In this document: positions 1-64,000 of the stretch, piece after piece
How positions within the stretch are numbered: the first letter of the stretch is position 1
How the letters are laid out: every line of letters starts with the position of its first letter
NCBI RefSeq assembly: GCF_023074835.1
Contig: NZ_JALLGW010000002.1
Coordinates: 248,001 to 312,000, forward strand
DNA length: 64,000 nucleotides
Source of the DNA: Halomarina salina
Lineage (GTDB): Archaea > Halobacteriota > Halobacteria > Halobacteriales > Haloarculaceae
Reading direction: 5' to 3'
Position numbers and translations under genes: made by a program
Notes under the pieces: generated by a model
What the model was told of the DNA's origin: nothing
Database searches by the model: none
What the model saw: the letters and a program-made list of their open reading frames with translations, nothing else

Positions 1-92
1 GGGCCACCGCCGACGACCGGTCGCGCCGACGCGCCCGCCCGCCGAGACCACCCCACGGCGAGGCGACCGGCGGCGGGCCCGAGTCGTCACTA

Positions 93-710
93 TCACCGCT
101 GTTCGCGGAACGCCTCGGTTCCGGACTCGTGGAGGTCGCGCGACACCTCGCCGACCCCCTCGCGCAGGGCGTCGTGGTACGCCTCCAGTTCCGCCTCCAG
201 TTCGGGGTGCGCACGCGCGAGCATCTGCACGACCGACAGCGCCGCGTTGAACGACTTGCCCGCGTCGACCGCGACCAGCGGTGCGCCCGTCGGCATCCCG
301 ATGACCGAGTCGACGGACTTCTCCTGTACTGGCACGCCGACGACCGGGAGCGGGTACGCGAGCGACGCGACCATGTTCGGCAGGTCCGCCGCCTTCCCGC
401 CCGCACCGGCGACGATAGCGTCCAGCCCCCGGTCGCGCGCCGTCGTCGCGTACGCGTCCATCAGGTCCGGCGTCCGGTGGGCGCTCACGACGTACGTCTC
501 GAACGTGAACCGTGTCTCCGGCGGCGAGTCGGCGTCTGTCACCTCCGCGAACCCGAGTTCGGTGAGCGCCTCGTACGCGCCGTACATCACGTCGAGGTCC
601 GAGTCCGACCCCATCACGATGCCCACCTCGGGCGTCTCCTCGGTCGGCCGGTCGCGCTCCGCTTCGGCGTGCAGGTCGTCGATGAGCGACTGCACCGAGT
701 CCGTCGTCAT
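93..710 (-). CDS. purE: N5-carboxyaminoimidazole ribonucleotide mutase, PurE
   Basis: PurE converts N5-CAIR to CAIR in purine biosynthesis, acting on the product of PurK. The 205-residue protein shows the class I PurE signatures in order: GSDSD at residues 34-38, SAHRTP at 76-81, AGAGGKAADLPNM at about 101-113 and PVVGVPVQEKSVDS soon after. I chose the ATG at 708-710 because the family domain starts about 30 residues later; the open frame continues far upstream without similarity. The acidic N-terminal extension is usual for haloarchaea. It lies 125 bp downstream of purK on the same strand, so the two catalyse consecutive steps and are probably co-transcribed. Confidence 0.95.
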   Translation of the reverse strand: MTTDSVQSLIDDLHAEAERDRPTEETPEVGIVMGSDSDLDVMYGAYEALTELGFAEVTDADSPPETRFTFETYVVSAHRTPDLMDAYATTARDRGLDAIVAGAGGKAADLPNMVASLAYPLPVVGVPVQEKSVDSVIGMPTGAPLVAVDAGKSFNAALSVVQMLARAHPELEAELEAYHDALREGVGEVSRDLHESGTEAFREQR

Positions 711-835
711 GTCCGAACGCGCGTGGGCGGGTCGCTTTGTGGTTGCGGTTGACGCAGGCGTCGACCGGGGTCCAGAGCGGACGGCGAGGAGGAAGCGGAA
801 GTAGAACTGTAGAATCAGCGGAACGTACCGGAGAG

Positions 836-1981
836 TCAGCGGAACGTGACGGCGTCGCGGAGGTCGCGCGCGCGGTCGAGGGCCGCGTCGGCGTCGTCGC
901 CGACGACGGTGACGTGTCCCATCTTCCGCAGCGGACGCGCCTCGCGCTTGCCGTACCAGTGGAGGTGCGCGTCGGGCGCGTCGAGGACCGACTCGACGCC
1001 CGAGAGCTCCGCGGGACCTGGCTCCTCGACGTCGCCCAGCAGGTTCGTCGTCACGCTCGCACCGCGACGCTCGGTCGACCCGAGCGGCCACCCCAGCACC
1101 GAGCGGGCGTGCTGTTCGAACTGCGAGGCGTGTGCACCCTCGATGGTCCAGTGGCCGGAGTTGTGCGGGCGCGGCGCGATCTCGTTGACCAGTATCTCCT
1201 CGTCCACCTGGAACAGTTCGATACCGAACACGCCGCGGCCGTCCATCGCGTCCAGCACGTCGGTCGCCACCTCGCGGGCGCGCTCCGCGACCGCATCGCT
1301 CGTCCGCGCCGGCTGGACGCTCTCGCGCAGAATCTCGTCCTCGTGGACCGTCTCGGTGACCGGGTACGTCGCCGTCTCGCCGTCCGCCCCGCGGACGCCG
1401 ATGACCGACAGTTCGCGCTCGAACGGGACCATCGCCTCCGCGAGCGCGTCGCTCCCGAGTTCGTCGAGCGCGTCCGCGGCGGCATCCGATCCCTCGACGG
1501 GGAGGTTGCCCCGGCCGTCGTAGCCGCCCTCGCGGGCTTTCAGCATCACGGGCCAGCCGAGGTCCTCGCCCGCCTCGCGCAGGTCGGCCTCGTCCGCGAC
1601 GGCGCGGTACTCGGGAACCGGGACGCCCGCGTCGTCGAGCCACCGTTTCTCCCGGAGTTTGTCCTGCGTCCGCGCGAGCGTCTCCGGGTCCGGGTGGACG
1701 GGCGTCCCCGTCTCCTCGCGGACGCGTTCGAGCAGGTCGGCGTCGGCGAGCTCTATCTCGTAGGTCAGCACGTCGACGCGGTCGGCGAGCGAGAACACCG
1801 CCTCCTCGTCGTCGAAGTCGGCCGCGACGGTGTCGCCGACGACGGGAGCGGCCGGTGGGTCGGGCGTCGGGTCGAGCGCGACCACGCCCACGCCGAGCGG
1901 ACCGGCGGCCTCCCCGAGCATCCGTGCGAGCTGGCCGCCGCCGACGACGCCGACGGTCGGGCCTGGTGTCGTGAGCTTCAT
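836..1981 (-). CDS. purK: 5-(carboxyamino)imidazole ribonucleotide synthase, PurK
   Basis: PurK is an ATP-grasp ligase that carboxylates AIR with bicarbonate and ATP to give N5-CAIR. The 381-residue protein starts with the pre-ATP-grasp nucleotide fold, visible as VGVVGGGQLARM at residues 10-21. The ATP-grasp core follows, with MLKAREGGYDGRGN and, later, GIELFQVDEEILVNEIAPR and RPHNSGHWT. These last motifs are typical of PurK and of no other ATP-grasp enzyme. Length is normal for the family. The gene precedes purE on the minus strand, giving the two-enzyme route from AIR to CAIR. Confidence 0.96.
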   Translation of the reverse strand: MKLTTPGPTVGVVGGGQLARMLGEAAGPLGVGVVALDPTPDPPAAPVVGDTVAADFDDEEAVFSLADRVDVLTYEIELADADLLERVREETGTPVHPDPETLARTQDKLREKRWLDDAGVPVPEYRAVADEADLREAGEDLGWPVMLKAREGGYDGRGNLPVEGSDAAADALDELGSDALAEAMVPFERELSVIGVRGADGETATYPVTETVHEDEILRESVQPARTSDAVAERAREVATDVLDAMDGRGVFGIELFQVDEEILVNEIAPRPHNSGHWTIEGAHASQFEQHARSVLGWPLGSTERRGASVTTNLLGDVEEPGPAELSGVESVLDAPDAHLHWYGKREARPLRKMGHVTVVGDDADAALDRARDLRDAVTFR

Positions 1982-2006
1982 GCCGGCCTCTCCCGACGGC
2001 GGGAGG

Positions 2007-4109
2007 TTAACCGTAGTGGAACGCGGCGACTCGTGTCGACGCAGGCGACCGCTCGGCGTTCGCCATGACGGTGGTCGTACCAGGTACGGTGAGCGTCGGC
2101 GTCTGGGTCACCGACGTGGCGGCGGTGTCTATCGAAGTAGCGGTGCCCGACACTGTGGCGGTGCCTGTCGGAGAAGTGGTGCCCGACGCCGTACCGCCGT
2201 CCGTCGGGGGCGTTCCGACCGGGCCGCCGTTCGCGCCGGAGCCGTTGACCGCCCCGCTCGGGTCCTCCCCCGACACGGACGACGACTCGACGCCGGCGAG
2301 TGGGTTCTCCCCCTCGGGGAACCGCGAGGTGTCGACGAGGAACACCCACTCGCTCCCCCAGAGGCGCATTCCGCGGACGGTGACCGTGTAGTCGGGGTAG
2401 CGCTGCTCCAGTTCGGCGCGGTGCTCCAGCGTCGAGACGACCACCGGCACCTCGCCACCGGATTCAACGCTGTCCAGTGCGTCGAGATCCTCGGCGCACG
2501 CCGTCTGCGCGTCCGCACGTTCGAGGTACCACGGGAGCGGCAGGGCGTTGAACCACCCCTTGTTTCCCGCACAGGTCGGTCGCTGGTAGATGGGGTCGCC
2601 CTCCACCAGCGAGTCGCCGTAGAGGACCACGTCGGTCCCCTCGTTGCGCTCGGCGAGGCGCTCGATGGCCGTCATCTCGGGGTGGACGTCGGCCGCCGGC
2701 TGGGCGTACTGGACGAGGTCGTTCGACTCCGCCTGCGGATTGGCGAACGTCGTGTCGTACGTGACGTACACCGGAAACGCGCACAGGAGCAGGACGGCGG
2801 CTATCGCCAGACCGACGCCGACACGGTCGTCGTGAGCCAGCGACTCGCGTCCCCAGCGGACGATGGTCCCCATGCCGACGGCGGCGGGAATCGTCCACGG
2901 GACGACGACGTGGATGGCCGCCCACGGGGCCTTGATGTCGGTGATGACCGGGTAGCCGAACACCGACGCGAGCCCCCAGAGGAACGAGACGACCACGAGC
3001 GGGCGCGCGCCGCCCTCCCGGACCGAGTCCGACAGGAAGCCGACGACGGCGAGGACACTGAGCACGAGTGCGCCCGCCCCCAGCGTCCCGACGAGGTGTT
3101 CGAGGTACGGCAGGTAGGCGTGTTCGGACTGACCGCCGTCCCCCCAGAGGTCGTAGAACGCGTCGAACGACCCGAGCGTCGCCTCCTCGACGAGCGCTGG
3201 GAACTGGAGCGGGTCCGCGAGCGTCGTGCCGATGGTGACCCCCGAGCTCCCGCGCGGCGCGTAGAAGAGCACGACGATGGCGAGGAACAGCAAGGAACAG
3301 AGCGCGACGATACCGAGGGAGTACAGCGCACGCAGGGCCGGGTTCCGGGCGTCGAGGTGCTGGCGAATCGACGCTCGCCACCCGGTCGTTCCCTCGCCGC
3401 CGTCCGGTCGTTGCGGGGACGACCAGTCGTAGCTGGCGACGTGGTCGCGCCGGGCGCGGAGCCAGGACCGAATCGGTCGCTCGCCGGCCCGCCTGGCGGC
3501 GAACAGCAGGAGGTAGCCGTACACCGCGAGCCCGCCGAGCCAGCAGAGGACGTAGACGGGCGCGTTCTCCTTGACCGTGAACCCGAGCGCCGCGAACGCG
3601 ACGCCCGTGAACAGGTAGCGGTACAGGCGCGTGTCGACGAAGCGGACGAACAGCGCGAAGGCGACGAGCATGAACGCCCCGACCACCGGGTCGCCTCGCA
3701 TGAACCGCCCGTAGTAGACCACGAGCGGCGTGAACCCGAGGAAGAACGCGAGGGAGACGACCTCCGCGTCGTCGAGGCGCTGGCGGAAGAGCAACGCCAC
3801 CAGCGGGAGGAGTCCGGTCAGCAGCGCCGGGACGACCCGCATCGCGGCGTCCGTCGTGCCGAGCAGGTCGAAGACGAACGGCGTGACGTGGTGGAAGAAC
3901 GGGCCGTGGATGATGGGTCGGTAGGTGTACTGGCCCGTCTCGACGTAGTCGAGGATCCAGAACCCGACGCGGCCCTCGTCCCAGTGAGCGACCCGACCAC
4001 CGAGGTCCACGAACCGCACGAGGAGGGCGGCGACCGTGAGGGCACAGACGCCGAGGACGGCGCGCCGGTCGGTGCCCGCCGACGCGTCGCGCGAAGGTCC
4101 GACTGCCAT
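2007..4109 (-). CDS. Agl23-type flippase-associated membrane protein (TIGR03663-like)
   Basis: A 700-residue polytopic membrane protein. After a short cytoplasmic N-terminus there is a transmembrane segment (about residues 17-35), then HWDEGRVGFW (about 42-51), the acidic luminal-loop motif typical of GT-C/GT39-like dolichyl-phosphate sugar transferases. About ten more hydrophobic helices follow, then a large extracellular C-terminal domain. The last about 80 residues are rich in Ser/Thr/Gly/Pro, a likely glycosylated surface linker. The overall layout matches the archaeal family named flippase activity-associated Agl23, which is linked to N-glycosylation; the exact reaction is inferred. The gene is divergent from ribH, with a TnpB insertion between them. 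Confidence 0.8.
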   Translation of the reverse strand: MAVGPSRDASAGTDRRAVLGVCALTVAALLVRFVDLGGRVAHWDEGRVGFWILDYVETGQYTYRPIIHGPFFHHVTPFVFDLLGTTDAAMRVVPALLTGLLPLVALLFRQRLDDAEVVSLAFFLGFTPLVVYYGRFMRGDPVVGAFMLVAFALFVRFVDTRLYRYLFTGVAFAALGFTVKENAPVYVLCWLGGLAVYGYLLLFAARRAGERPIRSWLRARRDHVASYDWSSPQRPDGGEGTTGWRASIRQHLDARNPALRALYSLGIVALCSLLFLAIVVLFYAPRGSSGVTIGTTLADPLQFPALVEEATLGSFDAFYDLWGDGGQSEHAYLPYLEHLVGTLGAGALVLSVLAVVGFLSDSVREGGARPLVVVSFLWGLASVFGYPVITDIKAPWAAIHVVVPWTIPAAVGMGTIVRWGRESLAHDDRVGVGLAIAAVLLLCAFPVYVTYDTTFANPQAESNDLVQYAQPAADVHPEMTAIERLAERNEGTDVVLYGDSLVEGDPIYQRPTCAGNKGWFNALPLPWYLERADAQTACAEDLDALDSVESGGEVPVVVSTLEHRAELEQRYPDYTVTVRGMRLWGSEWVFLVDTSRFPEGENPLAGVESSSVSGEDPSGAVNGSGANGGPVGTPPTDGGTASGTTSPTGTATVSGTATSIDTAATSVTQTPTLTVPGTTTVMANAERSPASTRVAAFHYG

Positions 4110-4133
4110 TGTGCGCTACTCCCGTCGCCTCCT

Positions 4134-4300
4134 AAGGAACCTTGTGGTTCTTGACGTCCTCCCCGCGCTGAAGCGCGAGGATTCCCACAAGCACGATGCA
4201 GCCAGCTATCGTGTTGGGTGAACTTGCGGGTTCGCTGACGCCTCGTTGGTCGAACGATATGTGTGTTCCCGCTCGACCGATTGAGTCGGTGTCCACGCAT
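4134..4300 (-). ncRNA. putative omega-RNA (reRNA) scaffold and guide of the adjacent TnpB
   Basis: TnpB proteins use an RNA made from the 3' end of their own gene plus the transposon right end. Just past the tnpB stop (4206) the minus strand carries a hairpin with stem CGCGC/GCGCG and loop TTCA at about 4163-4177, followed by a G-rich run and GACGTCA ending near 4151. This hairpin plus G-run matches what I know of right ends of haloarchaeal IS1341-type elements. Bases beyond it (about 4134-4150, running into the agl23 upstream region) would be the guide. The upstream limit inside tnpB is a guess. Confidence 0.45.
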
Positions 4301-5640
4301 GATCATCCCACTTGAGGTGCGTGACCGTGAGGTCTCCGCGCCACGCGCGTCCAGCGTCGTGGTCAGCGTGCTGCGCCATCAGCCCGAGATCTGAAGTTGA
4401 TACATCTGTATTCTCAATCAGAAGGTTCGTCGCACCAGCCACATCAGAATGCCCTCGGAAACTACAATCTAGACAGTCGAACACATCACCGGCTCGTTCG
4501 ATATTTTCCGATCGACATGCTGGACAGGTCGAGGATGACCCGGCTTCTGACTCCTCAGACCATGCTAGCCCGACTTCCTCGAATGTAACTTCGAGGCGGT
4601 CGATCAGTCGCCCGTGACTCCAGAATGCGTGGGTCTTCTCGTTGACCCGCGCCGACCAATGTGTTGATAGCACGTCCGTCAGGTCGCCCACTACGATGTA
4701 TTCAGTACCAGCCTTACTCAGCCACTCAGCGACGAGTCGCACTATTGCATTGCGGTGGTGATCGCGTCGGTCTCTCCGACGCGCGTACGTTCGCTGAATC
4801 TGTGTAGACGAGTACACACTTTCAGGGAGCTGTGACTGGAGTGTGGCAATATGTTCTGAGAGCGAGCGGAAGCGGTCGAATTCAGGGCGAGCATTGCAGA
4901 CGACTGCCTCACCAGCACTGGTGACGGCGGTGATGGTATTGTTCGCGCCAAGGTCGATGGCCGCGAACTGTGCGTCTGACGAGTGAGCGAGGCGGTTCGC
5001 ATGTCCCGTTCGGGTGTGTGAGTGACCACTCGTGCGAAGGACTGGCTGCCGCACGGTGTGGTTGACACGAACCGTCTCGTGGTCTTCGTCATAGCACAGC
5101 TCCAGTGTGCCATCGTTCCCAATCCAGCGCGGCATGCCTTGGACGTCAAGGCGCAACCGCTCAAAGTAGCCGTAATCGTACTTCTCTTTGAGTGCCTGCC
5201 CGATGGTAAACTGAACGGTCGCTCCCTCGGTAGTCCACTCGAACTCATATAGGTCGTTCCGAATGATGGTTCGCAACGGGTAGCCCTCCGATCGGCTCCC
5301 CCAGTATCCTGGGACAGACGGTTTCTCGGCATCGGACTGGTCTTCAGGACCGTGGTTGTCGAGTAGCTCGAAAAACGACTCCCACATCCCGGCGTTTTTG
5401 CGTTCGAGTTGGTCGAACGTGCCGCTCCCGATGACGGGGACATACTCGTCACGGAGGTCTCTGACGGGGGCGTCCCAGACGCTCTCACCGTCGGTGAAGT
5501 AAGCGTGCTGGCGCTGGTAATTTATCGAATTGTAGCAGGCGTCGGACGCAGCGGCGAACTCACAGTACACGCGCTTCGCCGTCGCTGACGGGAAGCTTGC
5601 GACGACTTGGTTCGTCCGCACGTCCATACAGTTCTGTTGG
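4150..5640 (-). mobile_element. stand-alone TnpB element (IS1341-type, IS200/IS605 group), no tnpA
   Basis: The element consists of one tnpB gene plus the conserved right-end hairpin at about 4163-4177, inserted between the divergent agl23 and ribH genes. No Y1 transposase gene is present beside it, so it depends on TnpA in trans or is immobile. GC of the element is lower than in the flanks, and it contains two CTAG sites (near 4474 and 4563). The left end is not resolved; I see no palindrome that fixes it between 5640 and 5800. Confidence 0.7.
4206..5627 (-). CDS. tnpB: TnpB/IS1341-family protein with a variant RuvC active site
   Basis: A 473-residue OrfB/TnpB-family protein. The RuvC-I aspartate sits in AIDLGANN (D225) and the third acidic residue in HSDVAGATNLL (D395). 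A zinc ribbon is formed by CPAC (368-371) and CLDC (385-388). The middle catalytic motif, normally VEDL, reads IVVGDL, so Gly314 replaces the glutamate expected for RNA-guided cleavage. A basic RRRDRRDHHR helix (283-292) matches the arginine-rich region before RuvC-II. The acidic residue just after (D315) might substitute; otherwise the nuclease is impaired. No tnpA accompanies it. The first ATG (5627) gives a normal family N-terminus. Confidence 0.88.
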   Translation of the reverse strand: MDVRTNQVVASFPSATAKRVYCEFAAASDACYNSINYQRQHAYFTDGESVWDAPVRDLRDEYVPVIGSGTFDQLERKNAGMWESFFELLDNHGPEDQSDAEKPSVPGYWGSRSEGYPLRTIIRNDLYEFEWTTEGATVQFTIGQALKEKYDYGYFERLRLDVQGMPRWIGNDGTLELCYDEDHETVRVNHTVRQPVLRTSGHSHTRTGHANRLAHSSDAQFAAIDLGANNTITAVTSAGEAVVCNARPEFDRFRSLSEHIATLQSQLPESVYSSTQIQRTYARRRDRRDHHRNAIVRLVAEWLSKAGTEYIVVGDLTDVLSTHWSARVNEKTHAFWSHGRLIDRLEVTFEEVGLAWSEESEAGSSSTCPACRSENIERAGDVFDCLDCSFRGHSDVAGATNLLIENTDVSTSDLGLMAQHADHDAGRAWRGDLTVTHLKWDDHAWTPTQSVEREHTYRSTNEASANPQVHPTR

Positions 5641-5850
5641 GCATTCTACCACTAATACATGGGCATTATGGTCAGTTAGTGTTGTGTGGATTTCATTTAT
5701 CCATGTCAGCGTACCCTGCGGTGAACAGCGAGGCTTGTGCCGCATCCGTTCCACCAGACAGCCAATTGATGTATCGTCAAACCATCGACAGGCGTCGTCA
5801 ACGATGCCGACAGCGGTACTTCTATGGCCCGGCCTCGCAACCGCACGCCT

Positions 5851-6252
5851 ATGACACGGCTCGGACTGGTGGTCGCGCGGTTCAACCGCTCGGTCACCGA
5901 AGAGATGGAAGAGCGCGCGCTCGAAGCCGCGACGGCGCGCGACGTAGAGGTCGTCGAGACGGTCCACGTCCCCGGCGCGTACGACGCGCCGCTGGCCGCC
6001 GACCGACTCGCTCGACGCGACGACGTGGACGCCGTGGCGACCGTCGGTGCCATCGTCACCGGCGACACCGACCACGACCAGGTCATCGCGAACTCCGCGG
6101 CCCAGAAGCTCACCGACGTGAGCCTCGACCGCGACAAGCCGGTGACGCTGGGCATCACCGGCCCCGGCATGAGCGGCGCGGAGGCACGCGAACGCGTCGG
6201 TAACGCCGCGAAGGCCGTCGACGGCGCAATCGACCTCGTGGAGGCGCTGTGA
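5851..6252 (+). CDS. ribH: 6,7-dimethyl-8-ribityllumazine synthase
   Basis: RibH condenses 5-amino-6-ribitylaminouracil with dihydroxybutanone phosphate, the penultimate step of riboflavin synthesis. The 133-residue protein begins MTRLGLVVARFNRSVTEEM, matching the family N-terminus with the FN that contacts substrate. It has VHVPGAYDAPLAA (38-50) and GAIVTGDTDHDQVI (66-79), with the catalytic-type histidine at 75. I prefer the ATG at 5851 over the one at 5824, because the family fold starts only a few residues later. It is followed with almost no gap by an aminotransferase gene. RibL (9391-9834) in the same window completes flavin cofactor synthesis. Confidence 0.93.
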   Translation: MTRLGLVVARFNRSVTEEMEERALEAATARDVEVVETVHVPGAYDAPLAADRLARRDDVDAVATVGAIVTGDTDHDQVIANSAAQKLTDVSLDRDKPVTLGITGPGMSGAEARERVGNAAKAVDGAIDLVEAL

Positions 6253-6254
6253 CC

Positions 6255-7397
6255 ATGGAGTTCGCAGACCGCGTCACACGCGTCGAACCGAGTGCCACCG
6301 TCGCCGTCAGCAACCTCGCCTCGCAGCTCGAAGCCGACGGCGTCGACGTCGTCGACCTCTCGGTCGGCGAACCCGACTTCGATACCCCCGAGGCGGTCGT
6401 CGAGGCCGGGAAGGCCGCCATCGACGACGGCCACACCGGCTACGCGCCGTCGAAGGGCGTCCCGGAACTCCGCGAGACCGTCGCCGACAGGCTGGGCGAG
6501 CGCGGTCTCCCCTACTCCAGCGACCAGGTCATCGTCACGCCCGGCGGCAAGCAGGGCCTCTTCGAGACGTTCCAGGCGCTCGTCGACGAGGGCGACGAGG
6601 TCGTGCTGCTGGACCCCGCGTGGGTCTCCTACGAGGCGATGGCGAAGCTCGCGGGCGGCGACCTGAAGCGCGTCGACCTCACGCCCCACGAGTTCCAGCT
6701 CGAACCCGCGCTCGACGAACTGGGCGAGGCCGTCACCGACGACACCGCGCTCGTCGTCGTCAACTCGCCGAACAACCCGACCGGCGCGGTGTACTCCGAG
6801 GCCGCCCTCGAAGCGGTCCGTGACCTCGCGGTCGACCACGACGCGACGGTGCTCTCCGACGAGATATACGACCGCATCACGTACGACGCCGACGCCATCA
6901 GCCTCGGGTCGCTCGACGGGATGGAGGGCCGGACCGTCACGCTCAACGGCTTCTCGAAGGCCTACTCGATGACCGGGTGGCGACTCGGCTACGTCGCCGG
7001 TCCCGACGAGTTCGTCGAGCAGGCCTCGAAGATACAGAGCCACTCCGTGACGTGTGCGACGAACTTCGTCCAGCACGCGGGCGTCACCGCCCTGCAGGAG
7101 TGCGACGACTTCGTCGCCGAGATGCGCGACGCGTTCGCCGAGCGCCGCGAACTCGTCGTCGACCTGTTCGCCGAGGAGGGCGTCGAGGTGCCCATCGGCG
7201 ACGGCGCGTTCTACGCGATGGTCCCCGTCGCCGACGACGACCAGGAGTGGTGTGAGACCGCCATCGAGCAGGCCCACGTCGCGATGGTGCCCGGCGGCGC
7301 GTTCGGCGCTGGCGGCTACGCGCGACTCTCCTACGCTGCGAGCGAGGACCGCCTGCGCGAGGCCGTCGACCGACTGTCGAGCGAAGACCTGCTGTAA
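6255..7397 (+). CDS. pyridoxal-phosphate aminotransferase (aspartate aminotransferase family)
   Basis: A fold-type I, class I/II aminotransferase of 380 residues. Family marks are SVGEPDFDTP (36-45), VVNSPNNPTGAVY (168-180), LSDEIYDRI (200-208) and the PLP-lysine motif NGFSKAYSMTGWRLGY (231-246, Lys235). These are shared by archaeal aspartate and aromatic aminotransferases, so the amino-acid substrate is not fixed by sequence. The ATG at 6255 is preferred; a GTG at 6249 overlaps the ribH stop codon and would add two residues. The contact with ribH implies co-transcription. Confidence 0.92.
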   Translation: MEFADRVTRVEPSATVAVSNLASQLEADGVDVVDLSVGEPDFDTPEAVVEAGKAAIDDGHTGYAPSKGVPELRETVADRLGERGLPYSSDQVIVTPGGKQGLFETFQALVDEGDEVVLLDPAWVSYEAMAKLAGGDLKRVDLTPHEFQLEPALDELGEAVTDDTALVVVNSPNNPTGAVYSEAALEAVRDLAVDHDATVLSDEIYDRITYDADAISLGSLDGMEGRTVTLNGFSKAYSMTGWRLGYVAGPDEFVEQASKIQSHSVTCATNFVQHAGVTALQECDDFVAEMRDAFAERRELVVDLFAEEGVEVPIGDGAFYAMVPVADDDQEWCETAIEQAHVAMVPGGAFGAGGYARLSYAASEDRLREAVDRLSSEDLL

Positions 7398-7431
7398 CGC
7401 CGAGAAACGTCGACTCTTTTCCGTCGCTCTC

Positions 7432-9279
7432 TCAGTCGTCCGCTTCGCCCATCGCCCTCGCCGGCATCCGCTCCTCGAGGTACTCCGCCATGATGCGATA
7501 CGCGCGAATCTTCTGGTCGATGTCCGAGGAGCCGTGGCCCTCCTCGCCCAGTTCCTCGTACCGGAAGTCTTCGGGGGACTCCCAGCCTCGCTCTTCGAGG
7601 GCGTCGCGGAAGATGCGGGCCTGGCTCACCGGACAGCGCGGGTCGTTGACGCCGTGGACCATCAGGATGGGCGCGGTCATCTCCTCGACGTGGGTGATGG
7701 GCGAGCGCTCGCGGTAGAACGCCGCGTTCTCCTCGGGGTCGCCCAGTTGCTGTTCGAGCGTCGTCTTGAAGTGGGGCATCGACTCCTCGTACAGCGCCTG
7801 GAGGTCGGTGATGCCGACCCAGGCGACGCCCGTCGTCCACGTCTCGGGGTGCATCGTTAACTGACAGTACGCCGAGTAGCCGCCGTAGGAGCCGCCGTAG
7901 ACGGCGATGCGGTCGTCGTCGACGTACTCCTGCTGGCGGAGCCACGCCGCCCCCTCGCGGATGTCGACCTGCTCCATCCCGCCCCAGTCGCCGTGGACGG
8001 CGTTCTTGAACTCGCGGCCGCGGCCGATGGAGCCGCGGTAGTTCGGCTGGAAGACGGTGTAGCCCCGCGAGACGAGGAACTGCGCGTAGGCGGTGAACTG
8101 CCGGAGCGACGCGGCGTGCGGTCCGCCGTGGACCATCACGATGGCGGGCACGTCCGTCGCGTCCTCGGGGACGGCGGGGCCGTCGCGGGCATCGTAGTGG
8201 AGCGCGCCGATCTCCAGACCGTCCTCGGAATCGTAGGTGACGTACTCGCAGTCGGCGAACGCGTCGGGGTCGATGTCGCCGTACTCCGCGTCGACGAGCG
8301 TCTCGTAGCTGTCGTCGGCGAGGTCGTAGCGAAGCAGTTCGGTACGCGTGTCCGGCGTCGTCTGACTCAGGAGGACCGTCCCGTCGCCGACGAGCGACTC
8401 CTCGCCGGGGAACGAGGCGACGCCCAGCGGCGCGTCGAGTTCTCTGGCCTCGCCGTCCTCGTAGACCACGGGCACGACGGCGGCCTCGCGGTGACGGATT
8501 GCGAGGAAGTCGCCAGCGGTGTCCTCGGCGAGCGAGGCGACCGGTTGCTCCTCGTACTCGCTCGCGAACCACTCGACGCTGTCCGTGTCGAGGTCGTAGA
8601 CGCCGCTCCGACCGAGGTCCGGCGAGTTGTCGAAGACGAGCAGCGAGCTCTCGTCGCACCAGTCGACGGGGACCGCCTCCGCGCCGTCCTCGCCGACGTG
8701 GAGGTTCCGGGCGTTCGACCCGTCGGCGTCCGCGAGATAGACGTCCCGGTTGTCCAGGTCGTCGGACTCGTTGGTCGCGTAGGCGATGCGCGACCCGTCG
8801 GGCGAGAGTTCGACCGTGAACACCGGGCGGTCGTAGTCGGTGAGGCGCTCGTCGGTCCCCGACTCGCGGTCGTAGCGGTGGACGTTCATCTGTCCCTCGG
8901 CGGTCGAGGTGTAGAACAGCCAGCGACCGTCGTCGCTCACGTCCATGAAGTGGCTCTGTCCGTCGTTCGTCACGACGGCCTCGTTCTCTCGCGAGTCGAG
9001 GTCGAACCGGTGGACGTCGTTCTGCTCGTCGCCGTCGTCGTCCACGTGGAAGAGGACGCCATCGCCGTCGGCGTCCCACGCGATACCGTGGCGTGCCTGC
9101 CGGGGGACTTCGCCCGAGGACACCTGCTCGCGCTCGCCCGTCGCGAGGTCCTGCACGTACAGTTCGTTCCGACCGCTCTCGTCGTAGTAGAACGCGATAC
9201 GCGACCCGTCCGGAGAGACGGTCGGGTGGTAGAACGTCGGGAGGCTGGCCAGCTCTTCGAGCGGGTACTCCGCTGACAT
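7432..9279 (-). CDS. S9-family prolyl-oligopeptidase-like serine peptidase
   Basis: A 615-residue two-domain peptidase. The N-terminal two thirds is a beta-propeller made of repeated SPDGSRIAF/Y blades (starting HPTVSPDGSRIAFYY). The C-terminal alpha/beta hydrolase holds the nucleophile in YGGSYGGYSAY (about Ser464), the aspartate in MVHGVNDPRCP (about 547) and the histidine in GEEGHGSS (about 582). No signal peptide is seen, so it acts in the cytoplasm, probably trimming oligopeptides or acyl-peptides. I chose the ATG at 9277-9279 because it starts the recognisable domain; the 30 codons upstream are unlike haloarchaeal protein. It is convergent with the aminotransferase gene. Confidence 0.93.
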   Translation of the reverse strand: MSAEYPLEELASLPTFYHPTVSPDGSRIAFYYDESGRNELYVQDLATGEREQVSSGEVPRQARHGIAWDADGDGVLFHVDDDGDEQNDVHRFDLDSRENEAVVTNDGQSHFMDVSDDGRWLFYTSTAEGQMNVHRYDRESGTDERLTDYDRPVFTVELSPDGSRIAYATNESDDLDNRDVYLADADGSNARNLHVGEDGAEAVPVDWCDESSLLVFDNSPDLGRSGVYDLDTDSVEWFASEYEEQPVASLAEDTAGDFLAIRHREAAVVPVVYEDGEARELDAPLGVASFPGEESLVGDGTVLLSQTTPDTRTELLRYDLADDSYETLVDAEYGDIDPDAFADCEYVTYDSEDGLEIGALHYDARDGPAVPEDATDVPAIVMVHGGPHAASLRQFTAYAQFLVSRGYTVFQPNYRGSIGRGREFKNAVHGDWGGMEQVDIREGAAWLRQQEYVDDDRIAVYGGSYGGYSAYCQLTMHPETWTTGVAWVGITDLQALYEESMPHFKTTLEQQLGDPEENAAFYRERSPITHVEEMTAPILMVHGVNDPRCPVSQARIFRDALEERGWESPEDFRYEELGEEGHGSSDIDQKIRAYRIMAEYLEERMPARAMGEADD

Positions 9280-9390
9280 GACAGACGGTCTGGCCAGTGG
9301 CCTCTTAGTGATTTCCCGACTGGCGGTTCTGTAGCACGTACGACACGGCTGCTCGCAGAGGGTGCCCACCCAGGCCGACTCGGCGACTAC

Positions 9391-9834
9391 TCAGCAGCGC
9401 TCGTCGCAGATGCGGTCGATGATGTCGCCGGTCGAGTAGAGCGCCTCGTTGCCCTCCAGCGCCGACGCTCGCATGACCTCGCAGTCGATGCCACGCTCGG
9501 CGAGCGCATCCGCGATGGCGTCCTCGTCGTGGTCCTGGTCGTGACCGAGGACGATGACGTTCGGCTGGATGCGCTCGATGGGGACGAAGATGTCCTCGCG
9601 GTCACCGAGGTGAGCCTCGTCGACCGGGTCGAGCGACGCCACCAGCCGTCGGCGCTGCTCGTCGGGGACGATGGGTTTGGGCTTGTGCGTGACGTTCTCT
9701 CGCCGAGCGACGATGACGTGGAGTTCGCCCAGTTCGGCGGCCTCTTGGAGGTAGTGGACGTGGCCGGGGTGGAGGATGTCGAAGGTGCCCTGCGCGACGA
9801 CCCGCTGGGTGTCGTCCCCGTCTGTGCTCGTCAT
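9391..9834 (-). CDS. ribL: archaeal FAD synthase RibL (nucleotidyltransferase)
   Basis: A 147-residue cytidylyltransferase-like protein. The nucleotide-binding signature [14 protein letters not shown] occupies residues 16-29, with HPGH at 22-25, and the protein ends in a Cys-containing tail as in RibL. Size and motifs match archaeal RibL, which adenylates FMN to FAD. A glycerol-3-phosphate or phosphopantetheine transferase is the alternative, but the archaeal short form with this C-terminus favours RibL. Its ATG overlaps the stop of the upstream JAMM gene by 4 bp (ATGA), so the two are translationally coupled. Confidence 0.85.
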
Positions 9835-10373
9835 CGCTCCCCTCCGCGGTCGGCGCGTTCGTCGCCCTCGGCGTCGTCGTAGAGGTCGTAGTCGAGTTCG
9901 GCGTCGATGTCGTCCTGTGTGAAGTCGAAGAAGCGGTCCTCGGCGTCGGGGATGTCGATGTCCAGCACGCGCAGGTCGCGGACCTCGCCCTCCTGGTCGA
10001 ACGCCTCCCAGTCGTCGGGGCCGTACGGCGCGCCGATGATGATGTGGACGGTCCCCTTCCCGAACGTCGCCAGGTCGGCGTCGCTTGGGCGGAGGACGCC
10101 GTTCGGGTGGGAGTGGATGGAGCCCTGCGCCCGCATGTCGTTGGGAATCATGTTCGTCTTGACGGTCGCGCTGACCGGGTTGGACGTCGTCCCGGGGATG
10201 ACCAGGACGTCGGTGATGACCGTCCCGTCCTCGTCGAGACCGAGCGAGCGGGCGTCCTCCCCGCGCAACAGCCCCATGTACTCGTTGGGGTGGGTCTGCG
10301 CGGACGCCTCCAGCGCGAAGTCCAGCGTCGACTCCGCGATTCCGATGACGCCGCTCGACCGGAACAGCCGCAT
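9831..10373 (-). CDS. JAMM/MPN metalloprotease (Mov34/PAD-1 family), deSAMPylase-like
   Basis: A 180-residue JAMM-domain protein. The zinc-site signature is complete: Glu31 (HPNEYMG), then His87-Ser-His89-Pro, Ser97 and Asp100 in [14 protein letters not shown]. In haloarchaea such enzymes cleave isopeptide or linear bonds to the ubiquitin-like SAMP proteins (HvJAMM-type), so deSAMPylation is the likely role, by family inference. The C-terminus is a long acidic tail (about residues 150-180). It overlaps ribL by 4 bp. The divergent DHH gene lies 156 bp upstream, so promoters of both sit in that interval. Confidence 0.87.
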
Positions 10374-10529
10374 ACTCGGCCCGACGGGCGGTTTTCATAT
10401 ACGGGTTCCGAAACGGGTGGCACGCCAACTGCAGTGGCCGGCGCGCGCCCCGACCCGCGCGGTCCGCTCCTCGGCGCTGACGGACGTGCTTGCCAACGCT
10501 TAAAACCGGCCGGAACCGAAGCCCCGTAA

Positions 10530-12431
10530 ATGGCACCTACGCACGCGGAGTCGTCCGACGTGGACGGCGATTCTTCCCCCGCGACGACCGTCTACGACCT
10601 CGCTCCCGAGTGTACCGCAGACGCCGTCACCGTCGACGCGAACTACCACGCCACGGTCAACGGCGTCGTCCCGTACGGCGTCTTCGTCGACCTGTCGGAC
10701 CACGTCTCCGGACTGGTCCACGAGTCCGTCCTCGACGGTGAGTACGACGTCGGCGACGCGTTCATCGTCCACCTGGACGAGGTGCGCGAGAACGGGGACC
10801 TCAGTTTCAGCGAGGTTCAACCGACCGACTACACCACCGAGGCCGTCGGCCCCGACAACGAAGCGACCGTCGACGAACTCGACGACCGGGTCGGCGACAC
10901 CGTCCGGCTGACCGGTGGCGTCGTCCAGATTCGCCAGACCGCCGGCCCCACCATCTTCCACCTCCGCGACGCGACCGGTATCGTGCCCTGCGCGGCGTTC
11001 GAGGAGGCGGGCGTCCGCGCCTACCCCGAGGTGGAGATCGGCGACCTGGTGGAGATCACCGGCGAGATCGAGTCACGCGACGGGACGCTCCAGATCGAAG
11101 CCGAGTCGGTCGACGCCGTCACCGACGAGTCGGTGGCCGCGGACCTCGACGAAGCGCTCGACGAGGCCGCACGGCCCGCGACGCCCGACCCACTCGTCGA
11201 GTGGGAGGCGTTCGAACCCATCCGCGAGGACCTCGAATCCGTCGCGGCCACGCTGAAGCGCGCGGTGCTCGACGGCCGACCCATCCGGATGCGCCACCAC
11301 GCAGACGGCGACGGGATGTGCGCGGCCGTCCCGCTCCAGTACGCCCTCGCGCGCTACGTCGAGTCGATTCACGTCGACCCCGGCGAGACGCGCCACCACC
11401 TCCGACGGCTCCCCTCGAAGGCGCCGTTCTACGAGATGGAGGACGTCACGCGCGACCTGAACTACGCGCTGGAAGACCAGGAGCGCCACGGGCAGAAGCT
11501 GCCCCTCCTGCTCATGCTCGACAACGGCTCCACCGAGGAGGACACGCCCGCCTACCGGACGCTCTCGGAGTACGACGTCCCCATCGTCGTCCTCGACCAC
11601 CACCACCCCGACCCCGAGGCGGTCGACCCGTACCTCGACGAACACGTCAACCCGTACATCCACGACGAGGACTACCGCATCACGACGGGCATGATGTGCG
11701 TCGAACTCGCGCGGATGATAGACCCCGACGTGACGAGCGAGGTCCGCCACGTTCCCGCCGTCGCCGGGCTCTGCGACCGCTCGCGCGCCGAGGTGATGGA
11801 CGAGTACGTCGAACTCGCCGCGGAGGAGGGCTACGACGAGGACGACCTGGACGACGTCGGCGAGGCGCTCGACTACGCGGCGTTCTGGCTGCGCTACAAC
11901 GACGGTAGCGGCCTCGTCAACGACGTGCTGAACGTCGACTGCGACGAGGACGCTCGCCACGAGGAACTCGTCCAGTTCCTCGCCGACCACGCCGAGCAGG
12001 ACCGCGACCGCCAGCTCGACGTCACGCTCCCCCACACCGAGAGCGAGCAGCTCGACAACGGCGCGAACCTCTACCGCGTCGACGTCGAGAACCACGCCCA
12101 CCGCTTCACCTACCCCGCACCCGGCAAGACGACCGGTGCGATCCACGACCACATGGTCCGCGAGCACGACGGCGACCCCGTCATCACCATCGGCTTCGGG
12201 CCGGACTTCGCCGTCCTCCGCAGCGACGGCGTGCGACTGGACATCCCGGAGATGGTCACGCAGCTCACCGACGAGCACCCCGGCGCGGGCGTCTCCGGCG
12301 GCGGCCACCTCGTCGTCGGCTCCATCAAGTTCGTCTCGGGCAAGCGCGAGCAGGTGCTCGACGCGCTCGTCGACAAGATGAGCGAGGCCGAGATCGACGA
12401 GGATCTGCGCTCGACGCTGCTGCGCGACTGA
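10530..12431 (+). CDS. DHH-family phosphoesterase with S1 and OB domains (RecJ-like)
   Basis: A 633-residue protein with, in order, an S1 RNA-binding domain (about 35-95, [20 protein letters not shown]), an OB-fold (about 105-200) and a DHH/DHHA1 phosphoesterase. The DHH motifs are [13 protein letters not shown] (about 253-265), [25 protein letters not shown] (about 353-364) and a late [13 protein letters not shown]. Family members are haloarchaeal RecJ-like nucleases or nanoRNases that degrade single-stranded nucleic acid with Mn2+. The S1 domain suggests an RNA or RNA-DNA substrate. Which haloarchaeal RecJ paralogue it is cannot be told here. Confidence 0.9.
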
Positions 12432-12449
12432 CGACCACCCCGCGACGTT

Positions 12450-14120
12450 CTACCGCTCGAACTCGAATCGCCGAGCGACGGCCAGCGCGACCAGCACCCC
12501 GACGACGAGCGCCGCCAGCGCACCGACCGGGACGCGCTCACCCCCGGCAGCGCCACCGTCGCCGCGCCAGTCGGCCGCGAACACCGCCGCGTAGTGGTCA
12601 GCCACCGAGTCCCCCGAGAGGACGAACGCGACCTCCCGGTTCTCCCGGGCGGCGTGGGGGTTCCAGTTGAGGCTCCCGACGACGACGTGTTCCCCGTCGA
12701 CCACCGCGCCCTTCGCGTGGACCTTCTCGAACGCGCCGTTCGAGTCCGCGAGGCGAACCGTCAGCGGGAGGTCATCGCGCTCGGCCAGCGCGTTCAGGCG
12801 GTCGGCGAGCGCCCGGTTCTCCTCGCGGACGTACCACGCACCCGAGAGGAGGACCCGGACCTCGACGCCGCGCCGGGCCGTCGCCAGTAGTTCCCGGACG
12901 AACGGGCCGTCGGGACCGCCGAGTCCCATCTGTATCACGTCGACCGAGTCGGTGGCGTTCCCCAGCAGCGAGCGGACGCCCGACTCGGCGTTGTCGGGAG
13001 CGACGAGCAACCGGACGCGGTCGACGGTGAGCGACGCGGGCGCGAACCGACTAGGGAACGTGCCGTTGGCCGGTGTCGCCGACTGAAAGGAACGGCCGTC
13101 CCGGAACGCGGTCCAGTTCCGGGCCGCGCGCCACGCGAAGTCCTCATCGAACGTCGCGGCGAGTCGGTCGGCGACGCGTCGTTCGCCGACCACCGCGCCC
13201 CACCCGCGCGAGGAGTGGCCGCCCGTTCCGGCCGGTTTCCAGTTCTCCGTCAGCACCATCGCCCTGTCGTCGACGACGGCGTACTTCGAGTGGTGGTAGT
13301 CGTACCGTGCGTACGGGCCGTCGACGACACGGACCGGAATCCCGCGCCGGACCAGTCGGTCGAGCAGTCGCGCTTCGGCCCGTGGGATACCGCCGACGGG
13401 ACCGCCCTCGACCAGCACCCGAACTCGAACGCCCCGGCGATGGGCGGCGACCAGTTCGTCCGCGACGCGAGACGACGTCAGCGTGTAGCCAGCCAGCAGG
13501 AGTCGCTCCTCCGCACCGGCTAACGTGTCGGTCACGACCTCGGGTGCGTCGGGGAGCGTGAACGCGGTCACGTCGGCCGGTCCAATCCCGGTGACGGCGT
13601 AGTCGCTCGCACCGAGCGGCGTCCAGGCCCACCGACCGGAACCTGACGACTGCCGACCGCTCACACGTCGGTACGTCTCCGCTTCGGGGGCGTCGTCGTA
13701 CCGCACTGCCGAGAACGACTCGTCACCGTGGCTGAGTTCGAGACGTTCGCCACCGTTGGCGAGCGAGAGGTCGCCGTCCGCGGCGACGACCGGCCGGTTC
13801 GTGAGCGGACGAACCCGGTCCGGGGAGGCGGTCACCACGACCCGACCACTCGCGTCCCGTTCGGGACGGAGGCAGCCCTCGTCGTCGCAGACGCGGACCG
13901 TCGAGAGGTTCGCTCGCTCGGGGACGGAGAGCACGACGAACTCGCCTGCGTCACCGTCCGCGACGGGGTTCGGGTAGAGACCGACGATGGCGGGCCGGTC
14001 GGCGGTCGGCGATGGGTGGTGCGCCGACTGGCCTCCCGGGGAGGCACCGAGAGCGACAGCGCCGGGGGGCACCGTCGCTGTGAGACAGCAGACGAGCAGG
14101 AGCGCGACGACCCTGTTCAC
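12450..14120 (-). CDS. secreted, membrane-anchored phospholipase-D-like protein
   Basis: A 556-residue protein with an N-terminal signal peptide (MNRVVALLLVCCLTATVPPGAVA) and one C-terminal transmembrane helix (LAALVVGVLVALAVARRFEF), so it is displayed outside the cell and held by its C-terminus. Two HKD motifs define the PLD fold: YHHSKYAVVDDRAMVLTENW (about 275-294) and VHAKGAVVDGEHVVVGSLNW (about 468-487). The region before them (about 45-190) resembles a lamin-tail-like beta domain. Substrate could be phospholipid or DNA; PLD nucleases have the same motifs. It is convergent with the DHH gene. Confidence 0.88.
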   Translation of the reverse strand: MNRVVALLLVCCLTATVPPGAVALGASPGGQSAHHPSPTADRPAIVGLYPNPVADGDAGEFVVLSVPERANLSTVRVCDDEGCLRPERDASGRVVVTASPDRVRPLTNRPVVAADGDLSLANGGERLELSHGDESFSAVRYDDAPEAETYRRVSGRQSSGSGRWAWTPLGASDYAVTGIGPADVTAFTLPDAPEVVTDTLAGAEERLLLAGYTLTSSRVADELVAAHRRGVRVRVLVEGGPVGGIPRAEARLLDRLVRRGIPVRVVDGPYARYDYHHSKYAVVDDRAMVLTENWKPAGTGGHSSRGWGAVVGERRVADRLAATFDEDFAWRAARNWTAFRDGRSFQSATPANGTFPSRFAPASLTVDRVRLLVAPDNAESGVRSLLGNATDSVDVIQMGLGGPDGPFVRELLATARRGVEVRVLLSGAWYVREENRALADRLNALAERDDLPLTVRLADSNGAFEKVHAKGAVVDGEHVVVGSLNWNPHAARENREVAFVLSGDSVADHYAAVFAADWRGDGGAAGGERVPVGALAALVVGVLVALAVARRFEFER

Positions 14121-14171
14121 GCACCGGGGTGGTCCGGTGCTGGGATAAGAAGGTTCGGACGAGGAGTCGGA

Positions 14172-15488
14172 TTACGCGGTGGGCTCTGCGCGTTCGCCGT
14201 CGTCGTCGGAGAGCGCGGCCTGCGCCTTCTCGGCCTCGGTCTGGACGATGTACGAGCGGTCGTCGGCGTGTTCGCTGGCGGCCTCCAGCGCCTCCTCGGT
14301 GCCGATGCGGTTGAGCGCCCACGCGGCGCTCGTGCGGACCGAGTCGTCGTCGTCCTCGTTCAGCAGGTCGGTCAGGGGGTCGATGGCGCGCGGGTCGCCG
14401 ATCTGACCCAGCGCGCGGGCCGCGCCCGAGCGAATCTCGGGGTCGTCGGCGACGAGTCGGTCGGCGACGGTCTGGGTCGCCTCCTCGTCACCGATGGAGC
14501 CGACGGCGCGGAGCACGACGCGCTGGAGCGGCGGGTTGGCGTCGCCCTCGATGAACTCCAGGAGCGTGTCGAGCGCCCGCGGGTCGCCGATCTTCCCGAG
14601 CACCTCGATGGGGAGGAACTTCCGGCGCTGGGCGCGCTCGTTCATCTCGTCGTACGCCTCGGGCGACCCGAGACGCTTGAGCGCCATCATGCAGTTCTCC
14701 TGCATGAACTCGGACTCGAAGGTGTCGAGTGCGGTCAGGATGGGTTCGGGATTCTTCTCGCGCTCGGCGATGCGGACGACGCTGAGTTCCGGCGGGAAGT
14801 CCTTGCGGTTCCTCCCGGTGAGCACGTCGTAGAAGCCGTTGTAGTCCAACTGTTCCCGGACCGTGAGGTCGTCCCACTCCTGGGCGTCGTCGAGGTCCGA
14901 CTGGAGTCCCTCCGCAGATTCGAGCAGACTCGCGATGGTCTCCTCGTCGTCGTCCGCGTCGAGGTCGGCGTTCCGGACCGCCTCGGCGGCGTCCTCGACC
15001 GCGTCGGCGTGGGCGTCCAGGTCGTCGCTGGTCGGCCCGGCGACCCCACCGTCGAGCGTCTCGTCGAGTTCCGCGAGGCGCGTCTCGACCGCCTCGCGCA
15101 CCTCGCTCTCGCCGGTGTCGGTCCAGCGGGTGTCGCGGACGGTGCCCGCCGCCGTCTCCAGCGTCTCGGCGACGTCCTCGCCGTACGGACCGCGCTGGTC
15201 CTCGATGCCGTCACGGACCGCACCGATGCGGTCTTCGAGGTCGCCCTTCGGGTCCTCCTCGGCGTCCTCCTCCGGTTCGGGAAGCGTCTCGACGCGCTTC
15301 TCGACCCGGTCGAGTTCCGCCTCGACCTCGTCGAGGTCCGCTTCGGTCTCGGCGGCTTCGAGTTCCGCCTCGACCTCGTCGAGACGCTCGTCGAGTTCCT
15401 CGGGCGAAGCCACCGGCTCCGACTGTTCTTCGGCCGTCTCGTCCGTGGAGTCGGGGGTCTCCTCGGACTCGTCATCCCCGTCGCTCAT
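14172..15488 (-). CDS. HEAT-repeat protein with acidic coiled-coil N-terminus
   Basis: A 438-residue cytoplasmic protein. Residues about 1-110 are extremely Glu/Asp-rich with heptad-like EELDERLDEVEAELEAAETE, a predicted coiled coil. The middle is helical. From about 270 to 430 there are about five HEAT repeats with recurrent A..ALGQIGDPRAIDPL units. Such repeats make protein-protein scaffolds; no enzymatic motif is present and the partner is unknown. The ATG at 15486-15488 begins the natural MSDGDDESEE leader; the frame upstream is only the shadow of the next gene. Confidence 0.85.
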   Translation of the reverse strand: MSDGDDESEETPDSTDETAEEQSEPVASPEELDERLDEVEAELEAAETEADLDEVEAELDRVEKRVETLPEPEEDAEEDPKGDLEDRIGAVRDGIEDQRGPYGEDVAETLETAAGTVRDTRWTDTGESEVREAVETRLAELDETLDGGVAGPTSDDLDAHADAVEDAAEAVRNADLDADDDEETIASLLESAEGLQSDLDDAQEWDDLTVREQLDYNGFYDVLTGRNRKDFPPELSVVRIAEREKNPEPILTALDTFESEFMQENCMMALKRLGSPEAYDEMNERAQRRKFLPIEVLGKIGDPRALDTLLEFIEGDANPPLQRVVLRAVGSIGDEEATQTVADRLVADDPEIRSGAARALGQIGDPRAIDPLTDLLNEDDDDSVRTSAAWALNRIGTEEALEAASEHADDRSYIVQTEAEKAQAALSDDDGERAEPTA

Positions 15489-15580
15489 GGCGAGAACTCC
15501 GGCAGTCGCGCTCAAAGGCGTTTCCATCCCGGCGTCGACCCCCGGTAGACGACGAGCGCCACGGGCGACTACCCGTGGGA

Positions 15581-16360
15581 CTATCGACGCGTCGCGGTCT
15601 GCCCGCCGTCTGTCGCCTCCGTCGGCGTGCCCGTCCCGGCGGCCGTCGAGTCGTCGTCCGCGTACTCCCCGTCCTCGGTATCGTCGTCCGGGTCCCGCCA
15701 GTAGAGGTCCGGTGCGAGGATGAGGTACGCGAGCGCGGCGAACAGCAGCAGTCGGGGGAACAGTCGCGAGAACGCCGTCGGCGCGAGGACGGCGAGCGCC
15801 TGCACGGCCCCCATCGCCAGCGCGTCCCGGACGAGCAGGTCCGGGTACGGGATGGTGACGACCATCAGGTAGGCGAACGCGGCCGCGATGCCGAGAAGTG
15901 CGGTCGGATCGGTGAGTCCCGCGAGGTAGAGCGTCGCGAGCACCGTCGCGGCGAGCGTCGTCGGGACGCCGACCGTGACGGGGCCCTTCGGGTCGTGGAC
16001 GGTGTAGAGCCCGAGCCGGACGACGCCCATGGCGACGAACAGCGCGGCGACGGCGACGGCGACGAGCGTGCCGGTCGTCTGCCCCCACGATTCGAGCGCG
16101 ATGCCGACGAGGAACAGCGCCGGTGCGACGCAGAACGAGGCGACGTCGGCCAGCGAGTCGAGGTGTTCGCCGAACGCGGTCCCGCCGAACCTGCGGGCGA
16201 GGACGCCGTCCGCCCCGTCCGCGACGGCGGCGAGGAGGACGAGTCGCGCGGAGAGCCCCGGGTCGACGAGGACGGCGGCGGCCGCCGCGAAGCCGACCGC
16301 GGCGTTCACCACCGTCATCCCGTCCGCGACACCGAAGCGGCCGACGAACCGGGGGCGCAT
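15581..16360 (-). CDS. pssA: archaetidylserine synthase (CDP-alcohol phosphatidyltransferase)
   Basis: A 259-residue membrane enzyme of the CDP-alcohol phosphatidyltransferase family. The signature D-G-x2-A-R-x8-G-x3-D-x3-D is present as DGADGVLARRFGGTAFGEHLDSLAD (about residues 47-71). About seven hydrophobic helices surround it. In haloarchaea this type is the archaetidylserine synthase of the archaeosortase protein-sorting system, making the polar lipid precursor used in C-terminal lipid anchoring. The specific role is by family knowledge. The C-terminal 35 residues are an acidic disordered tail. Confidence 0.87.
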   Translation of the reverse strand: MRPRFVGRFGVADGMTVVNAAVGFAAAAAVLVDPGLSARLVLLAAVADGADGVLARRFGGTAFGEHLDSLADVASFCVAPALFLVGIALESWGQTTGTLVAVAVAALFVAMGVVRLGLYTVHDPKGPVTVGVPTTLAATVLATLYLAGLTDPTALLGIAAAFAYLMVVTIPYPDLLVRDALAMGAVQALAVLAPTAFSRLFPRLLLFAALAYLILAPDLYWRDPDDDTEDGEYADDDSTAAGTGTPTEATDGGQTATRR

Positions 16361-16494
16361 GTGGCAGGACTCGGGCGAGCGGGGGTTAGGGCGTTTCGGT
16401 TCGATGTGTAGCCCGACGAACCGAAACCGAACCGGAACGGCCCCTAGACGCGCGAACCACGGAGGCTATACGTCGCGCTCGGCAAGGTTCGTGT

Positions 16495-16923
16495 ATGAAG
16501 CGGCGCACGTTCCTCGCGACGGCCACCGGGGTCGGCGCAGGGGCCCTCGCCGGGTGTGTCGGCTCCAGCCTCCCTGCCAGCGACTACGATGTCGGCATGC
16601 AGCACCACTCGTTCCAGCCAGCCGACGTCGAGGTGTCCGTCGGCGAGACGGTCGTCTGGGGCAACAGCGGGTCGCGGGGGCACACCGTCACCGCGTACGG
16701 CGACGGGATTCCCGACGGGGCGACGTACTTCGCCTCGGGGGACTTCGAGAGCGAGGAGGCGGCCCGGAACGCCTACCGGAACAACCCCGGTTCGTCGGCA
16801 GGCGGCAACATCGCTCCGGGCGAGACGTACGAGCACACGTTCGAGGTGCCCGGCACCTACGCCTACGTCTGCATCCCCCACGAACCACAGGGGATGGACG
16901 GCACCGTTACCGTCGTCGAGTAG
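16495..16923 (+). CDS. halocyanin-type blue copper lipoprotein
   Basis: A 142-residue cupredoxin. The N-terminus MKRRTFLATATG is a twin-arginine signal, ending in a lipobox LAGC with Cys21 as the lipid-anchored residue. The copper ligands are His63 (SRGHTV), Cys126 (YVCIPHE), His129 and Met134 (PQGMDG). It is therefore a small electron carrier held on the outer face of the membrane, as in halocyanins. It is monocistronic and divergent from pssA, with convergent rps3ae downstream. Confidence 0.92.
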   Translation: MKRRTFLATATGVGAGALAGCVGSSLPASDYDVGMQHHSFQPADVEVSVGETVVWGNSGSRGHTVTAYGDGIPDGATYFASGDFESEEAARNAYRNNPGSSAGGNIAPGETYEHTFEVPGTYAYVCIPHEPQGMDGTVTVVE

Positions 16924-16958
16924 TCGCGCTCCATCCGCTACTCCTCCGGGACCGGCCC

Positions 16959-17000
16959 GAGCGCAGTCGCTCGTCGAGCATCGACACCGAGAGCAGTCGC
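16959..17000. terminator. paired hairpins between convergent genes
   Basis: Between the halocyanin stop and the rps3ae stop there are two related sequences. One is a perfect GAGCG-CAGT-CGCTC hairpin (16959-16972). The second copy of GAGCAGTCGCTCGG lies about 30 bp later (near 16990-17004). A bidirectional terminator role is inferred from position between convergent genes; there is no long T run directly after it. Confidence 0.35.
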
Positions 17001-17054
17001 TCGGGCAGTCGTCGTCGGAAAAGTCGGTGGGTGTCGGGTGTCGACCGCGTCGCC

Positions 17055-17690
17055 TCAGACCTCGACGTCGGAGTCGTCGACGTCGACGCTGGTCTCCTCC
17101 TCCTCGGCGACCTCTTCGGGCCGGGCTTCGAGGCGGAGCTTCTGCACCTCAACGCGGCGCAGCGGGTAGATGGTCTTCGCCTCGCCGTAGATGGCCGAGG
17201 AGAGTCGCCCCTCCACGACGCTGTCGACGAGGTCCTCGAAGGTCCGCTCGGCGGCGGCCTCCTCGACCAGTTCGATCATCAGCTTCCGGATGGCGTGTTC
17301 CTGGCTGCGGTCCGCCTTCTTCGTCGTGAACGCGACGGGCTGGACCTGAACGCGGTAGTCGTCGGTCGTGAGGACCGTGACGTACGCCGCGACCTTCGAG
17401 GAGCCCCGTCGGACGAGGCTGCGAAGGTAGTCCCGCGTGAGTTCCTGCTGGACGAACTCGGTGTACGCGGCGTCCGAGCCCACGTCGTTGATGCGGAAGG
17501 TGAGTTTCGTGCTGTTCTCGCTGGCGTCGCCTTTCAGCTCGCCGAGCGTGGTCTCGATGGTTCGGCCGTAGACCTTCTCGGTCTCGTCGGCGACGGTCTC
17601 ACCGAGTTCGGCCCGGTCGAACTGCTCCGGGGCGAGTACGGTGTACCAGCGTTTCTCCTGTCGTCGTCGTGATACTGAACGTTCGCTCAT
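17055..17690 (-). CDS. rps3ae: 30S ribosomal protein S3ae (eS1)
   Basis: A 211-residue archaeal/eukaryotic-type small-subunit protein. Characteristic stretches are KRWYTVLAPEQFDRAELGET near the N-terminus, SLVRRGSSKVAAYVTV and DDYRVQVQPVAFTTKKADRS in the core. The C-terminus carries a haloarchaeal acidic tail. The start ATG (17688-17690) overlaps the pcc1 stop by 4 bp, so it is the last gene of the rps15/recJ-like/pcc1/rps3ae operon. Confidence 0.96.
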   Translation of the reverse strand: MSERSVSRRRQEKRWYTVLAPEQFDRAELGETVADETEKVYGRTIETTLGELKGDASENSTKLTFRINDVGSDAAYTEFVQQELTRDYLRSLVRRGSSKVAAYVTVLTTDDYRVQVQPVAFTTKKADRSQEHAIRKLMIELVEEAAAERTFEDLVDSVVEGRLSSAIYGEAKTIYPLRRVEVQKLRLEARPEEVAEEEETSVDVDDSDVEV

Positions 17691-17980
17691 GGTGATGTCG
17701 TGTCGGTCAACTGCTGTGCTACCTGCAGGTTGGAGACGTAGTCGTCCGCCGTCGTCCGGAGGCCACCGGTCGTCTCGCGCGTGATGGTCGTCTCGACCGT
17801 CGGGCCGTCGACGCGCGTCGCCATCTCCGACGTGTCGTCGGGGGCGAGCGCGGCGGCGACCTGTCGGGCCGTCTCGCCGTCCGCGAACGTGACGCGGACC
17901 GTCGCGGTCCGGTCGAGCGCGGGCGCGGCGTCGGCGGCCTCGGTCTCGTCGCCGTCGGTGGGGGTCTCGGAGTCGCGCAT
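17687..17980 (-). CDS. pcc1: KEOPS complex subunit Pcc1
   Basis: A 97-residue Pcc1-fold protein. The core TATVRVTFADGETARQVAAAL (from about residue 25) and the later VETTITRETTGGLRTTADDYVSN match the dimerisation subunit of KEOPS, which makes t6A at position 37 of ANN-decoding tRNAs together with Kae1. The first about 22 residues are an acidic disordered leader. Start and stop overlap both neighbours by 1-4 bp, implying coupled translation with a RecJ-like protein and S3ae. Confidence 0.88.
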   Translation of the reverse strand: MRDSETPTDGDETEAADAAPALDRTATVRVTFADGETARQVAAALAPDDTSEMATRVDGPTVETTITRETTGGLRTTADDYVSNLQVAQQLTDTTSP

Positions 17981-19107
17981 CAGAGCGCCCTCCGGAGCGC
18001 CGCCACCACGGCGTCCATCTCTTGGTCGTCCACGCGAACGTGCGCGCACGCGAGTGTCCCCACACCGTGCGTGGGGCGGGTGCGTGCTTCGCCGCCGACG
18101 GCCTCCGCAGCCTCGGCGGCGAGCGTCGCCACGTCGCGCTCCGCCGCCGCGATGGCGGCCGTCCCCCCCTGGTGGGCGAGGACGACCGGTTCCGGCGAGC
18201 GGAAGTCGCGCACGAGTCGGGCGACCGTCCCGAGCGACCGCTCGGTCGTCGTCGCCGAGTGGGACTCGTCGGGCGCCACCTCGGCGACGACGAGTCCGTC
18301 GTGCCGGGCGAGGGTCGCCTCGCGGACGGTTCGATGGACTGCGCGGGCGTGGTCGCGCCACGCGTCGAGCGCGGCGTCGACCACGTCGTAGCCGAGTGCG
18401 AGCGCGACGCCGGTTCCGGGCCGCCCCCGGGCAGTGGCGTCGAGCACGTCGGCGTAGCCCGCGAGCGTCGCGAACGGACCGTTGAGGACGTACGGGTTGA
18501 GTGCGCGCTCGACGGCGTCAGCAGCGTAGCGTCCGCCGCTCTCGACGGCCGAGAGCGCGAGGACGGACGCGAGCGTGCGACCCTCGCGGTCGACGCCCGC
18601 CAGCGCCTGTGCGGCGTCCTCGGGGGCTCCCGAGAACGAGGCGTGCGCGAGCGTCGTGTACGCCATCGCGTCCGCGACGTCGTCGGTCGGGGCCGCGACA
18701 CCGGGCGACCGGTCGAGGTCTGCGGTGTCGAGCAGCGACGCGTGGTCGCCGGGGACGTCCCCCGCCGCCACGGCCCCCGCGAGTGCGAGGGTCACGTCCG
18801 AACCGGCGTCGAGTTCCCGTGCCGTCTCGTAGGCGACGGGAGCGAGCGACCCGGCCGTGATGGCCACGTCGCCGCCCGCCGTCCCGACGGCGACCGTGAG
18901 GTCTGCCTCCGCGTCGGCGACCGACCACCGCGTGACGCTCGTCTGGAACGCGACGTCGCGTTCGGTGAGCGCGCTGGCGAGGAGGCCCGTCGCCGCGAGG
19001 GCGTCACCGTCGGGCGCGGCGACGAGTCTGACGAACTCGGCGTCGCGACATCGGGCGGCGACGTCACTGGCGGTCGAGGCCTGCTCGGGGTGGTCGGTGG
19101 CGGACAT
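17980..19107 (-). CDS. RecJ-like DHH-superfamily protein (degenerate motifs)
   Basis: A 375-residue, Ala-rich acidic protein. The N-terminal region RLVAAPDGDALAATGLLASAL (about 27-47) is a reduced version of the DHH HxDxDG motif (the histidine is absent). A late GTAAIAAAERDVATLAAEA and GVGTLACAHVRVDD correspond to the DHHA1-like end. In haloarchaea the gene in this position, between rps15 and pcc1, is usually annotated exonuclease RecJ. Several metal-binding residues appear missing, so activity is doubtful; it may be a structural partner, like the non-catalytic GINS/RecJ-type proteins. The stop overlaps the pcc1 start (TGATG). Confidence 0.75.
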   Translation of the reverse strand: MSATDHPEQASTASDVAARCRDAEFVRLVAAPDGDALAATGLLASALTERDVAFQTSVTRWSVADAEADLTVAVGTAGGDVAITAGSLAPVAYETARELDAGSDVTLALAGAVAAGDVPGDHASLLDTADLDRSPGVAAPTDDVADAMAYTTLAHASFSGAPEDAAQALAGVDREGRTLASVLALSAVESGGRYAADAVERALNPYVLNGPFATLAGYADVLDATARGRPGTGVALALGYDVVDAALDAWRDHARAVHRTVREATLARHDGLVVAEVAPDESHSATTTERSLGTVARLVRDFRSPEPVVLAHQGGTAAIAAAERDVATLAAEAAEAVGGEARTRPTHGVGTLACAHVRVDDQEMDAVVAALRRAL

Positions 19108-19113
19108 GACGGC

Positions 19114-19581
19114 TTACTCCTCGAGGAGTCGCTGTGCGACGCTGTACGTGTACTTGAAGTCCTCGGCGAGGACGTCGCCGCGGTAGTACTCGACGAGGCG
19201 GCGGACCTTCGACTCCGTGTTCTGGAGTGCGCGCTTGTTCTGCGCGTCGCCGGGGTGCTCGTCCATGTGTTCGCGCAGGCGGACGGCCCGCTCGAACAGG
19301 TTACGGAGGTCCTCGGGGAGGTCGTCGGTCGCGTCGTTCTCCTCGAGAATCTCGGTGACCTTCTTGCCCGTCGCCAGCTTCACGTTGGGGACGGGCGTGC
19401 CCTGGACGCCCTCGTCGCGCAGTTTCATGCCGATCTGGCTGGGGTCGTGCCCCTGTTCGGCCAGGTCGACGACGCGCTCCTCGATGGCGTCGGCGTCTAC
19501 GTCGCTCCACTCCGGTGGTTCGTCTACCGTCGGGCGGTCCGAACCGGACGAACCGCGACGGCGGGTGTGCATTCGTGCCAT
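19114..19581 (-). CDS. rps15: 30S ribosomal protein S15 (uS15)
   Basis: A 155-residue archaeal S15. The N-terminus MARMHTRRRGSSGSDRP is the haloarchaeal form, with the eukaryote-like N-terminal extension. The core shows VVDLAEQGHDPSQIGMKLRD and, near the end, NTESKVRRLVEYYR. I use the ATG at 19579-19581; the in-frame ATG seven codons upstream precedes residues not typical of S15. It is the first gene of an operon with the RecJ-like gene, pcc1 and rps3ae. Its promoter lies in the 265 bp before tRNA-Ala. Confidence 0.95.
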   Translation of the reverse strand: MARMHTRRRGSSGSDRPTVDEPPEWSDVDADAIEERVVDLAEQGHDPSQIGMKLRDEGVQGTPVPNVKLATGKKVTEILEENDATDDLPEDLRNLFERAVRLREHMDEHPGDAQNKRALQNTESKVRRLVEYYRGDVLAEDFKYTYSVAQRLLEE

Positions 19582-19811
19582 TGGCTGAGATTGGAACTGC
19601 ACGAACCGCTACGGGCCAGCCTGGCCCAGTGCACGTCCACACTCCCAAGCCGTCGAAGAGAGCCCGAATCGGGCGTCGACGGCGATGTCGGATATGCGGC
19701 TGTGCTGTTCCCGTCGGGCAATCGGTGCGTGGCGCGCAAAAACGTTGCTACTCGACTCGCCGCGGGCCGCGAGCGTCACGGCCACGCACGCGGCCCCGTG
19801 CTTCGATGGGG

Positions 19812-19818
19812 TTAAGTA
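19812..19818 (+). promoter_or_regulatory. TATA box of tRNA-Ala
   Basis: TTAAGTA lies about 32 bp before the mature tRNA 5' end, the normal spacing for a haloarchaeal tRNA promoter with a short leader. Confidence 0.5.
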
Positions 19819-19846
19819 CGGTCCTCGGGAAGATTGTGATGCAGGC

Positions 19847-19918
19847 GGGCTTGTAGATCAGCGGCAGATCACTCCCTTGGCATGGGAGAGGCCCCGGGTT
19901 CAAATCCCGGCAAGTCCA
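19847..19918 (+). tRNA. tRNA-Ala (anticodon GGC)
   Basis: The full cloverleaf can be drawn. The acceptor stem GGGCTTG pairs with CAAGTCC and contains the G3:U70 pair that is the identity element of alanine tRNAs. The anticodon stem CTCCC/GGGAG encloses loop TTGGCAT, giving anticodon GGC (reads GCC). The T arm is CCGGGTTCAAATCCCGG. The discriminator base is A; no CCA is encoded and no intron is present. A T run (19921-19925) directly follows and probably ends transcription. The composition of the sequence downstream changes sharply, as at the edge of a genomic island. Confidence 0.96.
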
Positions 19919-20353
19919 TGTTTTTGCGACGCGGGCAACTCCGCGAGCGTCGCACCCACCACGTTCACGGATTTGATTGACCTCCTCCCGCGCCTACAAA
20001 CGGAGGTATACGCTCGATATCTATCATCCACTACGTTTCCACGCCGTGATACCCGAGTAGAGACTGAATTCTCCACAGTTCAGAATCAGACGTTCGATCA
20101 GTTTCCGAGACCTTTATTCAAATCCATATCTCCAGCGAACGACTAGTAGCACCAAGACGAGTCGGCAGGTTTCTCCTCGATAGACCACACTCCTGGCAGT
20201 ACCGTGAAACTAGCGGCTACGTTGTCTCCCTCCTGAGAGCACCGGGACGTCACCAGTTCATAACACCCCGACGATACGTATGTCCACAGATGGTCTGTTC
20301 CCCCGGTAGGTACTCCCGTATAGCCATTTGTGGATTCCTAGACGGTGAGAGGT

Positions 20354-20367
20354 GCCTCCTAGGAGGC
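20354..20367. repeat. perfect 14-bp palindrome
   Basis: GCCTCCTAGGAGGC is a perfect palindrome centred on a CTAG. No flanking gene start or TATA box is close enough to call it an operator. Confidence 0.6.
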
Positions 20368-21163
20368 CGTGGTGGCTACAGATACCGAGGGGGCTGTCTC
20401 AACGTGGCGAGTGCAGCAGTCTCAGCGGGTCAGATTGTACAGAGACTCACCCTGGAGGACGAGTGTCCACAGTCGAACACCGCCATACTGCAAGGATTTG
20501 TGGAACGCCTCAGCACCCATCTGGAGAGGTGATCCCATAGAACGGTAGAACTGTCTGGCTTCCCCAGGGCGTCTAGAGAGCGCCATTCAAGCCCGATATC
20601 GGCCGATGCGCACGAAGGGTGTTATCTTTGCGCCGTCGGGTAGGCAAGACACTCAGCGAGTGAAAATAGCATGACGGGAGCAATGTGTGGAATTCTCGGA
20701 GTTGATTCTTGTTGAGGTTGCTGAACAGAATAACGGAGACGAATCCACATAGAGGTCTAATCTGACTCAGAAGCGTCTCTAGCGGCAACTACTACCACTT
20801 GAGCACACGTCACCGGTCGGGGCCAGAAGCATCCCCGAAGACCATCCTGTGTCTCGTATGGACACCCTGTTCCACAAACGCCAAACTAACTCCGTCTACC
20901 GGGGATTTGTCCCACCTGTGGAGATACACTGCTCATGCGTTCCCAGACCCGTGGGTGTTGTTGAACAGTTATTACTCGTCAGCGGAAGTGGAAAGCTTGG
21001 CTCAAGACGGCAGGGGATGTTCATTGTTCAGAAGAGTGCCTCGGTTTAGACGTGAGAGTCACTCCACTAATGACCAGGTGTCATCATGGACCGGGCTCGA
21101 AAACTGGACATATAACTATTTTTGCCGCAGCCACAGGGAGAGTGTGACGGTGGAAATCCGGAA

Positions 21164-21211
21164 GGTTCGCGGCTGCGCTCCGGAGCCTGATGCACCTCGC
21201 TAGCCGCGACC
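21164..21211. repeat. inverted repeat overlapping the stop of a small ORF
   Basis: GGTTCGCGGCT (21164-21174) is complementary to AGCCGCGACC (21202-21211) with one bulged base. The loop contains a second, self-complementary GCTCCGGAGC. On the minus strand it lies right at the stop codon of the 48-residue ORF, so a terminator or stabilising 3' structure is possible; there is no T tract. Confidence 0.45.
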
Positions 21212-21346
21212 GTGTCCTTGATAGATTCGTCGTGTTATGACCGCACAGGACGGGTCGACCTTGGAGATTTCGGCGATATCGTGCGGTGTGTCGAACTGGT
21301 CCATCGAATCGATTAGGGCCCTGACCAACTCAACACGGTCGTCCAT
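21200..21346 (-). CDS. 48-residue ORF, possible HTH fragment
   Basis: The ORF starts at ATG 21344-21346 and encodes 48 residues beginning MDDRVELVRALIDSMDQF. Unlike other frames here, its translation has haloarchaeal character: an acidic first half and a helix-turn-helix-like pattern in DIAEISKVDPSCAVITRRI. A good TATA box (21378-21385) lies about 35 bp upstream and an inverted repeat sits at its stop codon. It may be a small regulator, or the N-terminal piece of a truncated one. I recognise no named family. Confidence 0.4.
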   Translation of the reverse strand: MDDRVELVRALIDSMDQFDTPHDIAEISKVDPSCAVITRRIYQGHGRG

Positions 21347-21377
21347 ATTTCAGAGCGTGAGTCTCACAGAATGGAGT

Positions 21378-21385
21378 CTATTTAT
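21378..21385 (-). promoter_or_regulatory. TATA box for the 48-residue ORF
   Basis: On the minus strand the sequence reads ATAAATAG within GGATAAATAGACTCC, a typical haloarchaeal TATA element. Its centre is 35 bp before the ATG, implying a 5' leader of about 8-16 nt. Confidence 0.4.
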
Positions 21386-21434
21386 CCAGAACGACTCCGT
21401 TGCCCAGACTCGACCACAAGGTGTCATAACATTA

Positions 21435-21818
21435 ATGGGTGACATGTTCTTTGTTGGCTGTCACGGCTGTCTGTTCCGCCGAGTCGTCGGCGATCTGGAC
21501 AGGGCATTAACTCTCTGTGACAGGCACAAAGCGGGGGAAAATGACGACCATTCACTGGAAGTGTTGTCCTTCCAGTATATTGACGCCCTTGAGGACCCTA
21601 CTATCGGCCACCTTCGGACGATTGGTAGTAATGAGCCACCCTCTACAGCGATTATTCGTGCAGTCGCTGACGCTACTGACTGTTCCCCCCCTGTGCGTTG
21701 CCGGATTCTCTCACCAATGTCGTTGATTCGGACGCACTGGACCACCTGTTCGCTCAAAAACGCCCCGGAAAAGCGCCGTCTGCGGTCGTTACTTTCTGTT
21801 ACTGTGGGTGTCTCGTGA
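21435..21818 (+). CDS. possible small Cys/His protein or fragment
   Basis: From ATG 21435 the frame encodes 127 residues. The first 45 look like a haloarchaeal mini zinc-binding protein: MGDMFFVGCHGCLFRRVV followed by DLDRALTLCDRHKAG. That is a CxxC pair then a D-D-x-x-x-A-L...C..H block, as in many small haloarchaeal CxxC proteins. The second half (from about residue 65) loses this character and may be out of frame. No TATA box sits at the usual distance. It is either a weak small gene or the remains of one. Confidence 0.28.
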   Translation: MGDMFFVGCHGCLFRRVVGDLDRALTLCDRHKAGENDDHSLEVLSFQYIDALEDPTIGHLRTIGSNEPPSTAIIRAVADATDCSPPVRCRILSPMSLIRTHWTTCSLKNAPEKRRLRSLLSVTVGVS

Positions 21819-22002
21819 CGGTGTCCGACAATCGGACCATCGTTGTACAAACTGAGTTTGGCGAGTCGCCTATCTAGTGAGGGGGAGAAATCCCACTGAG
21901 CGCCTGTCCAGTCGAGTGGCTGCGAACTGCGCTACGTCCGCGAGTGCTACACAGAACAGCCAAACGCCACTGGATATCGATGGTTCAGCTGCACCTGTAG
22001 AG

Positions 22003-22008
22003 CTATAC
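22003..22008 (+). promoter_or_regulatory. TATA box of the E1-alpha gene
   Basis: CTATAC is centred 27 bp before the ATG at 22032, which fits leaderless transcription and supports that start. Confidence 0.4.
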
Positions 22009-22031
22009 AGTCAGGCGACACACTCGCGGTT

Positions 22032-23156
22032 ATGGACGTCCGCGAGCGCCGAGACCTAATCGATCGTGACTACGACGACCGTATCTGTCTCCTCGCTCCG
22101 GACGGCACTCTCACTGCGGGGTACGAGCCGACGCTCTCCGAGGAGGAACTCGTCTCGCTGTACGCGGACATGCGACTCGGACGGCATTTCGACGACCGGA
22201 TGGTGAGCCTCCAGCGGCAGGGCCGTGTCGGCACCTACTCGCCGATGGCAGGACAGGAGGGGTCGGGCTTCGGCTCAATGTATGCGCTCGCGGAGGACGA
22301 CTGGGTCTTCTTCCAGTACCGCGAGCACGCTGCACCCCTCGTCCGTGGATTCTTACCAGAGTATATCCACTACTGGACGGGCCACGAATCGGGGAACTCT
22401 GTGCTCGGAGACGGGCGAATCTTCCCGTTGAATATCTGCATCGGCGATCACCTACCCCACGTTACGGGGATGGCGATGGGCGCGAAACTCCGAGGCAACG
22501 ACGAGGAGGTCTTCGTCGCGCACTTCGGGGACGGTTCCACGTCGGAGGGCGACTTCCACGAGGGACTCAACTTCGCTGGAGTCTACGACACCCCGACGGT
22601 GTTTCTCTGCCATAACAACGGTTGGGCCATATCCATCCCTCGTGAGGCACAAACCCGCTCGCAGACGCTTGCACAGAAAGCGGTCGCCTACGGCTTTGCA
22701 GGCGTGCAGGTCGACGGGATGGACCCACTCGCGGTGTATGAGGTGATACGGGCGGCCCGCGAGAAGGCACTCAACCCCCGCGAGGGCGAGGCGCGACCGA
22801 CGCTCATCGAGGCTGTCGAGTACCGCTACGGTGCCCACACGACTGCCGACGACCCCGCTACCTATCGCGACGACGAGGAAGTCGAGCAGTGGCGGCGCCT
22901 CGACCCAATTGATCGATTGGAAACATACCTCCGCCGCGAGGACATACTTGACAAGGGAGATATCGAGACAATCGAGACGGAGAACGAAGAGCGGGTGGCC
23001 GCGGCAGTCGATTCGCTCGCCGACGTGGTGGCAGATCCCGACGACATGTTCGCGAATACGTTAGCCGACCCGACGCCGCGGATGGTCGAACAACGTGAGT
23101 ACCTGCGCGACTTACTGGAGAAGCATGGCGATGAGTCGCTACTGAGAGACGAGTAG
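22032..23156 (+). CDS. pdhA: thiamine-diphosphate 2-oxoacid (pyruvate) dehydrogenase E1 alpha subunit, orphan
   Basis: A 374-residue E1-alpha of the branched-chain/pyruvate dehydrogenase family. The ThDP-Mg motif is GDGSTSEGDFHEGLNFAGVY (166-185) continuing to FLCHNN (191-196). RHFDDRMVSLQRQGRVGTYS (51-70) and FFQYREHAAPLVRG (93-106) are further E1-alpha signatures. It would decarboxylate the 2-oxoacid with an E1-beta partner. No E1-beta, lipoyl E2 or E3 gene is adjacent, unlike typical pdhABCD operons. The partner must be encoded elsewhere, or this is a transferred paralogue. Codon use is somewhat less GC-rich than in the flanking core genes. Confidence 0.9.
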   Translation: MDVRERRDLIDRDYDDRICLLAPDGTLTAGYEPTLSEEELVSLYADMRLGRHFDDRMVSLQRQGRVGTYSPMAGQEGSGFGSMYALAEDDWVFFQYREHAAPLVRGFLPEYIHYWTGHESGNSVLGDGRIFPLNICIGDHLPHVTGMAMGAKLRGNDEEVFVAHFGDGSTSEGDFHEGLNFAGVYDTPTVFLCHNNGWAISIPREAQTRSQTLAQKAVAYGFAGVQVDGMDPLAVYEVIRAAREKALNPREGEARPTLIEAVEYRYGAHTTADDPATYRDDEEVEQWRRLDPIDRLETYLRREDILDKGDIETIETENEERVAAAVDSLADVVADPDDMFANTLADPTPRMVEQREYLRDLLEKHGDESLLRDE

Positions 23157-23309
23157 GCCTCAGTACCTCTCCCAAAGCGTCGACTGCCTGGGGGAGTCGC
23201 TGCAACACCTAACGATCACCTTTGCTCACCTGATACAGCTGTTAGGTACATGCCGCGAGTCTACCAATCGCCCCACGATTACTTGTCACTCGATACAGTG
23301 GAATGGGAT

Positions 23310-23480
23310 ATGCCTGAACCGACCCGAAGAATCGTCGCTCTGCTGCTCGGACTCTTCGCGATACTGGCCCTTCTCGCTGTTGACGGGGGAAATGGCCTCG
23401 TAGCTCTCGGGTGGGTTGTCGTCGCGTTCATGTGGGGCGTCGGCGTGACACGTTGGTACGGAATCGAACTTCCCCGCTGA
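23310..23480 (+). CDS. small two-helix membrane protein
   Basis: A 56-residue protein with two transmembrane helices: RRIVALLLGLFAILALLAV and GLVALGWVVVAFMWGVGVT, joined by a short DGGNG turn. I prefer the ATG at 23310, which has a TATA-like GATTACTT (23277-23284) about 30 bp upstream; an in-frame ATG at 23250 would add 20 residues of less typical sequence. No family recognised. It stands alone between the E1-alpha gene and a lipoprotein gene. Confidence 0.6.
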   Translation: MPEPTRRIVALLLGLFAILALLAVDGGNGLVALGWVVVAFMWGVGVTRWYGIELPR

Positions 23481-23584
23481 ACGACTCACGCTCTGCGTGT
23501 ATCGAACAGGTCGAGTGAGCGGCGCGTGCCGCATTTATAACAGCCTCTCTCGTAACGGACAGGTGTATTCACTCAGACTGAAGA

Positions 23585-23590
23585 CTTATT
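23585..23590 (+). promoter_or_regulatory. TATA box of the lipoprotein gene
   Basis: CTTATT is centred 27 bp upstream of ATG 23615, supporting that start over the GTG at 23606. Confidence 0.4.
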
Positions 23591-23614
23591 GCGTGTCAGC
23601 AGGACGTGCAGACA

Positions 23615-24391
23615 ATGCGACGACTGGTCCCCCTATCGCTGGTAGCACTGTTGCTCCTCTCTGGCTGTATGGGTGGTCTTGGCGGCACCGAGAGCACCTT
23701 GACGCCCGAGGAGGCTGACCTCCCACCGGGCGTGAACGAGTCGGGCCTCCAGAACGCCTCGGCACTCGCCGCCGAGCACAACGAGACCGCGCGTGAGGTC
23801 GGAATCGTCCTGAACGCCACACTCACTCGACAGAGTGTCGGTCCGACGGAAAGCGTTCGACGGGTCCACACCGTTATGGCTGCCGGTGGCCGTCCACTCA
23901 ACACGACCACCGCCACTTCGAAGTACGACGGCAATGGCACGCTCATGGGACAGCCAACGGTCATTCAGCGGTGGGGTAACGAGTCGACGGTTATCGGACG
24001 GAGTACCCTCGCCCAGCGGGCAGGCGTGGTGACGGACCCGTTCCCGCCTCAAAACCGGAACGCACCGACGCAGGCGAGGTTCTACTTCGCGTCTCTCGGG
24101 GTCGCGAACTACACCGTCGATTCCGTCGTTGAGCGTGACGGCCACACGTTCACGACGCTCGTCGCCAACGAAACGACTGAGAAGTCAGGGACAGTCGACG
24201 CACGGGTTCTCGTGGACGAGCGTGGCCTCATCCACGAATTCACGTTCCATCAGGATAAGGGAAACGACCACGAGTTCCATCTGGAGCATCGAATCATCAA
24301 AACGGGTCCCTCACCGCCGGAGCGACCGGACTGGGCAGCGAACGTCACAGAGTGGCCCCCAGAGAACACCACCCAGAACGGGTCAGCATAG
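23615..24391 (+). CDS. haloarchaeal lipoprotein (DUF7537-like)
   Basis: A 258-residue secreted protein. The signal peptide MRRLVPLSLVALLLLSGC ends in a lipobox, so the mature N-terminal Cys is lipid-linked on the outer membrane face. The mature part contains many N-glycosylation sequons (NET, NAT, NTT, NGT, NES) and alternates beta strands in a pattern like the haloarchaeal DUF7537 lipoproteins, whose function is unknown. The assignment to that family is from memory of its N-terminal pattern. The next gene lies 840 bp downstream. Confidence 0.7.
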   Translation: MRRLVPLSLVALLLLSGCMGGLGGTESTLTPEEADLPPGVNESGLQNASALAAEHNETAREVGIVLNATLTRQSVGPTESVRRVHTVMAAGGRPLNTTTATSKYDGNGTLMGQPTVIQRWGNESTVIGRSTLAQRAGVVTDPFPPQNRNAPTQARFYFASLGVANYTVDSVVERDGHTFTTLVANETTEKSGTVDARVLVDERGLIHEFTFHQDKGNDHEFHLEHRIIKTGPSPPERPDWAANVTEWPPENTTQNGSA

Positions 24392-25200
24392 GGTGACAGT
24401 AGTGATAGACTCACGCTCGCGGTCTATCAGTACCGGCAATCGACGTGCCGAACCAGAGATGGCTCTTTCTGTTGACGTTCGGTGTACCCAGGGGATGACA
24501 CGAAGCGGGGGGTCCGTATCGATAGTCAATCCGATGTGGCGGTGTACGCGACTAATCACACGTGTGTGAGCGTTCGTTTCGGAGCAACTCGGCGTGACCT
24601 GACAGGTTCTTTGTTTCCACCTTCGAAGACACGTAGACGGCTAACTACCCATTGAGACGGAACCGCTGGAAATCGAACTAGAGCAATGCTCAGATGGTGG
24701 CATTCCGAAGTACCGTGAAGGGGCGGGCTTCCTCCTTGCTTCTCGGTGAGATGTGACTCGGCCTCTCGTCAAGCATGCGGTTGCCATTGGCGAGTGCTAC
24801 GGCGTACTGGTCAGTCAGACGGGTGAGAAATACGGTATCGACATTTGTGATGAAGCGGGGAGTGTCGTCGAAGAAAACATCGTCAGGCTCCTCAAGAAAT
24901 CGTCGGTTGGCATTGTCGAGCCTAACGACTCAAATTCCAGATGCCCTGAAGATATCGTTCGTGGTAGTCGCCGTTACTCCTCGCGTTCGTTTCCTCGTTC
25001 CCAGACTCGGTCGACTCGCTCTCCTTCTGGTGGTGTGTGGCTCACGTCTTTGAGTGTCTGCTTTGACATCGTGGCACTGAGTAGCAATCCCATTGTACTT
25101 AACCGCTCCCTGAGACGGCCATTGATTCATTAGATGCCCTTAGTCAATGCATACTGACACGGTCTGGCTGGTATCTGAACCACTCAGTGCAGACAAACGG
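24392..25200. other. intergenic stretch holding only a gene remnant
   Basis: No intact gene is supported. Plus-strand frames here give Ser/Arg-rich shadow translations. The only protein-like signal is a minus-strand frame without start codon (24690-24929), listed separately. The pilin promoter begins at the right edge. Confidence 0.5.
24690..24929 (-). pseudogene. gene remnant, 3' part of an unknown acidic protein
   Basis: The minus-strand frame from 24929 down to the TGA at 24690 encodes 79 residues of clearly haloarchaeal style. Examples are RRFLEEPDDVFFDDTPRF followed by VDTVFLTRLTDQYAVALANG. It has no plausible start codon (no ATG or GTG before residue about 47), and an in-frame TGA at 24930-24932 precedes it. 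It therefore looks like the C-terminal end of a truncated or nonsense-interrupted gene. I do not recognise the family. Confidence 0.4.
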
Positions 25201-25207
25201 TTTATTA
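25201..25207 (+). promoter_or_regulatory. TATA box of the pilin-like gene at 25233
   Basis: TTTATTA is centred about 29 bp upstream of ATG 25233, as expected for a leaderless haloarchaeal gene. Confidence 0.5.
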
Positions 25208-25232
25208 CGCTGTAGTTCTCAATAACAATACA

Positions 25233-26693
25233 ATGGGTCTTGGGGATATCTCTGTGTTGTGGACAGGTCGTGATAGGGGAATTTCGTCGACGATTGGCGT
25301 CATCCTCATCTTAGGAATCGTCCTCATCGGAACGACCAGTATCGTCGCGTTCGGGTCGATCGCGCTTGAAGATACTCAGCGCCAATCAACGCTCGAACGC
25401 GCTGAGCAAACGATGGCTCAATTCGACTCACGCGCAGCACAGGTCGCCCTCGGCGGAGAAGAGACAACACAGCGACTGTCAATGGGGCAAGCAGAGGGAA
25501 ACTATCAGGTACTCCCGAATAATGGCAAAATCACCATTACGCACGTCGACTACAACGACGCTGATGATGACGAGGTTATTTATTCGGAGCCTCTTGGCGC
25601 GGTTGTATACGAGAACGGCGACACGACGTTGAGCTATCAGGGCGGTGGGGTGTGGCGAACGGATGGCGGAAACACACAGATGGTATCGCCACCCGAGTTC
25701 CACTACCGTGGTTCGACCCTCACGCTCCCTGTTATCCGCGTCTTTGGTAGCGATAGTGCAGCTGGGTCACCGACTGCGGTGCTCAAGAAGCAGTCGATGA
25801 AGCCGATCTATCCCCTCTCCGGGAAACACTACGGGGACGACACCGCTGAGTATCTCAACCCGGCAAGCAATGGACAGATTCAGATTACAATCGAAAGTCC
25901 GTACTACCGGGGATGGGCAGAATACTTCGATGCACGGACGGAAACCAACGTAGTCACCATTGACGACGCGAATCAGCAAGTGACCGTCGACCTCATCACG
26001 CTGGGCCCACAGGGGCAATTTAACATTCCGACCAAGGAAGACCCACTCCAGGTTCAGGGGATGACGCCTGGGAGCATGAGTGACCTTTCACTAACAGTTC
26101 GTCCAGAGGCGAGCAGACCACAGAAGCTATCAAGCCTTGACTGGTCACTATACATTGATAGAAACGGACGGCAGTTCGAAGTCAATGTGAACGGTCTCAG
26201 CAATGGGGAATGTTCTGACTCACAGGCCGCAGATATCTCGGTTTACTACTCAGATGATGACGGGGTGTCCTATCATGGGTGGAAAGCAGAAGACGCGATA
26301 CCGGTTACCTGTAATGTCACTACCAATAATCCCGAACTGAAGATCAACCTCATGGACAGTGGCATCGATATGACATATGACGATCTTAGTGGGAATCTGG
26401 CAGAGAACAATCCAAACGGCCAAACGAAAAACTCAGTTTCGTTCGACCACTTTGACACCGACCCGATGGAGACCTACAACCGCTCGGACTTGGAAAAAGA
26501 AAACCTGGATGTAGTCATCCGTCACTACCTTAATCACTTCGCTCCGAATTTCCAAATCGAATCAAACGCGGGTAACAGCGGGAACAATGTTGGCATTGGA
26601 ACTTCGGAAGGGGATGACATCCAGTATGACGGTGACACAGTAATCACCTTCCTCCACGTTTCCGAGAACAATGTAGAAGTGGAGTTAGAGTAG
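25233..26693 (+). CDS. large type IV pilin-like surface protein (DUF7289-like)
   Basis: A 486-residue protein with a class III (type IV pilin) signal. After the short basic leader ending DRG comes the hydrophobic helix ISSTIGVILILGIVLIGTTS, with the prepilin peptidase (PibD) cut expected after the glycine (about residue 16). The rest is a Gln/Asn/Thr-rich extracellular beta domain. The N-terminus resembles the DUF7289 proteins at the end of the pil operon opposite. The head is much larger than in common haloarchaeal pilins. It is transcribed towards the pil operon and is likely exported or assembled by it. Lower GC than core genes. Confidence 0.8.
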   Translation: MGLGDISVLWTGRDRGISSTIGVILILGIVLIGTTSIVAFGSIALEDTQRQSTLERAEQTMAQFDSRAAQVALGGEETTQRLSMGQAEGNYQVLPNNGKITITHVDYNDADDDEVIYSEPLGAVVYENGDTTLSYQGGGVWRTDGGNTQMVSPPEFHYRGSTLTLPVIRVFGSDSAAGSPTAVLKKQSMKPIYPLSGKHYGDDTAEYLNPASNGQIQITIESPYYRGWAEYFDARTETNVVTIDDANQQVTVDLITLGPQGQFNIPTKEDPLQVQGMTPGSMSDLSLTVRPEASRPQKLSSLDWSLYIDRNGRQFEVNVNGLSNGECSDSQAADISVYYSDDDGVSYHGWKAEDAIPVTCNVTTNNPELKINLMDSGIDMTYDDLSGNLAENNPNGQTKNSVSFDHFDTDPMETYNRSDLEKENLDVVIRHYLNHFAPNFQIESNAGNSGNNVGIGTSEGDDIQYDGDTVITFLHVSENNVEVELE

Positions 26694-27114
26694 GTGAAAG
26701 GGTGACCTGAACCGCAGAGTAAGCCCACCACGGGCAAAGGTCACCCCCAGGATACTCGCCTTGCTCATCTGTAAATAGCGCCATTTTTGATATATTATTC
26801 GGCCTGTTCACCTCGCTATATGGCATGCACTATCCCATAGACACATCCGAGGAACGGTCAGGAGCTACAGAGACATACCCTTCTGAGACTAACTACAATC
26901 GGTAGTTGTTGGAGAAGCATCTCAGAAATTCATTCTCGAATTGACGAAGTCAGAACTCGTACCGCGCAAAGCCAGAATTCCGACGACACTCAACACCGAT
27001 GATTGCCGGCCTGAATTTGAGAGAGAACAAGACGTCATCGATACGGTGAGTACCAACTCGACGAAAGCGTGTGAAGGGGAATTACAGCAGTCCACTGCAG
27101 CCGCTTCATCTCGT
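26694..27114. other. intergenic stretch between convergent pilin-like genes
   Basis: About 420 bp with low GC. It holds the inverted repeat at 26700-26746 and otherwise no supported gene. A TTG-initiated plus frame from 26941 runs antisense into the next gene and is not called. Confidence 0.5.
26700..26746. terminator. nested inverted repeat after the pilin-like gene
   Basis: GGGTGACCT (26700-26708) and AGGTCACCC (26738-26746) are perfectly complementary. A second stem GCCC/GGGC (26723-26735) sits inside. The structure starts 7 bp after the stop codon of the pilin-like gene. Terminator or 3' stabilising function is inferred from position. Confidence 0.5.
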
Positions 27115-27903
27115 TCACTCGAAGTCGCCGCCAATGTTGACGACACGAAGCACCCACTGCGTCGCGCTGAACGATACCTCCACTGTCGTTCGTCCGTCAG
27201 ATGTATCCGCATCAGGGGTCGCGATGTTCCTATTCCATGCCGTGTCGTCGGGAATTACCGATTCAAAGTATCGTCGCCAGACCTCCGCACGCGCGTCCGA
27301 CGTAACAATCTTGATTTTCACCATATTCCCACCGGCATCAGAACCAACAGTCGCGAGTCGGCCTGCTGAACCTTCAAAACGCGTAGTTCGGACGAGTACG
27401 TTCGAACTACCTCCGATACTCGTCGCGCCTTCTGCGTTGAGGTCAAGCACCGAGAATACAACCGACCGGTCGCCAGTCGGACTGCCGAAAGTCATCGTCG
27501 GGCTTCGAGTCATCCATGCAGAATCCGACTGGGAACGGAGCACTGCACCGTTCTCATAGATGACTTGCTGTCCTCCGTACGTGTACACCAATGGCCGTGT
27601 TGACTCATTGAGCTTTTCAACCCCTCCTACATCGACGGTGATATTGGTCGAGTCAGAGAATCCAATCTGACCGTCTGCAAGTTTCAATTCCGTCGCTCTG
27701 CTTGGCGCACCGTCCTGATCGATGTCCTCAACATTGTCCGCGAGCACGTCAAACGCTCGATCCATGTTGTTGACTCGTTCGACATCACGTGCGTTTTCCA
27801 GACCGTCGAAGCCAACGACGTAGACGGTGCTGACGGTCATCATGATGAGCGAAAAGACGAGGATGAATCCAACGACCTCGCTCACTCCACGGTCCTCACG
27901 CAT
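27115..27903 (-). CDS. type IV pilin-like protein, DUF7289-like
   Basis: 262 residues starting at ATG 27901-27903. It has the short charged leader MREDRG and then the hydrophobic helix VSEVVGFILVFSLIMMTVST, a class III signal with likely PibD cleavage after Gly6. The rest is an extracellular domain of beta character with conserved VYTYGGQQVIYENGAV. Its architecture matches the DUF7289 family found at the end of haloarchaeal pil operons. It overlaps the preceding gene by 8 bp, so it is the last cistron of the operon. Likely a minor pilin or pseudopilin. Confidence 0.8.
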   Translation of the reverse strand: MREDRGVSEVVGFILVFSLIMMTVSTVYVVGFDGLENARDVERVNNMDRAFDVLADNVEDIDQDGAPSRATELKLADGQIGFSDSTNITVDVGGVEKLNESTRPLVYTYGGQQVIYENGAVLRSQSDSAWMTRSPTMTFGSPTGDRSVVFSVLDLNAEGATSIGGSSNVLVRTTRFEGSAGRLATVGSDAGGNMVKIKIVTSDARAEVWRRYFESVIPDDTAWNRNIATPDADTSDGRTTVEVSFSATQWVLRVVNIGGDFE

Positions 27904-28351
27904 CGTCGACCACCAACTCGGTGCCGTCGAATGTGATGCTGAGTTCGCCTCCCCGAATCGCTCCCCCTCCTGAGATTGAAATGTCACGGTAGGTGTCGAA
28001 GGTCACCGAGACGCTCACGTCTGGATTCTCTGTGGTGAGGACTAATCGTTGCTTTGTGGTTCCTGAAACGTCCTCGAGATGTACCATGTATGTCGCCCCC
28101 GTCATTCGATCAGGATAGGACCTTGAGAGGACGATTGTCGATGGCGTTCCATCACGAGAGAGTTGGTCAGCCGTTTCGAAGTCCGAAACTATCTGTTGGC
28201 CCACGACCTGCATCTGCGAGTCAATCGTTGCCTGTCGCTGTCCGCCGACAATGTCGCCACCGGCCACCAACAATCCAGTGATGAGAATGCCAGTGACGCC
28301 CAAGGTGAGGACATAGCTGATGACCGTCGACAAACCACGGTCCTCACGCAT
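27896..28351 (-). CDS. type IV pilin-like protein, DUF7266-like
   Basis: 151 residues. The leader MREDRG is followed by the hydrophobic stretch LSTVISYVLTLGVTGILITGLL, again a class III signal. The downstream domain contains VLSRSYPDRMTGATYMVHL and ends GGELSITFDGTELVVDDA. The start (28349-28351) overlaps the upstream gene by 8 bp. In haloarchaea such proteins (DUF7266) lie in the same position of pilB-pilC operons; pseudopilin function is inferred. Confidence 0.78.
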   Translation of the reverse strand: MREDRGLSTVISYVLTLGVTGILITGLLVAGGDIVGGQRQATIDSQMQVVGQQIVSDFETADQLSRDGTPSTIVLSRSYPDRMTGATYMVHLEDVSGTTKQRLVLTTENPDVSVSVTFDTYRDISISGGGAIRGGELSITFDGTELVVDDA

Positions 28352-29213
28352 CAGTCTCACCCGGAGCCACCCGAATCTGCGTCTCATAATAGAGGTATTT
28401 CGTCTGGTAGGAGTACTCGACCGTAACCGCGTAGATAGCCGTCGACCCTGAGAGGCTAGAAGTCGAATCTGCCGCGTCGTCGATAACGAAAGAGTACTTG
28501 CCCTTCACTTGGTCCCCGCTGCGTACGCTGATGTCGTACTCCGAAGACAAATCGCTGAACACGTTAAGTGCGGTGCAATCGTGTCCCTCGATAGTTCCTT
28601 GAGACACCCGCACATTTGCTCGACCGTCAGCGATTGACTCAGTACATGAATCAAGTACAGCCCCTCCGTCGTCTTCCTGATTGACCGTTATTTCAGAGGA
28701 TGTCACCTGAAATACGAGGTTCAGACTGTTTGAATCCCCGACCAACTGTACGGTGAACGTTCCCGGCGTGGAAGTGTCGAGGTCCATTTCCAAATCGCGA
28801 ACTTTCGTGTCGGTCGCAATCACGTAGTCAGCCGATCCGTTATCACTTTCGAAGGTCGTATCGGACGTCTGTGTGAACTGCAACCCACTATCGACACTGG
28901 CGAGATCAGCATTATGGAAGTCGACAGCAGCCCCCTGCTTTCCGGCCCTCATCGCCATCTCGTTCCCAATTGTGTTTATCATCGCCACAACATCGCTTTC
29001 TGTCATCGACTCTTGGTTCGCGTACTGGATGGACTTCTCAACGTTGTGTCTGAGGTCGGTCGTGAAAAGTACAGCATCATTCGATGCATCGGCGTTAGTC
29101 CGACTCGCGAGGTTCTCGGTATAGATAGCACTGTTGAGAACGAGCGCGATGGCGACGAGAACGAGCGCTAACGACAACCCACCAACGAGTATCAGTTGCG
29201 CACGGTCCCTCAC
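28344..29213 (-). CDS. pil-operon membrane protein, DUF7261-like
   Basis: 289 residues from a GTG start at 29211-29213 that overlaps the upstream stop in a GTGA. The N-terminus VRDRAQLILVGGLSLALVLVAIALVLNSA carries one transmembrane helix just after the start, pilin-like. A large extracellular domain follows with two Cys in DSCTES and GHDCTALN and a late YSYQTKYLYYETQIRV. DUF7261 proteins are known from this syntenic place, function unknown. A longer ATG-started version would add residues overlapping the neighbour and is less likely. Confidence 0.75.
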   Translation of the reverse strand: MRDRAQLILVGGLSLALVLVAIALVLNSAIYTENLASRTNADASNDAVLFTTDLRHNVEKSIQYANQESMTESDVVAMINTIGNEMAMRAGKQGAAVDFHNADLASVDSGLQFTQTSDTTFESDNGSADYVIATDTKVRDLEMDLDTSTPGTFTVQLVGDSNSLNLVFQVTSSEITVNQEDDGGAVLDSCTESIADGRANVRVSQGTIEGHDCTALNVFSDLSSEYDISVRSGDQVKGKYSFVIDDAADSTSSLSGSTAIYAVTVEYSYQTKYLYYETQIRVAPGETDA

Positions 29214-29830
29214 TGCCGCCACACGACCACCTCCACATCGATAACCCGGTAGATACCATCGGTCGTCGAGTCCTCTCCGTAGCACTCCACAACATCGACG
29301 GTGTCGCTGGGCAGCTCTACGAGTGAACCGTCACCCGGGTCATCGGTGATCGCCTCTCCCTCCATTAGGGTAATCGTCCGTTTTTCGACAACGGCGTTGT
29401 CACTCGGATTTCCCTGGTAGATGAACTCCTCTCGAACACGGTCACCGTCGTCGTTGTAGGTCAGGTAGATGTTGAAAGCGATAGAACGATCCGAGAACGC
29501 GTGTTCGAGTTTCTCACCAAACCCAGTGGTCGAACCGCTGCTCCCGATTGGAGCGCTAACGTAGTACTTCCGGGAGGCGGTCCCGTAGTACTTCGGAACG
29601 CCACTAGCACGAGTGCAGTAGCGTAGACCGCGACTAAGAGACCCGTCTTCGATGCCCGCCGCCAGAACTCCAGCGGCCGTCGACTCCTCCTCATTCTCGA
29701 TATGCTGGCTGGATGTACTCGCAGAGAGAGGTGTGACGGCAGTCACTTGAAGTGCGAAGAGGAGACTACCGAGTAGCAGAACGGCAGCCATGATAGCTTC
29801 GAGAGTGTGTGCTTGTCCACGGTCTACCAT
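29210..29830 (-). CDS. pil-operon pseudopilin-like protein, DUF7288-like
   Basis: 206 residues. The start MVDRGQAHTLEAIMAAVLLLG has the short RGQ leader and a hydrophobic helix, typical of pseudopilins of this operon type. The extracellular part contains CTRASGVPKYYG and the sequence FGEKLEHAFSDRSIAFNIYL. The start overlaps the stop of the preceding gene by 7 bp, and the stop overlaps the next start. Role in assembling the pilus is inferred from operon membership. Confidence 0.77.
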   Translation of the reverse strand: MVDRGQAHTLEAIMAAVLLLGSLLFALQVTAVTPLSASTSSQHIENEEESTAAGVLAAGIEDGSLSRGLRYCTRASGVPKYYGTASRKYYVSAPIGSSGSTTGFGEKLEHAFSDRSIAFNIYLTYNDDGDRVREEFIYQGNPSDNAVVEKRTITLMEGEAITDDPGDGSLVELPSDTVDVVECYGEDSTTDGIYRVIDVEVVVWRQ

Positions 29831-30372
29831 ATTTTCACCACTAGCTCCGCGAATATGCCATCAATGCTGACTCGCCGAGAGGCCGTGACGACTGATCCCG
29901 AGGACGGAACGCTATCGCCAGTATCGTACTCAACCGTACACGTGCCGTCGTCTGTTTCGATAATCGATCCGCTATCCGAAAGGCAGAGAGAGTTCTCTGT
30001 ACCATCACCATCCGCGTCTCCTATCAGAGCGGCGTGAATCGAGAGGCGGCGGTCAGAATCCAGCCGCTCGTACATCCGTCCCCCCGACGATAGGTCAACA
30101 GATTGGTCGAAGTCGCAATCAGGGGACCCTGTCGGAGTATGCCGAAAGAATTCCGTTGTACACACAGGATCGAATACGTACGGTTCTCCCTCAGTCAATG
30201 CATCAGTCGCCAACTGGCTGGCCAATCGGTTGGAAGCAGCCATCTCTTCTTGTCCACTGTTCGAGAAGGGTTGGACCATCCCCGGTACGAACGAGAAGAC
30301 GAACGCGACGGCGAGCAAGAACACGCTTACACCAATTGCGAAATCCAATGTTGTTTGGCCTCTTCCAGGCAT
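29824..30372 (-). CDS. pil-operon pseudopilin-like protein, DUF7287-like
   Basis: 182 residues. The N-terminus MPGRGQTTLDFAIGVSVFLLAVAFVFSF shows the GRGQ leader plus a long hydrophobic helix, the class III signal. The head has two Cys pairs (PVCTTEFF...PDCDFDQ and SLCLSDS...GTCTVEYD), compatible with disulphides outside the cell. It follows pilC with a one-base gap. Confidence 0.77.
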   Translation of the reverse strand: MPGRGQTTLDFAIGVSVFLLAVAFVFSFVPGMVQPFSNSGQEEMAASNRLASQLATDALTEGEPYVFDPVCTTEFFRHTPTGSPDCDFDQSVDLSSGGRMYERLDSDRRLSIHAALIGDADGDGTENSLCLSDSGSIIETDDGTCTVEYDTGDSVPSSGSVVTASRRVSIDGIFAELVVKIW

Positions 30373-30373
30373 C

Positions 30374-32404
30374 TCAGATCACCATGAACACGATTAACGC
30401 GAACGTCGGCAGGATAACGATGAACTTCATCCCAGCGAGGATGCTCACATCACGGATGTACCCTGCGACGATGCCCGAGACGATCGCCTGAAACGTCACC
30501 GCGTGGAAGAACAGCATGTCCAACAGCGGAACGTCGACGTTGTTCGCGAAGCCACCACCGCCTCCAACCCCACCAGAACCGGCTGCCTGGGACCCACCAC
30601 TTCCAGCCGATGACTCGGCGAGACCAGCCATCACGCCAAGGAATTTTACCTTGAGAATGGCCATGACTGCTAGCAGTGTCAGGAACGTCATGATGATAAT
30701 GACGACCTGCATCCGGGTGCGGGACTTTCGGTCTCGAGCGATGTCGTCCTGGTTCTCAGACGCCTGTGCGGCGGTCGTCAAAACGGCTGTGATCTGACTC
30801 GATGCTTCCTGTGCCTTCGCGATGAGCTTCACCGTTCGTGCCAGGCGAGGCATATGATATTTGTTGTTGAATTCGTAGAGCGCGTCTTTCAGACTCGTTC
30901 CGTAGTTGACCTTCGCGTGCATCGTCTCGAACTCATCAGCGAGCCGCCCACTGGATGTCTGCGAAACGGACTTGATCGATTCGAGTAGCGTCATCCCGGT
31001 ATCGTTGGCCGAGGAGAGCTTCCGGAGGTTTTCTGAGAGTTTCCCGACGATACTCCGCCGGTGTCGGATATTCCACTCATAGAACGCTGTTAATGGGATG
31101 CCATTGATATACAGCGGGAGGTAGAGCCAGAAGAAAGTTCCTCGTACCGGAGCTTCTTTCATCGCCTCGAGTGAGAGAGGTGCCCACCCACCGAGTACTG
31201 AGAACGCCATAAAGACGAGCGTCATCGGTATGGTGATACACAACACCATGAGTGGGTGATCTCGGAAAAAGAGATGCGGGCGCTTGAGCATCTGGATGGT
31301 CTCATAAGTCCCCTCACGACCCTTGATACGGTGGAAGACGCTGTATGATCCCGTGAACTGCTCGACGAGACCGAGACTGAAGAGGCTCTCAGAGGTCGAA
31401 GAGTCCCCACGCTGTTTGTGGAGATAGCCTTCCCCGACTTCGTCCTGCACTACGGTCGAGATCATGACCAAGAACCCACCCCCAACGAGGGGAATGAGAC
31501 CGTAGACTGTCGCGTATAGCAGTGTATCCTGTGACTGGCCCATCATCGACATGATGACGAGGATGATGAGCAAGAGGAGCGGGAACAGCGACAGTGTCAT
31601 GAACATCTCCCCGAACAGTTCGAGTGTTTCCAAGACAGTCTCCTGTTCCTGCTTCGAGGTCCGCATCTGCTTGTCCTTCTGGTCTTCGAGGAATTTCGTC
31701 ATGTTTCCCCCAGAGTTGACAATCGAGAGCATGTCGGTGAGGAACTGCGAGAACTCGTCGCTCGGCGTGCGTGTAGACTGGTTCTGAATAGCAGTCCGGT
31801 AATCCGTATCGAAATACTGGGTCTCGCGGATGATCGACTGGAACTCCTTGGAGACCTCGCCGTAGGTGTCGTCGGCCATCGCGATGGCTTCGAGAATCTC
31901 GAGTTGATTGAGCCCACCCACGGAGAGCGCATACATGAACGACGTCGCGTCCGAGAGCAGAACGTTGATTTCGCGTTTTCGTTCGCCTGCCTTGAAGTAC
32001 GGCACGCTGAGCAGGGTGCCGAATCCGAGACTGAACCCGATGGCACCAAACACTAGCCCGCCGATGAGGATGAGTGCCGGTATCTTGATAGCCTGAACGA
32101 AGGCGAGTGCCTGTCCCTCCAACGGGAGTCCGAGTAGCGTCGGCGTCCCCTGGACGAACAGCTGAAACACCATGTAGACACCAAGCGTCCCAACGATCCA
32201 GAGAACGAGCCCACACAGTACACCGACAGCGAGCGCCCGCGAGAGGTACATCTCGACTGTCTGTGGCATCCGTGCCTGCGCGAGTTTCGTCTCGATTGAC
32301 GCGGTGAAATCGCCGTCCTCGTCAAACAGGTATCGATAGAGTGGGTAGAACGCATCGCTAATGCTGTCTGTGCTGAACTGCCCGCCAGCAGCTTCAGTGC
32401 TCAT
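30374..32404 (-). CDS. pilC: type IV pilus/T2SS platform protein PilC (TadC/GspF family)
   Basis: A 676-residue inner-membrane platform protein with two copies of the T2SSF domain. Each is a cytoplasmic helical bundle bounded by transmembrane helices: about 60-130 and 265-315 in the first half, about 390-440 and 575-660 in the second. The second-half core contains SANDTGMTLLESIKSVSQT and the first SFMYALSVGGLNQLEILEAIA. It would convert PilB ATPase motion into pilin assembly. Its start overlaps the pilB stop (ATGA). A Gly/Ser-rich loop lies near residue 615-630. Confidence 0.9.
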   Translation of the reverse strand: MSTEAAGGQFSTDSISDAFYPLYRYLFDEDGDFTASIETKLAQARMPQTVEMYLSRALAVGVLCGLVLWIVGTLGVYMVFQLFVQGTPTLLGLPLEGQALAFVQAIKIPALILIGGLVFGAIGFSLGFGTLLSVPYFKAGERKREINVLLSDATSFMYALSVGGLNQLEILEAIAMADDTYGEVSKEFQSIIRETQYFDTDYRTAIQNQSTRTPSDEFSQFLTDMLSIVNSGGNMTKFLEDQKDKQMRTSKQEQETVLETLELFGEMFMTLSLFPLLLLIILVIMSMMGQSQDTLLYATVYGLIPLVGGGFLVMISTVVQDEVGEGYLHKQRGDSSTSESLFSLGLVEQFTGSYSVFHRIKGREGTYETIQMLKRPHLFFRDHPLMVLCITIPMTLVFMAFSVLGGWAPLSLEAMKEAPVRGTFFWLYLPLYINGIPLTAFYEWNIRHRRSIVGKLSENLRKLSSANDTGMTLLESIKSVSQTSSGRLADEFETMHAKVNYGTSLKDALYEFNNKYHMPRLARTVKLIAKAQEASSQITAVLTTAAQASENQDDIARDRKSRTRMQVVIIIMTFLTLLAVMAILKVKFLGVMAGLAESSAGSGGSQAAGSGGVGGGGGFANNVDVPLLDMLFFHAVTFQAIVSGIVAGYIRDVSILAGMKFIVILPTFALIVFMVI

Positions 32405-34719
32405 TCCGAATCACCCATCGTGCGGAATCCGCCGAAGCCTTCGTTCTCGTCCACCCCCGCCAGTGCCTCAGCGAACTCATCTGGCGTGACCTCCTCGCCG
32501 CTGTACTCCTTGAGCATTGAGGTGCCTTGTGTGAGTATCTCCTCTGCTTCCGAGAGTACCTCCAGCGTCGGGTCGGGTCGGGGGACCATCTCCTCTTTGT
32601 CGGGGTCGATGTCGATGCTGACCGACTCCATCTCACGCAGGTCGACGAGACTCTCTTCGAGATCGCCGTTTGCGATGAGTTTCAAGATGGTACTCGGGTC
32701 GTTGATGAACGCCTGGAGCGTCGCCGCCACCTGCGTGTAGGTGTTTAAGCGGGCCTCGATGAGATACGCGAGAACGATTTTCCGCTTGAAGAGTTCGTCC
32801 TCCAGTTTGTCCTGGTTCCACCCGCGGTCGAACTTGATCTCCTCGATGGTGTTCGACTGGCCCATCTTGAGGTACTCGTCCGTTTCGGCCTGCCACTGGT
32901 AGACGTCCTGGACGTTGATCTCGTCGTTCTCCGGGTCGTAGCGGTTGATCTCGGTGAGCGACTTGTTTCGGCGGACCTTGTTGCCGTTGACGCGGGTCGA
33001 CGTCTGGATGGAGACGAGGTCGAGCGCTGTGAACATCGTCTTTGAGACGTTGATTGGTTCGGTCGTGAATCGCTTGATGACCTCCCCGACGGAGTCGGCG
33101 TGGAACGTCGTCAGCGTCGTGTGCCCGGTCGACATGACCTGGAACAGCGTGCGACCCTCCTCCCCACGGATCTCACCCATGACGATGTACTCGGGGCGCT
33201 GTCGGAGTGCGGCTTCGAGCAGGTCGAACTCATCGACGTCGCCCTTCCCGTCGTCGGAGAACGACGGGCGCGTAACGCTGGCGATCCAGTTGCGCTGTGG
33301 CAACTCGACCTCGCGTGTGTCCTCGATAGAGACGATTTTCGACTTCGAGGGGATGAACAGCGAGACGGCGTTGAGCGAGGTGGTTTTCCCCGACGCCGTC
33401 CCGCCCGCGAAGATGAGCGATTTGTTGTTCTCAATGCAGAGCCAGAGGTACGCCATTTCCTCGAGCGAGAAGGTGTTCCAGTTGATGAGGTCGATGGGCG
33501 TGAACGGGACGTCCTTGAACTGCCGGATGGTGTAGTTCGTCCCGTGGTCGGACACCTCCTTGCCGAGGGTCAACTGTGCACGTGACCCGTCAGGGAGCGT
33601 ACAGTCCACCTGTGGCTGGCGTTTCGAGATGCCCTTCCCGGAGCGCTGGGCCATCTTGACGACGAAGTCGTCGAGTTCCGTCGTCCCGTGGTAGACGTTC
33701 GAGATGATCTGCTCGTGGTCGGCGTGGTAGACGAAGACAGGTGATTCATACCCGTCACACGAGACGTCCTCCACGTTGATGTCGTGTTTGATGGGGTCGA
33801 TGCGCTCGAAGCCGACGAAGTCACGGCGAAGGTAGTACAGTAACTTCTCAACCTGATACTCGGTGAGCGTCGGCGAGTCCTCTTCGAGGAGCGCCGGCTC
33901 CGGGCGAGCAGCGATGCCGCCGAGTTCCCCAGTGTGGACGACGTGCTCCTGTTCGAACCCGAATATTTCCTTAAGCTGTGCGACGAACCCCTCCTCTTCG
34001 CTGGCGGGTTCATCAGACGCGAAGGCAGCGATATCACCGTCGAACAGGTCATACCGGTCAAGCAGTCGCTTGGTTTCACGCTCGATAACACTCGCTCGCG
34101 ATTCCTCGCTTCCCTGAACGATGACCTCGTCTGACGAGTATTTGATCGCCGTCTTGAGTTTCCCCGAGAGGAACTCCATCAGATCCTCTTCGATGTCCGT
34201 GAGGTGCGGTTCGATCGCATAGTACTTCTGTTCGTTCTCCTTGTCCGAGTGGAAGATGACGACGAACGCATGGGGTTTGTTCACCCAGTAGCGATCGATC
34301 TCCTCGAAGTGTGATTTCTTCTCCTGAGGAACGGACTTTTCGAGGTCATAGCGATTCGAGACCGTCGTGTGTCCCTCAACCGTCGAGAAGAACTCGTCCT
34401 CGTCGAGTTCCTCATTGATTCGGACACAGCGTTCGCTTTCACGATTGAGCATGAGTTCCGCCGCGGACTCTCCGTGTGCCAGCATCGACCCGAGGACCTC
34501 AGGGTTGAAACCGAGGGCTTCCTCTTTGTCGAAGGGGATGACCCGCTCTCCATCATCTAGTGGCGGGTTCCCTTCGTCGTCGAAGTAGTACTCCCGTTTG
34601 TAATCCTCCCATGAGTACTCGCCGACAGTCACCGAGACTTCATCCGTGACGGACGCCTCATCCGACGATTCTGTCTGTGCGTCATCGCCGGTGCCCGGTA
34701 GGGCGTCCTTGATAGCCAT
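32401..34719 (-). CDS. pilB: type IV pilus assembly ATPase PilB (type II/IV secretion ATPase)
   Basis: A 772-residue cytoplasmic ATPase. The acidic N-domain (1-330) precedes the RecA-like core. That core has Walker A GGTASGKTTSLNAV (about 437-450), the Asp box near SIEDTREVELPQRNW, Walker B MGEIRGEEGRTLF and the His box STGHTTLTTFHAD. It powers pilus extension with PilC. I chose ATG 34717-34719 (MAIKDALPGTG); 16 codons upstream are AT-rich and contain the likely TATA region. It is the first gene of a seven-gene operon that resembles the pilB3-pilC3 adhesion pilus locus of Haloferax. Confidence 0.93.
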   Translation of the reverse strand: MAIKDALPGTGDDAQTESSDEASVTDEVSVTVGEYSWEDYKREYYFDDEGNPPLDDGERVIPFDKEEALGFNPEVLGSMLAHGESAAELMLNRESERCVRINEELDEDEFFSTVEGHTTVSNRYDLEKSVPQEKKSHFEEIDRYWVNKPHAFVVIFHSDKENEQKYYAIEPHLTDIEEDLMEFLSGKLKTAIKYSSDEVIVQGSEESRASVIERETKRLLDRYDLFDGDIAAFASDEPASEEEGFVAQLKEIFGFEQEHVVHTGELGGIAARPEPALLEEDSPTLTEYQVEKLLYYLRRDFVGFERIDPIKHDINVEDVSCDGYESPVFVYHADHEQIISNVYHGTTELDDFVVKMAQRSGKGISKRQPQVDCTLPDGSRAQLTLGKEVSDHGTNYTIRQFKDVPFTPIDLINWNTFSLEEMAYLWLCIENNKSLIFAGGTASGKTTSLNAVSLFIPSKSKIVSIEDTREVELPQRNWIASVTRPSFSDDGKGDVDEFDLLEAALRQRPEYIVMGEIRGEEGRTLFQVMSTGHTTLTTFHADSVGEVIKRFTTEPINVSKTMFTALDLVSIQTSTRVNGNKVRRNKSLTEINRYDPENDEINVQDVYQWQAETDEYLKMGQSNTIEEIKFDRGWNQDKLEDELFKRKIVLAYLIEARLNTYTQVAATLQAFINDPSTILKLIANGDLEESLVDLREMESVSIDIDPDKEEMVPRPDPTLEVLSEAEEILTQGTSMLKEYSGEEVTPDEFAEALAGVDENEGFGGFRTMGDSE

Positions 34720-34822
34720 GATTTTCGATACGTTTGCCCCACAAAAAGGTTTGCGTCTATTTATCAAAACGTCTCGGAGTAATAACTATCCGAAGGAGAG
34801 AGCTAAACCGCTCAACTGCAGC

Positions 34823-35971
34823 CTAGTCACCTAAGAACCGTTCGAGTCGGTCCATCGCGGTCCGGAGGTCGTCCATCCCCGTCGCGTACGACACACGGAG
34901 GTGGCCCGCGCCACCGGCACCGAACGCGCCGCCCGGCACCATCGCGACGCCTTCCGCGTCGAGGAGCGCTTCCGCGAACGCCTCTGCGTCGCCGCCGGGA
35001 GCTTCCGGGAAGAGGTAGAACGCACCGGTCGCCTCCGGACAGTCGATGCCCATCTCGCGGAACCGCGCGAGGACGAACCGTCGGCGACGGTCGTACTGCG
35101 CGCGCATCGACGACACCTCCTCCCCGCACTCCCGGAGGGCGGTCAGTGCCGCGAACTGTGCGGTGGTCGGTGCCGACAGCATCGTGTACTGGTGGACCCG
35201 GTTCATCGCGCCGATGGCGTCCGCCGGTCCGCACGCGTAGCCCAGTCGGAGCCCCGTCATCGCGTACGCCTTCGAGAAGCCGTTGAAGACGATGGTCCGT
35301 TCGCGCATCTCGGGCAGCGAGGCGATGGAGACGTGCTCGCCCTCGTAAGTGAGTTCGGCGTAGATCTCGTCGGAGAGCACCGTCAGGTCGTTCTCGCGGG
35401 CGAACTCGGCGACGGCTTTGAGGCCCGCGCGGTCCATCGTCGCCCCCGTCGGGTTGTTCGGGTAGCAGAGGACGAGCATCTCGGCGTCCGCCGCGCCCGA
35501 CTCGCGGAGCACCTCGAGGGTGAGTTCGAACCCGTCTTCGGCGCGCGTCGGGACCGGAATCGGCTCCGCACCGGCGAAGGTGACCCCCGGCACGTACGAG
35601 ACGTACGACGGCTGGACGACCGCGACGCCGTCGCCGGGGTCACAGAGCGCCCGGAACGCGAGGTCGATGGCCTCGCTCGCCCCCGAGGTGACGACGATCT
35701 CCTCGTCGGCGTCGTACGACAGGTCGTACCGCTCGACGTAGTCGGCTATCTCCTCTCGGAGTTCGCGCTTGCCGCGGTTGGCGGTGTAGGAGGTCCGGCC
35801 GCGTTCGAGCGAGTCGATGGCGGCCTGTCGGGCGCGCCACGGTGCGGTGAAGTCGGGTTCGCCGACGCCCAGCGACACCACGTCGTCGCGCTCCTCGGCG
35901 AGTTCGAAGAACCGTCGGATACCCGACGGCGGGACCGAGGCGACGCGCTCGGAGACGCTGAACTCGCTCAT
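34823..35971 (-). CDS. PLP-dependent aminotransferase, class I/II
   Basis: A 382-residue fold-type I aminotransferase. Motifs are LGVGEPDFTAPW (35-46), CYPNNPTGATMD, LSDEIYAELTY and the PLP-lysine FNGFSKAYAMTGLRLGYACG (about Lys232). Its pairing with an AsnC/Lrp regulator suggests an amino-acid substrate such as an aromatic or branched-chain amino acid, but the sequence does not fix it. The ATG overlaps the Lrp stop by 4 bp, so the two genes are translationally coupled with the regulator first. Confidence 0.92.
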   Translation of the reverse strand: MSEFSVSERVASVPPSGIRRFFELAEERDDVVSLGVGEPDFTAPWRARQAAIDSLERGRTSYTANRGKRELREEIADYVERYDLSYDADEEIVVTSGASEAIDLAFRALCDPGDGVAVVQPSYVSYVPGVTFAGAEPIPVPTRAEDGFELTLEVLRESGAADAEMLVLCYPNNPTGATMDRAGLKAVAEFARENDLTVLSDEIYAELTYEGEHVSIASLPEMRERTIVFNGFSKAYAMTGLRLGYACGPADAIGAMNRVHQYTMLSAPTTAQFAALTALRECGEEVSSMRAQYDRRRRFVLARFREMGIDCPEATGAFYLFPEAPGGDAEAFAEALLDAEGVAMVPGGAFGAGGAGHLRVSYATGMDDLRTAMDRLERFLGD

Positions 35972-36453
35972 GGGGTGACCGAGAGACGGTCGTCGTCCTC
36001 GCCGTCCTCGAACGGGATGCCGGCCTCCTTGTACGTCTGCATCACGAAGTGGGTCACCGTCTTGGTCACCTCGGGGACGGGCGCTATCTGGTCGCTGACG
36101 AACCGGGAGACGGCGCGCATCGAGTCCGACTCGACGTCGACCGCGAAGTCGTAGTCGCCGCTGACCAGGCGCAGGCCGCGCACTTCGTCGAACTTCACGA
36201 GACGGCGCGCGATGTCCTCGTACCCCGTCTCGCGGTCGAGCGTCACGTCGAGTTCGACCACGGCCTCGACCCGTTCGTCGTCGACCCGGTCGGGGTCGAG
36301 GACGGCGCGATAGCCCCGGACCGCACCCTCGGCCTCCAGTGCGTCGAGTTCCGCCTGCACGGTCTCCTCGTCGGTGTCGAGCATCCGGGCGAGGTCGGTG
36401 ACTGGGGTGCGAGCGTCGTCGCGCAACAGGTCGAGCAGTTCGCTACGCTCCAT
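35968..36453 (-). CDS. Lrp/AsnC-family transcriptional regulator
   Basis: A 161-residue Lrp. The N-terminal winged HTH spans residues 1-50 (MERSELLDLLRDDARTPV, then LARMLDTDEETVQAEL), followed by the RAM/AsnC effector domain with VVELDVTLDRETGYEDIA and LVSGDYDFAVDVES. Such proteins bind amino acids and regulate their metabolism. The ATG at 36451-36453 starts the HTH directly. It lies first in an operon with the aminotransferase, which it probably regulates. A candidate palindromic operator is about 130 bp upstream. Confidence 0.93.
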   Translation of the reverse strand: MERSELLDLLRDDARTPVTDLARMLDTDEETVQAELDALEAEGAVRGYRAVLDPDRVDDERVEAVVELDVTLDRETGYEDIARRLVKFDEVRGLRLVSGDYDFAVDVESDSMRAVSRFVSDQIAPVPEVTKTVTHFVMQTYKEAGIPFEDGEDDDRLSVTP

Positions 36454-36582
36454 ACTCGGTACGCGGAGGACTGCAGGAAAAAGGCTTCTCAACCCGTGAT
36501 ATCTCCACCCACGCCTCGTCACCGACCCCTAGGTCATGATAAAGTGTGAACAATCGGGAGAACCGACCTTATATCCATACCA

Positions 36583-36597
36583 TGAGAATTAATCTCA
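36583..36597. promoter_or_regulatory. inverted repeat TGAGA-N5-TCTCA, possible Lrp operator
   Basis: The 15-bp site has 5-bp inverted arms with an AT-only centre. It lies in the divergent region between the Lrp gene and a small HTH-like gene, just upstream of that gene's TATA-like TACTATTATA (36601-36610). The spacing suits autoregulation or control of the small gene; binding is inferred only. Confidence 0.35.
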
Positions 36598-36634
36598 CGA
36601 TACTATTATAGGTCTTTAGTCGGATGGTGGAGGT

Positions 36635-36814
36635 ATGCGAAGCCACGCAGTCGAGACGGCCACAGCACTCTACGAGGCCGGAACGCTGACGCTCGAACAG
36701 GCCGCGGGACAGGCCGGAATGTCCGCCGACGAGATGGCCGCCCGTGTCCAGCCACGCGACGTGGACCCGAGCGACGACCTCGACGGCGGCGACACCCCCC
36801 TCGCCGCGGACTGA
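36635..36814 (+). CDS. small HTH-like protein (DUF7317-like)
   Basis: A 59-residue protein starting MRSHAVETATALYEAGTLTL and continuing EQAAGQAGMSADEMAARV, a compact helix-turn-helix pattern, with an acidic tail ending PLAAD. It matches my recollection of the haloarchaeal DUF7317 proteins, small proteins of unknown role. A TATA-like element is centred about 29 bp upstream, and GGAGG lies just before the ATG. It is divergent from the Lrp gene. Confidence 0.75.
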   Translation: MRSHAVETATALYEAGTLTLEQAAGQAGMSADEMAARVQPRDVDPSDDLDGGDTPLAAD

Positions 36815-36970
36815 ACCGCTATCGACGTCTGCGGGCGTCGAGAGCGACCGAGACTGCCAGCTGAATTCTGCCGTCGCTATTTTCGAGTAGATCGTCCGCC
36901 AGCGATAGTCTCGCGTCGGCTGGCGATACACGGGGTAACACACATCCGGGACGGCCCCGAACCGTCGGCC

Positions 36971-37546
36971 ATGGTCGCTACCGAATCGGAGCAGACGTTA
37001 GCGCGCGACGACCCTGCCCCGTCGTTCGACCTCCCCGCGACCGACGGATCCACCTACTCGCTCGACGACTTCGGCGAGTACGAGGCGCTGTTGCTGGTGT
37101 TCACCTGCAACCACTGCCCCTACGCGGAGGCGAAGTTCGCCCTCCTCAACGACCTCGCCGCGGAGTACGACGAGGTGGCCGTCGTCGGTATCAACCCCAA
37201 CGACGCCGAAGAGTACCCCGACGACTCGTTCGACCGGATGACCGAACTCGTCCGGGACGGCACTATCGCCTACGACGCCTACCTCCGCGACGAGACGCAA
37301 GAGGTGGCCCGCGAGTACGGTGCCGTCTGCACTCCCGACCCGTTCCTGTTCCGCAACGAGGGGAGCGCCGACGAACCGCGGTTCCTGCTGTCGTACCACG
37401 GCCGTCTCGACGACGCGATGAACCCCGACGAGGAACCGACCGAGTTCTACGTCCGGCAGGCGATCGACAGCATTCTCGCGGGCGAGGACGTCGACCTGGA
37501 GTTCATGCCCTCGCGTGGCTGTTCCATCAAGTGGAGAGAGGAGTGA
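36971..37546 (+). CDS. thioredoxin-fold peroxiredoxin-like protein (AhpC/TSA)
   Basis: A 191-residue redoxin-family protein. The domain starts PAPSFDLPATDGSTYSLDDF (about 16-35) and the active-site region is VFTCNHCPYAEAKF, a CxxC within a CNHCPY motif typical of the thiol peroxidase/thioredoxin-like group. A second Cys pair is split: AVCTPD and the C-terminal RGCSIKW. It is likely a cytoplasmic peroxide or disulphide reductase; the exact electron donor is unknown. It sits alone, next to a broken pcp gene. Confidence 0.85.
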   Translation: MVATESEQTLARDDPAPSFDLPATDGSTYSLDDFGEYEALLLVFTCNHCPYAEAKFALLNDLAAEYDEVAVVGINPNDAEEYPDDSFDRMTELVRDGTIAYDAYLRDETQEVAREYGAVCTPDPFLFRNEGSADEPRFLLSYHGRLDDAMNPDEEPTEFYVRQAIDSILAGEDVDLEFMPSRGCSIKWREE

Positions 37547-37624
37547 CGACGAACGCGGTGTGACGGCCGCCAGCGCCGTCGAACCGGTTGTTCTGTGGAA
37601 CGTATTTCGTCGCCCGACCGAACG

Positions 37625-38262
37625 CTACACCGTCTCCAGAGCGACTGCGACCACCTGCCTGACCGCCTCGGCCTGCAGGTCGAGGTCCATGCTCGCCGGG
37701 ACCGACCCGCCGCGTTCGGGGTGTTCGGCCGTCCGGACCGCGATGGCGGGTGTCGGCAGGAGGTGGACGAACCCGGCGGGGATATCCCGGCCCGTCGCCC
37801 GCAGGTGCGCGAGCGTCGAGTAGAGCGCGTCGTTACAGAGGTGCGTCCCCGCGGTGTTCGAGACGCGGGCCGGGATACCGCGTTCGTGGAGGTGCTCGAC
37901 GGTCCGAACGAGCGGGAGCGTCGAGAGGTGTGCGTCCGCCCCCGAGGGGTCGATGCGCTCGTCCAGTGGGTCCCCTCGGCGTTGTCGGGCGTGCCCGCGG
38001 CGTCGGCGACGTTGACGCCGACCCGTTCGAGGCGAATCGCCGTCGCCCAGCCAGCGAGCCCGGTGGAGAGGACGACCGACGGCTCGTGGCGGTCGATTCG
38101 CTCGCCGAGACGGTCGCCCACTCCATCGAACTCGACCGGCAGGACGCTCCCGACGAGTTCCTCGCCGGCCACCTCGGTCCCGTCGAGGCGGCGGGTCACC
38201 TGTTCGCTGGGGTTCTCCGCGAACTCGCCGAACGGTTCGTAGCCGGTGAGCAGGACGGTCAT
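37625..38262 (-). pseudogene. pcp: pyroglutamyl-peptidase I (Pcp), one-base frameshift
   Basis: The first frame starts at ATG 38260-38262 with MTVLLTGYEPFGEFAENPSE and reaches RLERVGVNVADAAGTPDNAE. The family then continues in another frame with DPLDERIDPSGADAHLSTLP. That frame holds the nucleophile NTAGTHLCND, FVHLLPTP with the active His, and the C-terminus. The two join if one G is added to the run at 37972-37975 (read as CCCC on the plus strand). With it the protein is 212 residues, normal for C15 peptidases. The gene may be a recent pseudogene or a homopolymer sequencing error; otherwise all active-site residues look intact. Confidence 0.88.
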
Positions 38263-38318
38263 GACCGATGGTCGGTCGAGAGCGAGGAAAGTCGTTCGGG
38301 AGCGACTGTCGCGGGACC

Positions 38319-39926
38319 TCAGTCGGCCCGCGTCGTCGAGTCGCCGCCCCGGTCGCGCAGTCGGTCCAGCGGTGAGCGGAAGTCGTCCTCGCCCTCGGCG
38401 AGCGCCTCCCACGCCGTGATGCCGCGCTCCTCGGGCGTGCCGGGGATGGTGTTGTCGAAGAACAGTGCGACGATGCCACCGACGGCCATACCGGTCGAGC
38501 CGACGACGAACAGCGTCCCGCCGACGGCGGACGTCGCCAGGACGTCGCCGACCATCGGAACGCCCGCCAGTCCGGCGACGAACGCGTCGCGGCCAGCGAT
38601 GGCCATGTACTCCGGAATCGCGAGCCCGACGAAGATGGCCGTCCCGAGGACGAACAGGTTCCGCGAGGAGTCGAGGTCGACGTACTTCAGGTTCGAGAGG
38701 CCGACGGCGACTATCTGCCCGAACATGGCGACGAACAGTCCCCCGACGATGGGGTCGGGGATGGTGGCGACGAGTCGCCCGAACGGCCCGAAGAAGCCGA
38801 CGACGAGCATCACCACCGCGCCGACCTGCACGACGAACCGCGAGGCGACGCCGGTGATGCCGATGGCACCGACGTTCTCCGAGTAGGAGGTACAGCCACA
38901 CGCGCCCATCAGCCCCGCGAACGCGGTCATCAGCCCCTCCATCCCGATGCCGTTGTTGATGCGCTGTTCGTTGGGCGCGCCGACGCCCGACAGTCGGGCG
39001 ACGGCGTGGTAGTCGGCGAAGCTCTCGACGATGGAGGCGATGACGCCCGCGAACATCCCGATGGCGAACGACGTCTCGAAGCGCGGCACGCCGTACTGGA
39101 GCGGGTGGATGGCGTAGACGAGTTGGCCCTCGGTGACGGCCGCGAGGTCCACGTAACCGAGCGAGCTGGGGGTGTAGAACCCGGTCGCCGAGAGGAGTCC
39201 CGCGACGACCCACGCGCCGAGGACGCCCAGCAGGACGGGGAACAGGTCGAACGTGCGGTGGCGGTCGCCGAGGTACTGCGAGAACAGGACGATGAGACCG
39301 AGCGTGAGGAGGAGCAGCCACCAGTTCTGCTGTGCCCCCTCGACGGTCGAGCTCACGTCGACGATCTGTGGCGCGCTGAACAGCGAGAGGCCGATGAGCG
39401 CGATGACGGGCGCGACGACGAGCGGCGAGAGGTACCGCCGGAGCCGACCGACGACGCCGAGGTAGCCGATGGCCACCTCCGCCAGCGCCGCGGCGACGAT
39501 GGCCCCCTGCAGGAAGAGCAGTTTCGACTGCCAGTCCGGGAGCCCACCGACGACCGGTGCCGCCCCGACGACGGCGATGGCGGGCGTGAGCAGCGAGAAG
39601 GGTGCGCCCTGGACGATAGGGTAGCGGTTGCCGAGCGTCGTCTGGGCGAGCGTGGCGACCCCGGAGACAACGAAGAACGTCCCGACGAACTTCCCGAGGA
39701 TGGCGGGTCGGTCCGCGAAGCCGAGGACGCCCGCGAGGATGAGCGGGACGGCGATGTTCGCGCCGACCATCGTGAGGTAGTGCTGGCCGCCGAGGAGGAG
39801 TGCGGTCGGGAGCGGCGGTTTGTCCTCGATACCGTACGTGACGAGCGAGTCGTCCGCGTGCCCACCGGCACGTTCGTCCGCGTCTCCGCTGGGACGCTCG
39901 CCGTCCGAAGAGTCGGCCCCTGACAT
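38319..39926 (-). CDS. xanthine/uracil permease (NCS2 family)
   Basis: A 535-residue nucleobase transporter with about 13-14 transmembrane helices. Signatures include YGIEDKPPLPTALLLGGQHYLTM near the N-terminus, the substrate-site region SIVESFADYHAVARLSG in the middle and GACGCTSYSENVGAIGITG soon after, all typical of UraA/UapA-type proton symporters. Substrate (uracil, xanthine or other) cannot be fixed. Both ends are acidic cytoplasmic tails. Its own promoter lies in the divergent gap to the methyltransferase. Confidence 0.92.
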   Translation of the reverse strand: MSGADSSDGERPSGDADERAGGHADDSLVTYGIEDKPPLPTALLLGGQHYLTMVGANIAVPLILAGVLGFADRPAILGKFVGTFFVVSGVATLAQTTLGNRYPIVQGAPFSLLTPAIAVVGAAPVVGGLPDWQSKLLFLQGAIVAAALAEVAIGYLGVVGRLRRYLSPLVVAPVIALIGLSLFSAPQIVDVSSTVEGAQQNWWLLLLTLGLIVLFSQYLGDRHRTFDLFPVLLGVLGAWVVAGLLSATGFYTPSSLGYVDLAAVTEGQLVYAIHPLQYGVPRFETSFAIGMFAGVIASIVESFADYHAVARLSGVGAPNEQRINNGIGMEGLMTAFAGLMGACGCTSYSENVGAIGITGVASRFVVQVGAVVMLVVGFFGPFGRLVATIPDPIVGGLFVAMFGQIVAVGLSNLKYVDLDSSRNLFVLGTAIFVGLAIPEYMAIAGRDAFVAGLAGVPMVGDVLATSAVGGTLFVVGSTGMAVGGIVALFFDNTIPGTPEERGITAWEALAEGEDDFRSPLDRLRDRGGDSTTRAD

Positions 39927-40096
39927 TGGCTACCGGAGGCTCCCGGAGCGACGAGTTAAATCCATCGACGTGCACTGCCGAGGACGAATTCTGTAGAGAG
40001 TATGCACGAACGTGCTATCGCTGGAGACTCCAGCGCTCGGCTCGCGGCCGCACCGCGGGAGGTACGGTTTTCCGCTCGCGAATCGAGCCCCCACCT

Positions 40097-40759
40097 ATGA
40101 CCGACGTCGTACCGGAACAGGTCGAACGGTTCGCCCGACTCGTCGGGCCGAGCGGCGACGCCGTGGTCGCCGAGATGGACGCCTACGCCGAGAAGACCGG
40201 CTTCCCGACGGTCGGGCCGGCCGTCGGCGGGTGGCTCCAGGTGCTCGCGACGATGGTCGACGCGGAGCTGGTGTTCGAGTTCGGGTCCGGGTTCGGCTAC
40301 TCGGCGTACTGGTTCGCCGGGGCGATTCCCGAGGACGGCGAAATCGTCTGCTGTGAGTTCGACGCGGAGAACTGCGAGCGAGCGCGCGACTACCTCGCCC
40401 GCGGGGGGTACGACGACCGGACAGTCGTCGAGGAGGGCGACGCGTTCGACACGCTGGAGCGCTACGACGGCCCGTTCGACGTGGTGCTCGTCGACAGCGA
40501 GAAGGAGCGCTACGCCGAGGCGTTCGAGGCGGTCCGGGAGAAGGTCGCACCGGGCGGCGTCGTCGTCGCCGACAACGCGATGACCGCCGGTCCCATCGAC
40601 TTCGACGCGCTGGTCGAACTCGTCGCGGGCGAGGACGTGGAGACGAACGCGGCGACCGAGGGCGTCGCCGACTACCTCCACACGGTCCGCGCGGACGACG
40701 CGTTCGAGACGGCGTTGATTCCGGTCGGCGAGGGGATTGCAGTAAGTTACCGTCGTTGA
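40097..40759 (+). CDS. O-methyltransferase family (class I SAM-dependent)
   Basis: A 220-residue class I methyltransferase of the catechol/caffeoyl-CoA type. The SAM-binding motif I is LVFEFGSGFGYSAYWFAGAI (about 58-77). An acidic residue ends strand 2 (CCEFDAENCERA), and DVVLVDSEKERY holds the DxxK-like divalent metal residues, followed by VVADNAMT. The ATG at 40097 opens the recognisable domain; the frame extends upstream but that part is not protein-like. Acceptor substrate unknown. Confidence 0.87.
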   Translation: MTDVVPEQVERFARLVGPSGDAVVAEMDAYAEKTGFPTVGPAVGGWLQVLATMVDAELVFEFGSGFGYSAYWFAGAIPEDGEIVCCEFDAENCERARDYLARGGYDDRTVVEEGDAFDTLERYDGPFDVVLVDSEKERYAEAFEAVREKVAPGGVVVADNAMTAGPIDFDALVELVAGEDVETNAATEGVADYLHTVRADDAFETALIPVGEGIAVSYRR

Positions 40760-40804
40760 GAACCGGTGCCAACAGTTAGGTGGCGAGGCGGCGACTGTCC
40801 CCCT

Positions 40805-42472
<1,668 letters not shown>

Positions 42473-42583
42473 ATCCGGAGGCGGTCCGTAACGGCCGGTT
42501 CCCGCGGGAACGCAACAGTAAACAACGTTTTCGAGGTTTGCAGTTCCGGGACGTACTTGTCCGATGCGCTCGTCGGGGCGAGT

Positions 42584-43741
42584 ATGGAGTTACTCGACGA
42601 GTCGGTCGTCCCGGAACACGCTCGTGACATCAAGGCCGAGGCGCGCGAGTTCGCCGAGGAACACGTCGCCCCGGTCGCCGGGGAGTACCACGACTCGGGG
42701 GAGTACCCGTGGGAGGTGCTCGAGGCGGGGATGGACGCCGGCCTGGTCGCCCAGGACATCGGCGAGGAGTGGGGCGGACGCGGCCTCGACCTCTACGAGA
42801 TATTCGCCATCGCGGAGGAGCTGTACCGCGCCGACGCCGGCATCGGGCTGACGCTGATGCTCGCGTCGTTCGGCGCCGAAATCGTCGAGGAGCACGGCTC
42901 GGAGGAACAGAAGGAGGAGTTCCTCCGCCCCATCGCCGAGAACGAGCAGATCACGGGCCTCGCGGTCTCGGAACCCGAGACCGGCAGCGACCTCGCCGGG
43001 ATGCAGACGAGCGCCGAGAAGGACGACGAGGCCGGCGAGTGGGTGCTCAACGGCGAGAAGTACTGGGTCGGCAACGCCGTCGAAGCCGACTGGCTCACCG
43101 TCTACGCGAAGACCGGCGACTCCGAGGACCGCTACGGCAACTTCTCGATGTTCATCGTCCCGACGGACGCCCCCGGTTACGAGGCCGAGCACATCCCCGA
43201 GAAGATCGGCATGCGCGCCTCGAAGCAGGGCCACATCGTCTTCGACGACTGCCGCATCCCCGAGGAGAACATCATCGGCGTCGAGGGCGCGGGCTTCTAC
43301 ATGCTCGCGGAGTTCTTCAACCACGGCCGCATCGTCGTCGGGGGCCACGGTCTCGGTCTGGCCGCCGCCGCCCTCGAAGAAGCGTGGGACTTCGTCCACG
43401 GCCGGACCGCGTTCGGTCGCGACATCTCCGAGTTCCAGGCCATCCAGCACATGCTCGCGGACATGCGCATGGAGTTCGAGGCCGCTCGCTCGCTCAACTG
43501 GCGCGCCGCGGAGAAGGTCGCCGAGAACGAGAACGCCGGGTTCTGGGCCGCCAGCGCGAAGACGAAGTCGACCGAAGTGGCGAACTTCTGTGCAGAGCGC
43601 GCGATGCAGATGCACGGCGGGCGCTCCATCCTGCAGGAGCGGCGCATCTCGCGGGTGTACCGCGACGTCCGCATCCCGGTCGTCTACGAGGGTGCCAACG
43701 AGATACAGCGCAACCTCATCTACCGACAGTCGCAGTACTGA
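42584..43741 (+). CDS. acyl-CoA dehydrogenase
   Basis: A 385-residue FAD enzyme doing the first oxidation step of beta-oxidation. Family marks are LAVSEPETGSDLAGMQTSAE and WVLNGEKYWVGNAVEADW, the FAD-contacting GRTAFGRDISEFQAIQHMLA, and the catalytic glutamate in VVYEGANEIQRNLI (about residue 369). MQMHGGRSI is the second signature. Electrons would go to an electron-transfer flavoprotein encoded elsewhere. The start ATG 42584 fits the family N-terminus MELLDES. Confidence 0.95.
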   Translation: MELLDESVVPEHARDIKAEAREFAEEHVAPVAGEYHDSGEYPWEVLEAGMDAGLVAQDIGEEWGGRGLDLYEIFAIAEELYRADAGIGLTLMLASFGAEIVEEHGSEEQKEEFLRPIAENEQITGLAVSEPETGSDLAGMQTSAEKDDEAGEWVLNGEKYWVGNAVEADWLTVYAKTGDSEDRYGNFSMFIVPTDAPGYEAEHIPEKIGMRASKQGHIVFDDCRIPEENIIGVEGAGFYMLAEFFNHGRIVVGGHGLGLAAAALEEAWDFVHGRTAFGRDISEFQAIQHMLADMRMEFEAARSLNWRAAEKVAENENAGFWAASAKTKSTEVANFCAERAMQMHGGRSILQERRISRVYRDVRIPVVYEGANEIQRNLIYRQSQY

Positions 43742-43810
43742 CCGTCCGGCACCGGACTACGGGACGGTGCAGGCACGACCTTTTCCCCGGTGACGGTCGT
43801 CGCTCCGCCC

Positions 43811-43939
43811 ATGCGAACTTCGACACTCGTCTTGCTCGCCGGCGTCGCCATCTTCGCGCTCCCGATTCCCGGGACGTTCATCCTCGGTGCACTCATCCTC
43901 GTCGTCGGCGCGGGCCTCCGGGTGCTCGGCGGGAACTGA
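43811..43939 (+). CDS. 42-residue membrane protein
   Basis: A very small protein starting MRTSTLVLLAGVAIFALPIP, then GTFILGALILVVGAGLRVLG and ending GGN. It is almost entirely two short hydrophobic hairpin helices split by PIPGT. The N-terminus and Pro-kink pattern recall small haloarchaeal membrane proteins of unknown function. The frame is closed, with ordinary start and stop between the acyl-CoA dehydrogenase and the convergent acetyltransferase gene. Confidence 0.6.
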   Translation: MRTSTLVLLAGVAIFALPIPGTFILGALILVVGAGLRVLGGN

Positions 43940-43996
43940 CCGACACGTTCCGACCGACTGACCGACTCGTCCTCGACGGGCCGTACGTAGCGCCGC

Positions 43997-45214
43997 TCAG
44001 AACCCCTCGCGGAGAACCACTTCCTCGGTCGGGAACAGCGCGTCGAGCGCCTCGACGGTCCCGTCGTCGGCCGAGAGGCGTCCAATCTCCCGGAGTCGTC
44101 CCGCCGAGCGGTAGCCGACGGCGAGTTGCGACAGTGCGCCGACGCCGAGCGTGGCGTCCTCGTCGGCCGGTAGCTCTCCCACCGGTTCGCACGTCGCACG
44201 GCCGTCCTCGACGGTGAGCCGGAACGCGTCGTCGTTCCACGTCGCGAGGTCGTCGTCGACCGCGAGCGTGACCGACCCCGTCGCGTCGTCCGGGTAGTCG
44301 AGGACGCCCAGCGCGCGTTCGACGTCGACGAGGCGGACCATCGGGCCGGGGCGGAGTTCGATGCTCACGTCGCGCGGGTCCGTGACGAGGTCGAACGGGT
44401 CGGTGTCGGGTCGACCGTACAGTTCGACGGTGCCGACCTGGGAGTCGTGGTACCGGCAGAACCGGAGCAGTTCGACGTAGGCGTCGTGGTCGACGGCGCA
44501 CGTCTCCTGGACCGTCAGCGTCCGGTCGTCACCGTCCTCGTCGAACCGGTAGACGAGATAGCCGACGAGCGTCTCCTCGCCCTCGACCTCGCGCTCGACG
44601 CCAGCGACGTACGGTTCGTCCTCCCAGCCCTGGAAGACGCGCTTGCGCCACCACTCCTCGGTCCGGTACATCGCGAGCGTGTGGTCGTTCGCCTCGCGGT
44701 AGACGGCCTCCAGGTCCGCCCACCGGTCGGCGTCGAGTTCGACGAACGACCCGTCCGGGTGGACGTCGTCGACGAAGTCGAGGGCGTCGGGGGTGACGCT
44801 GATCTCGCCGTAGTCGGTCGTCGTCGCCCAGCCGAACGACGCGTAGAACGGGTGCTCGAACGGCCAGAGCACCGAGAACCAGGACTCGCGGTCGCGGTAC
44901 TCCGTCAGCGACTCGTGGAGGAGTCGCCGGACGAGTCCGCGCCGTCGGTTCCACGGCGGCGTCGAGACGGCCGAGAGCCCCGGCACGTCGTGTTTCGACC
45001 CGCGGACGTCCAGTGTGAACCAGTGGTGAGTGCCCGTACAGAGCAGTTCGTCGCCGTCGTAGATTCCGCGTCGAGCGCCGGGTTGCGCTGGCGGCGGGAG
45101 TTCCTCGTCCTCGTCGAGCGGTTCGTGGGTGTCGGTCGGGCTGAACGCGTAGGTGAGGAGGCGGCGGAACTCGTCGACGTCGTCGTCGGGGACCGGCCGG
45201 TACTGAAGGGACAT
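43997..45214 (-). CDS. Eis-type GNAT N-acetyltransferase
   Basis: A 405-residue protein with the size and layout of the Eis family: an N-terminal GNAT domain (about 1-150, GLSAVSTPPWNRRRGLVRRL is the acetyl-CoA pyrophosphate loop), a second GNAT-like domain (about 160-290) and a C-terminal sterol-carrier-like domain ending VVLREGF. In Eis the C-terminal carboxylate is a catalytic group, and Phe is the last residue here. In bacteria such enzymes acetylate aminoglycosides or polyamines; the archaeal substrate is unknown. The start 45212-45214 (MSLQYRPVPDDDVDE) is a clean GNAT start. Confidence 0.85.
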   Translation of the reverse strand: MSLQYRPVPDDDVDEFRRLLTYAFSPTDTHEPLDEDEELPPPAQPGARRGIYDGDELLCTGTHHWFTLDVRGSKHDVPGLSAVSTPPWNRRRGLVRRLLHESLTEYRDRESWFSVLWPFEHPFYASFGWATTTDYGEISVTPDALDFVDDVHPDGSFVELDADRWADLEAVYREANDHTLAMYRTEEWWRKRVFQGWEDEPYVAGVEREVEGEETLVGYLVYRFDEDGDDRTLTVQETCAVDHDAYVELLRFCRYHDSQVGTVELYGRPDTDPFDLVTDPRDVSIELRPGPMVRLVDVERALGVLDYPDDATGSVTLAVDDDLATWNDDAFRLTVEDGRATCEPVGELPADEDATLGVGALSQLAVGYRSAGRLREIGRLSADDGTVEALDALFPTEEVVLREGF

Positions 45215-45293
45215 ACCGGCGATGGCGCTGGGGAGGTGATAAACGCTCCTCAGGGGTGTGACGCTGTGACACCCGAGATGCCCGGGCGATAGC

Positions 45294-45716
45294 TTACGCG
45301 GGCACCGGCCCGAACGCGTCCCGCAGGTCGTCGCTCGGGTCCAGTGCGTCGAGTTCCGCCGCGACATCCACCGCGTCGAGTGGACCGAGCGACTCGCCGC
45401 GCTTCGTCGCCCGGCGCTTCAGGCTGGCGACGTGGTGGAGGTACGCGATGCGCAGGAGACGCAGCGCGCCAGACTCGCTGCCGCCGTCGAGGTAGTAGCT
45501 CACCCACCCCGACTCGGGAAACAGGTGATGGGAGTCGGTCGCCCCTTCGGCGACGAGGACGTCTCGAACGCGCTTCGTGAGCGGCAGGTCGACCTGTCGC
45601 GTCCCGTGGTCGTGGCCGAACTCACGGCCGCCGACGGTGAACTCGCGGCCGCCGAACCGGTGGGGGGCGACGCTGACGCCGGGCCAACTACTGACTGTGG
45701 TGACGATGTCGGTCAT
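45294..45716 (-). CDS. luciferase-like domain protein (DUF5519)
   Basis: A 140-residue protein. It begins with a Val/Ser-rich strand, followed by SVAPHRFGGREFTVGGREFGHDH and VDLPLTKRVRDVLVAEG, then HHLFPESGWVSYYL. This is the pattern of the small DUF5519 luciferase-domain proteins, whose reaction is unknown. The C-terminal half is a helical acidic extension. It is cytoplasmic with no signal peptide. Confidence 0.72.
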   Translation of the reverse strand: MTDIVTTVSSWPGVSVAPHRFGGREFTVGGREFGHDHGTRQVDLPLTKRVRDVLVAEGATDSHHLFPESGWVSYYLDGGSESGALRLLRIAYLHHVASLKRRATKRGESLGPLDAVDVAAELDALDPSDDLRDAFGPVPA

Positions 45717-45808
45717 GGGCAGGGTCGCTGACGAGGAGGGCCGTCAGTGAATAGGAGAGATAGGCGTTCTGCGAGCATCAACTGCGCGATCGCGACGGTG
45801 AGGCGGGG

Positions 45809-46177
45809 CTACTGGAGGTCGCTGTCGCCGACGAGCAGTCGATAGCTGGTGAGCGTGTCGCGCATCGTCGCGCCGCTTTCGGTTCCCTTGCGCTCCTCGC
45901 CGTAGGTCACCCACTGGGTCGTGCCGTCGTGGGGGGTGTAGCTGTACATCTCGAACGCCTCGTCGGTCTCCAGGACGATATCGACGACGGCGTCGTCGGG
46001 TGGGTCCGGGCCGAGGAGCGCCGTCCGCGTCGCCTCGTCCTGGTCCAGCACCCACACCGCGACGACGGCCGCGCGGTCGAACTGCAGGTCACGGGCTTCG
46101 CTCTCGGTCAGCGACCCCTCGGGCCAGTCCGACGCCGGTTCGGGCTCCATCCGTCCGTCGCCCACCTCGTTGCTCAT
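45809..46177 (-). CDS. conserved-looking hypothetical protein
   Basis: A 122-residue acidic protein, not recognised. It starts MSNEVGDGRMEPEPASDWPE and contains VVAVWVLDQDEATRTALLG, FEMYSYTPHDGTTQWVTYGE and TMRDTLTSYRLL, a mix of short strands and helices without cysteines or a membrane segment. Composition fits a real haloarchaeal gene. It lies 92 bp from the DUF5519 gene, and the IS200/IS605 element is inserted upstream of it, perhaps in its promoter region. Confidence 0.65.
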   Translation of the reverse strand: MSNEVGDGRMEPEPASDWPEGSLTESEARDLQFDRAAVVAVWVLDQDEATRTALLGPDPPDDAVVDIVLETDEAFEMYSYTPHDGTTQWVTYGEERKGTESGATMRDTLTSYRLLVGDSDLQ

Positions 46178-46285
46178 GCCACGTCGGAGACGAGGGGGGA
46201 CCTTAGCGGAATTGAGGTGCTAAGCCCCCTTCCTCAGCGAGCGCCGACCGAAGGGAAGGCGCGAGCAGGGAGGGGATACAGCGTC

Positions 46286-46332
46286 CACAAGAGCGAAGCT
46301 CTTGTGCGCGAACGAGACACGTCCCGTCTCGT
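46286..46332. repeat. tandem hairpins at the IS left end
   Basis: There are two perfect stem-loops, 9 bp (46286-46306, GAA loop) and 7 bp (46312-46332), 100-150 bp before tnpA. Both are candidates for TnpA recognition hairpins or for a leader that folds over the tnpA message. Confidence 0.65.
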
Positions 46333-46432
46333 CAACGCCGCACGGTTCTCGTACACTCTACGGTTGCAGGCCCACAGGCCGACGCTGTCGTAACGTTTTT
46401 GCAATAGGGTAGTATGGTATTGACCGAGCCCA

Positions 46433-46837
46433 ATGGAGTACGACCTCGATTCGGGAGCGCACTCGATGTTTTCCCTGCACTACCACCTGATACTCACCAC
46501 GAAGTATCGGCGCGGAGTGCTAACCGAGGAGCGAACCCAATTCATTCACGAGGTCATCAGCGGGTTCACGGACAACTACGGTGTCGAACTGACGAACCTC
46601 GACGGTGAGGACGACCACGTACACATTCTGTTCCGAGCGAAACCAACCACAGACCTCGTGAAGTTCATCAACACGGTCAAGGGCGCGACCGCCCGCCGTA
46701 TCCGCAACAAGTACGCGGACGAACTGAAGACCGAACTGTGGGGCGACTCGTTCTGGAACGATTCGTACTGCCTCATCTCGACAGGGCAAGTGTCGCTGGA
46801 TGTGCTGAAACAGTACGTCGAGGACCAACGCGAGTAG
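46433..46837 (+). CDS. tnpA: IS200/IS605 transposase TnpA (HUH, Y1)
   Basis: A 134-residue Y1 transposase. The HUH motif is DDHVHILFRAK (His62-Val-His64) and the single catalytic tyrosine is Tyr128 in VLKQYVEDQ. LHYHLILTTKYRRGVL is the family N-terminal core. It excises and inserts a single-stranded DNA circle next to a short target, recognising the subterminal hairpins. All key residues are present, so it may be active and might mobilise the stand-alone TnpB element only if ends match. The tnpB gene starts one base after its stop. Confidence 0.95.
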   Translation: MEYDLDSGAHSMFSLHYHLILTTKYRRGVLTEERTQFIHEVISGFTDNYGVELTNLDGEDDHVHILFRAKPTTDLVKFINTVKGATARRIRNKYADELKTELWGDSFWNDSYCLISTGQVSLDVLKQYVEDQRE

Positions 46838-46838
46838 A

Positions 46839-48083
46839 ATGTACTACGCCTACAAGTACCGTCTCAAGCCGTCCGACGCCCACCGAGAGGAGTTGGACCG
46901 CCATCGAGACATTTGTCGGCAACTGTACAATCACGCGCTCTACCGATTCGACCAAATCCCTGAGGACGCAGGCACGCTCAATCAGCGTGTTCGGTCCATC
47001 CGAGACGAACTCCCGTCCCTGAAAGAGTGGTGGGATGGCCTCTCGGGCGTGTATTCGACAGTTCTGCAAACAGCGGTCATGCGAATCGAGCAGAACGTCA
47101 AGTCTCTTGGTGGACTCAAAGAGGACGGCCACGGCGTCGGTCAACTCACGTGGAAGCCGCCACGGGAGTTTCGCAGTTTCACCTACAGTCAGTCTGGCTT
47201 CAAGCTCGACAAGAAAGGCGGTCAGACTGTCCTGTCACTCTCGAAACTCGCAGACATACCGATTCGGCTTCACCGCGCCATCCCTGACGACGCGAAGCTC
47301 AAGCAGGTCTCGGTCAAGAAGGAACCGACGGGCGAATGGTTCGCCACGTTCGGCGTCCAAATGGACCGCGAACCGCCCGAGCCGCCTGAGAACCCTGAGA
47401 AGTGCGTCGGCATCGACGTCGGGATACTCAAGTACGCCCACGACACCGACGGCACGGCAGTCGGATCGCTCGACCTCTCCGACGACCGCGAACGGTTGGA
47501 GCGCGAGCAACGGAAGCTCTCGCGGAAGCAACACGAGTCGAATAACTGGGAGAGACAACGGCGTCGAGTCGCGGAGTGTCACGCCGACCTCCGACGGAAG
47601 CGCCGCGACTTTCTCCATAAACTCTCGAACTACTACGCTCGGGAGTACGACCTCGTGGCGGTCGAAGACCTGAACGTGAAGGGGATGATGGAGTCGCCGT
47701 CGAACAGCCGCAACACGGCGTCTGCGGCATGGCGGACGTTCCTCTCGTTGCTCGAATACAAGTGCAAGCGAGAGGGGGCGCACTTCGTCGCGGTTAACCC
47801 GAGAGGGACGACCAAGGAGTGTGCGTCCTGTGGTGTCTCGACGGACAAGCCGTTGTGGGTCCGTGAACACTCCTGTCCCGCCTGCGGGTTTGAGGCGGAC
47901 AGGGACGCGAACGCGGCGTGGAACATTCGTTCTCGCGGTCTCAAAGATGTAGGAGTGGGATACTCCGAATCAACGCCTGTGGAGACTGCGCTCCCTGTGG
48001 ACACTGTTGTATCTGCAAAGCGCGTCATCGAAGCAGGAAGCCCGACCCTCACAGAGCGAACGGCGTCAGCCGTGAGCGAGTAG
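46839..48083 (+). CDS. tnpB: RNA-guided endonuclease TnpB, IS200/IS605
   Basis: A 414-residue TnpB. The RuvC triad looks complete: D193 (CVGIDVGILKY), E276 (VAVEDLNVKG) and the DRDANAA aspartate (354/356). Zinc-ribbon cysteines are ECASCG (328, 331) and CPACG (346, 349). An arginine-rich helix RQRRRVAE precedes RuvC-II. It would cleave at sites next to the transposon TAM using a guide RNA made from the element right end. In contrast to the TnpB at 4.2-5.6 kb, nothing suggests inactivation. Confidence 0.95.
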   Translation: MYYAYKYRLKPSDAHREELDRHRDICRQLYNHALYRFDQIPEDAGTLNQRVRSIRDELPSLKEWWDGLSGVYSTVLQTAVMRIEQNVKSLGGLKEDGHGVGQLTWKPPREFRSFTYSQSGFKLDKKGGQTVLSLSKLADIPIRLHRAIPDDAKLKQVSVKKEPTGEWFATFGVQMDREPPEPPENPEKCVGIDVGILKYAHDTDGTAVGSLDLSDDRERLEREQRKLSRKQHESNNWERQRRRVAECHADLRRKRRDFLHKLSNYYAREYDLVAVEDLNVKGMMESPSNSRNTASAAWRTFLSLLEYKCKREGAHFVAVNPRGTTKECASCGVSTDKPLWVREHSCPACGFEADRDANAAWNIRSRGLKDVGVGYSESTPVETALPVDTVVSAKRVIEAGSPTLTERTASAVSE

Positions 48084-48100
48084 GGTAGGGTAGTTCACCG
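47960..48100 (+). ncRNA. putative omega-RNA at the right end of the IS
   Basis: TnpB omega-RNAs cover the 3' end of tnpB and the transposon right end. Here the ACGGC-GTCA-GCCGT hairpin (48060-48073) lies in the last codons, followed by GAGCGAGTAGGGTAGGG around the stop. The boundary where the guide begins and the 5' limit are guesses. Confidence 0.35.
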
Positions 48101-48177
48101 CTGGTCGCTTGCGAGGACCAGGTAGAATCGAGAGCGTCGTCACTCGGAGGCAGGTGAAACGCGAGAGAATCGGCAGT

Positions 48178-48354
48178 TCAGGCGCGGTTCTCGACGGTCT
48201 CGAGGACCTCGCCCTCGATGTCCGCGTTGCCGCCGGTGGGGCGAACGAGGACGTGACCGCAGACGGCACACGCGACCTCGGTGGAGGCCTTGCCGAAGAC
48301 GACCTGTTCGTTCTCGCAGTCCGGGCAACGGACGGAGTGGAAGCTTCCCGCCAT
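48178..48354 (-). CDS. rps27e: 30S ribosomal protein S27e (eS27)
   Basis: A 58-residue zinc-ribbon ribosomal protein. Its C4 site is CPDC (residues 10-13) and CAVC (29-32), and the sequence MAGSFHSVRCPDCENEQVVF is the standard archaeal S27e start. The ATG 48352-48354 is the normal start; an upstream in-frame ATG would lie inside L44e. It is 2 bp downstream of L44e, the conserved archaeal L44e-S27e pair. Confidence 0.95.
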   Translation of the reverse strand: MAGSFHSVRCPDCENEQVVFGKASTEVACAVCGHVLVRPTGGNADIEGEVLETVENRA

Positions 48355-48356
48355 GG

Positions 48357-48641
48357 TTACTCCTGGAACTCCAGTCGGCCGGCGCGCCATCCCTCGCGGA
48401 GGTGGGCCTTGCCACAGTCGCTGCAGCGGTAGACGAGGTCGGTCTTCTTCGTCGGCTTGTCGCCACCGGGCACCTTCGAGAACTTCCCGGCGTTACCGAT
48501 GCCGGAGCCCCGGCGTCGGCGCTGGCGGTCGTTGACCTTCTTCATCCCGGAGGAGCGGCCGTTCCGGACCTTCTCCACCTCGTGCTCGTGGTGAGCCTGG
48601 CAGTACGGGCAGTACGTGTTGAACCGGCGTGGCATCTGCAT
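48357..48641 (-). CDS. rpl44e: 50S ribosomal protein L44e (eL42)
   Basis: A 94-residue protein with CPYC (11-14) and CSDC (about 73-76) zinc ligands and the basic central part [20 protein letters not shown]. It sits near the E site of the ribosome. The start could be ATG at 48641 or two codons later (MPRRF), the latter being the usual archaeal N-terminus. It is first in a two-gene operon with S27e. Confidence 0.95.
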
Positions 48642-48882
48642 GGTTGGTTGGGAGACGATTCTTCCCGGTGGCTTAAAACCCGTTTGGTCTGCGTTCGGGC
48701 GGTCACACCGCCACGTCACCGATTCTCACGGGACGGGACCGGACCGTCCCGCCTGCCGACCGAGGGCCGTCGGACCCGGCCGTCGCAGAGAGGCCCGGCG
48801 GTGACAGCCAGGGCGTCACGCCTCCGAACTGGCAGTCCGAGAACTCGAAGCGCTTAACCGGCCATCGGGCGCAGTGGGGCAC

Positions 48883-49149
48883 ATGAAGAACCTCATCATC
48901 CACGGCGACCCCGGTATCCGGAAGGACGCCGTCATCGAGGTCGACGGCGAAGAACTCTACTGCTTCTCGGTCAAGCGCCAGGGCGACTGGCACGGCCCCG
49001 ACGAGGTCCAGCTCTGGTGTACGGTCGGCACCGAAGACGAGATGCAGACCTACGAGACGCGCGAGTACATCCCGATGCACCTCGACACCGAGGCGGTCGA
49101 CGCCGCGGCCGTCACCGTCAAGAAAGGGAAAGGCGACCTCGCGATCTGA
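48883..49149 (+). CDS. HAH_0734-family conserved haloarchaeal protein
   Basis: An 88-residue protein starting MKNLIIHGDPGIRKDAVIEV, followed by YCFSVKRQGDWHGPDEVQLW and ending VTVKKGKGDLAI. I recall this as the HAH_0734 family, strongly conserved and widely found in haloarchaea; function unknown. No membrane segments; it looks like a single beta-rich cytoplasmic domain. It is divergent from the L44e-S27e operon. Confidence 0.8.
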   Translation: MKNLIIHGDPGIRKDAVIEVDGEELYCFSVKRQGDWHGPDEVQLWCTVGTEDEMQTYETREYIPMHLDTEAVDAAAVTVKKGKGDLAI

Positions 49150-49244
49150 CGCTGGCAGTCCGCCAGGCGACGGGTCGAAGAGACGGCAGCGACATCCGTT
49201 CTCGTGTATCGGTCGGGAGAACGCTACGGGTCCGTCGGGAGCAC

Positions 49245-49775
49245 TCAGACCGAGTCCGGTGAGTCGTGGATGACGAGGTCGACCGGTCGGTCCTCGCCCT
49301 CCAGGTCCCGGACGATTCGCCGGACGATGCGTTCGGCCTCCTCCTCGATCTTCGGTTTCACCTTGTCGATGACCCATCCGAGCGAGACGAACGCCGGGAG
49401 GTTGATGGCGCTCTTGTCCGCGGAGTCGGGGTTGAACTCGACGTAGATACTCACCCGGCAGGCGTCGTCTCTCCCCTCGGGGGCCTTCTCCGGGACGTGG
49501 TCGACTATCCACGCGCCGCGAGCGTCGATGTCCTTCACGATGGCCCAGTCGATGCGGTCGGGTGGCGACACGTCCGTCACCCGCGAGCGGGTGGTGTAGT
49601 CGAGTTTCCACCACGAGAACGTCATGTCGTACTCGGTTCCGGGGCCGCCGTCACCGGACTGACGGACGTCGGTGAGATGCTCGGAGTACTTCGCGTAGCC
49701 AGGGAAGTCCGTGAGGAAGTCGTACACCTCCTCGGGCGGCAGATAGACCAGCGTGCTGACCTTGACGGTGTCCAC
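49245..49775 (-). CDS. SRPBCC-fold protein (polyketide cyclase/lipid-transport type)
   Basis: A 176-residue START-like protein. It begins MDTVKVSTLVYLPPEEVYDF with FPGYAKYSEHLTDVRQ, the standard start of the SRPBCC fold. It ends in a long C-terminal helix (KPKIEEEAERIVRRIVRDL). Such proteins hold a hydrophobic ligand in a cavity; the archaeal ligand is unknown. It is divergent from the flavoprotein gene. Confidence 0.85.
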   Translation of the reverse strand: MDTVKVSTLVYLPPEEVYDFLTDFPGYAKYSEHLTDVRQSGDGGPGTEYDMTFSWWKLDYTTRSRVTDVSPPDRIDWAIVKDIDARGAWIVDHVPEKAPEGRDDACRVSIYVEFNPDSADKSAINLPAFVSLGWVIDKVKPKIEEEAERIVRRIVRDLEGEDRPVDLVIHDSPDSV

Positions 49776-49914
49776 ATCCGCGATTCTCCGGGTGCCGGTG
49801 TAAGTGTTCGCCCACCCCGCCAGGGGAGCGACCGACGACGAACCGACGGAACACCGACCAGACAGACCGGCGACGAACCGGACCGTTTGTTACCGGTCGC
49901 CCGACAGACAGCAC

Positions 49915-50691
49915 ATGACCGAGACGACCGACGCTCACGACGTACTCGTCGTCGGAGGCGGCATCGCTGGCCTCACGGCGGGCCTGTTCACCGCGCGCGC
50001 CGGCCTCGATACGCTGCTCGTACGGGCGGGCGAGTCAATCCTCCGGCGGAACGCTCACGTCGAGAACTTCCCCGGCTTCCCGGCGGGCGTCAACCCCAGG
50101 ACGCTCCTCGACATGACCGAACGGCAGGCGCGAGACGCTGGCTGTGCGATTCGAGCGGGGACAGTCACGGACGTTCGAGCGTCCCCGGACGCTCCGCGGA
50201 GCAGCGAGGACCCAGATAGCCAGAAGCGATTCGAGGTCGCCACCGATGGCGAACGACTGCTAACAGAGTTCGTCGTCGTGGCGACGAAGAACGACGTCGC
50301 ATTTCTGGAGTCACTCGACGTCGGCGTGGTCAAACGCGGGTCGAAGACGTACCTCGACTGCGAGGCGAGCGGTCGGACGGCCGTCGACGGCCTCTACGCG
50401 GCCGGTCGGGTCGCCGAGCGACCCCACCAGGCCGTCGTCGCGGCGGGCCACGGTGCGGAGACCGCCCTCTCGCTCCTCGACGACGCCGACACGCCGTTCT
50501 ACCACGACTGGGTCGCCCCGGAGGGCTACTTCACGGGTCGCGGCCGCGAGGTGCCCCCCGGTTGTGAGGAGATCGACGACGCCGAGCGAGAACGCCGTGA
50601 ACGCGCCTCGATGGAGACGATGCGCGAGTGGTTCTCCGAACCACACGCCGACGCCCCCACTCGACACCCGAGCCTCGTCGACGACGAGTAG
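49915..50691 (+). CDS. thioredoxin-reductase-like flavoprotein lacking the NAD(P)H domain
   Basis: A 258-residue FAD protein. The N-terminal FAD-binding motif is VLVVGGGIAGLTAGLFTARAG (about 10-30), and the second FAD contact is TAVDGLYAAGRVAERPHQAVVAAGHG near residue 155-180, as in thioredoxin reductase. The NADPH domain that normally sits between them, and the CxxC, are missing: only about 60 residues separate the two FAD halves. A C-terminal extension of about 65 charged residues is added. It therefore belongs to the short TrxR-like oxidoreductases; partner and electron donor unknown. The start ATG 49915 precedes the FAD motif closely. Confidence 0.82.
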   Translation: MTETTDAHDVLVVGGGIAGLTAGLFTARAGLDTLLVRAGESILRRNAHVENFPGFPAGVNPRTLLDMTERQARDAGCAIRAGTVTDVRASPDAPRSSEDPDSQKRFEVATDGERLLTEFVVVATKNDVAFLESLDVGVVKRGSKTYLDCEASGRTAVDGLYAAGRVAERPHQAVVAAGHGAETALSLLDDADTPFYHDWVAPEGYFTGRGREVPPGCEEIDDAERERRERASMETMREWFSEPHADAPTRHPSLVDDE

Positions 50692-50944
50692 CGACACCAC
50701 CATCCTCCCCGTCCGTTCCGAGCGTTCAAATCGGAAGCCGCGCCCAGCGCGAGCTATGGCCTGAGAAGTCGCCGTGGACGGTCTCGCGGGGCATCGCGAC
50801 CCCGACCCCGGAAGGGAGTCCGACTGCGCCGTCCACGGTCGAGGAGAATCGCCGTCGGCTGCTCGCGACGACGTGCGGTACTCGTCCCAGCAGAACGGAG
50901 CCACATCGCTGTCCGTTTTTACCCTTCGCCCGCGAACGTCCGGT

Positions 50945-52111
50945 ATGACGATGCTGGACGGAGTGAACGTCGCCCTCGGGGTCTCCGGTTCCATCGCGGC
51001 GGTGAAGACCGTCGAACTGGCCCACGAGTTGCGACGGCAGGGTGCGTCGGTACGAGCGGTGATGACCGAGAGCGCGCGGGGAATCGTCCACCCGTGGTCA
51101 CTCCAGTACGCGACCGACAACGACGTCGTGACCGAACTCACGGGACGCGTCGAGCACGTCGAGTTGTGCGGCCGTGACGGGTGGGCCGACGTCCTCCTCC
51201 TCGCGCCGGCCACCGCTAACACCGTCGGGAAGGTCGCCGCCGCCATCGACGACACGCCGGTCACGACCTGTGCGACGACGGCGCTCGGCGCGGGCGTCCC
51301 GGTCGTCGTCGCCCCGGCGATGCACGAACCGATGTACGACCACCCCGGCGTCACGGACGCCATCGACCGGGTCCGCGAGTGGGACGTGTCGTTCGTCGAC
51401 CCGCGCATCGAGGAGGGGAAGGCGAAGATCGCCACCGAGGAGGCCATCGTTCTCACGACTGCCCGCGCGTGTGGCGACCGACCGCTCGCCGGACGGCACG
51501 TCGTCGTCACGAGCGGCGCGACCAGCGAGCGCATCGACCCGGTGCGGACGCTGTCGAACCGGGCGTCCGGTCGGACCGGCCGTGCGGTCGCGCGAGCGTG
51601 TTACGCCAGCGGCGCGGCCGTGACGCTCGTCCACGACGGTTCCGAGGTACCGTACGCGTCGGTCAGACAGGTCGAGAGCGCCGCCGAGATGACCGCCGCG
51701 GTCCTCGACGCCGTCGACGGTGGCGCGGACGCGCTGGTCTCCGCGGCCGCCATCTCCGACTACACCGTCGAACCGAGCGAGACGAAACTCCGCTCCGGTG
51801 AAGAGCGCACGCTCGACCTCGAACCGACGCCGAAGCTCATCGACACGGTCCGCGACGCCCATCCGGACCTGCCTATCGTCGGCTTCAAACTGGAGACCGG
51901 CGGCGACGACGACGACCTGGCGAGCGTCGCCCGCGGGACGCTGGAGCGCGCCGAACTGTCGTTCGTCGTCGCCAACGACGCGAGCGTGCTCGGAGCCGAC
52001 GAGACCCGTGTCCTGTTCGTCCGCGCCGACTCCGCCACCGAGTACCGCGGTGACAAGGCGGGGCTGGGGCTGCGCGTCGCCGACGAACTCCAGAACGAAC
52101 TCGGCGGGTAG
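50945..52111 (+). CDS. coaBC: bifunctional phosphopantothenoylcysteine decarboxylase/phosphopantothenate--cysteine ligase CoaBC
   Basis: A 388-residue fused enzyme of coenzyme A synthesis. The CoaC half (1-175) shows GVSGSIAAVKTVELAHEL, LLLAPATANTVGKVAAA and VVVAPAMHEPMYDHP (FMN and active-site regions). The CoaB half (about 180-388) has VVVTSGATSERIDPVRTLSN, SAAAISDYTVEPSETKLRS with the conserved KL, and FVVANDAS. Both activities therefore look intact. The ATG 50945 lies just before the flavin fold. Confidence 0.94.
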   Translation: MTMLDGVNVALGVSGSIAAVKTVELAHELRRQGASVRAVMTESARGIVHPWSLQYATDNDVVTELTGRVEHVELCGRDGWADVLLLAPATANTVGKVAAAIDDTPVTTCATTALGAGVPVVVAPAMHEPMYDHPGVTDAIDRVREWDVSFVDPRIEEGKAKIATEEAIVLTTARACGDRPLAGRHVVVTSGATSERIDPVRTLSNRASGRTGRAVARACYASGAAVTLVHDGSEVPYASVRQVESAAEMTAAVLDAVDGGADALVSAAAISDYTVEPSETKLRSGEERTLDLEPTPKLIDTVRDAHPDLPIVGFKLETGGDDDDLASVARGTLERAELSFVVANDASVLGADETRVLFVRADSATEYRGDKAGLGLRVADELQNELGG

Positions 52112-52145
52112 AAGCGTCGTCGTGTCGAGAGCTCGCCGACCCCGG

Positions 52146-52565
52146 TCAGTCGTCGTCCGACTCCGGTTCGGCGTCGGCCGGTTCGTCCGGCCGCGTCTCG
52201 CCGCCGGGCCACGTCGCCCCGCCGGCGAACTCGACGCCCATCTTCTGCGCCGAGCGCGAGATGACGTGCGCGCCGGTCGGGGCCGTCAGGTACAGGAAGA
52301 CGATACCGACGAGCGCCGTCAGTCCGACGCCGAGGACGCCGAAGTACGCGACGCAGGCGAGGAACATGCTCGCCGCGCCGAGCGTCGTCGCCTTCGACGT
52401 GGCGTGCATCCGGTTGTAGACGTCCGGTAGGCGGAGCAGGCCGACCGTCCCCACCAGCAGGAAGAACGCGCCGACGAGGACGAACAGGGCGACGAGTGTG
52501 GCCCTGACAGGACCGATAGCGAGCGGAACGATGCTTCCGGCCGTGGTGAAACTGGCGAGCGTCAT
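52146..52565 (-). CDS. mnhG: Na+/H+ antiporter subunit MnhG
   Basis: A 139-residue membrane protein with three helices and the hallmark LLRLPDVYNRMHATSKATTLG, which is diagnostic for MnhG/MrpG. The C-terminus is an acidic tail of about 35 residues. It is the last gene of the mnhA-G operon; its ATG overlaps the mnhF stop by 4 bp. Confidence 0.93.
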   Translation of the reverse strand: MTLASFTTAGSIVPLAIGPVRATLVALFVLVGAFFLLVGTVGLLRLPDVYNRMHATSKATTLGAASMFLACVAYFGVLGVGLTALVGIVFLYLTAPTGAHVISRSAQKMGVEFAGGATWPGGETRPDEPADAEPESDDD

Positions 52566-52855
52566 TCGATGATGTCCCCCTCCGTCACGTACCGCGCGAC
52601 GGCGACCGTGCTGATGAAGCCGATGATGGCGAGCACGAGGCTCACGTCGACGAACAGCGCCTCACCGGTGACGAGCGCGAACAGCAACGCGATGGCGACG
52701 ACGTTCGTCCCGATGACGTCCAGCGCGACGACACGGTCAGGGGTCGTCGGCCCCCGGACGACGCGGTAGCCCGCGACGAGCGTCACCAGACTGCTGAGCA
52801 GGAGCCCGCCGAGAACGACCGCGCCGAGCAGCCCGGACGCGGGTTCACTGACCAC
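52562..52855 (-). CDS. mnhF: Na+/H+ antiporter subunit MnhF
   Basis: A 97-residue protein with three transmembrane helices. YRVVRGPTTPDRVVALDVIG is the MnhF/MrpF signature. It starts at a GTG (52853-52855; another GTG three codons upstream is possible), and the start overlaps the mnhE stop by 11 bp. Small subunits E, F and G are needed for assembly of the Mrp complex. Confidence 0.9.
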   Translation of the reverse strand: MVSEPASGLLGAVVLGGLLLSSLVTLVAGYRVVRGPTTPDRVVALDVIGTNVVAIALLFALVTGEALFVDVSLVLAIIGFISTVAVARYVTEGDIIE

Positions 52856-53426
52856 TGACCTCACCTCCGCGGTCCGTCGGGGGGGCGTCGTCTGGCGAGC
52901 GTGCCTCGTCGAAGATGACGAGCGCCAGGTCCTCCCAGGCGCGTATCGGGTCGACGACCGACTCGTAGTTCGTCCGGCCGGTGATGGCGTGGACGTACAG
53001 CGTGTTCGTCGCCTCGTCGTAGTCCATCGTGAGCGTTCCGGGCGTGAGCGTGATTGAGTTGGCGATGGTGGTGATCGCGAGGTCGCTCTCCACGCGTAGC
53101 GGCACCGCCACGACACCGGGGTCGATGGGCATCGACGGAGAGAGGACGCGGTAGGCGACGTCGACGTTCGCCGTCAGTAGCTCCCGGACGAACAGCAGGA
53201 CGTACGTTATCGCCGACGGGACGATGCGGACCGTCCGAGCGAGGTTCGTCTGGTCGGTGTAGATGTCGCGGGTCGCCCACGCGATGGGGAACCCGACGGC
53301 GACGCCGACGAGCAACGCGCCGACGAGCGCCTCCAGCATCTCGACTGGCGTCCCCGTCGCGTCGAAGCCGTTGACGAACAGCCACAGCACAGCGAGCAGG
53401 CCGCCGACGACTGGCCACTTCTTCAT
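52845..53426 (-). CDS. mnhE: Na+/H+ antiporter subunit MnhE
   Basis: A 193-residue membrane subunit. The N-terminal half has three hydrophobic helices. The core TLTPGTLTMDYDEATNTLYVHAI is the MnhE signature, preceded by VESDLAITTIANSI. The tail is charged and acidic. Start overlaps mnhD by 4 bp. Confidence 0.92.
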   Translation of the reverse strand: MKKWPVVGGLLAVLWLFVNGFDATGTPVEMLEALVGALLVGVAVGFPIAWATRDIYTDQTNLARTVRIVPSAITYVLLFVRELLTANVDVAYRVLSPSMPIDPGVVAVPLRVESDLAITTIANSITLTPGTLTMDYDEATNTLYVHAITGRTNYESVVDPIRAWEDLALVIFDEARSPDDAPPTDRGGEVSGQ

Positions 53427-55006
53427 TGGCTACCTCCGAGGACGGCGTCGACGTACCCCTGTGTTTCGGTCGCGCTCTGTGCCGCGGCGTGGGAGAGGTC
53501 GTACAGCGGGCCGAAGCCGACACCCAGCACGACGATGGCGAGCGCGAGCGCGGCGACGACGGCCACGAACGACCGGTCGACGCGCGCGCCCGCCACCGCG
53601 TCGCTCGGCGGGCCCCAGAACCCCCGCGCCCACGCGAGCGTGAAGTACGCGATGGTGAGGATGGCACCGCCGAGGCCGACACCCAGCACGACCCACGACC
53701 CCGCCCGTGCGCCGACGTCGAACACGAGGAACTTCCCGAAGAAGCCCGACAGCGGCGGGATGCCGATGAGTGCGAGCGCTCCGACGAAGAAGGAGCCAGC
53801 GAGCGCCGGATGGCGCTCCGAGACCCCTCCGAGCGCGTCGAACCGGACCGTCCCGAGCGTGCGCGAGAGCGCGCCGCTGACGAGGAACAGGAGGCTCTTC
53901 GCCAGTCCGTGGTTGACCGAGTAGACGAGCGCGGCGGTGATGCCGAGCGTGACGATGCCTTCACGGGGTATCTCCGCACCAGCGCCGGGCACCGCCGACG
54001 CCGCGACGGCCAGCGGCAGGACGATGAATCCGACCTGACCGATGCTGGAGTACGCCAGCAGTCCGTCGAGGTCCTCGCGGCCGACCGCGCCGAACCCGCC
54101 GACGACGATGGAGCCGATCGCCATGAGGAGCATGACGGGCCCGAAGAACGCGAGGAACGTCGCGTTCTCGCCGAACAGACCCGGCGGGAGTGCGGCCACC
54201 GAGAAGACGGTGAAGTAGAGCCTGACGATGGCGTAGACGCCCACCTTCTTGACGACGCCAGCGAGCATCGCCGCGACGGGCGCGGGAGCGGCGCGGTAGG
54301 CGTCGGGCACCCAGAACTGGAACGGGACGATACCCGCTTTCAGCGCGAACACGGCGAACAGCATCGCCGAGATGCCGAGGACGGGGGTCGTGTCCCTGGC
54401 CGGGGCCGACGCGAGGTACTGGGCCATGTCCGCCATGTTGAGCGTCCCCGTCGTCGCGTAGAGGCCGCCGATGGCGAGCAGCATGACGGCGCTGCCGAGC
54501 AGATTGAGGAACGCGTAGTGGAGCGCCGAACGCGTCTCGTCGGGGCCGCTGTAGAAGACGACGAGCACGTAGCTCGACATCAGCATCACCTCGAACCAGA
54601 CGAACAGGTTGAACACGTCGCCGGTGAGGAACGACCCCGTGATACCGACGAGCATCAGGTGGTAGAGCGGGTGGTACGACAGCCGCTGCCCGACGGCGGG
54701 GATGCCCCGCACCGAGAACACGAGCGCCGCCAGCGACACGACGGCGGCGAGGCTCAGCAGCAGGACCGAGAGGTCGTCGGCGACGAGCACGATGCCGAAC
54801 GGCGCGTCCCAGTGCGACAGCTGGTAGACGAGGTAGCCGTCGGCGTCGGCCCGCACCGCCCGGACGAGGGCGGCGACGGCGACGAGGTACAGCGCGCCGC
54901 CGAAGACGCTCACCGCCTGCTGGACGCGTTTGGCCGAGCGCAACGGCAGCGTCGCGACGGCGGTGAACAGCGCGACCAACAGCGGCGCGATGACGAGGTC
55001 GGTCAT
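53423..55006 (-). CDS. mnhD: Na+/H+ antiporter subunit MnhD (NuoN/M-like)
   Basis: A 527-residue proton-conducting antiporter-type subunit with about 14 helices. The core motifs DVFNLFVWFEVMLMSSYVLV, FALKAGIVPFQFWVPDAYRA (with the conserved Lys and Trp) and GIPPLSGFFGKFLV are shared with MrpD and complex I subunits. It probably forms one ion channel of the complex. Its start overlaps mnhC by 4 bp. Confidence 0.93.
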   Translation of the reverse strand: MTDLVIAPLLVALFTAVATLPLRSAKRVQQAVSVFGGALYLVAVAALVRAVRADADGYLVYQLSHWDAPFGIVLVADDLSVLLLSLAAVVSLAALVFSVRGIPAVGQRLSYHPLYHLMLVGITGSFLTGDVFNLFVWFEVMLMSSYVLVVFYSGPDETRSALHYAFLNLLGSAVMLLAIGGLYATTGTLNMADMAQYLASAPARDTTPVLGISAMLFAVFALKAGIVPFQFWVPDAYRAAPAPVAAMLAGVVKKVGVYAIVRLYFTVFSVAALPPGLFGENATFLAFFGPVMLLMAIGSIVVGGFGAVGREDLDGLLAYSSIGQVGFIVLPLAVAASAVPGAGAEIPREGIVTLGITAALVYSVNHGLAKSLLFLVSGALSRTLGTVRFDALGGVSERHPALAGSFFVGALALIGIPPLSGFFGKFLVFDVGARAGSWVVLGVGLGGAILTIAYFTLAWARGFWGPPSDAVAGARVDRSFVAVVAALALAIVVLGVGFGPLYDLSHAAAQSATETQGYVDAVLGGSQ

Positions 55007-55617
55007 CGGTCACCCCCCGAGGACCCGGCGGTCGGTCCGGTCCCCGGACCCGAGTCAGGGGTGCCGCCGTCCGCGGTGACAGCCTCCTCGTCGCCGGTGG
55101 CCTCCGGACCGTCCACGGACGAGTCGGTCATCGCCGAGACGCCCGACTCCGGCGGAACCTCCCCGAGTTCCGAGAGGTCGATGGTACCGTGCTCCTCGTA
55201 GACTCGATAGGTCAACACCAGCGCGAACGCGGTCGTCCCGAAGCCGATGACGATGGCCGTCAGGACGAGCGCCTGGACCAGCGGGTTCGCCACGGTCGCG
55301 GGGTCGGCCGACGCCCCGTGGGCGAGGATGGGGACGCTCCCCGAGATGCCGCCCATCGTGACGAGGTAGATGTTCGTCGCCTGGGTGATGATGGTGATCC
55401 CCCAGACGACCCGGACCACGTCCCGCCGGAGGACGAGGAACGTCCCGATGGCGAACAGCAGGCCGAGCACGAGCGCGAGGACGAACTGCGTCGGCGGCGC
55501 TCCCTCCGACCCCTGTAACGGGACGACGAGTCCGGGGAGCGTCGACGGCGTCGCGGCGGGAAGCGTCGCGGGCATCGACAGCGCTGGCTCGCCAGCGAGT
55601 GTCGTGAGCGGAGTCAT
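55003..55617 (-). CDS. mnhC: Na+/H+ antiporter subunit MnhC (NuoK-like)
   Basis: A 204-residue NuoK-like subunit. Three transmembrane helices are seen (about 45-63, 70-88 and 116-140), with GITIITQATNIYLVTMGG and NPLVQALVLTAIVIGFGTTA typical of MrpC. Compared with the usual about 115 residues it has a long N-terminal hydrophobic leader (about 40 residues) and a 60-residue acidic C-terminal extension. Overlaps mnhB and mnhD by 4 bp each. Confidence 0.92.
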   Translation of the reverse strand: MTPLTTLAGEPALSMPATLPAATPSTLPGLVVPLQGSEGAPPTQFVLALVLGLLFAIGTFLVLRRDVVRVVWGITIITQATNIYLVTMGGISGSVPILAHGASADPATVANPLVQALVLTAIVIGFGTTAFALVLTYRVYEEHGTIDLSELGEVPPESGVSAMTDSSVDGPEATGDEEAVTADGGTPDSGPGTGPTAGSSGGDR

Positions 55618-56102
55618 TCGCCACCCACCACCGCGAGGATAGTCAGCAGCGCCCCCACGACGACGAAGTAGACGCCGAGGTCGAAGAACAGTGCCGTCGG
55701 CACCTCTATCTCGTGGTAGATGGGCACCTCGTAGACGAAGACGACCGCCTGGGTGAGGAACTCGTACTGTCCCTGTGCGAGTAGCTCACCGAGGACGATA
55801 GAGCCGACGCCGGCCGAGGCGGCCAGCGCGAGACCGTACGAGAACGTCCGGCCGTACTCGCCGACCGCACCGGCGAGGAACTCGTCGTCCTCGGTGTGGA
55901 GCAGTTCGCGCTGGAGGAACGCCCGACCGAAGACGATGTAGACCAGCGCGAACGCCGTCACGGTGAGGACGCCGGCGATGAACCCGCCGCCCGGCAGGTT
56001 GTGCCCCTGCAACAGGAGCGCGACGGCGGTCAGCAGGATGATGGGGACGACCACCCGGACGACGGTGCGGGCGATGACCGTCGTGTCCGTGTCCGTCGTC
56101 AT
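55614..56102 (-). CDS. mnhB: Na+/H+ antiporter subunit MnhB
   Basis: A 162-residue MnhB-domain protein with four helices. The sequence LLLQGHNLPGGGFIAGVLTV is the MnhB signature. It lies between mnhA and mnhC with 4-bp overlaps at both ends. Confidence 0.94.
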   Translation of the reverse strand: MTTDTDTTVIARTVVRVVVPIILLTAVALLLQGHNLPGGGFIAGVLTVTAFALVYIVFGRAFLQRELLHTEDDEFLAGAVGEYGRTFSYGLALAASAGVGSIVLGELLAQGQYEFLTQAVVFVYEVPIYHEIEVPTALFFDLGVYFVVVGALLTILAVVGGE

Positions 56103-58528
56103 ACGTCCTCACCTCCGTTTCGCATGCCGACGAGCGTCAGCACGGCGAGCGCGGCCATCGCGACGACCGTTATCTCGCCCAGCGTGTCGAGCGCGCGGAA
56201 GTCGACGAGGATGACGTTGACGATGTTGCCCCCGCCGCCGGAGTCGATGAGTACCGGCCCGTGCTCTCCGGGGACCGGCGCGTTCTCGACGAAGTACGAC
56301 GCGATGTTCTGCGACGGGACCGTGCTCGTCGTCAGGAGCACCGTCAGCGTCACCGTGACGCCGACGACGCCCGCGACGATAGCGTCGGGGACGGCCTCGC
56401 GCAGTTCCAGGTCGCCGTACCACGTCGGCAGTTTGTCGAGGACGAGCAGGAAGATGACGAGCACGAGCGTCTCGATGAGCAGTTGGGTCAGCGCGAGGTC
56501 CGGGGCCGAGGCCAGCACGTAGAAGATGGCGACCATGAACCCGAGGATGGAGAGCGTCAGCACCCCCGCGACGTGCGAGTCGGCGATGCCGACCGCTCCC
56601 GCCCCGAACAGCGCCACGATGAGGACGACGAACAGCGGAGCACCGCCGACGACGCCGAGCAGCGTCAGACTGTCGAGGCCGCTCGGCAGCGGGACCACGA
56701 CGCCGGCGACCAGGTAGCCGGCGAGGGCGAGCGCGGACACCGCTAGCAGCGACGACGCGGCGTACGTCCGGAACATCCGGGTCTGGATGAACGCGGGGAC
56801 GAGCGCGCTCGTCCGTTCGAGCGCCGCGAGCCCGCCGTCGTAGTACGCGTTCGGACTGGTGTACGGGAACGTCCGAGCACGAGCGAACGCGTCGTGGAAA
56901 CGGTCGTAGAACGGGTAGAGCGCCGCACCCGTGAGGATGGTCACGAGCGACATCAGCGCGTACGGCGACGCCTCCGTCGGTATCGGCCACGGCACCGTGA
57001 ACGAGTGGGCCTCGCCGGGTGCGACGGCGGCGTACGCGTCGCCCGCGATGACCTCGATGGCGAGGTTCGGCACGGCGCTGATGACCAGCACCGCGAGGCC
57101 GAGGACGGCGGCCGGAGCGAGCATCGCCAGCGGCGGCGAGTGGACCTCCCCGAGCGCTTCGGGCCGGTCGCCGTAGAACAGCGAGAGGAACTTGATGGAG
57201 TAGAGGAACGTGAAGATGCTCCCGAACACCGCGATTGCTGGCAGCAGGTACCAGAGTCCGCCGAAGTGCGCCGCGGTCTCCCACGACGCCTCGAACAGCA
57301 GTTCCTTCGAGAAGAAGCCGTTGAGCGGCGGGATACCGGCCATCGAGAGACAGGCGACGGTGGCGATGGCCGCCGTCACCGGTAGGTCTTCGCGCAGGCC
57401 GGAGAGGTCAGCGATGTTCCGGGTCCCGGCCTCGTGGGCGACGATGCCCGCGACGAGGAACAGCGCCGCCTTGAACGACGCGTGGTTGAGGATGTGGAAC
57501 GCGCCCGCCTCGCCGCCGTAGCTGACGGCGAAGCCGAACCCGGCGACGATGAGGCCCAGGTGGGAGGCGGTCGAGTACGCGAGCAGTTCCTTGATGTCCG
57601 TCGCGCTCACCGCGAGCATCGCAGCGACGGTCATCGTCAGCAGGCCGAGGCCGACGAACAGCGGGAGCCACACCTCGGCGGTGTACACCGACTCGCCCTG
57701 TGGGACGAACAGCGGGCGGAACCGCCCGACGAGATAGACCCCAGCCTTGACCATCGTCGCGCTGTGGAGGAACGCGCTGACGGGCGTGGGTGCCTCCATC
57801 GCGTTGGGAAGCCAGATGTGGAACGGGACCTGGGCGGACTTCGCCGCCGCGCCGATACCGATGAGGACGACGACCGGGAGGAGCAGTCCCGCCTCGGTTA
57901 GCGTCCCCCGAACCGCGTCCGCGTTCGAGATGATGCCCTGGGAGGCGGCGGTGTCGAACAGCGCGTACGACCCGGCCGCGTCGTGGAGGAACAGGAAGCC
58001 GACGAGCATGAACAGGCCGCCGCTGACGGTGATGAGCATCGACTTGCGCGAGGCGTACAGCGACGATTTCTCGCGCTGGTAGTGACCGATGAGGACGAAC
58101 GACGAGACGCTCGTCAGTTCCCAGAACACGAACAGCGCGACGAGGTCCGCCGCGAGCGCGACCCCGAGCATCGCGCCCATGAACACCAGCAGCGTGGTGT
58201 AGTACTTGGCCTGTCCCGGCTCGCCGTGCATGTAGCCACCCGAGTAGGTGAACACGAGGATGCCCACACCCGAGGCGAGCAGGGAGACGAGGAAGGCCAG
58301 ACCGTCCAGATACAGCACGAGGTTGACGCCGAGTTGCGGTATCCACTCGACGCTCACCGTGCCGTGGGTGCCGTACTGACTGAGTACGAGGGCGAGACAC
58401 GCCGTCGCGACTGCGGCCGCGAAGTAGGCGGTGCGCTCGCCGAGCACCCGGTAGACGAGGGGGGTCACCGCCGCGCCGACGAACGGGAGCGCCAGCACGG
58501 CGAGGAGAACCGCCGGTTCCGGTTGCAC
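56099..58528 (-). CDS. mnhA: Na+/H+ antiporter subunit MnhA (NuoL-like)
   Basis: An 809-residue large subunit with about 21 helices. The NuoL-type part (1-500) shows LFVFWELTSVSSFVLIGHY, AKSAQVPFHIWLPNAMEAPT (channel Lys and the amphipathic region) and GIPPLNGFFSKELLFEASWE. The C-terminal part (about 600-809) carries the MbhD/MbhE-like region with LALTQLLIETLVLVIFLLVL and VILVDFRALDTLGEITVVA. Initiation is at a GTG (58526-58528), 28 bp after a TATA box. It is the first gene of the seven-subunit Mrp operon that exchanges Na+ for H+ and helps pH and salt homeostasis. Confidence 0.94.
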   Translation of the reverse strand: MQPEPAVLLAVLALPFVGAAVTPLVYRVLGERTAYFAAAVATACLALVLSQYGTHGTVSVEWIPQLGVNLVLYLDGLAFLVSLLASGVGILVFTYSGGYMHGEPGQAKYYTTLLVFMGAMLGVALAADLVALFVFWELTSVSSFVLIGHYQREKSSLYASRKSMLITVSGGLFMLVGFLFLHDAAGSYALFDTAASQGIISNADAVRGTLTEAGLLLPVVVLIGIGAAAKSAQVPFHIWLPNAMEAPTPVSAFLHSATMVKAGVYLVGRFRPLFVPQGESVYTAEVWLPLFVGLGLLTMTVAAMLAVSATDIKELLAYSTASHLGLIVAGFGFAVSYGGEAGAFHILNHASFKAALFLVAGIVAHEAGTRNIADLSGLREDLPVTAAIATVACLSMAGIPPLNGFFSKELLFEASWETAAHFGGLWYLLPAIAVFGSIFTFLYSIKFLSLFYGDRPEALGEVHSPPLAMLAPAAVLGLAVLVISAVPNLAIEVIAGDAYAAVAPGEAHSFTVPWPIPTEASPYALMSLVTILTGAALYPFYDRFHDAFARARTFPYTSPNAYYDGGLAALERTSALVPAFIQTRMFRTYAASSLLAVSALALAGYLVAGVVVPLPSGLDSLTLLGVVGGAPLFVVLIVALFGAGAVGIADSHVAGVLTLSILGFMVAIFYVLASAPDLALTQLLIETLVLVIFLLVLDKLPTWYGDLELREAVPDAIVAGVVGVTVTLTVLLTTSTVPSQNIASYFVENAPVPGEHGPVLIDSGGGGNIVNVILVDFRALDTLGEITVVAMAALAVLTLVGMRNGGEDV

Positions 58529-58552
58529 ACGTAGTCAGCGGGACGACGCGCG

Positions 58553-58559
58553 CTTAATA
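58553..58559 (-). promoter_or_regulatory. TATA box of the mnhA-G operon
   Basis: On the minus strand TATTAAG is centred 28 bp before the GTG of mnhA, giving a leaderless transcript. Confidence 0.55.
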
Positions 58560-58660
58560 GTTTTCAAATCCCCGCGGATAGTTCTTCGATTATCCAAACG
58601 TCTGCTTTATCGCGGTGGTGAACTGGCCATTCGGCCAACAGTTCGACTGATAGTGGTAGG

Positions 58661-58837
58661 ATGTCCGGTTGCAACAGTGACCGGGGGGAGGCCCAACAGA
58701 ACGAGACGACCGGCGAACGGCCCCGAGGCGACCGCGCTAATCACCGCCTAGCACCGTTCAACGTCGCGTTTAGCCCCTGCAACCGTCTGCCCGAAGGAGG
58801 GAAGCAGCGTATAACGAAGCCCCCCGACGTCGACTGA
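58661..58837 (+). CDS. possible 58-residue ORF
   Basis: A closed frame starting MSGCNSDRGEAQQNETTGER and ending KPPDVD. It has two Cys but no recognisable motif. It ends 6 bp before the 35-residue ORF. It may be chance; no TATA box stands at 25-30 bp. Confidence 0.2.
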   Translation: MSGCNSDRGEAQQNETTGERPRGDRANHRLAPFNVAFSPCNRLPEGGKQRITKPPDVD

Positions 58838-58843
58838 CGAAGT

Positions 58844-58951
58844 GTGCTATCCGACACGAGAGCGAACACGGCGACGCTCGCCTACGCGATGCTGTTCGGC
58901 GTGACGGCGACCCTGCTGCTGGTCGGCGTCGTGGCGATGAGTCTCGCCTGA
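58844..58951 (+). CDS. 35-residue single-helix membrane protein
   Basis: GTG-started ORF beginning MLSDTRANTATLAYAMLFGV and continuing TATLLLVGVVAMSLA, one transmembrane helix preceded by a short polar head. A TATA-like GTATAAC (58809-58815) is centred 32 bp upstream. It sits between the divergent mnhA operon and hpt. Its composition suggests a real small membrane protein; no family is recognised. Confidence 0.45.
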   Translation: MLSDTRANTATLAYAMLFGVTATLLLVGVVAMSLA

Positions 58952-59056
58952 GCAGGGGCAGACCGGCGGCGATGGCCCCCGCATCACGGGGTGGGAGGCT
59001 ACCGCACGGTCAGTGCGGACCACCGGGGTTATACCATCACGCCGAATACGGGCGAC

Positions 59057-59620
59057 ATGGACCTGCTCGCTCGGTCGCTGCGTGAGGCCCCTATCATCGA
59101 GAAGGGAGACTACCACTACTTCGTCCACCCCATCAGCGACGGCGTTCCGATGCTCGACCCGAAACTCCTCCGCGAGATAACCATCGGCATCATCAGGAAG
59201 GCGGAGCTGGAGGGCGTCGACAAGATCGTCACGCCCGCCGCGATGGGCATCCACATCTCGACGGCCGTCTCGCTGATGACCGACATCCCGCTCGTGGTCA
59301 TCCGCAAGCGCCAGTACGGCCTCGACGGCGAGGTGAACCTCTCGCAGGTGACCGGCTACTCCGAGAACGAGATGTACATGAACGACGTCTACGAGGGCGA
59401 CCGCGTCCTCCTGCTCGACGACGTGCTCTCGACGGGTGGCACGCTCCGGGCCATCACCGAGGCCCTCGGCGAGACGGGCGCGGACGTGGCGGACATCGTC
59501 GCCGTCATCAAGAAGGACGGCGGCTCGAACGAGATGGACGAGTACCCCGTCAAGACGCTCATCAACGTCGACGTCGTCGACGGCGAGGTCGTCATCACCG
59601 ACGAACAGGGCGACGGGTAG
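59057..59620 (+). CDS. hpt: hypoxanthine/guanine phosphoribosyltransferase, archaeal type
   Basis: A 187-residue PRTase of the archaeal Hpt/adenine-type class. It begins [20 protein letters not shown], followed by [21 protein letters not shown] and [15 protein letters not shown]. The PRPP-binding loop is [17 protein letters not shown] (about 117-133). It salvages purine bases with PRPP. The ATG at 59057 opens the conserved N-terminus; the frame extends upstream without similarity. Confidence 0.93.
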
Positions 59621-59749
59621 CCCGACGAGCGAGTCGTCGACGGCGACCGGCCGGTCGTCACCGACGCTCACTGGTCGACGTTCCGAGAGGGAGCAACGCC
59701 GAGGGGGAGGCCCGCGTTTTTCTGCGGCGAGACCGAACGAGGAGTCGCT

Positions 59750-60448
59750 ATGACGAACGCGCTGTTCGTGGTCAGCGAGGAGGGGTACTGGGCGGAGGAG
59801 TGTGTCGAACCGCTGACGACGCTCTCGGATGCGGGCGTCGACGTGACGGTGGCGACGCCGAGCGGGGACCCACCGGTCGTCGACGAGCGCTCGACGGACC
59901 CGGAGAACGTCGGCGAGGAGACCGCCGAACACGTACGGGACGTCATCGAGAGCGACGAGCGGCTGGACGACCCGGAGCCGCTGGCGACCGTCTCGGCCGA
60001 CGGCTACGATTCGGTCGTCTTCCCCGGCGGGCACGGGACCGAGTGGGACGTCAACCAGGACAAGCACGCCCGAACGCTCCTGCGCGACGCGGTCGAGGGC
60101 GACGACGGGACGGCGCTGGTCGTCTGTCACGCGGTCGGCATCCTCGCGTTCACGCGTGACTCCGACGGGGACCTGCTGGTCGAGGGGCGACAGGTCACCG
60201 GCTTCCCGAACGACTGGGAGGAGGGCATCGTCGACGAGCACGACCGGATGCCCGACGGCCGGAAACTCCCCTACTGGGTCGAAGACGAGGTGAAGGCCGC
60301 AGGCGGAGAGTGGGACGCCGAACTGGACGCCGACGCGAGCGTGCGGACGGACGGCGACCTGATCACCGCACGCGGGCCGGGGTCGTCGTCGGCCGCCGCG
60401 GAGACGCTCGTCGAGGCGCTCGGACTCGACGTGCCGTCGCAGGCCTGA
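59750..60448 (+). CDS. DJ-1/PfpI family protein (Hsp31/glyoxalase-III-like)
   Basis: A 232-residue class I glutamine-amidotransferase-fold protein. The nucleophile elbow is ALVVCHAVGIL with Cys at about 126, and SVVFPGGHGTEWD (about 88-100) precedes it. EEGYWAEECVEPLTTLSDAG near the start includes the conserved Glu. These features fit the Hsp31-type group (chaperone/glyoxalase III, deglycase claims disputed). Function in archaea is inferred. Confidence 0.88.
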   Translation: MTNALFVVSEEGYWAEECVEPLTTLSDAGVDVTVATPSGDPPVVDERSTDPENVGEETAEHVRDVIESDERLDDPEPLATVSADGYDSVVFPGGHGTEWDVNQDKHARTLLRDAVEGDDGTALVVCHAVGILAFTRDSDGDLLVEGRQVTGFPNDWEEGIVDEHDRMPDGRKLPYWVEDEVKAAGGEWDAELDADASVRTDGDLITARGPGSSSAAAETLVEALGLDVPSQA

Positions 60449-60501
60449 ACCGCTCGCTCACCGAATCACCGTTTCTCGTGCAGAAGTAGGCTGCTCCCGG
60501 C

Positions 60502-62295
60502 TCAGAACGGCGCGCGTCTGTTCGGGTCACAGGACGCGCCCTGGTTCCGTTCGAGGATGAGCGTGTACTGGTTCGGTTCGAGTTCCTGCTCGTCCGCGTA
60601 CTGGTCGGTGTGCGGGACGATACCGTACGGGACGAGGTCGAGGAGGTTCCCCGGACGTGCCCGCTCCGGGACGAAGTTCGGCGGCCGTGGACCGAACTCC
60701 GCGACGATGTGGTAGTCGCCGCCCTCGCTGACCAGTTCCCGCACGTACCGCTTCTGGACGTCGCCGTTGCGGTAGTACGTGCCGTCTTTCAGGTACAGCA
60801 GGTCGCGGTAGCCCAGTTCGATGAACCGGGGACACGCGACCGTCTCGCTCTCGGCCGTCCAGCGGTGCTTGACGTCCATCCAGTGGGGCGTCGCGGTGTC
60901 CTGGAGGTGGACGCGGTACAGCTCGACGGTGTCGTTCCGGTCGGCGTTCGCGTCGAACCAGTCGACCGCCTCGTCTCGCGGCATGCTCGCGTAGCCGATG
61001 TCGCCCGTGACGGCGTACGTCCCGCTGGTGAGGAGGAGGAAGACGGTGAGCGCGGTGCCCACGCGTGGTGTCTCACGCAGTAGCCGGTTGAGCATGAGCG
61101 CGACGAGCACCATCAACAGCGGGAACGTCGGCAGCAGGTGGTGGACCCGGAAGTCGTGCCACTGGGAGAACAGCAGGACGTACGTCCCGAGTGCTAGCAG
61201 CACGAGTGCGACGGCGCTCGACTCCTCCGGTTCGTCCCACACCTGGTAGACGCCAGCGACGACGCCGGCGACCGCCCCGCCGAACAGCGGGAGGCTCAGG
61301 CCGCTGAAGTAGCCCCGCAGGAACCACCACCAGATGGGCGCAGTGGGACCGGTCGCCCAGTTGGCCCGCGACGCCGACCCCTCGAAGAAGCGCTCGAAGA
61401 ACGGGTCGAACCCCGCGGCCAGCACCGTCGGGAACCCGAGCACGATGGTGCCGAAGCCGAACAGCGCACCGGCGACGACCATCCGGGGGCGGAACAGCGC
61501 CGACCGCCAGTCGTCGGCCTCCCGCGCCCGGAGGAGGAAGGCGGCGACGATGACGGCGATGACGGGTGCGGCGGTGAGTTTGAACGCGATGGCCACGCCA
61601 CCGGCGACGCTCGCGCCGTAGAACCGCCAGTCCGTCCCATCCCGGACGTAGCCCAGCAGGAGGTAGAGCGCGAGCAGGACGAAGAACAGCGCCGGCATGT
61701 CCTCGCCGCCTTCGTGGGCGATGGTGAGGAAGCCCCACGAGAACGTCAGCAGGACGGCCGCGAGGCGGCCCGCCGCCCGGTCGCGGATGGTCGTCGCGAT
61801 GCGGTAGGTGAGGTAGACGCAGCCGACCGCGAACAGGACGTTGAACAGGCGAACCAGCGAGATGACGACCATCCAGACCCACTCGGGCGTCGCGTGCCAG
61901 GCCTCGTACGTGCCGAACGTCCCGTTCGGGTAGACGAACGCGTCGAAGATGTCGAGTTGGCCGGTGACGGCCGCGATACCGACGACCGGCAGGACCGCCA
62001 GCCCGAAGAGGTAGAACGTCGCACCGAACGGGACGCGCCCCCACTCGATACCGGCCTGCAGCGACGCGATGCTCGGGTCCGAGAGGGTGACGCCGACCGC
62101 GACCATCGGGTCGAGGATACGGTCCATCTCGTCGCGCGTGGCGAAGTTCGGCGCGAGGTGCCAGAACCAGAACGCGCCGAGGACGAACGCGAGCAGGAGG
62201 AGGTACTTCAGGTACGGGTCCTCGTCGAGGTCCGAGCGGACCCGCTGTCGAATCCGGGTCAGCGGGGCGGAGAGTCGCCGCATGTAGCTACTCAC
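60502..62295 (-). CDS. GT39-like membrane glycosyltransferase
   Basis: A 597-residue protein with about 10-11 transmembrane helices followed by a C-terminal extracellular domain of about 180 residues. The first extracellular loop starts after LLLAFVLGAFWFWHLAPNFA and carries ATRDEMDRILDP, an acidic site typical of the dolichyl-phosphate mannosyltransferase (PMT/ArnT, GT39) group. It would transfer a sugar from a lipid carrier. It is separated by 63 bp from a phosphatase-family gene upstream on the same strand, a likely surface-glycosylation pair. Confidence 0.82.
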   Translation of the reverse strand: MSSYMRRLSAPLTRIRQRVRSDLDEDPYLKYLLLLAFVLGAFWFWHLAPNFATRDEMDRILDPMVAVGVTLSDPSIASLQAGIEWGRVPFGATFYLFGLAVLPVVGIAAVTGQLDIFDAFVYPNGTFGTYEAWHATPEWVWMVVISLVRLFNVLFAVGCVYLTYRIATTIRDRAAGRLAAVLLTFSWGFLTIAHEGGEDMPALFFVLLALYLLLGYVRDGTDWRFYGASVAGGVAIAFKLTAAPVIAVIVAAFLLRAREADDWRSALFRPRMVVAGALFGFGTIVLGFPTVLAAGFDPFFERFFEGSASRANWATGPTAPIWWWFLRGYFSGLSLPLFGGAVAGVVAGVYQVWDEPEESSAVALVLLALGTYVLLFSQWHDFRVHHLLPTFPLLMVLVALMLNRLLRETPRVGTALTVFLLLTSGTYAVTGDIGYASMPRDEAVDWFDANADRNDTVELYRVHLQDTATPHWMDVKHRWTAESETVACPRFIELGYRDLLYLKDGTYYRNGDVQKRYVRELVSEGGDYHIVAEFGPRPPNFVPERARPGNLLDLVPYGIVPHTDQYADEQELEPNQYTLILERNQGASCDPNRRAPF

Positions 62296-62358
62296 TCAGC
62301 CAACCGCGGCAAAAGTCTCGTGATTCGGCGTCGGCGGTGTCGGGGACCGGCGGCCGCA

Positions 62359-63903
62359 TCACTCCATGTACCCGAGCTGTTTCAGCCGGTCGGCCACCTC
62401 GTCGCCGTCGCCGACCCGCTCGCGCTGCTGGAACCGGATGGGGTCGCGCTCGGCCCAGTCCGGCTCCTCGTCGAAGATGGGCAGGACGCTGCCGCGCATG
62501 TCGGTCGGCACGTCGCTGCCCATCCCGGCGAGGATGGTCGGCGCGATGTCGAGGATAGAGATGTCGTTGAGCTGGCCGACCGAGTCGACGTTCGGCCCCT
62601 CGGCGGCGAAGATGCCGTGGGGCGTGTTCTCGGCGGCCCAGCGGTCGGGGGCGGTCGTGACGTTCCCGCCGCCGACGCCGTCGTTGACGTGGACGCCGGG
62701 GCGCATGTCGACGACCACCTCCGGCCCGTCGTCGACGAACGGCCCGTGGTACACCTCGTCACCCGCGTAGACGGCCGTGAACAGCGGTCCCTCGGCGTCG
62801 CTCACCTCGCGCAGGTCCGCGATGAGCTCCTTCCGGACCGCCTCCACGTCGAAGCGCGGGTTGATGTAGATCGGACCCTGCCCGCTGGCGACGGCCTTCG
62901 TCCGGTCGAGGTCGATAGCTTCGAGCTTCCGGCCGCGCTTCAGCCCCGCCTGCTGGGGGACGAGTTGCTGGAGCGACTCGGGAACGACGCGGGCGAGCGT
63001 GTCGACGATGCCCGCGCGCTTGGCGACGGCGAGGGCGTTCTCGCGGGTCAGCCCGAGCGGTTTGAGGTAGTCCTCGACGGTCCGCGTGCGCTCCTGGTAG
63101 CCGTTCTCGGCGAGCCACTCGTTGACGTAGAACTCCGTCGTCGTGGGGGCCGCGCCGTGGTCGGACATCAGGACGAGCGTCGTGTCCTCCAGGTCGCGGA
63201 GTTCGCCCAGTCGCTCGTCGACGAGTTGCCACGCGCGGTAGACGGGTTCGTCGTCCCAGAAGAAGTGGTGCAGGACGTTGAGGTAGAACAGCGTGACGTG
63301 CATGAAGTCGAGTTCGTCGCGCTCGAAGAGGTCCAGCGCCACGTCGAACCGGGAGTCCATCACGTCGAGGATGGCGTCGACCTCCGCCCCGCGCTCCTCG
63401 TTCGAGGAGAGCAGCGGGTCGGGGTGGACCTCGTAGTCGAACTCGCGCTGGAGGTACGCGGCGAGGTCCGCGGGCGAGGTGTAGCCCGAGTCGATTGAGC
63501 GGTACTCCCCGGAGACGGCGTCGGGACCGCCACAGACGACGGGGCCGTCGATGTCGCGTGGCGGGTACATCGTCGGCATGTTGACGACGCCGGTCGTCAT
63601 GCCGCCGTCGTTGAGGTAGTCCCACAGCTCCACGGTCTGGAAGTCGCCGCCGTTGGCGACCGTTATCTCCTCTGCCTCCAGGTCGACGTGCTCGAACCAG
63701 AAGACGCCGAAGCCGCCGGGGTCCTTCCCGGAGGAGTAGCACTTCCAGTTCGGGAACGTCACCGGCGGGAGGCAGCTCCGGTGGGCCGCCCACGCGCCGG
63801 ACTCTCGGAGGGCGGCGAGGTTCGGGAGGTCACCTGCGTCGAGCCACGGGTCGAGCAGTCGCCAGCTCGCCCCGTCGAGGCCGACGACGAACGTCCGCGT
63901 CAT
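62359..63903 (-). CDS. alkaline phosphatase superfamily protein (type I phosphodiesterase/NPP-like)
   Basis: A 514-residue protein. The fold begins TRTFVVGLDGASWRLLDPWL, with metal ligand Asp10, and the nucleophile is Thr49 in CLPPVTFPNWKCYSSGK. TTLVLMSDHGAAPTTTEFYV (about 242-261) supplies the Asp/His metal pair, and late HVNDGVGGG and LNDISILDIAPTI are also typical. No signal peptide, so it is cytoplasmic, acting on phosphate esters or nucleotide-sugar-like substrates. Such genes are frequent in haloarchaeal glycosylation regions, as here next to a GT39 gene. Confidence 0.9.
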   Translation of the reverse strand: MTRTFVVGLDGASWRLLDPWLDAGDLPNLAALRESGAWAAHRSCLPPVTFPNWKCYSSGKDPGGFGVFWFEHVDLEAEEITVANGGDFQTVELWDYLNDGGMTTGVVNMPTMYPPRDIDGPVVCGGPDAVSGEYRSIDSGYTSPADLAAYLQREFDYEVHPDPLLSSNEERGAEVDAILDVMDSRFDVALDLFERDELDFMHVTLFYLNVLHHFFWDDEPVYRAWQLVDERLGELRDLEDTTLVLMSDHGAAPTTTEFYVNEWLAENGYQERTRTVEDYLKPLGLTRENALAVAKRAGIVDTLARVVPESLQQLVPQQAGLKRGRKLEAIDLDRTKAVASGQGPIYINPRFDVEAVRKELIADLREVSDAEGPLFTAVYAGDEVYHGPFVDDGPEVVVDMRPGVHVNDGVGGGNVTTAPDRWAAENTPHGIFAAEGPNVDSVGQLNDISILDIAPTILAGMGSDVPTDMRGSVLPIFDEEPDWAERDPIRFQQRERVGDGDEVADRLKQLGYME

Positions 63904-63942
63904 GTGTCGTCCAACCCGAGGTCGGCGGATATACTTTCCCTT

Positions 63943-64000
63943 CTACTCGGCGACGAGTCCCGAGAGGTCGAGCCGGAGCGACGGGTACCAGCCCGCGAGC
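63943..64000 (-). CDS. C-terminal end of a gene running off the window
   Basis: The minus strand is open from the right edge to a TAG at 63943-63945, giving the last 18 complete codons, LAGWYPSLRLDLSGLVAE. The translation is haloarchaeal in style. The product cannot be named from this piece. The gene is 39 bp upstream of the alkaline-phosphatase-like gene on the same strand. Confidence 0.5.
   Translation of the reverse strand, partial: LAGWYPSLRLDLSGLVAE

Follow-up and report, generated by a model that had tools for sequence, protein, structure and literature searches.

The window analyzed here is a 64-kb stretch of DNA (C2:248001-312000) from the 4.46-Mb draft genome of a Halomarina. Near its first third, a tRNA-Ala(GGC) gene preceded by the gene for ribosomal protein S15 and its leader RNA is followed by a CTAG-rich segment of 2.1 kb (19919-22031), a dehydrogenase gene, a lipoprotein gene, a micro-ORF, and a type IV pilus cluster, behind which lie genes for an aminotransferase and a transcriptional regulator (Table 1).

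Table 1. Features of the tRNA-Ala locus, in window coordinates
Feature	Position	Strand	Evidence
Ribosomal protein S15 gene, left anchor	19114..19602	-	Pfam PF08069/PF00312; synteny
S15-Halobacteria leader RNA	19631-19714	-	Rfam RF03143
tRNA-Ala(GGC)	19847..19918	+	ARAGORN; Rfam RF00005, 65.8 bits
Putative tRNA-tail unit, 5' half only	19919..19980	+	Alignment to units; GGATTTGA offset
Gene-poor, probably decayed DNA containing all 8 CTAG	19981..21957		CTAG counts; similarity searches
HalOD1 output-domain pseudogene, two reading frames	21630..21874	+	PF18545
tnpB transposon gene scrap, codons ~235-257, broken frame	21892..21963	+	DNA similarity
Orphan dehydrogenase E1-alpha cassette (ORF 22032-23156)	21958..23178	+	PF00676, 1e-73
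DUF7537-like lipoprotein gene	23606..24391	+	PF24381, 8.6e-7, under curated cut-off
Possible second tnpB relic, codons ~296-335, weak	24759..24880	+	tblastn E 0.006, 5-kb target
31-aa micro-ORF, right edge of variable interval	24974..25069	-	tblastn, 59-94% identity
Type IV pilus cluster: pilin-like genes, PilC-like T2SSF, PilB-like T2SSE	25233..34767		Pfam; order as in relatives
Aminotransferase and Lrp/AsnC regulator, right anchor	34823..36522	-	Pfam; synteny

Conserved flanks and a variable interval

The order of S15, tRNA-Ala, pilus cluster, aminotransferase, and Lrp is common to H. rubra, H. oriensis, and other Halomarina, and the order recurs, complete or in part, in Halorarius, Halobium, Halobaculum, Halogranum, Haloprofundus, and others. 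The cluster has the composition expected of a haloarchaeal pilus locus of the pilB/pilC type, with a T2SSE ATPase, a T2SSF membrane protein, and pilin-like genes in conserved order. The original prediction had counted the pili, up to 34.8 kb, among the accessory genes of a putative island. As this gene order and its location are conserved throughout the genus and beyond the family, the pilus cluster (25233-34767) is, judging from synteny, ancestral and neither an island nor its cargo; the cluster of H. rubra is low in GC as well (0.583).

The comparison of the tRNA-Ala locus in relatives, proposed originally as a way to find the ends of an island, did delimit a variable stretch, but the variation is confined to the DNA between the tRNA-Ala and the micro-ORF (19919-24973), and the conserved pilus cluster lies beyond it. 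The distance from tRNA-Ala to pilA1 is 5.3 kb in the window, 2.9 kb in H. rubra, 1.3 kb in H. oriensis, 8.0 kb in genome G005, 12.6 kb in genome G001, and 0.7–3.5 kb in the other relatives measured. The tRNA-Ala sites of relatives are occupied by other content, from 0.7 to 12.6 kb, and the genes found there are unrelated, e.g., those for a SASA esterase, TnpB, and HNH proteins. Two Halogranum loci, L101 and L110, each have two whole tRNA-Ala(GGC) genes ~2.5–2.8 kb apart, with an HNH endonuclease gene between the two in L101. The micro-ORF MSKQTLKDVSHTPPEGERVDRVWERGNEREE at the right edge is kept in other Halomarina, in Halorarius, and in Halosegnis (tblastn) and has no match in Pfam; in other Halomarina and Halorarius it is divergent from pilA1. 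An intron-bearing tRNA as the explanation of the conserved block before pilA1 was ruled out, the block containing the micro-ORF.

The island reading of the tRNA edge is supported insofar as the DNA just behind the tRNA is not shared with any of 58 other genomes and the interval varies in length and content. In one form of it, a virus or plasmid entered the tRNA-Ala by means of an integrase, and all but a remnant of the element was lost. This form draws on the variability, on the second whole tRNA-Ala downstream in the two Halogranum loci, and on the precedent of Haloquadratum walsbyi C23, where a 19.7-kb provirus resides in a tRNA-Ala with a 22-nt duplication (PMC3119063). Our locus resembles that provirus in having tRNA-Ala as the insertion point and a low-GC neighbor, but neither the integrase nor the duplication of the provirus is seen in the window. 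No integrase was found among the examined ORFs of 19919-25232 (E1-alpha, the lipoprotein, a short membrane-type ORF, and the relics). The repeat of the tRNA 3' end that the original prediction suggested looking for downstream is absent as well: there is no exact match of at least 12 nt in the window and no copy elsewhere on its contig, for which reason an att site based on such a repeat was rejected. Genome-wide, with up to two mismatches, the 3' end matches another tRNA-Ala only, and repeats internal to the interval are short, chance-like matches. Similarity to phages and plasmids is furthermore limited to the tnpB scrap, and the sequence directly behind the tRNA-Ala resembles a truncated tRNA-associated unit (described below), not foreign DNA. 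We regard an integrated remnant as improbable.

CTAG content and relics of the 2.1-kb segment

The tetranucleotide CTAG occurs 24 times in the entire 64-kb window, and eight of these sites fall within 19919-22031 (at 20143, 20210, 20338, 20359, 20573, 20779, 21200, and 21874). The high-GC flanks contain nine sites in 49 kb, slightly more than the approximately seven in ~47 kb noticed originally. For the background, we sampled forty 20-kb pieces of the Halomarina genome and added the window, giving ~0.86 Mb, and ran the proposed sliding-window count of CTAG and GC over 3110 windows of 2113 bp each. The CTAG richness of 19919-22031 proved real: it alone reaches eight sites, with a maximum of seven elsewhere and a mean of 0.57, and none of the 125 windows with GC ≤ 0.56 contains eight. 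The second densest cluster of the sampled genome, with seven sites, lies in a gene-poor gap with a long ORF on each side. The change of composition reported at the tRNA is also present, GC going from 0.69 to 0.54 on entering the segment, but it does not coincide exactly with the tRNA end, since 19919-~19980 belongs to the tRNA-associated unit and no CTAG of the segment lies before 20143.

On the basis of trinucleotide frequencies, 7.9 CTAG sites are expected in 19919-22031, giving an observed/expected ratio of 1.01; avoidance is thus missing, neither reversed nor turned into an excess. In the sampled genome, genes called with a home-made caller had ratios of 0.11 in high-GC and 0.37 in low-GC coding DNA. 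The corresponding non-coding ratios, 0.49 and 0.45, are rough because the caller overlooks low-GC genes; the “non-coding” set contains genes, and the true ratio may differ. With eight sites, the ratio of the segment has a wide Poisson range of about 0.44–2.0, which spans the 0.45–0.49 of other non-coding DNA, and it is not clearly above the latter. The densest CTAG cluster of the sampled genome could be a functional non-coding region with meaningful sites, e.g., targets of an orphan CTAG methyltransferase, and Haloferax gibbonsii is documented to methylate CTAG (PMC7921747); yet the sites are as many as expected, the region is unconserved in relatives, and no Rfam family was found inside the CTAG-rich stretch, and we give this explanation very little credence.

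As the original prediction stated, no long frame is convincing: the longest ORF of the segment, with 193 aa (21237-21818), crosses a frameshifted relic of a HalOD1 gene. The HalOD1 domain is split over two frames and no intact frame across it was found, indicating a pseudogene; the match to PF18545 has an E-value of 8.3e-12 for the second frame alone and 8.3e-16 when both frame pieces are read together, and intact relatives are ~100–130 aa long. The tnpB scrap that follows (21892-21963) has 77–85% DNA identity to haloarchaeal plasmid loci, most of them annotated as tnpB or transposase. Together, the identifiable relics cover ~0.3 kb of the 2.1 kb. A fragment on the minus strand, 21203-21349, was discarded, having a single weak match among 97 genomes and no family. 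Searches with the DNA of 19981-21957 against relatives, plasmids, and phages gave no similar sequence except the tnpB scrap, and a six-frame protein search had zero matches among plasmids. Apart from the features in Table 1, the variable interval as a whole likewise resembled nothing in these sets. The DNA just 3' of the tRNA-Ala is absent from all 58 other genomes searched, and in no relative did we find the same 2.1 kb with conserved reading frames.

The neighboring E1-alpha cassette (21958-23178) has 86% DNA identity with an H. rubra locus at a different place, and its dN/dS is 0.115; by this measure, the orphan gene is maintained and under purifying selection. The contexts of E1-alpha (22032-23156 in the window and 2899-4023 in locus L051) differ between the two Halomarina species, and no E1-beta neighbor was recognized in the window.

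The low GC, the CTAG sites at their expected rate, and the absence of matches in relatives could also be explained by recent acquisition of the DNA from a donor of lower GC in which CTAG was never avoided and whose genes have diverged beyond recognition. We consider this unlikely, as long intact frames are absent and the recognizable pieces are broken members of haloarchaeal families. Furthermore, CTAG is reported to be under-represented in every haloarchaeal genome analyzed, and several viruses of haloarchaea have few CTAG sites or none (PMC6471742).

The explanation that we prefer, and hold to be likely, is that 19919-22031 consists of eroded DNA, most of it without function, and forms the left end of a 5-kb interval of gene turnover, located between the tRNA-Ala(GGC) and the micro-ORF and before the ancestral pilus cluster. 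Genes would enter the interval and then be lost or broken, as the HalOD1 relic and the tnpB scraps may exemplify, and the leftover DNA would drift to lower GC. If the strong avoidance of CTAG belongs mainly to the coding, high-GC DNA of the Halomarina genome, DNA relaxed in this manner would regain CTAG near the chance rate. The ~62 bp adjoining the tRNA-Ala would be older than the decayed DNA and represent a tRNA-tail unit cut short to its 5' half. We infer that the CTAG and GC values are due to a loss of selection and not to a foreign source.

Like the haloarchaea surveyed earlier, the genome around the window avoids CTAG, but the survey is genome-wide, whereas here the avoidance is much weaker where no genes were called and, in one eroded stretch, not apparent; the cause of the scarcity was stated as open (PMC6471742). 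If eroded stretches regain CTAG at the chance rate, this would speak for selection acting on functional DNA and against a mutational origin of the scarcity.

Structured units behind tRNA genes

Copies of the tRNA-Ala 3' end are found in relatives, mostly 90–420 bp downstream of the gene. In 19 of the 70 tRNA-Ala loci, a number that includes two loci present twice, the best match with ≤5/24 mismatches is downstream on the same strand, and in none is it upstream or on the other strand. The copies form the ends of units for which we coined the name “tRNA-tail unit.” Units of type U1 (100–155 nt) consist of a T-run, a hairpin, an anti-arm such as CGGGATTTGAA, an inner hairpin, and the tRNA-end copy, and those of type U2 (83–96 nt) have the acceptor end copied first inverted and then direct. 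The units can be arranged in tandem. Mixed arrays of U1 and U2 are seen at tRNA-Ala loci such as L108, L122, L063, and L103, and a Salinarchaeum tRNA-Met (L133, locus 7713-7789) is followed by two full tandem U1 units with a decayed third behind.

The pattern extends to other tRNAs. In the Halomarina genome studied here, 24 of the 43 tRNAs are followed within ≤400 bp by a copy of the own 3' end with ≤4/20 mismatches, in comparison with 2.3% when the tails of other tRNAs were used as a control; in 23 of the 24 cases no other tail matched better than the own one, and 10 copies were exact. A looser scan of the same 43 tRNAs (6/20 mismatches, 700 bp) found a copy downstream in 27 and upstream in 1, but that cut-off admits chance matches and the 4/20 limit within 400 bp is firmer; the copies of Asn and Thr(TGT), with six mismatches at 393 and 375 bp, are probably due to chance. 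Three consecutive copies stand behind each of Val(TAC) and Arg(TCG). Example units in this genome are those at C1:2603249-2603351, C1:414230-414582 (three in a row), and C2:371582-372022 (four in a row).

The anti-arm co-varies with the tRNA: mismatches between it and the own T-arm average 2.96 vs. 3.93 for shuffled partners, with a minimum of 3.22 in 5000 shuffles. A covariance model built on 14 units, 13 of them from other genomes, found units of this genome beside the listed tRNAs and on the same strand. In its 29 matches in the 43 tRNA loci, 94.7% of the cells were paired, vs. 86.1% in shuffles and 25–53% with partners slid by one to three columns, although the alignment was fitted to the structure and the count is thus biased towards it. 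Matches at E ≤ 0.001 were present in 38 of 39 Halobacteria genomes; in a sample of the phylum, at the stricter E ≤ 1e-5, they were present in four of four genomes of the same order and in none of the 27 others, which lie outside the Halobacteria. Rfam at gathering scores listed no unit in five unit-containing loci.

The sequence at 19919-~19980 has the first parts of such a unit, namely a T-run, the hairpin TGCGACGC..GCGTCGCA, and, at +50, GGATTTGA in the place of the anti-arm. A complement of the T-arm is expected near this offset, and it lies at +49 to +57 in relatives with a short first hairpin. Alignments to the 5' half of the genome's own tRNA-Pro unit and of the tRNA-Ala(CGC) unit of G001 scored 19 each, vs. 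shuffle means of 4.3 and 5.1 (sd 2, maxima 11 and 12), and those to two further reference units scored 13.5 and 12.5, vs. shuffle maxima of 11.5 and 13.5; the T-run and hairpin thus score well over all 300 shuffles for two of the four reference units. The covariance model alone is not significant here (4.4 bits, E 2.1). The 3' half of the unit is missing and with it the copy of the tRNA 3' end, the third feature of the family, which makes the window's unit a truncated remnant and places the start of the low-GC DNA within it. The truncation may have resulted from an insertion or a deletion.

Repeats behind tRNA genes have a bacterial parallel in the rtT repeats of E. coli tyrT, which lie in tandem behind the tRNA gene, each with the end of that tRNA, at one locus and as one sequence family. 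The tRNA-tail units share the tandem arrangement and the tRNA end but differ in forming a class-wide archaeal family with a co-varying stem. For haloarchaea, our literature search, with most subscription journals outside its coverage, gave only a remark on “partial tRNAs” in Haloferax gibbonsii LR2-5, some of which directly adjoin a full tRNA; integrative elements terminate there in copies of the tRNA 3' part, and the partial tRNAs were read as remnants (PMC7921747). The copies described here instead terminate ~100–155-nt units that have a common body and a co-varying stem, can be repeated in tandem, and occur behind most tRNAs; the window's tRNA-Ala itself has no tRNA-end copy. Reading the copies in relatives as relics of att sites is insufficient because of the shared body, the co-varying stem, and the presence behind most tRNAs.

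We think it moderately probable that the units represent an undescribed, Halobacteria-wide family of structured elements behind tRNA genes, with a near-exact copy of the own tRNA's 3' end, a co-varying anti-arm, and the possibility of tandem copies, and that a truncated member forms the tRNA edge in the window. Such a family would be either an RNA device of the 3' trailer or the trace left by an element whose insertion duplicates the tRNA end. The tRNA-tail units might explain the “partial tRNAs” of annotators and, if the family is real, class-wide units copying the end of each tRNA would bear on tRNA processing or on the role of tRNA genes as insertion sites.
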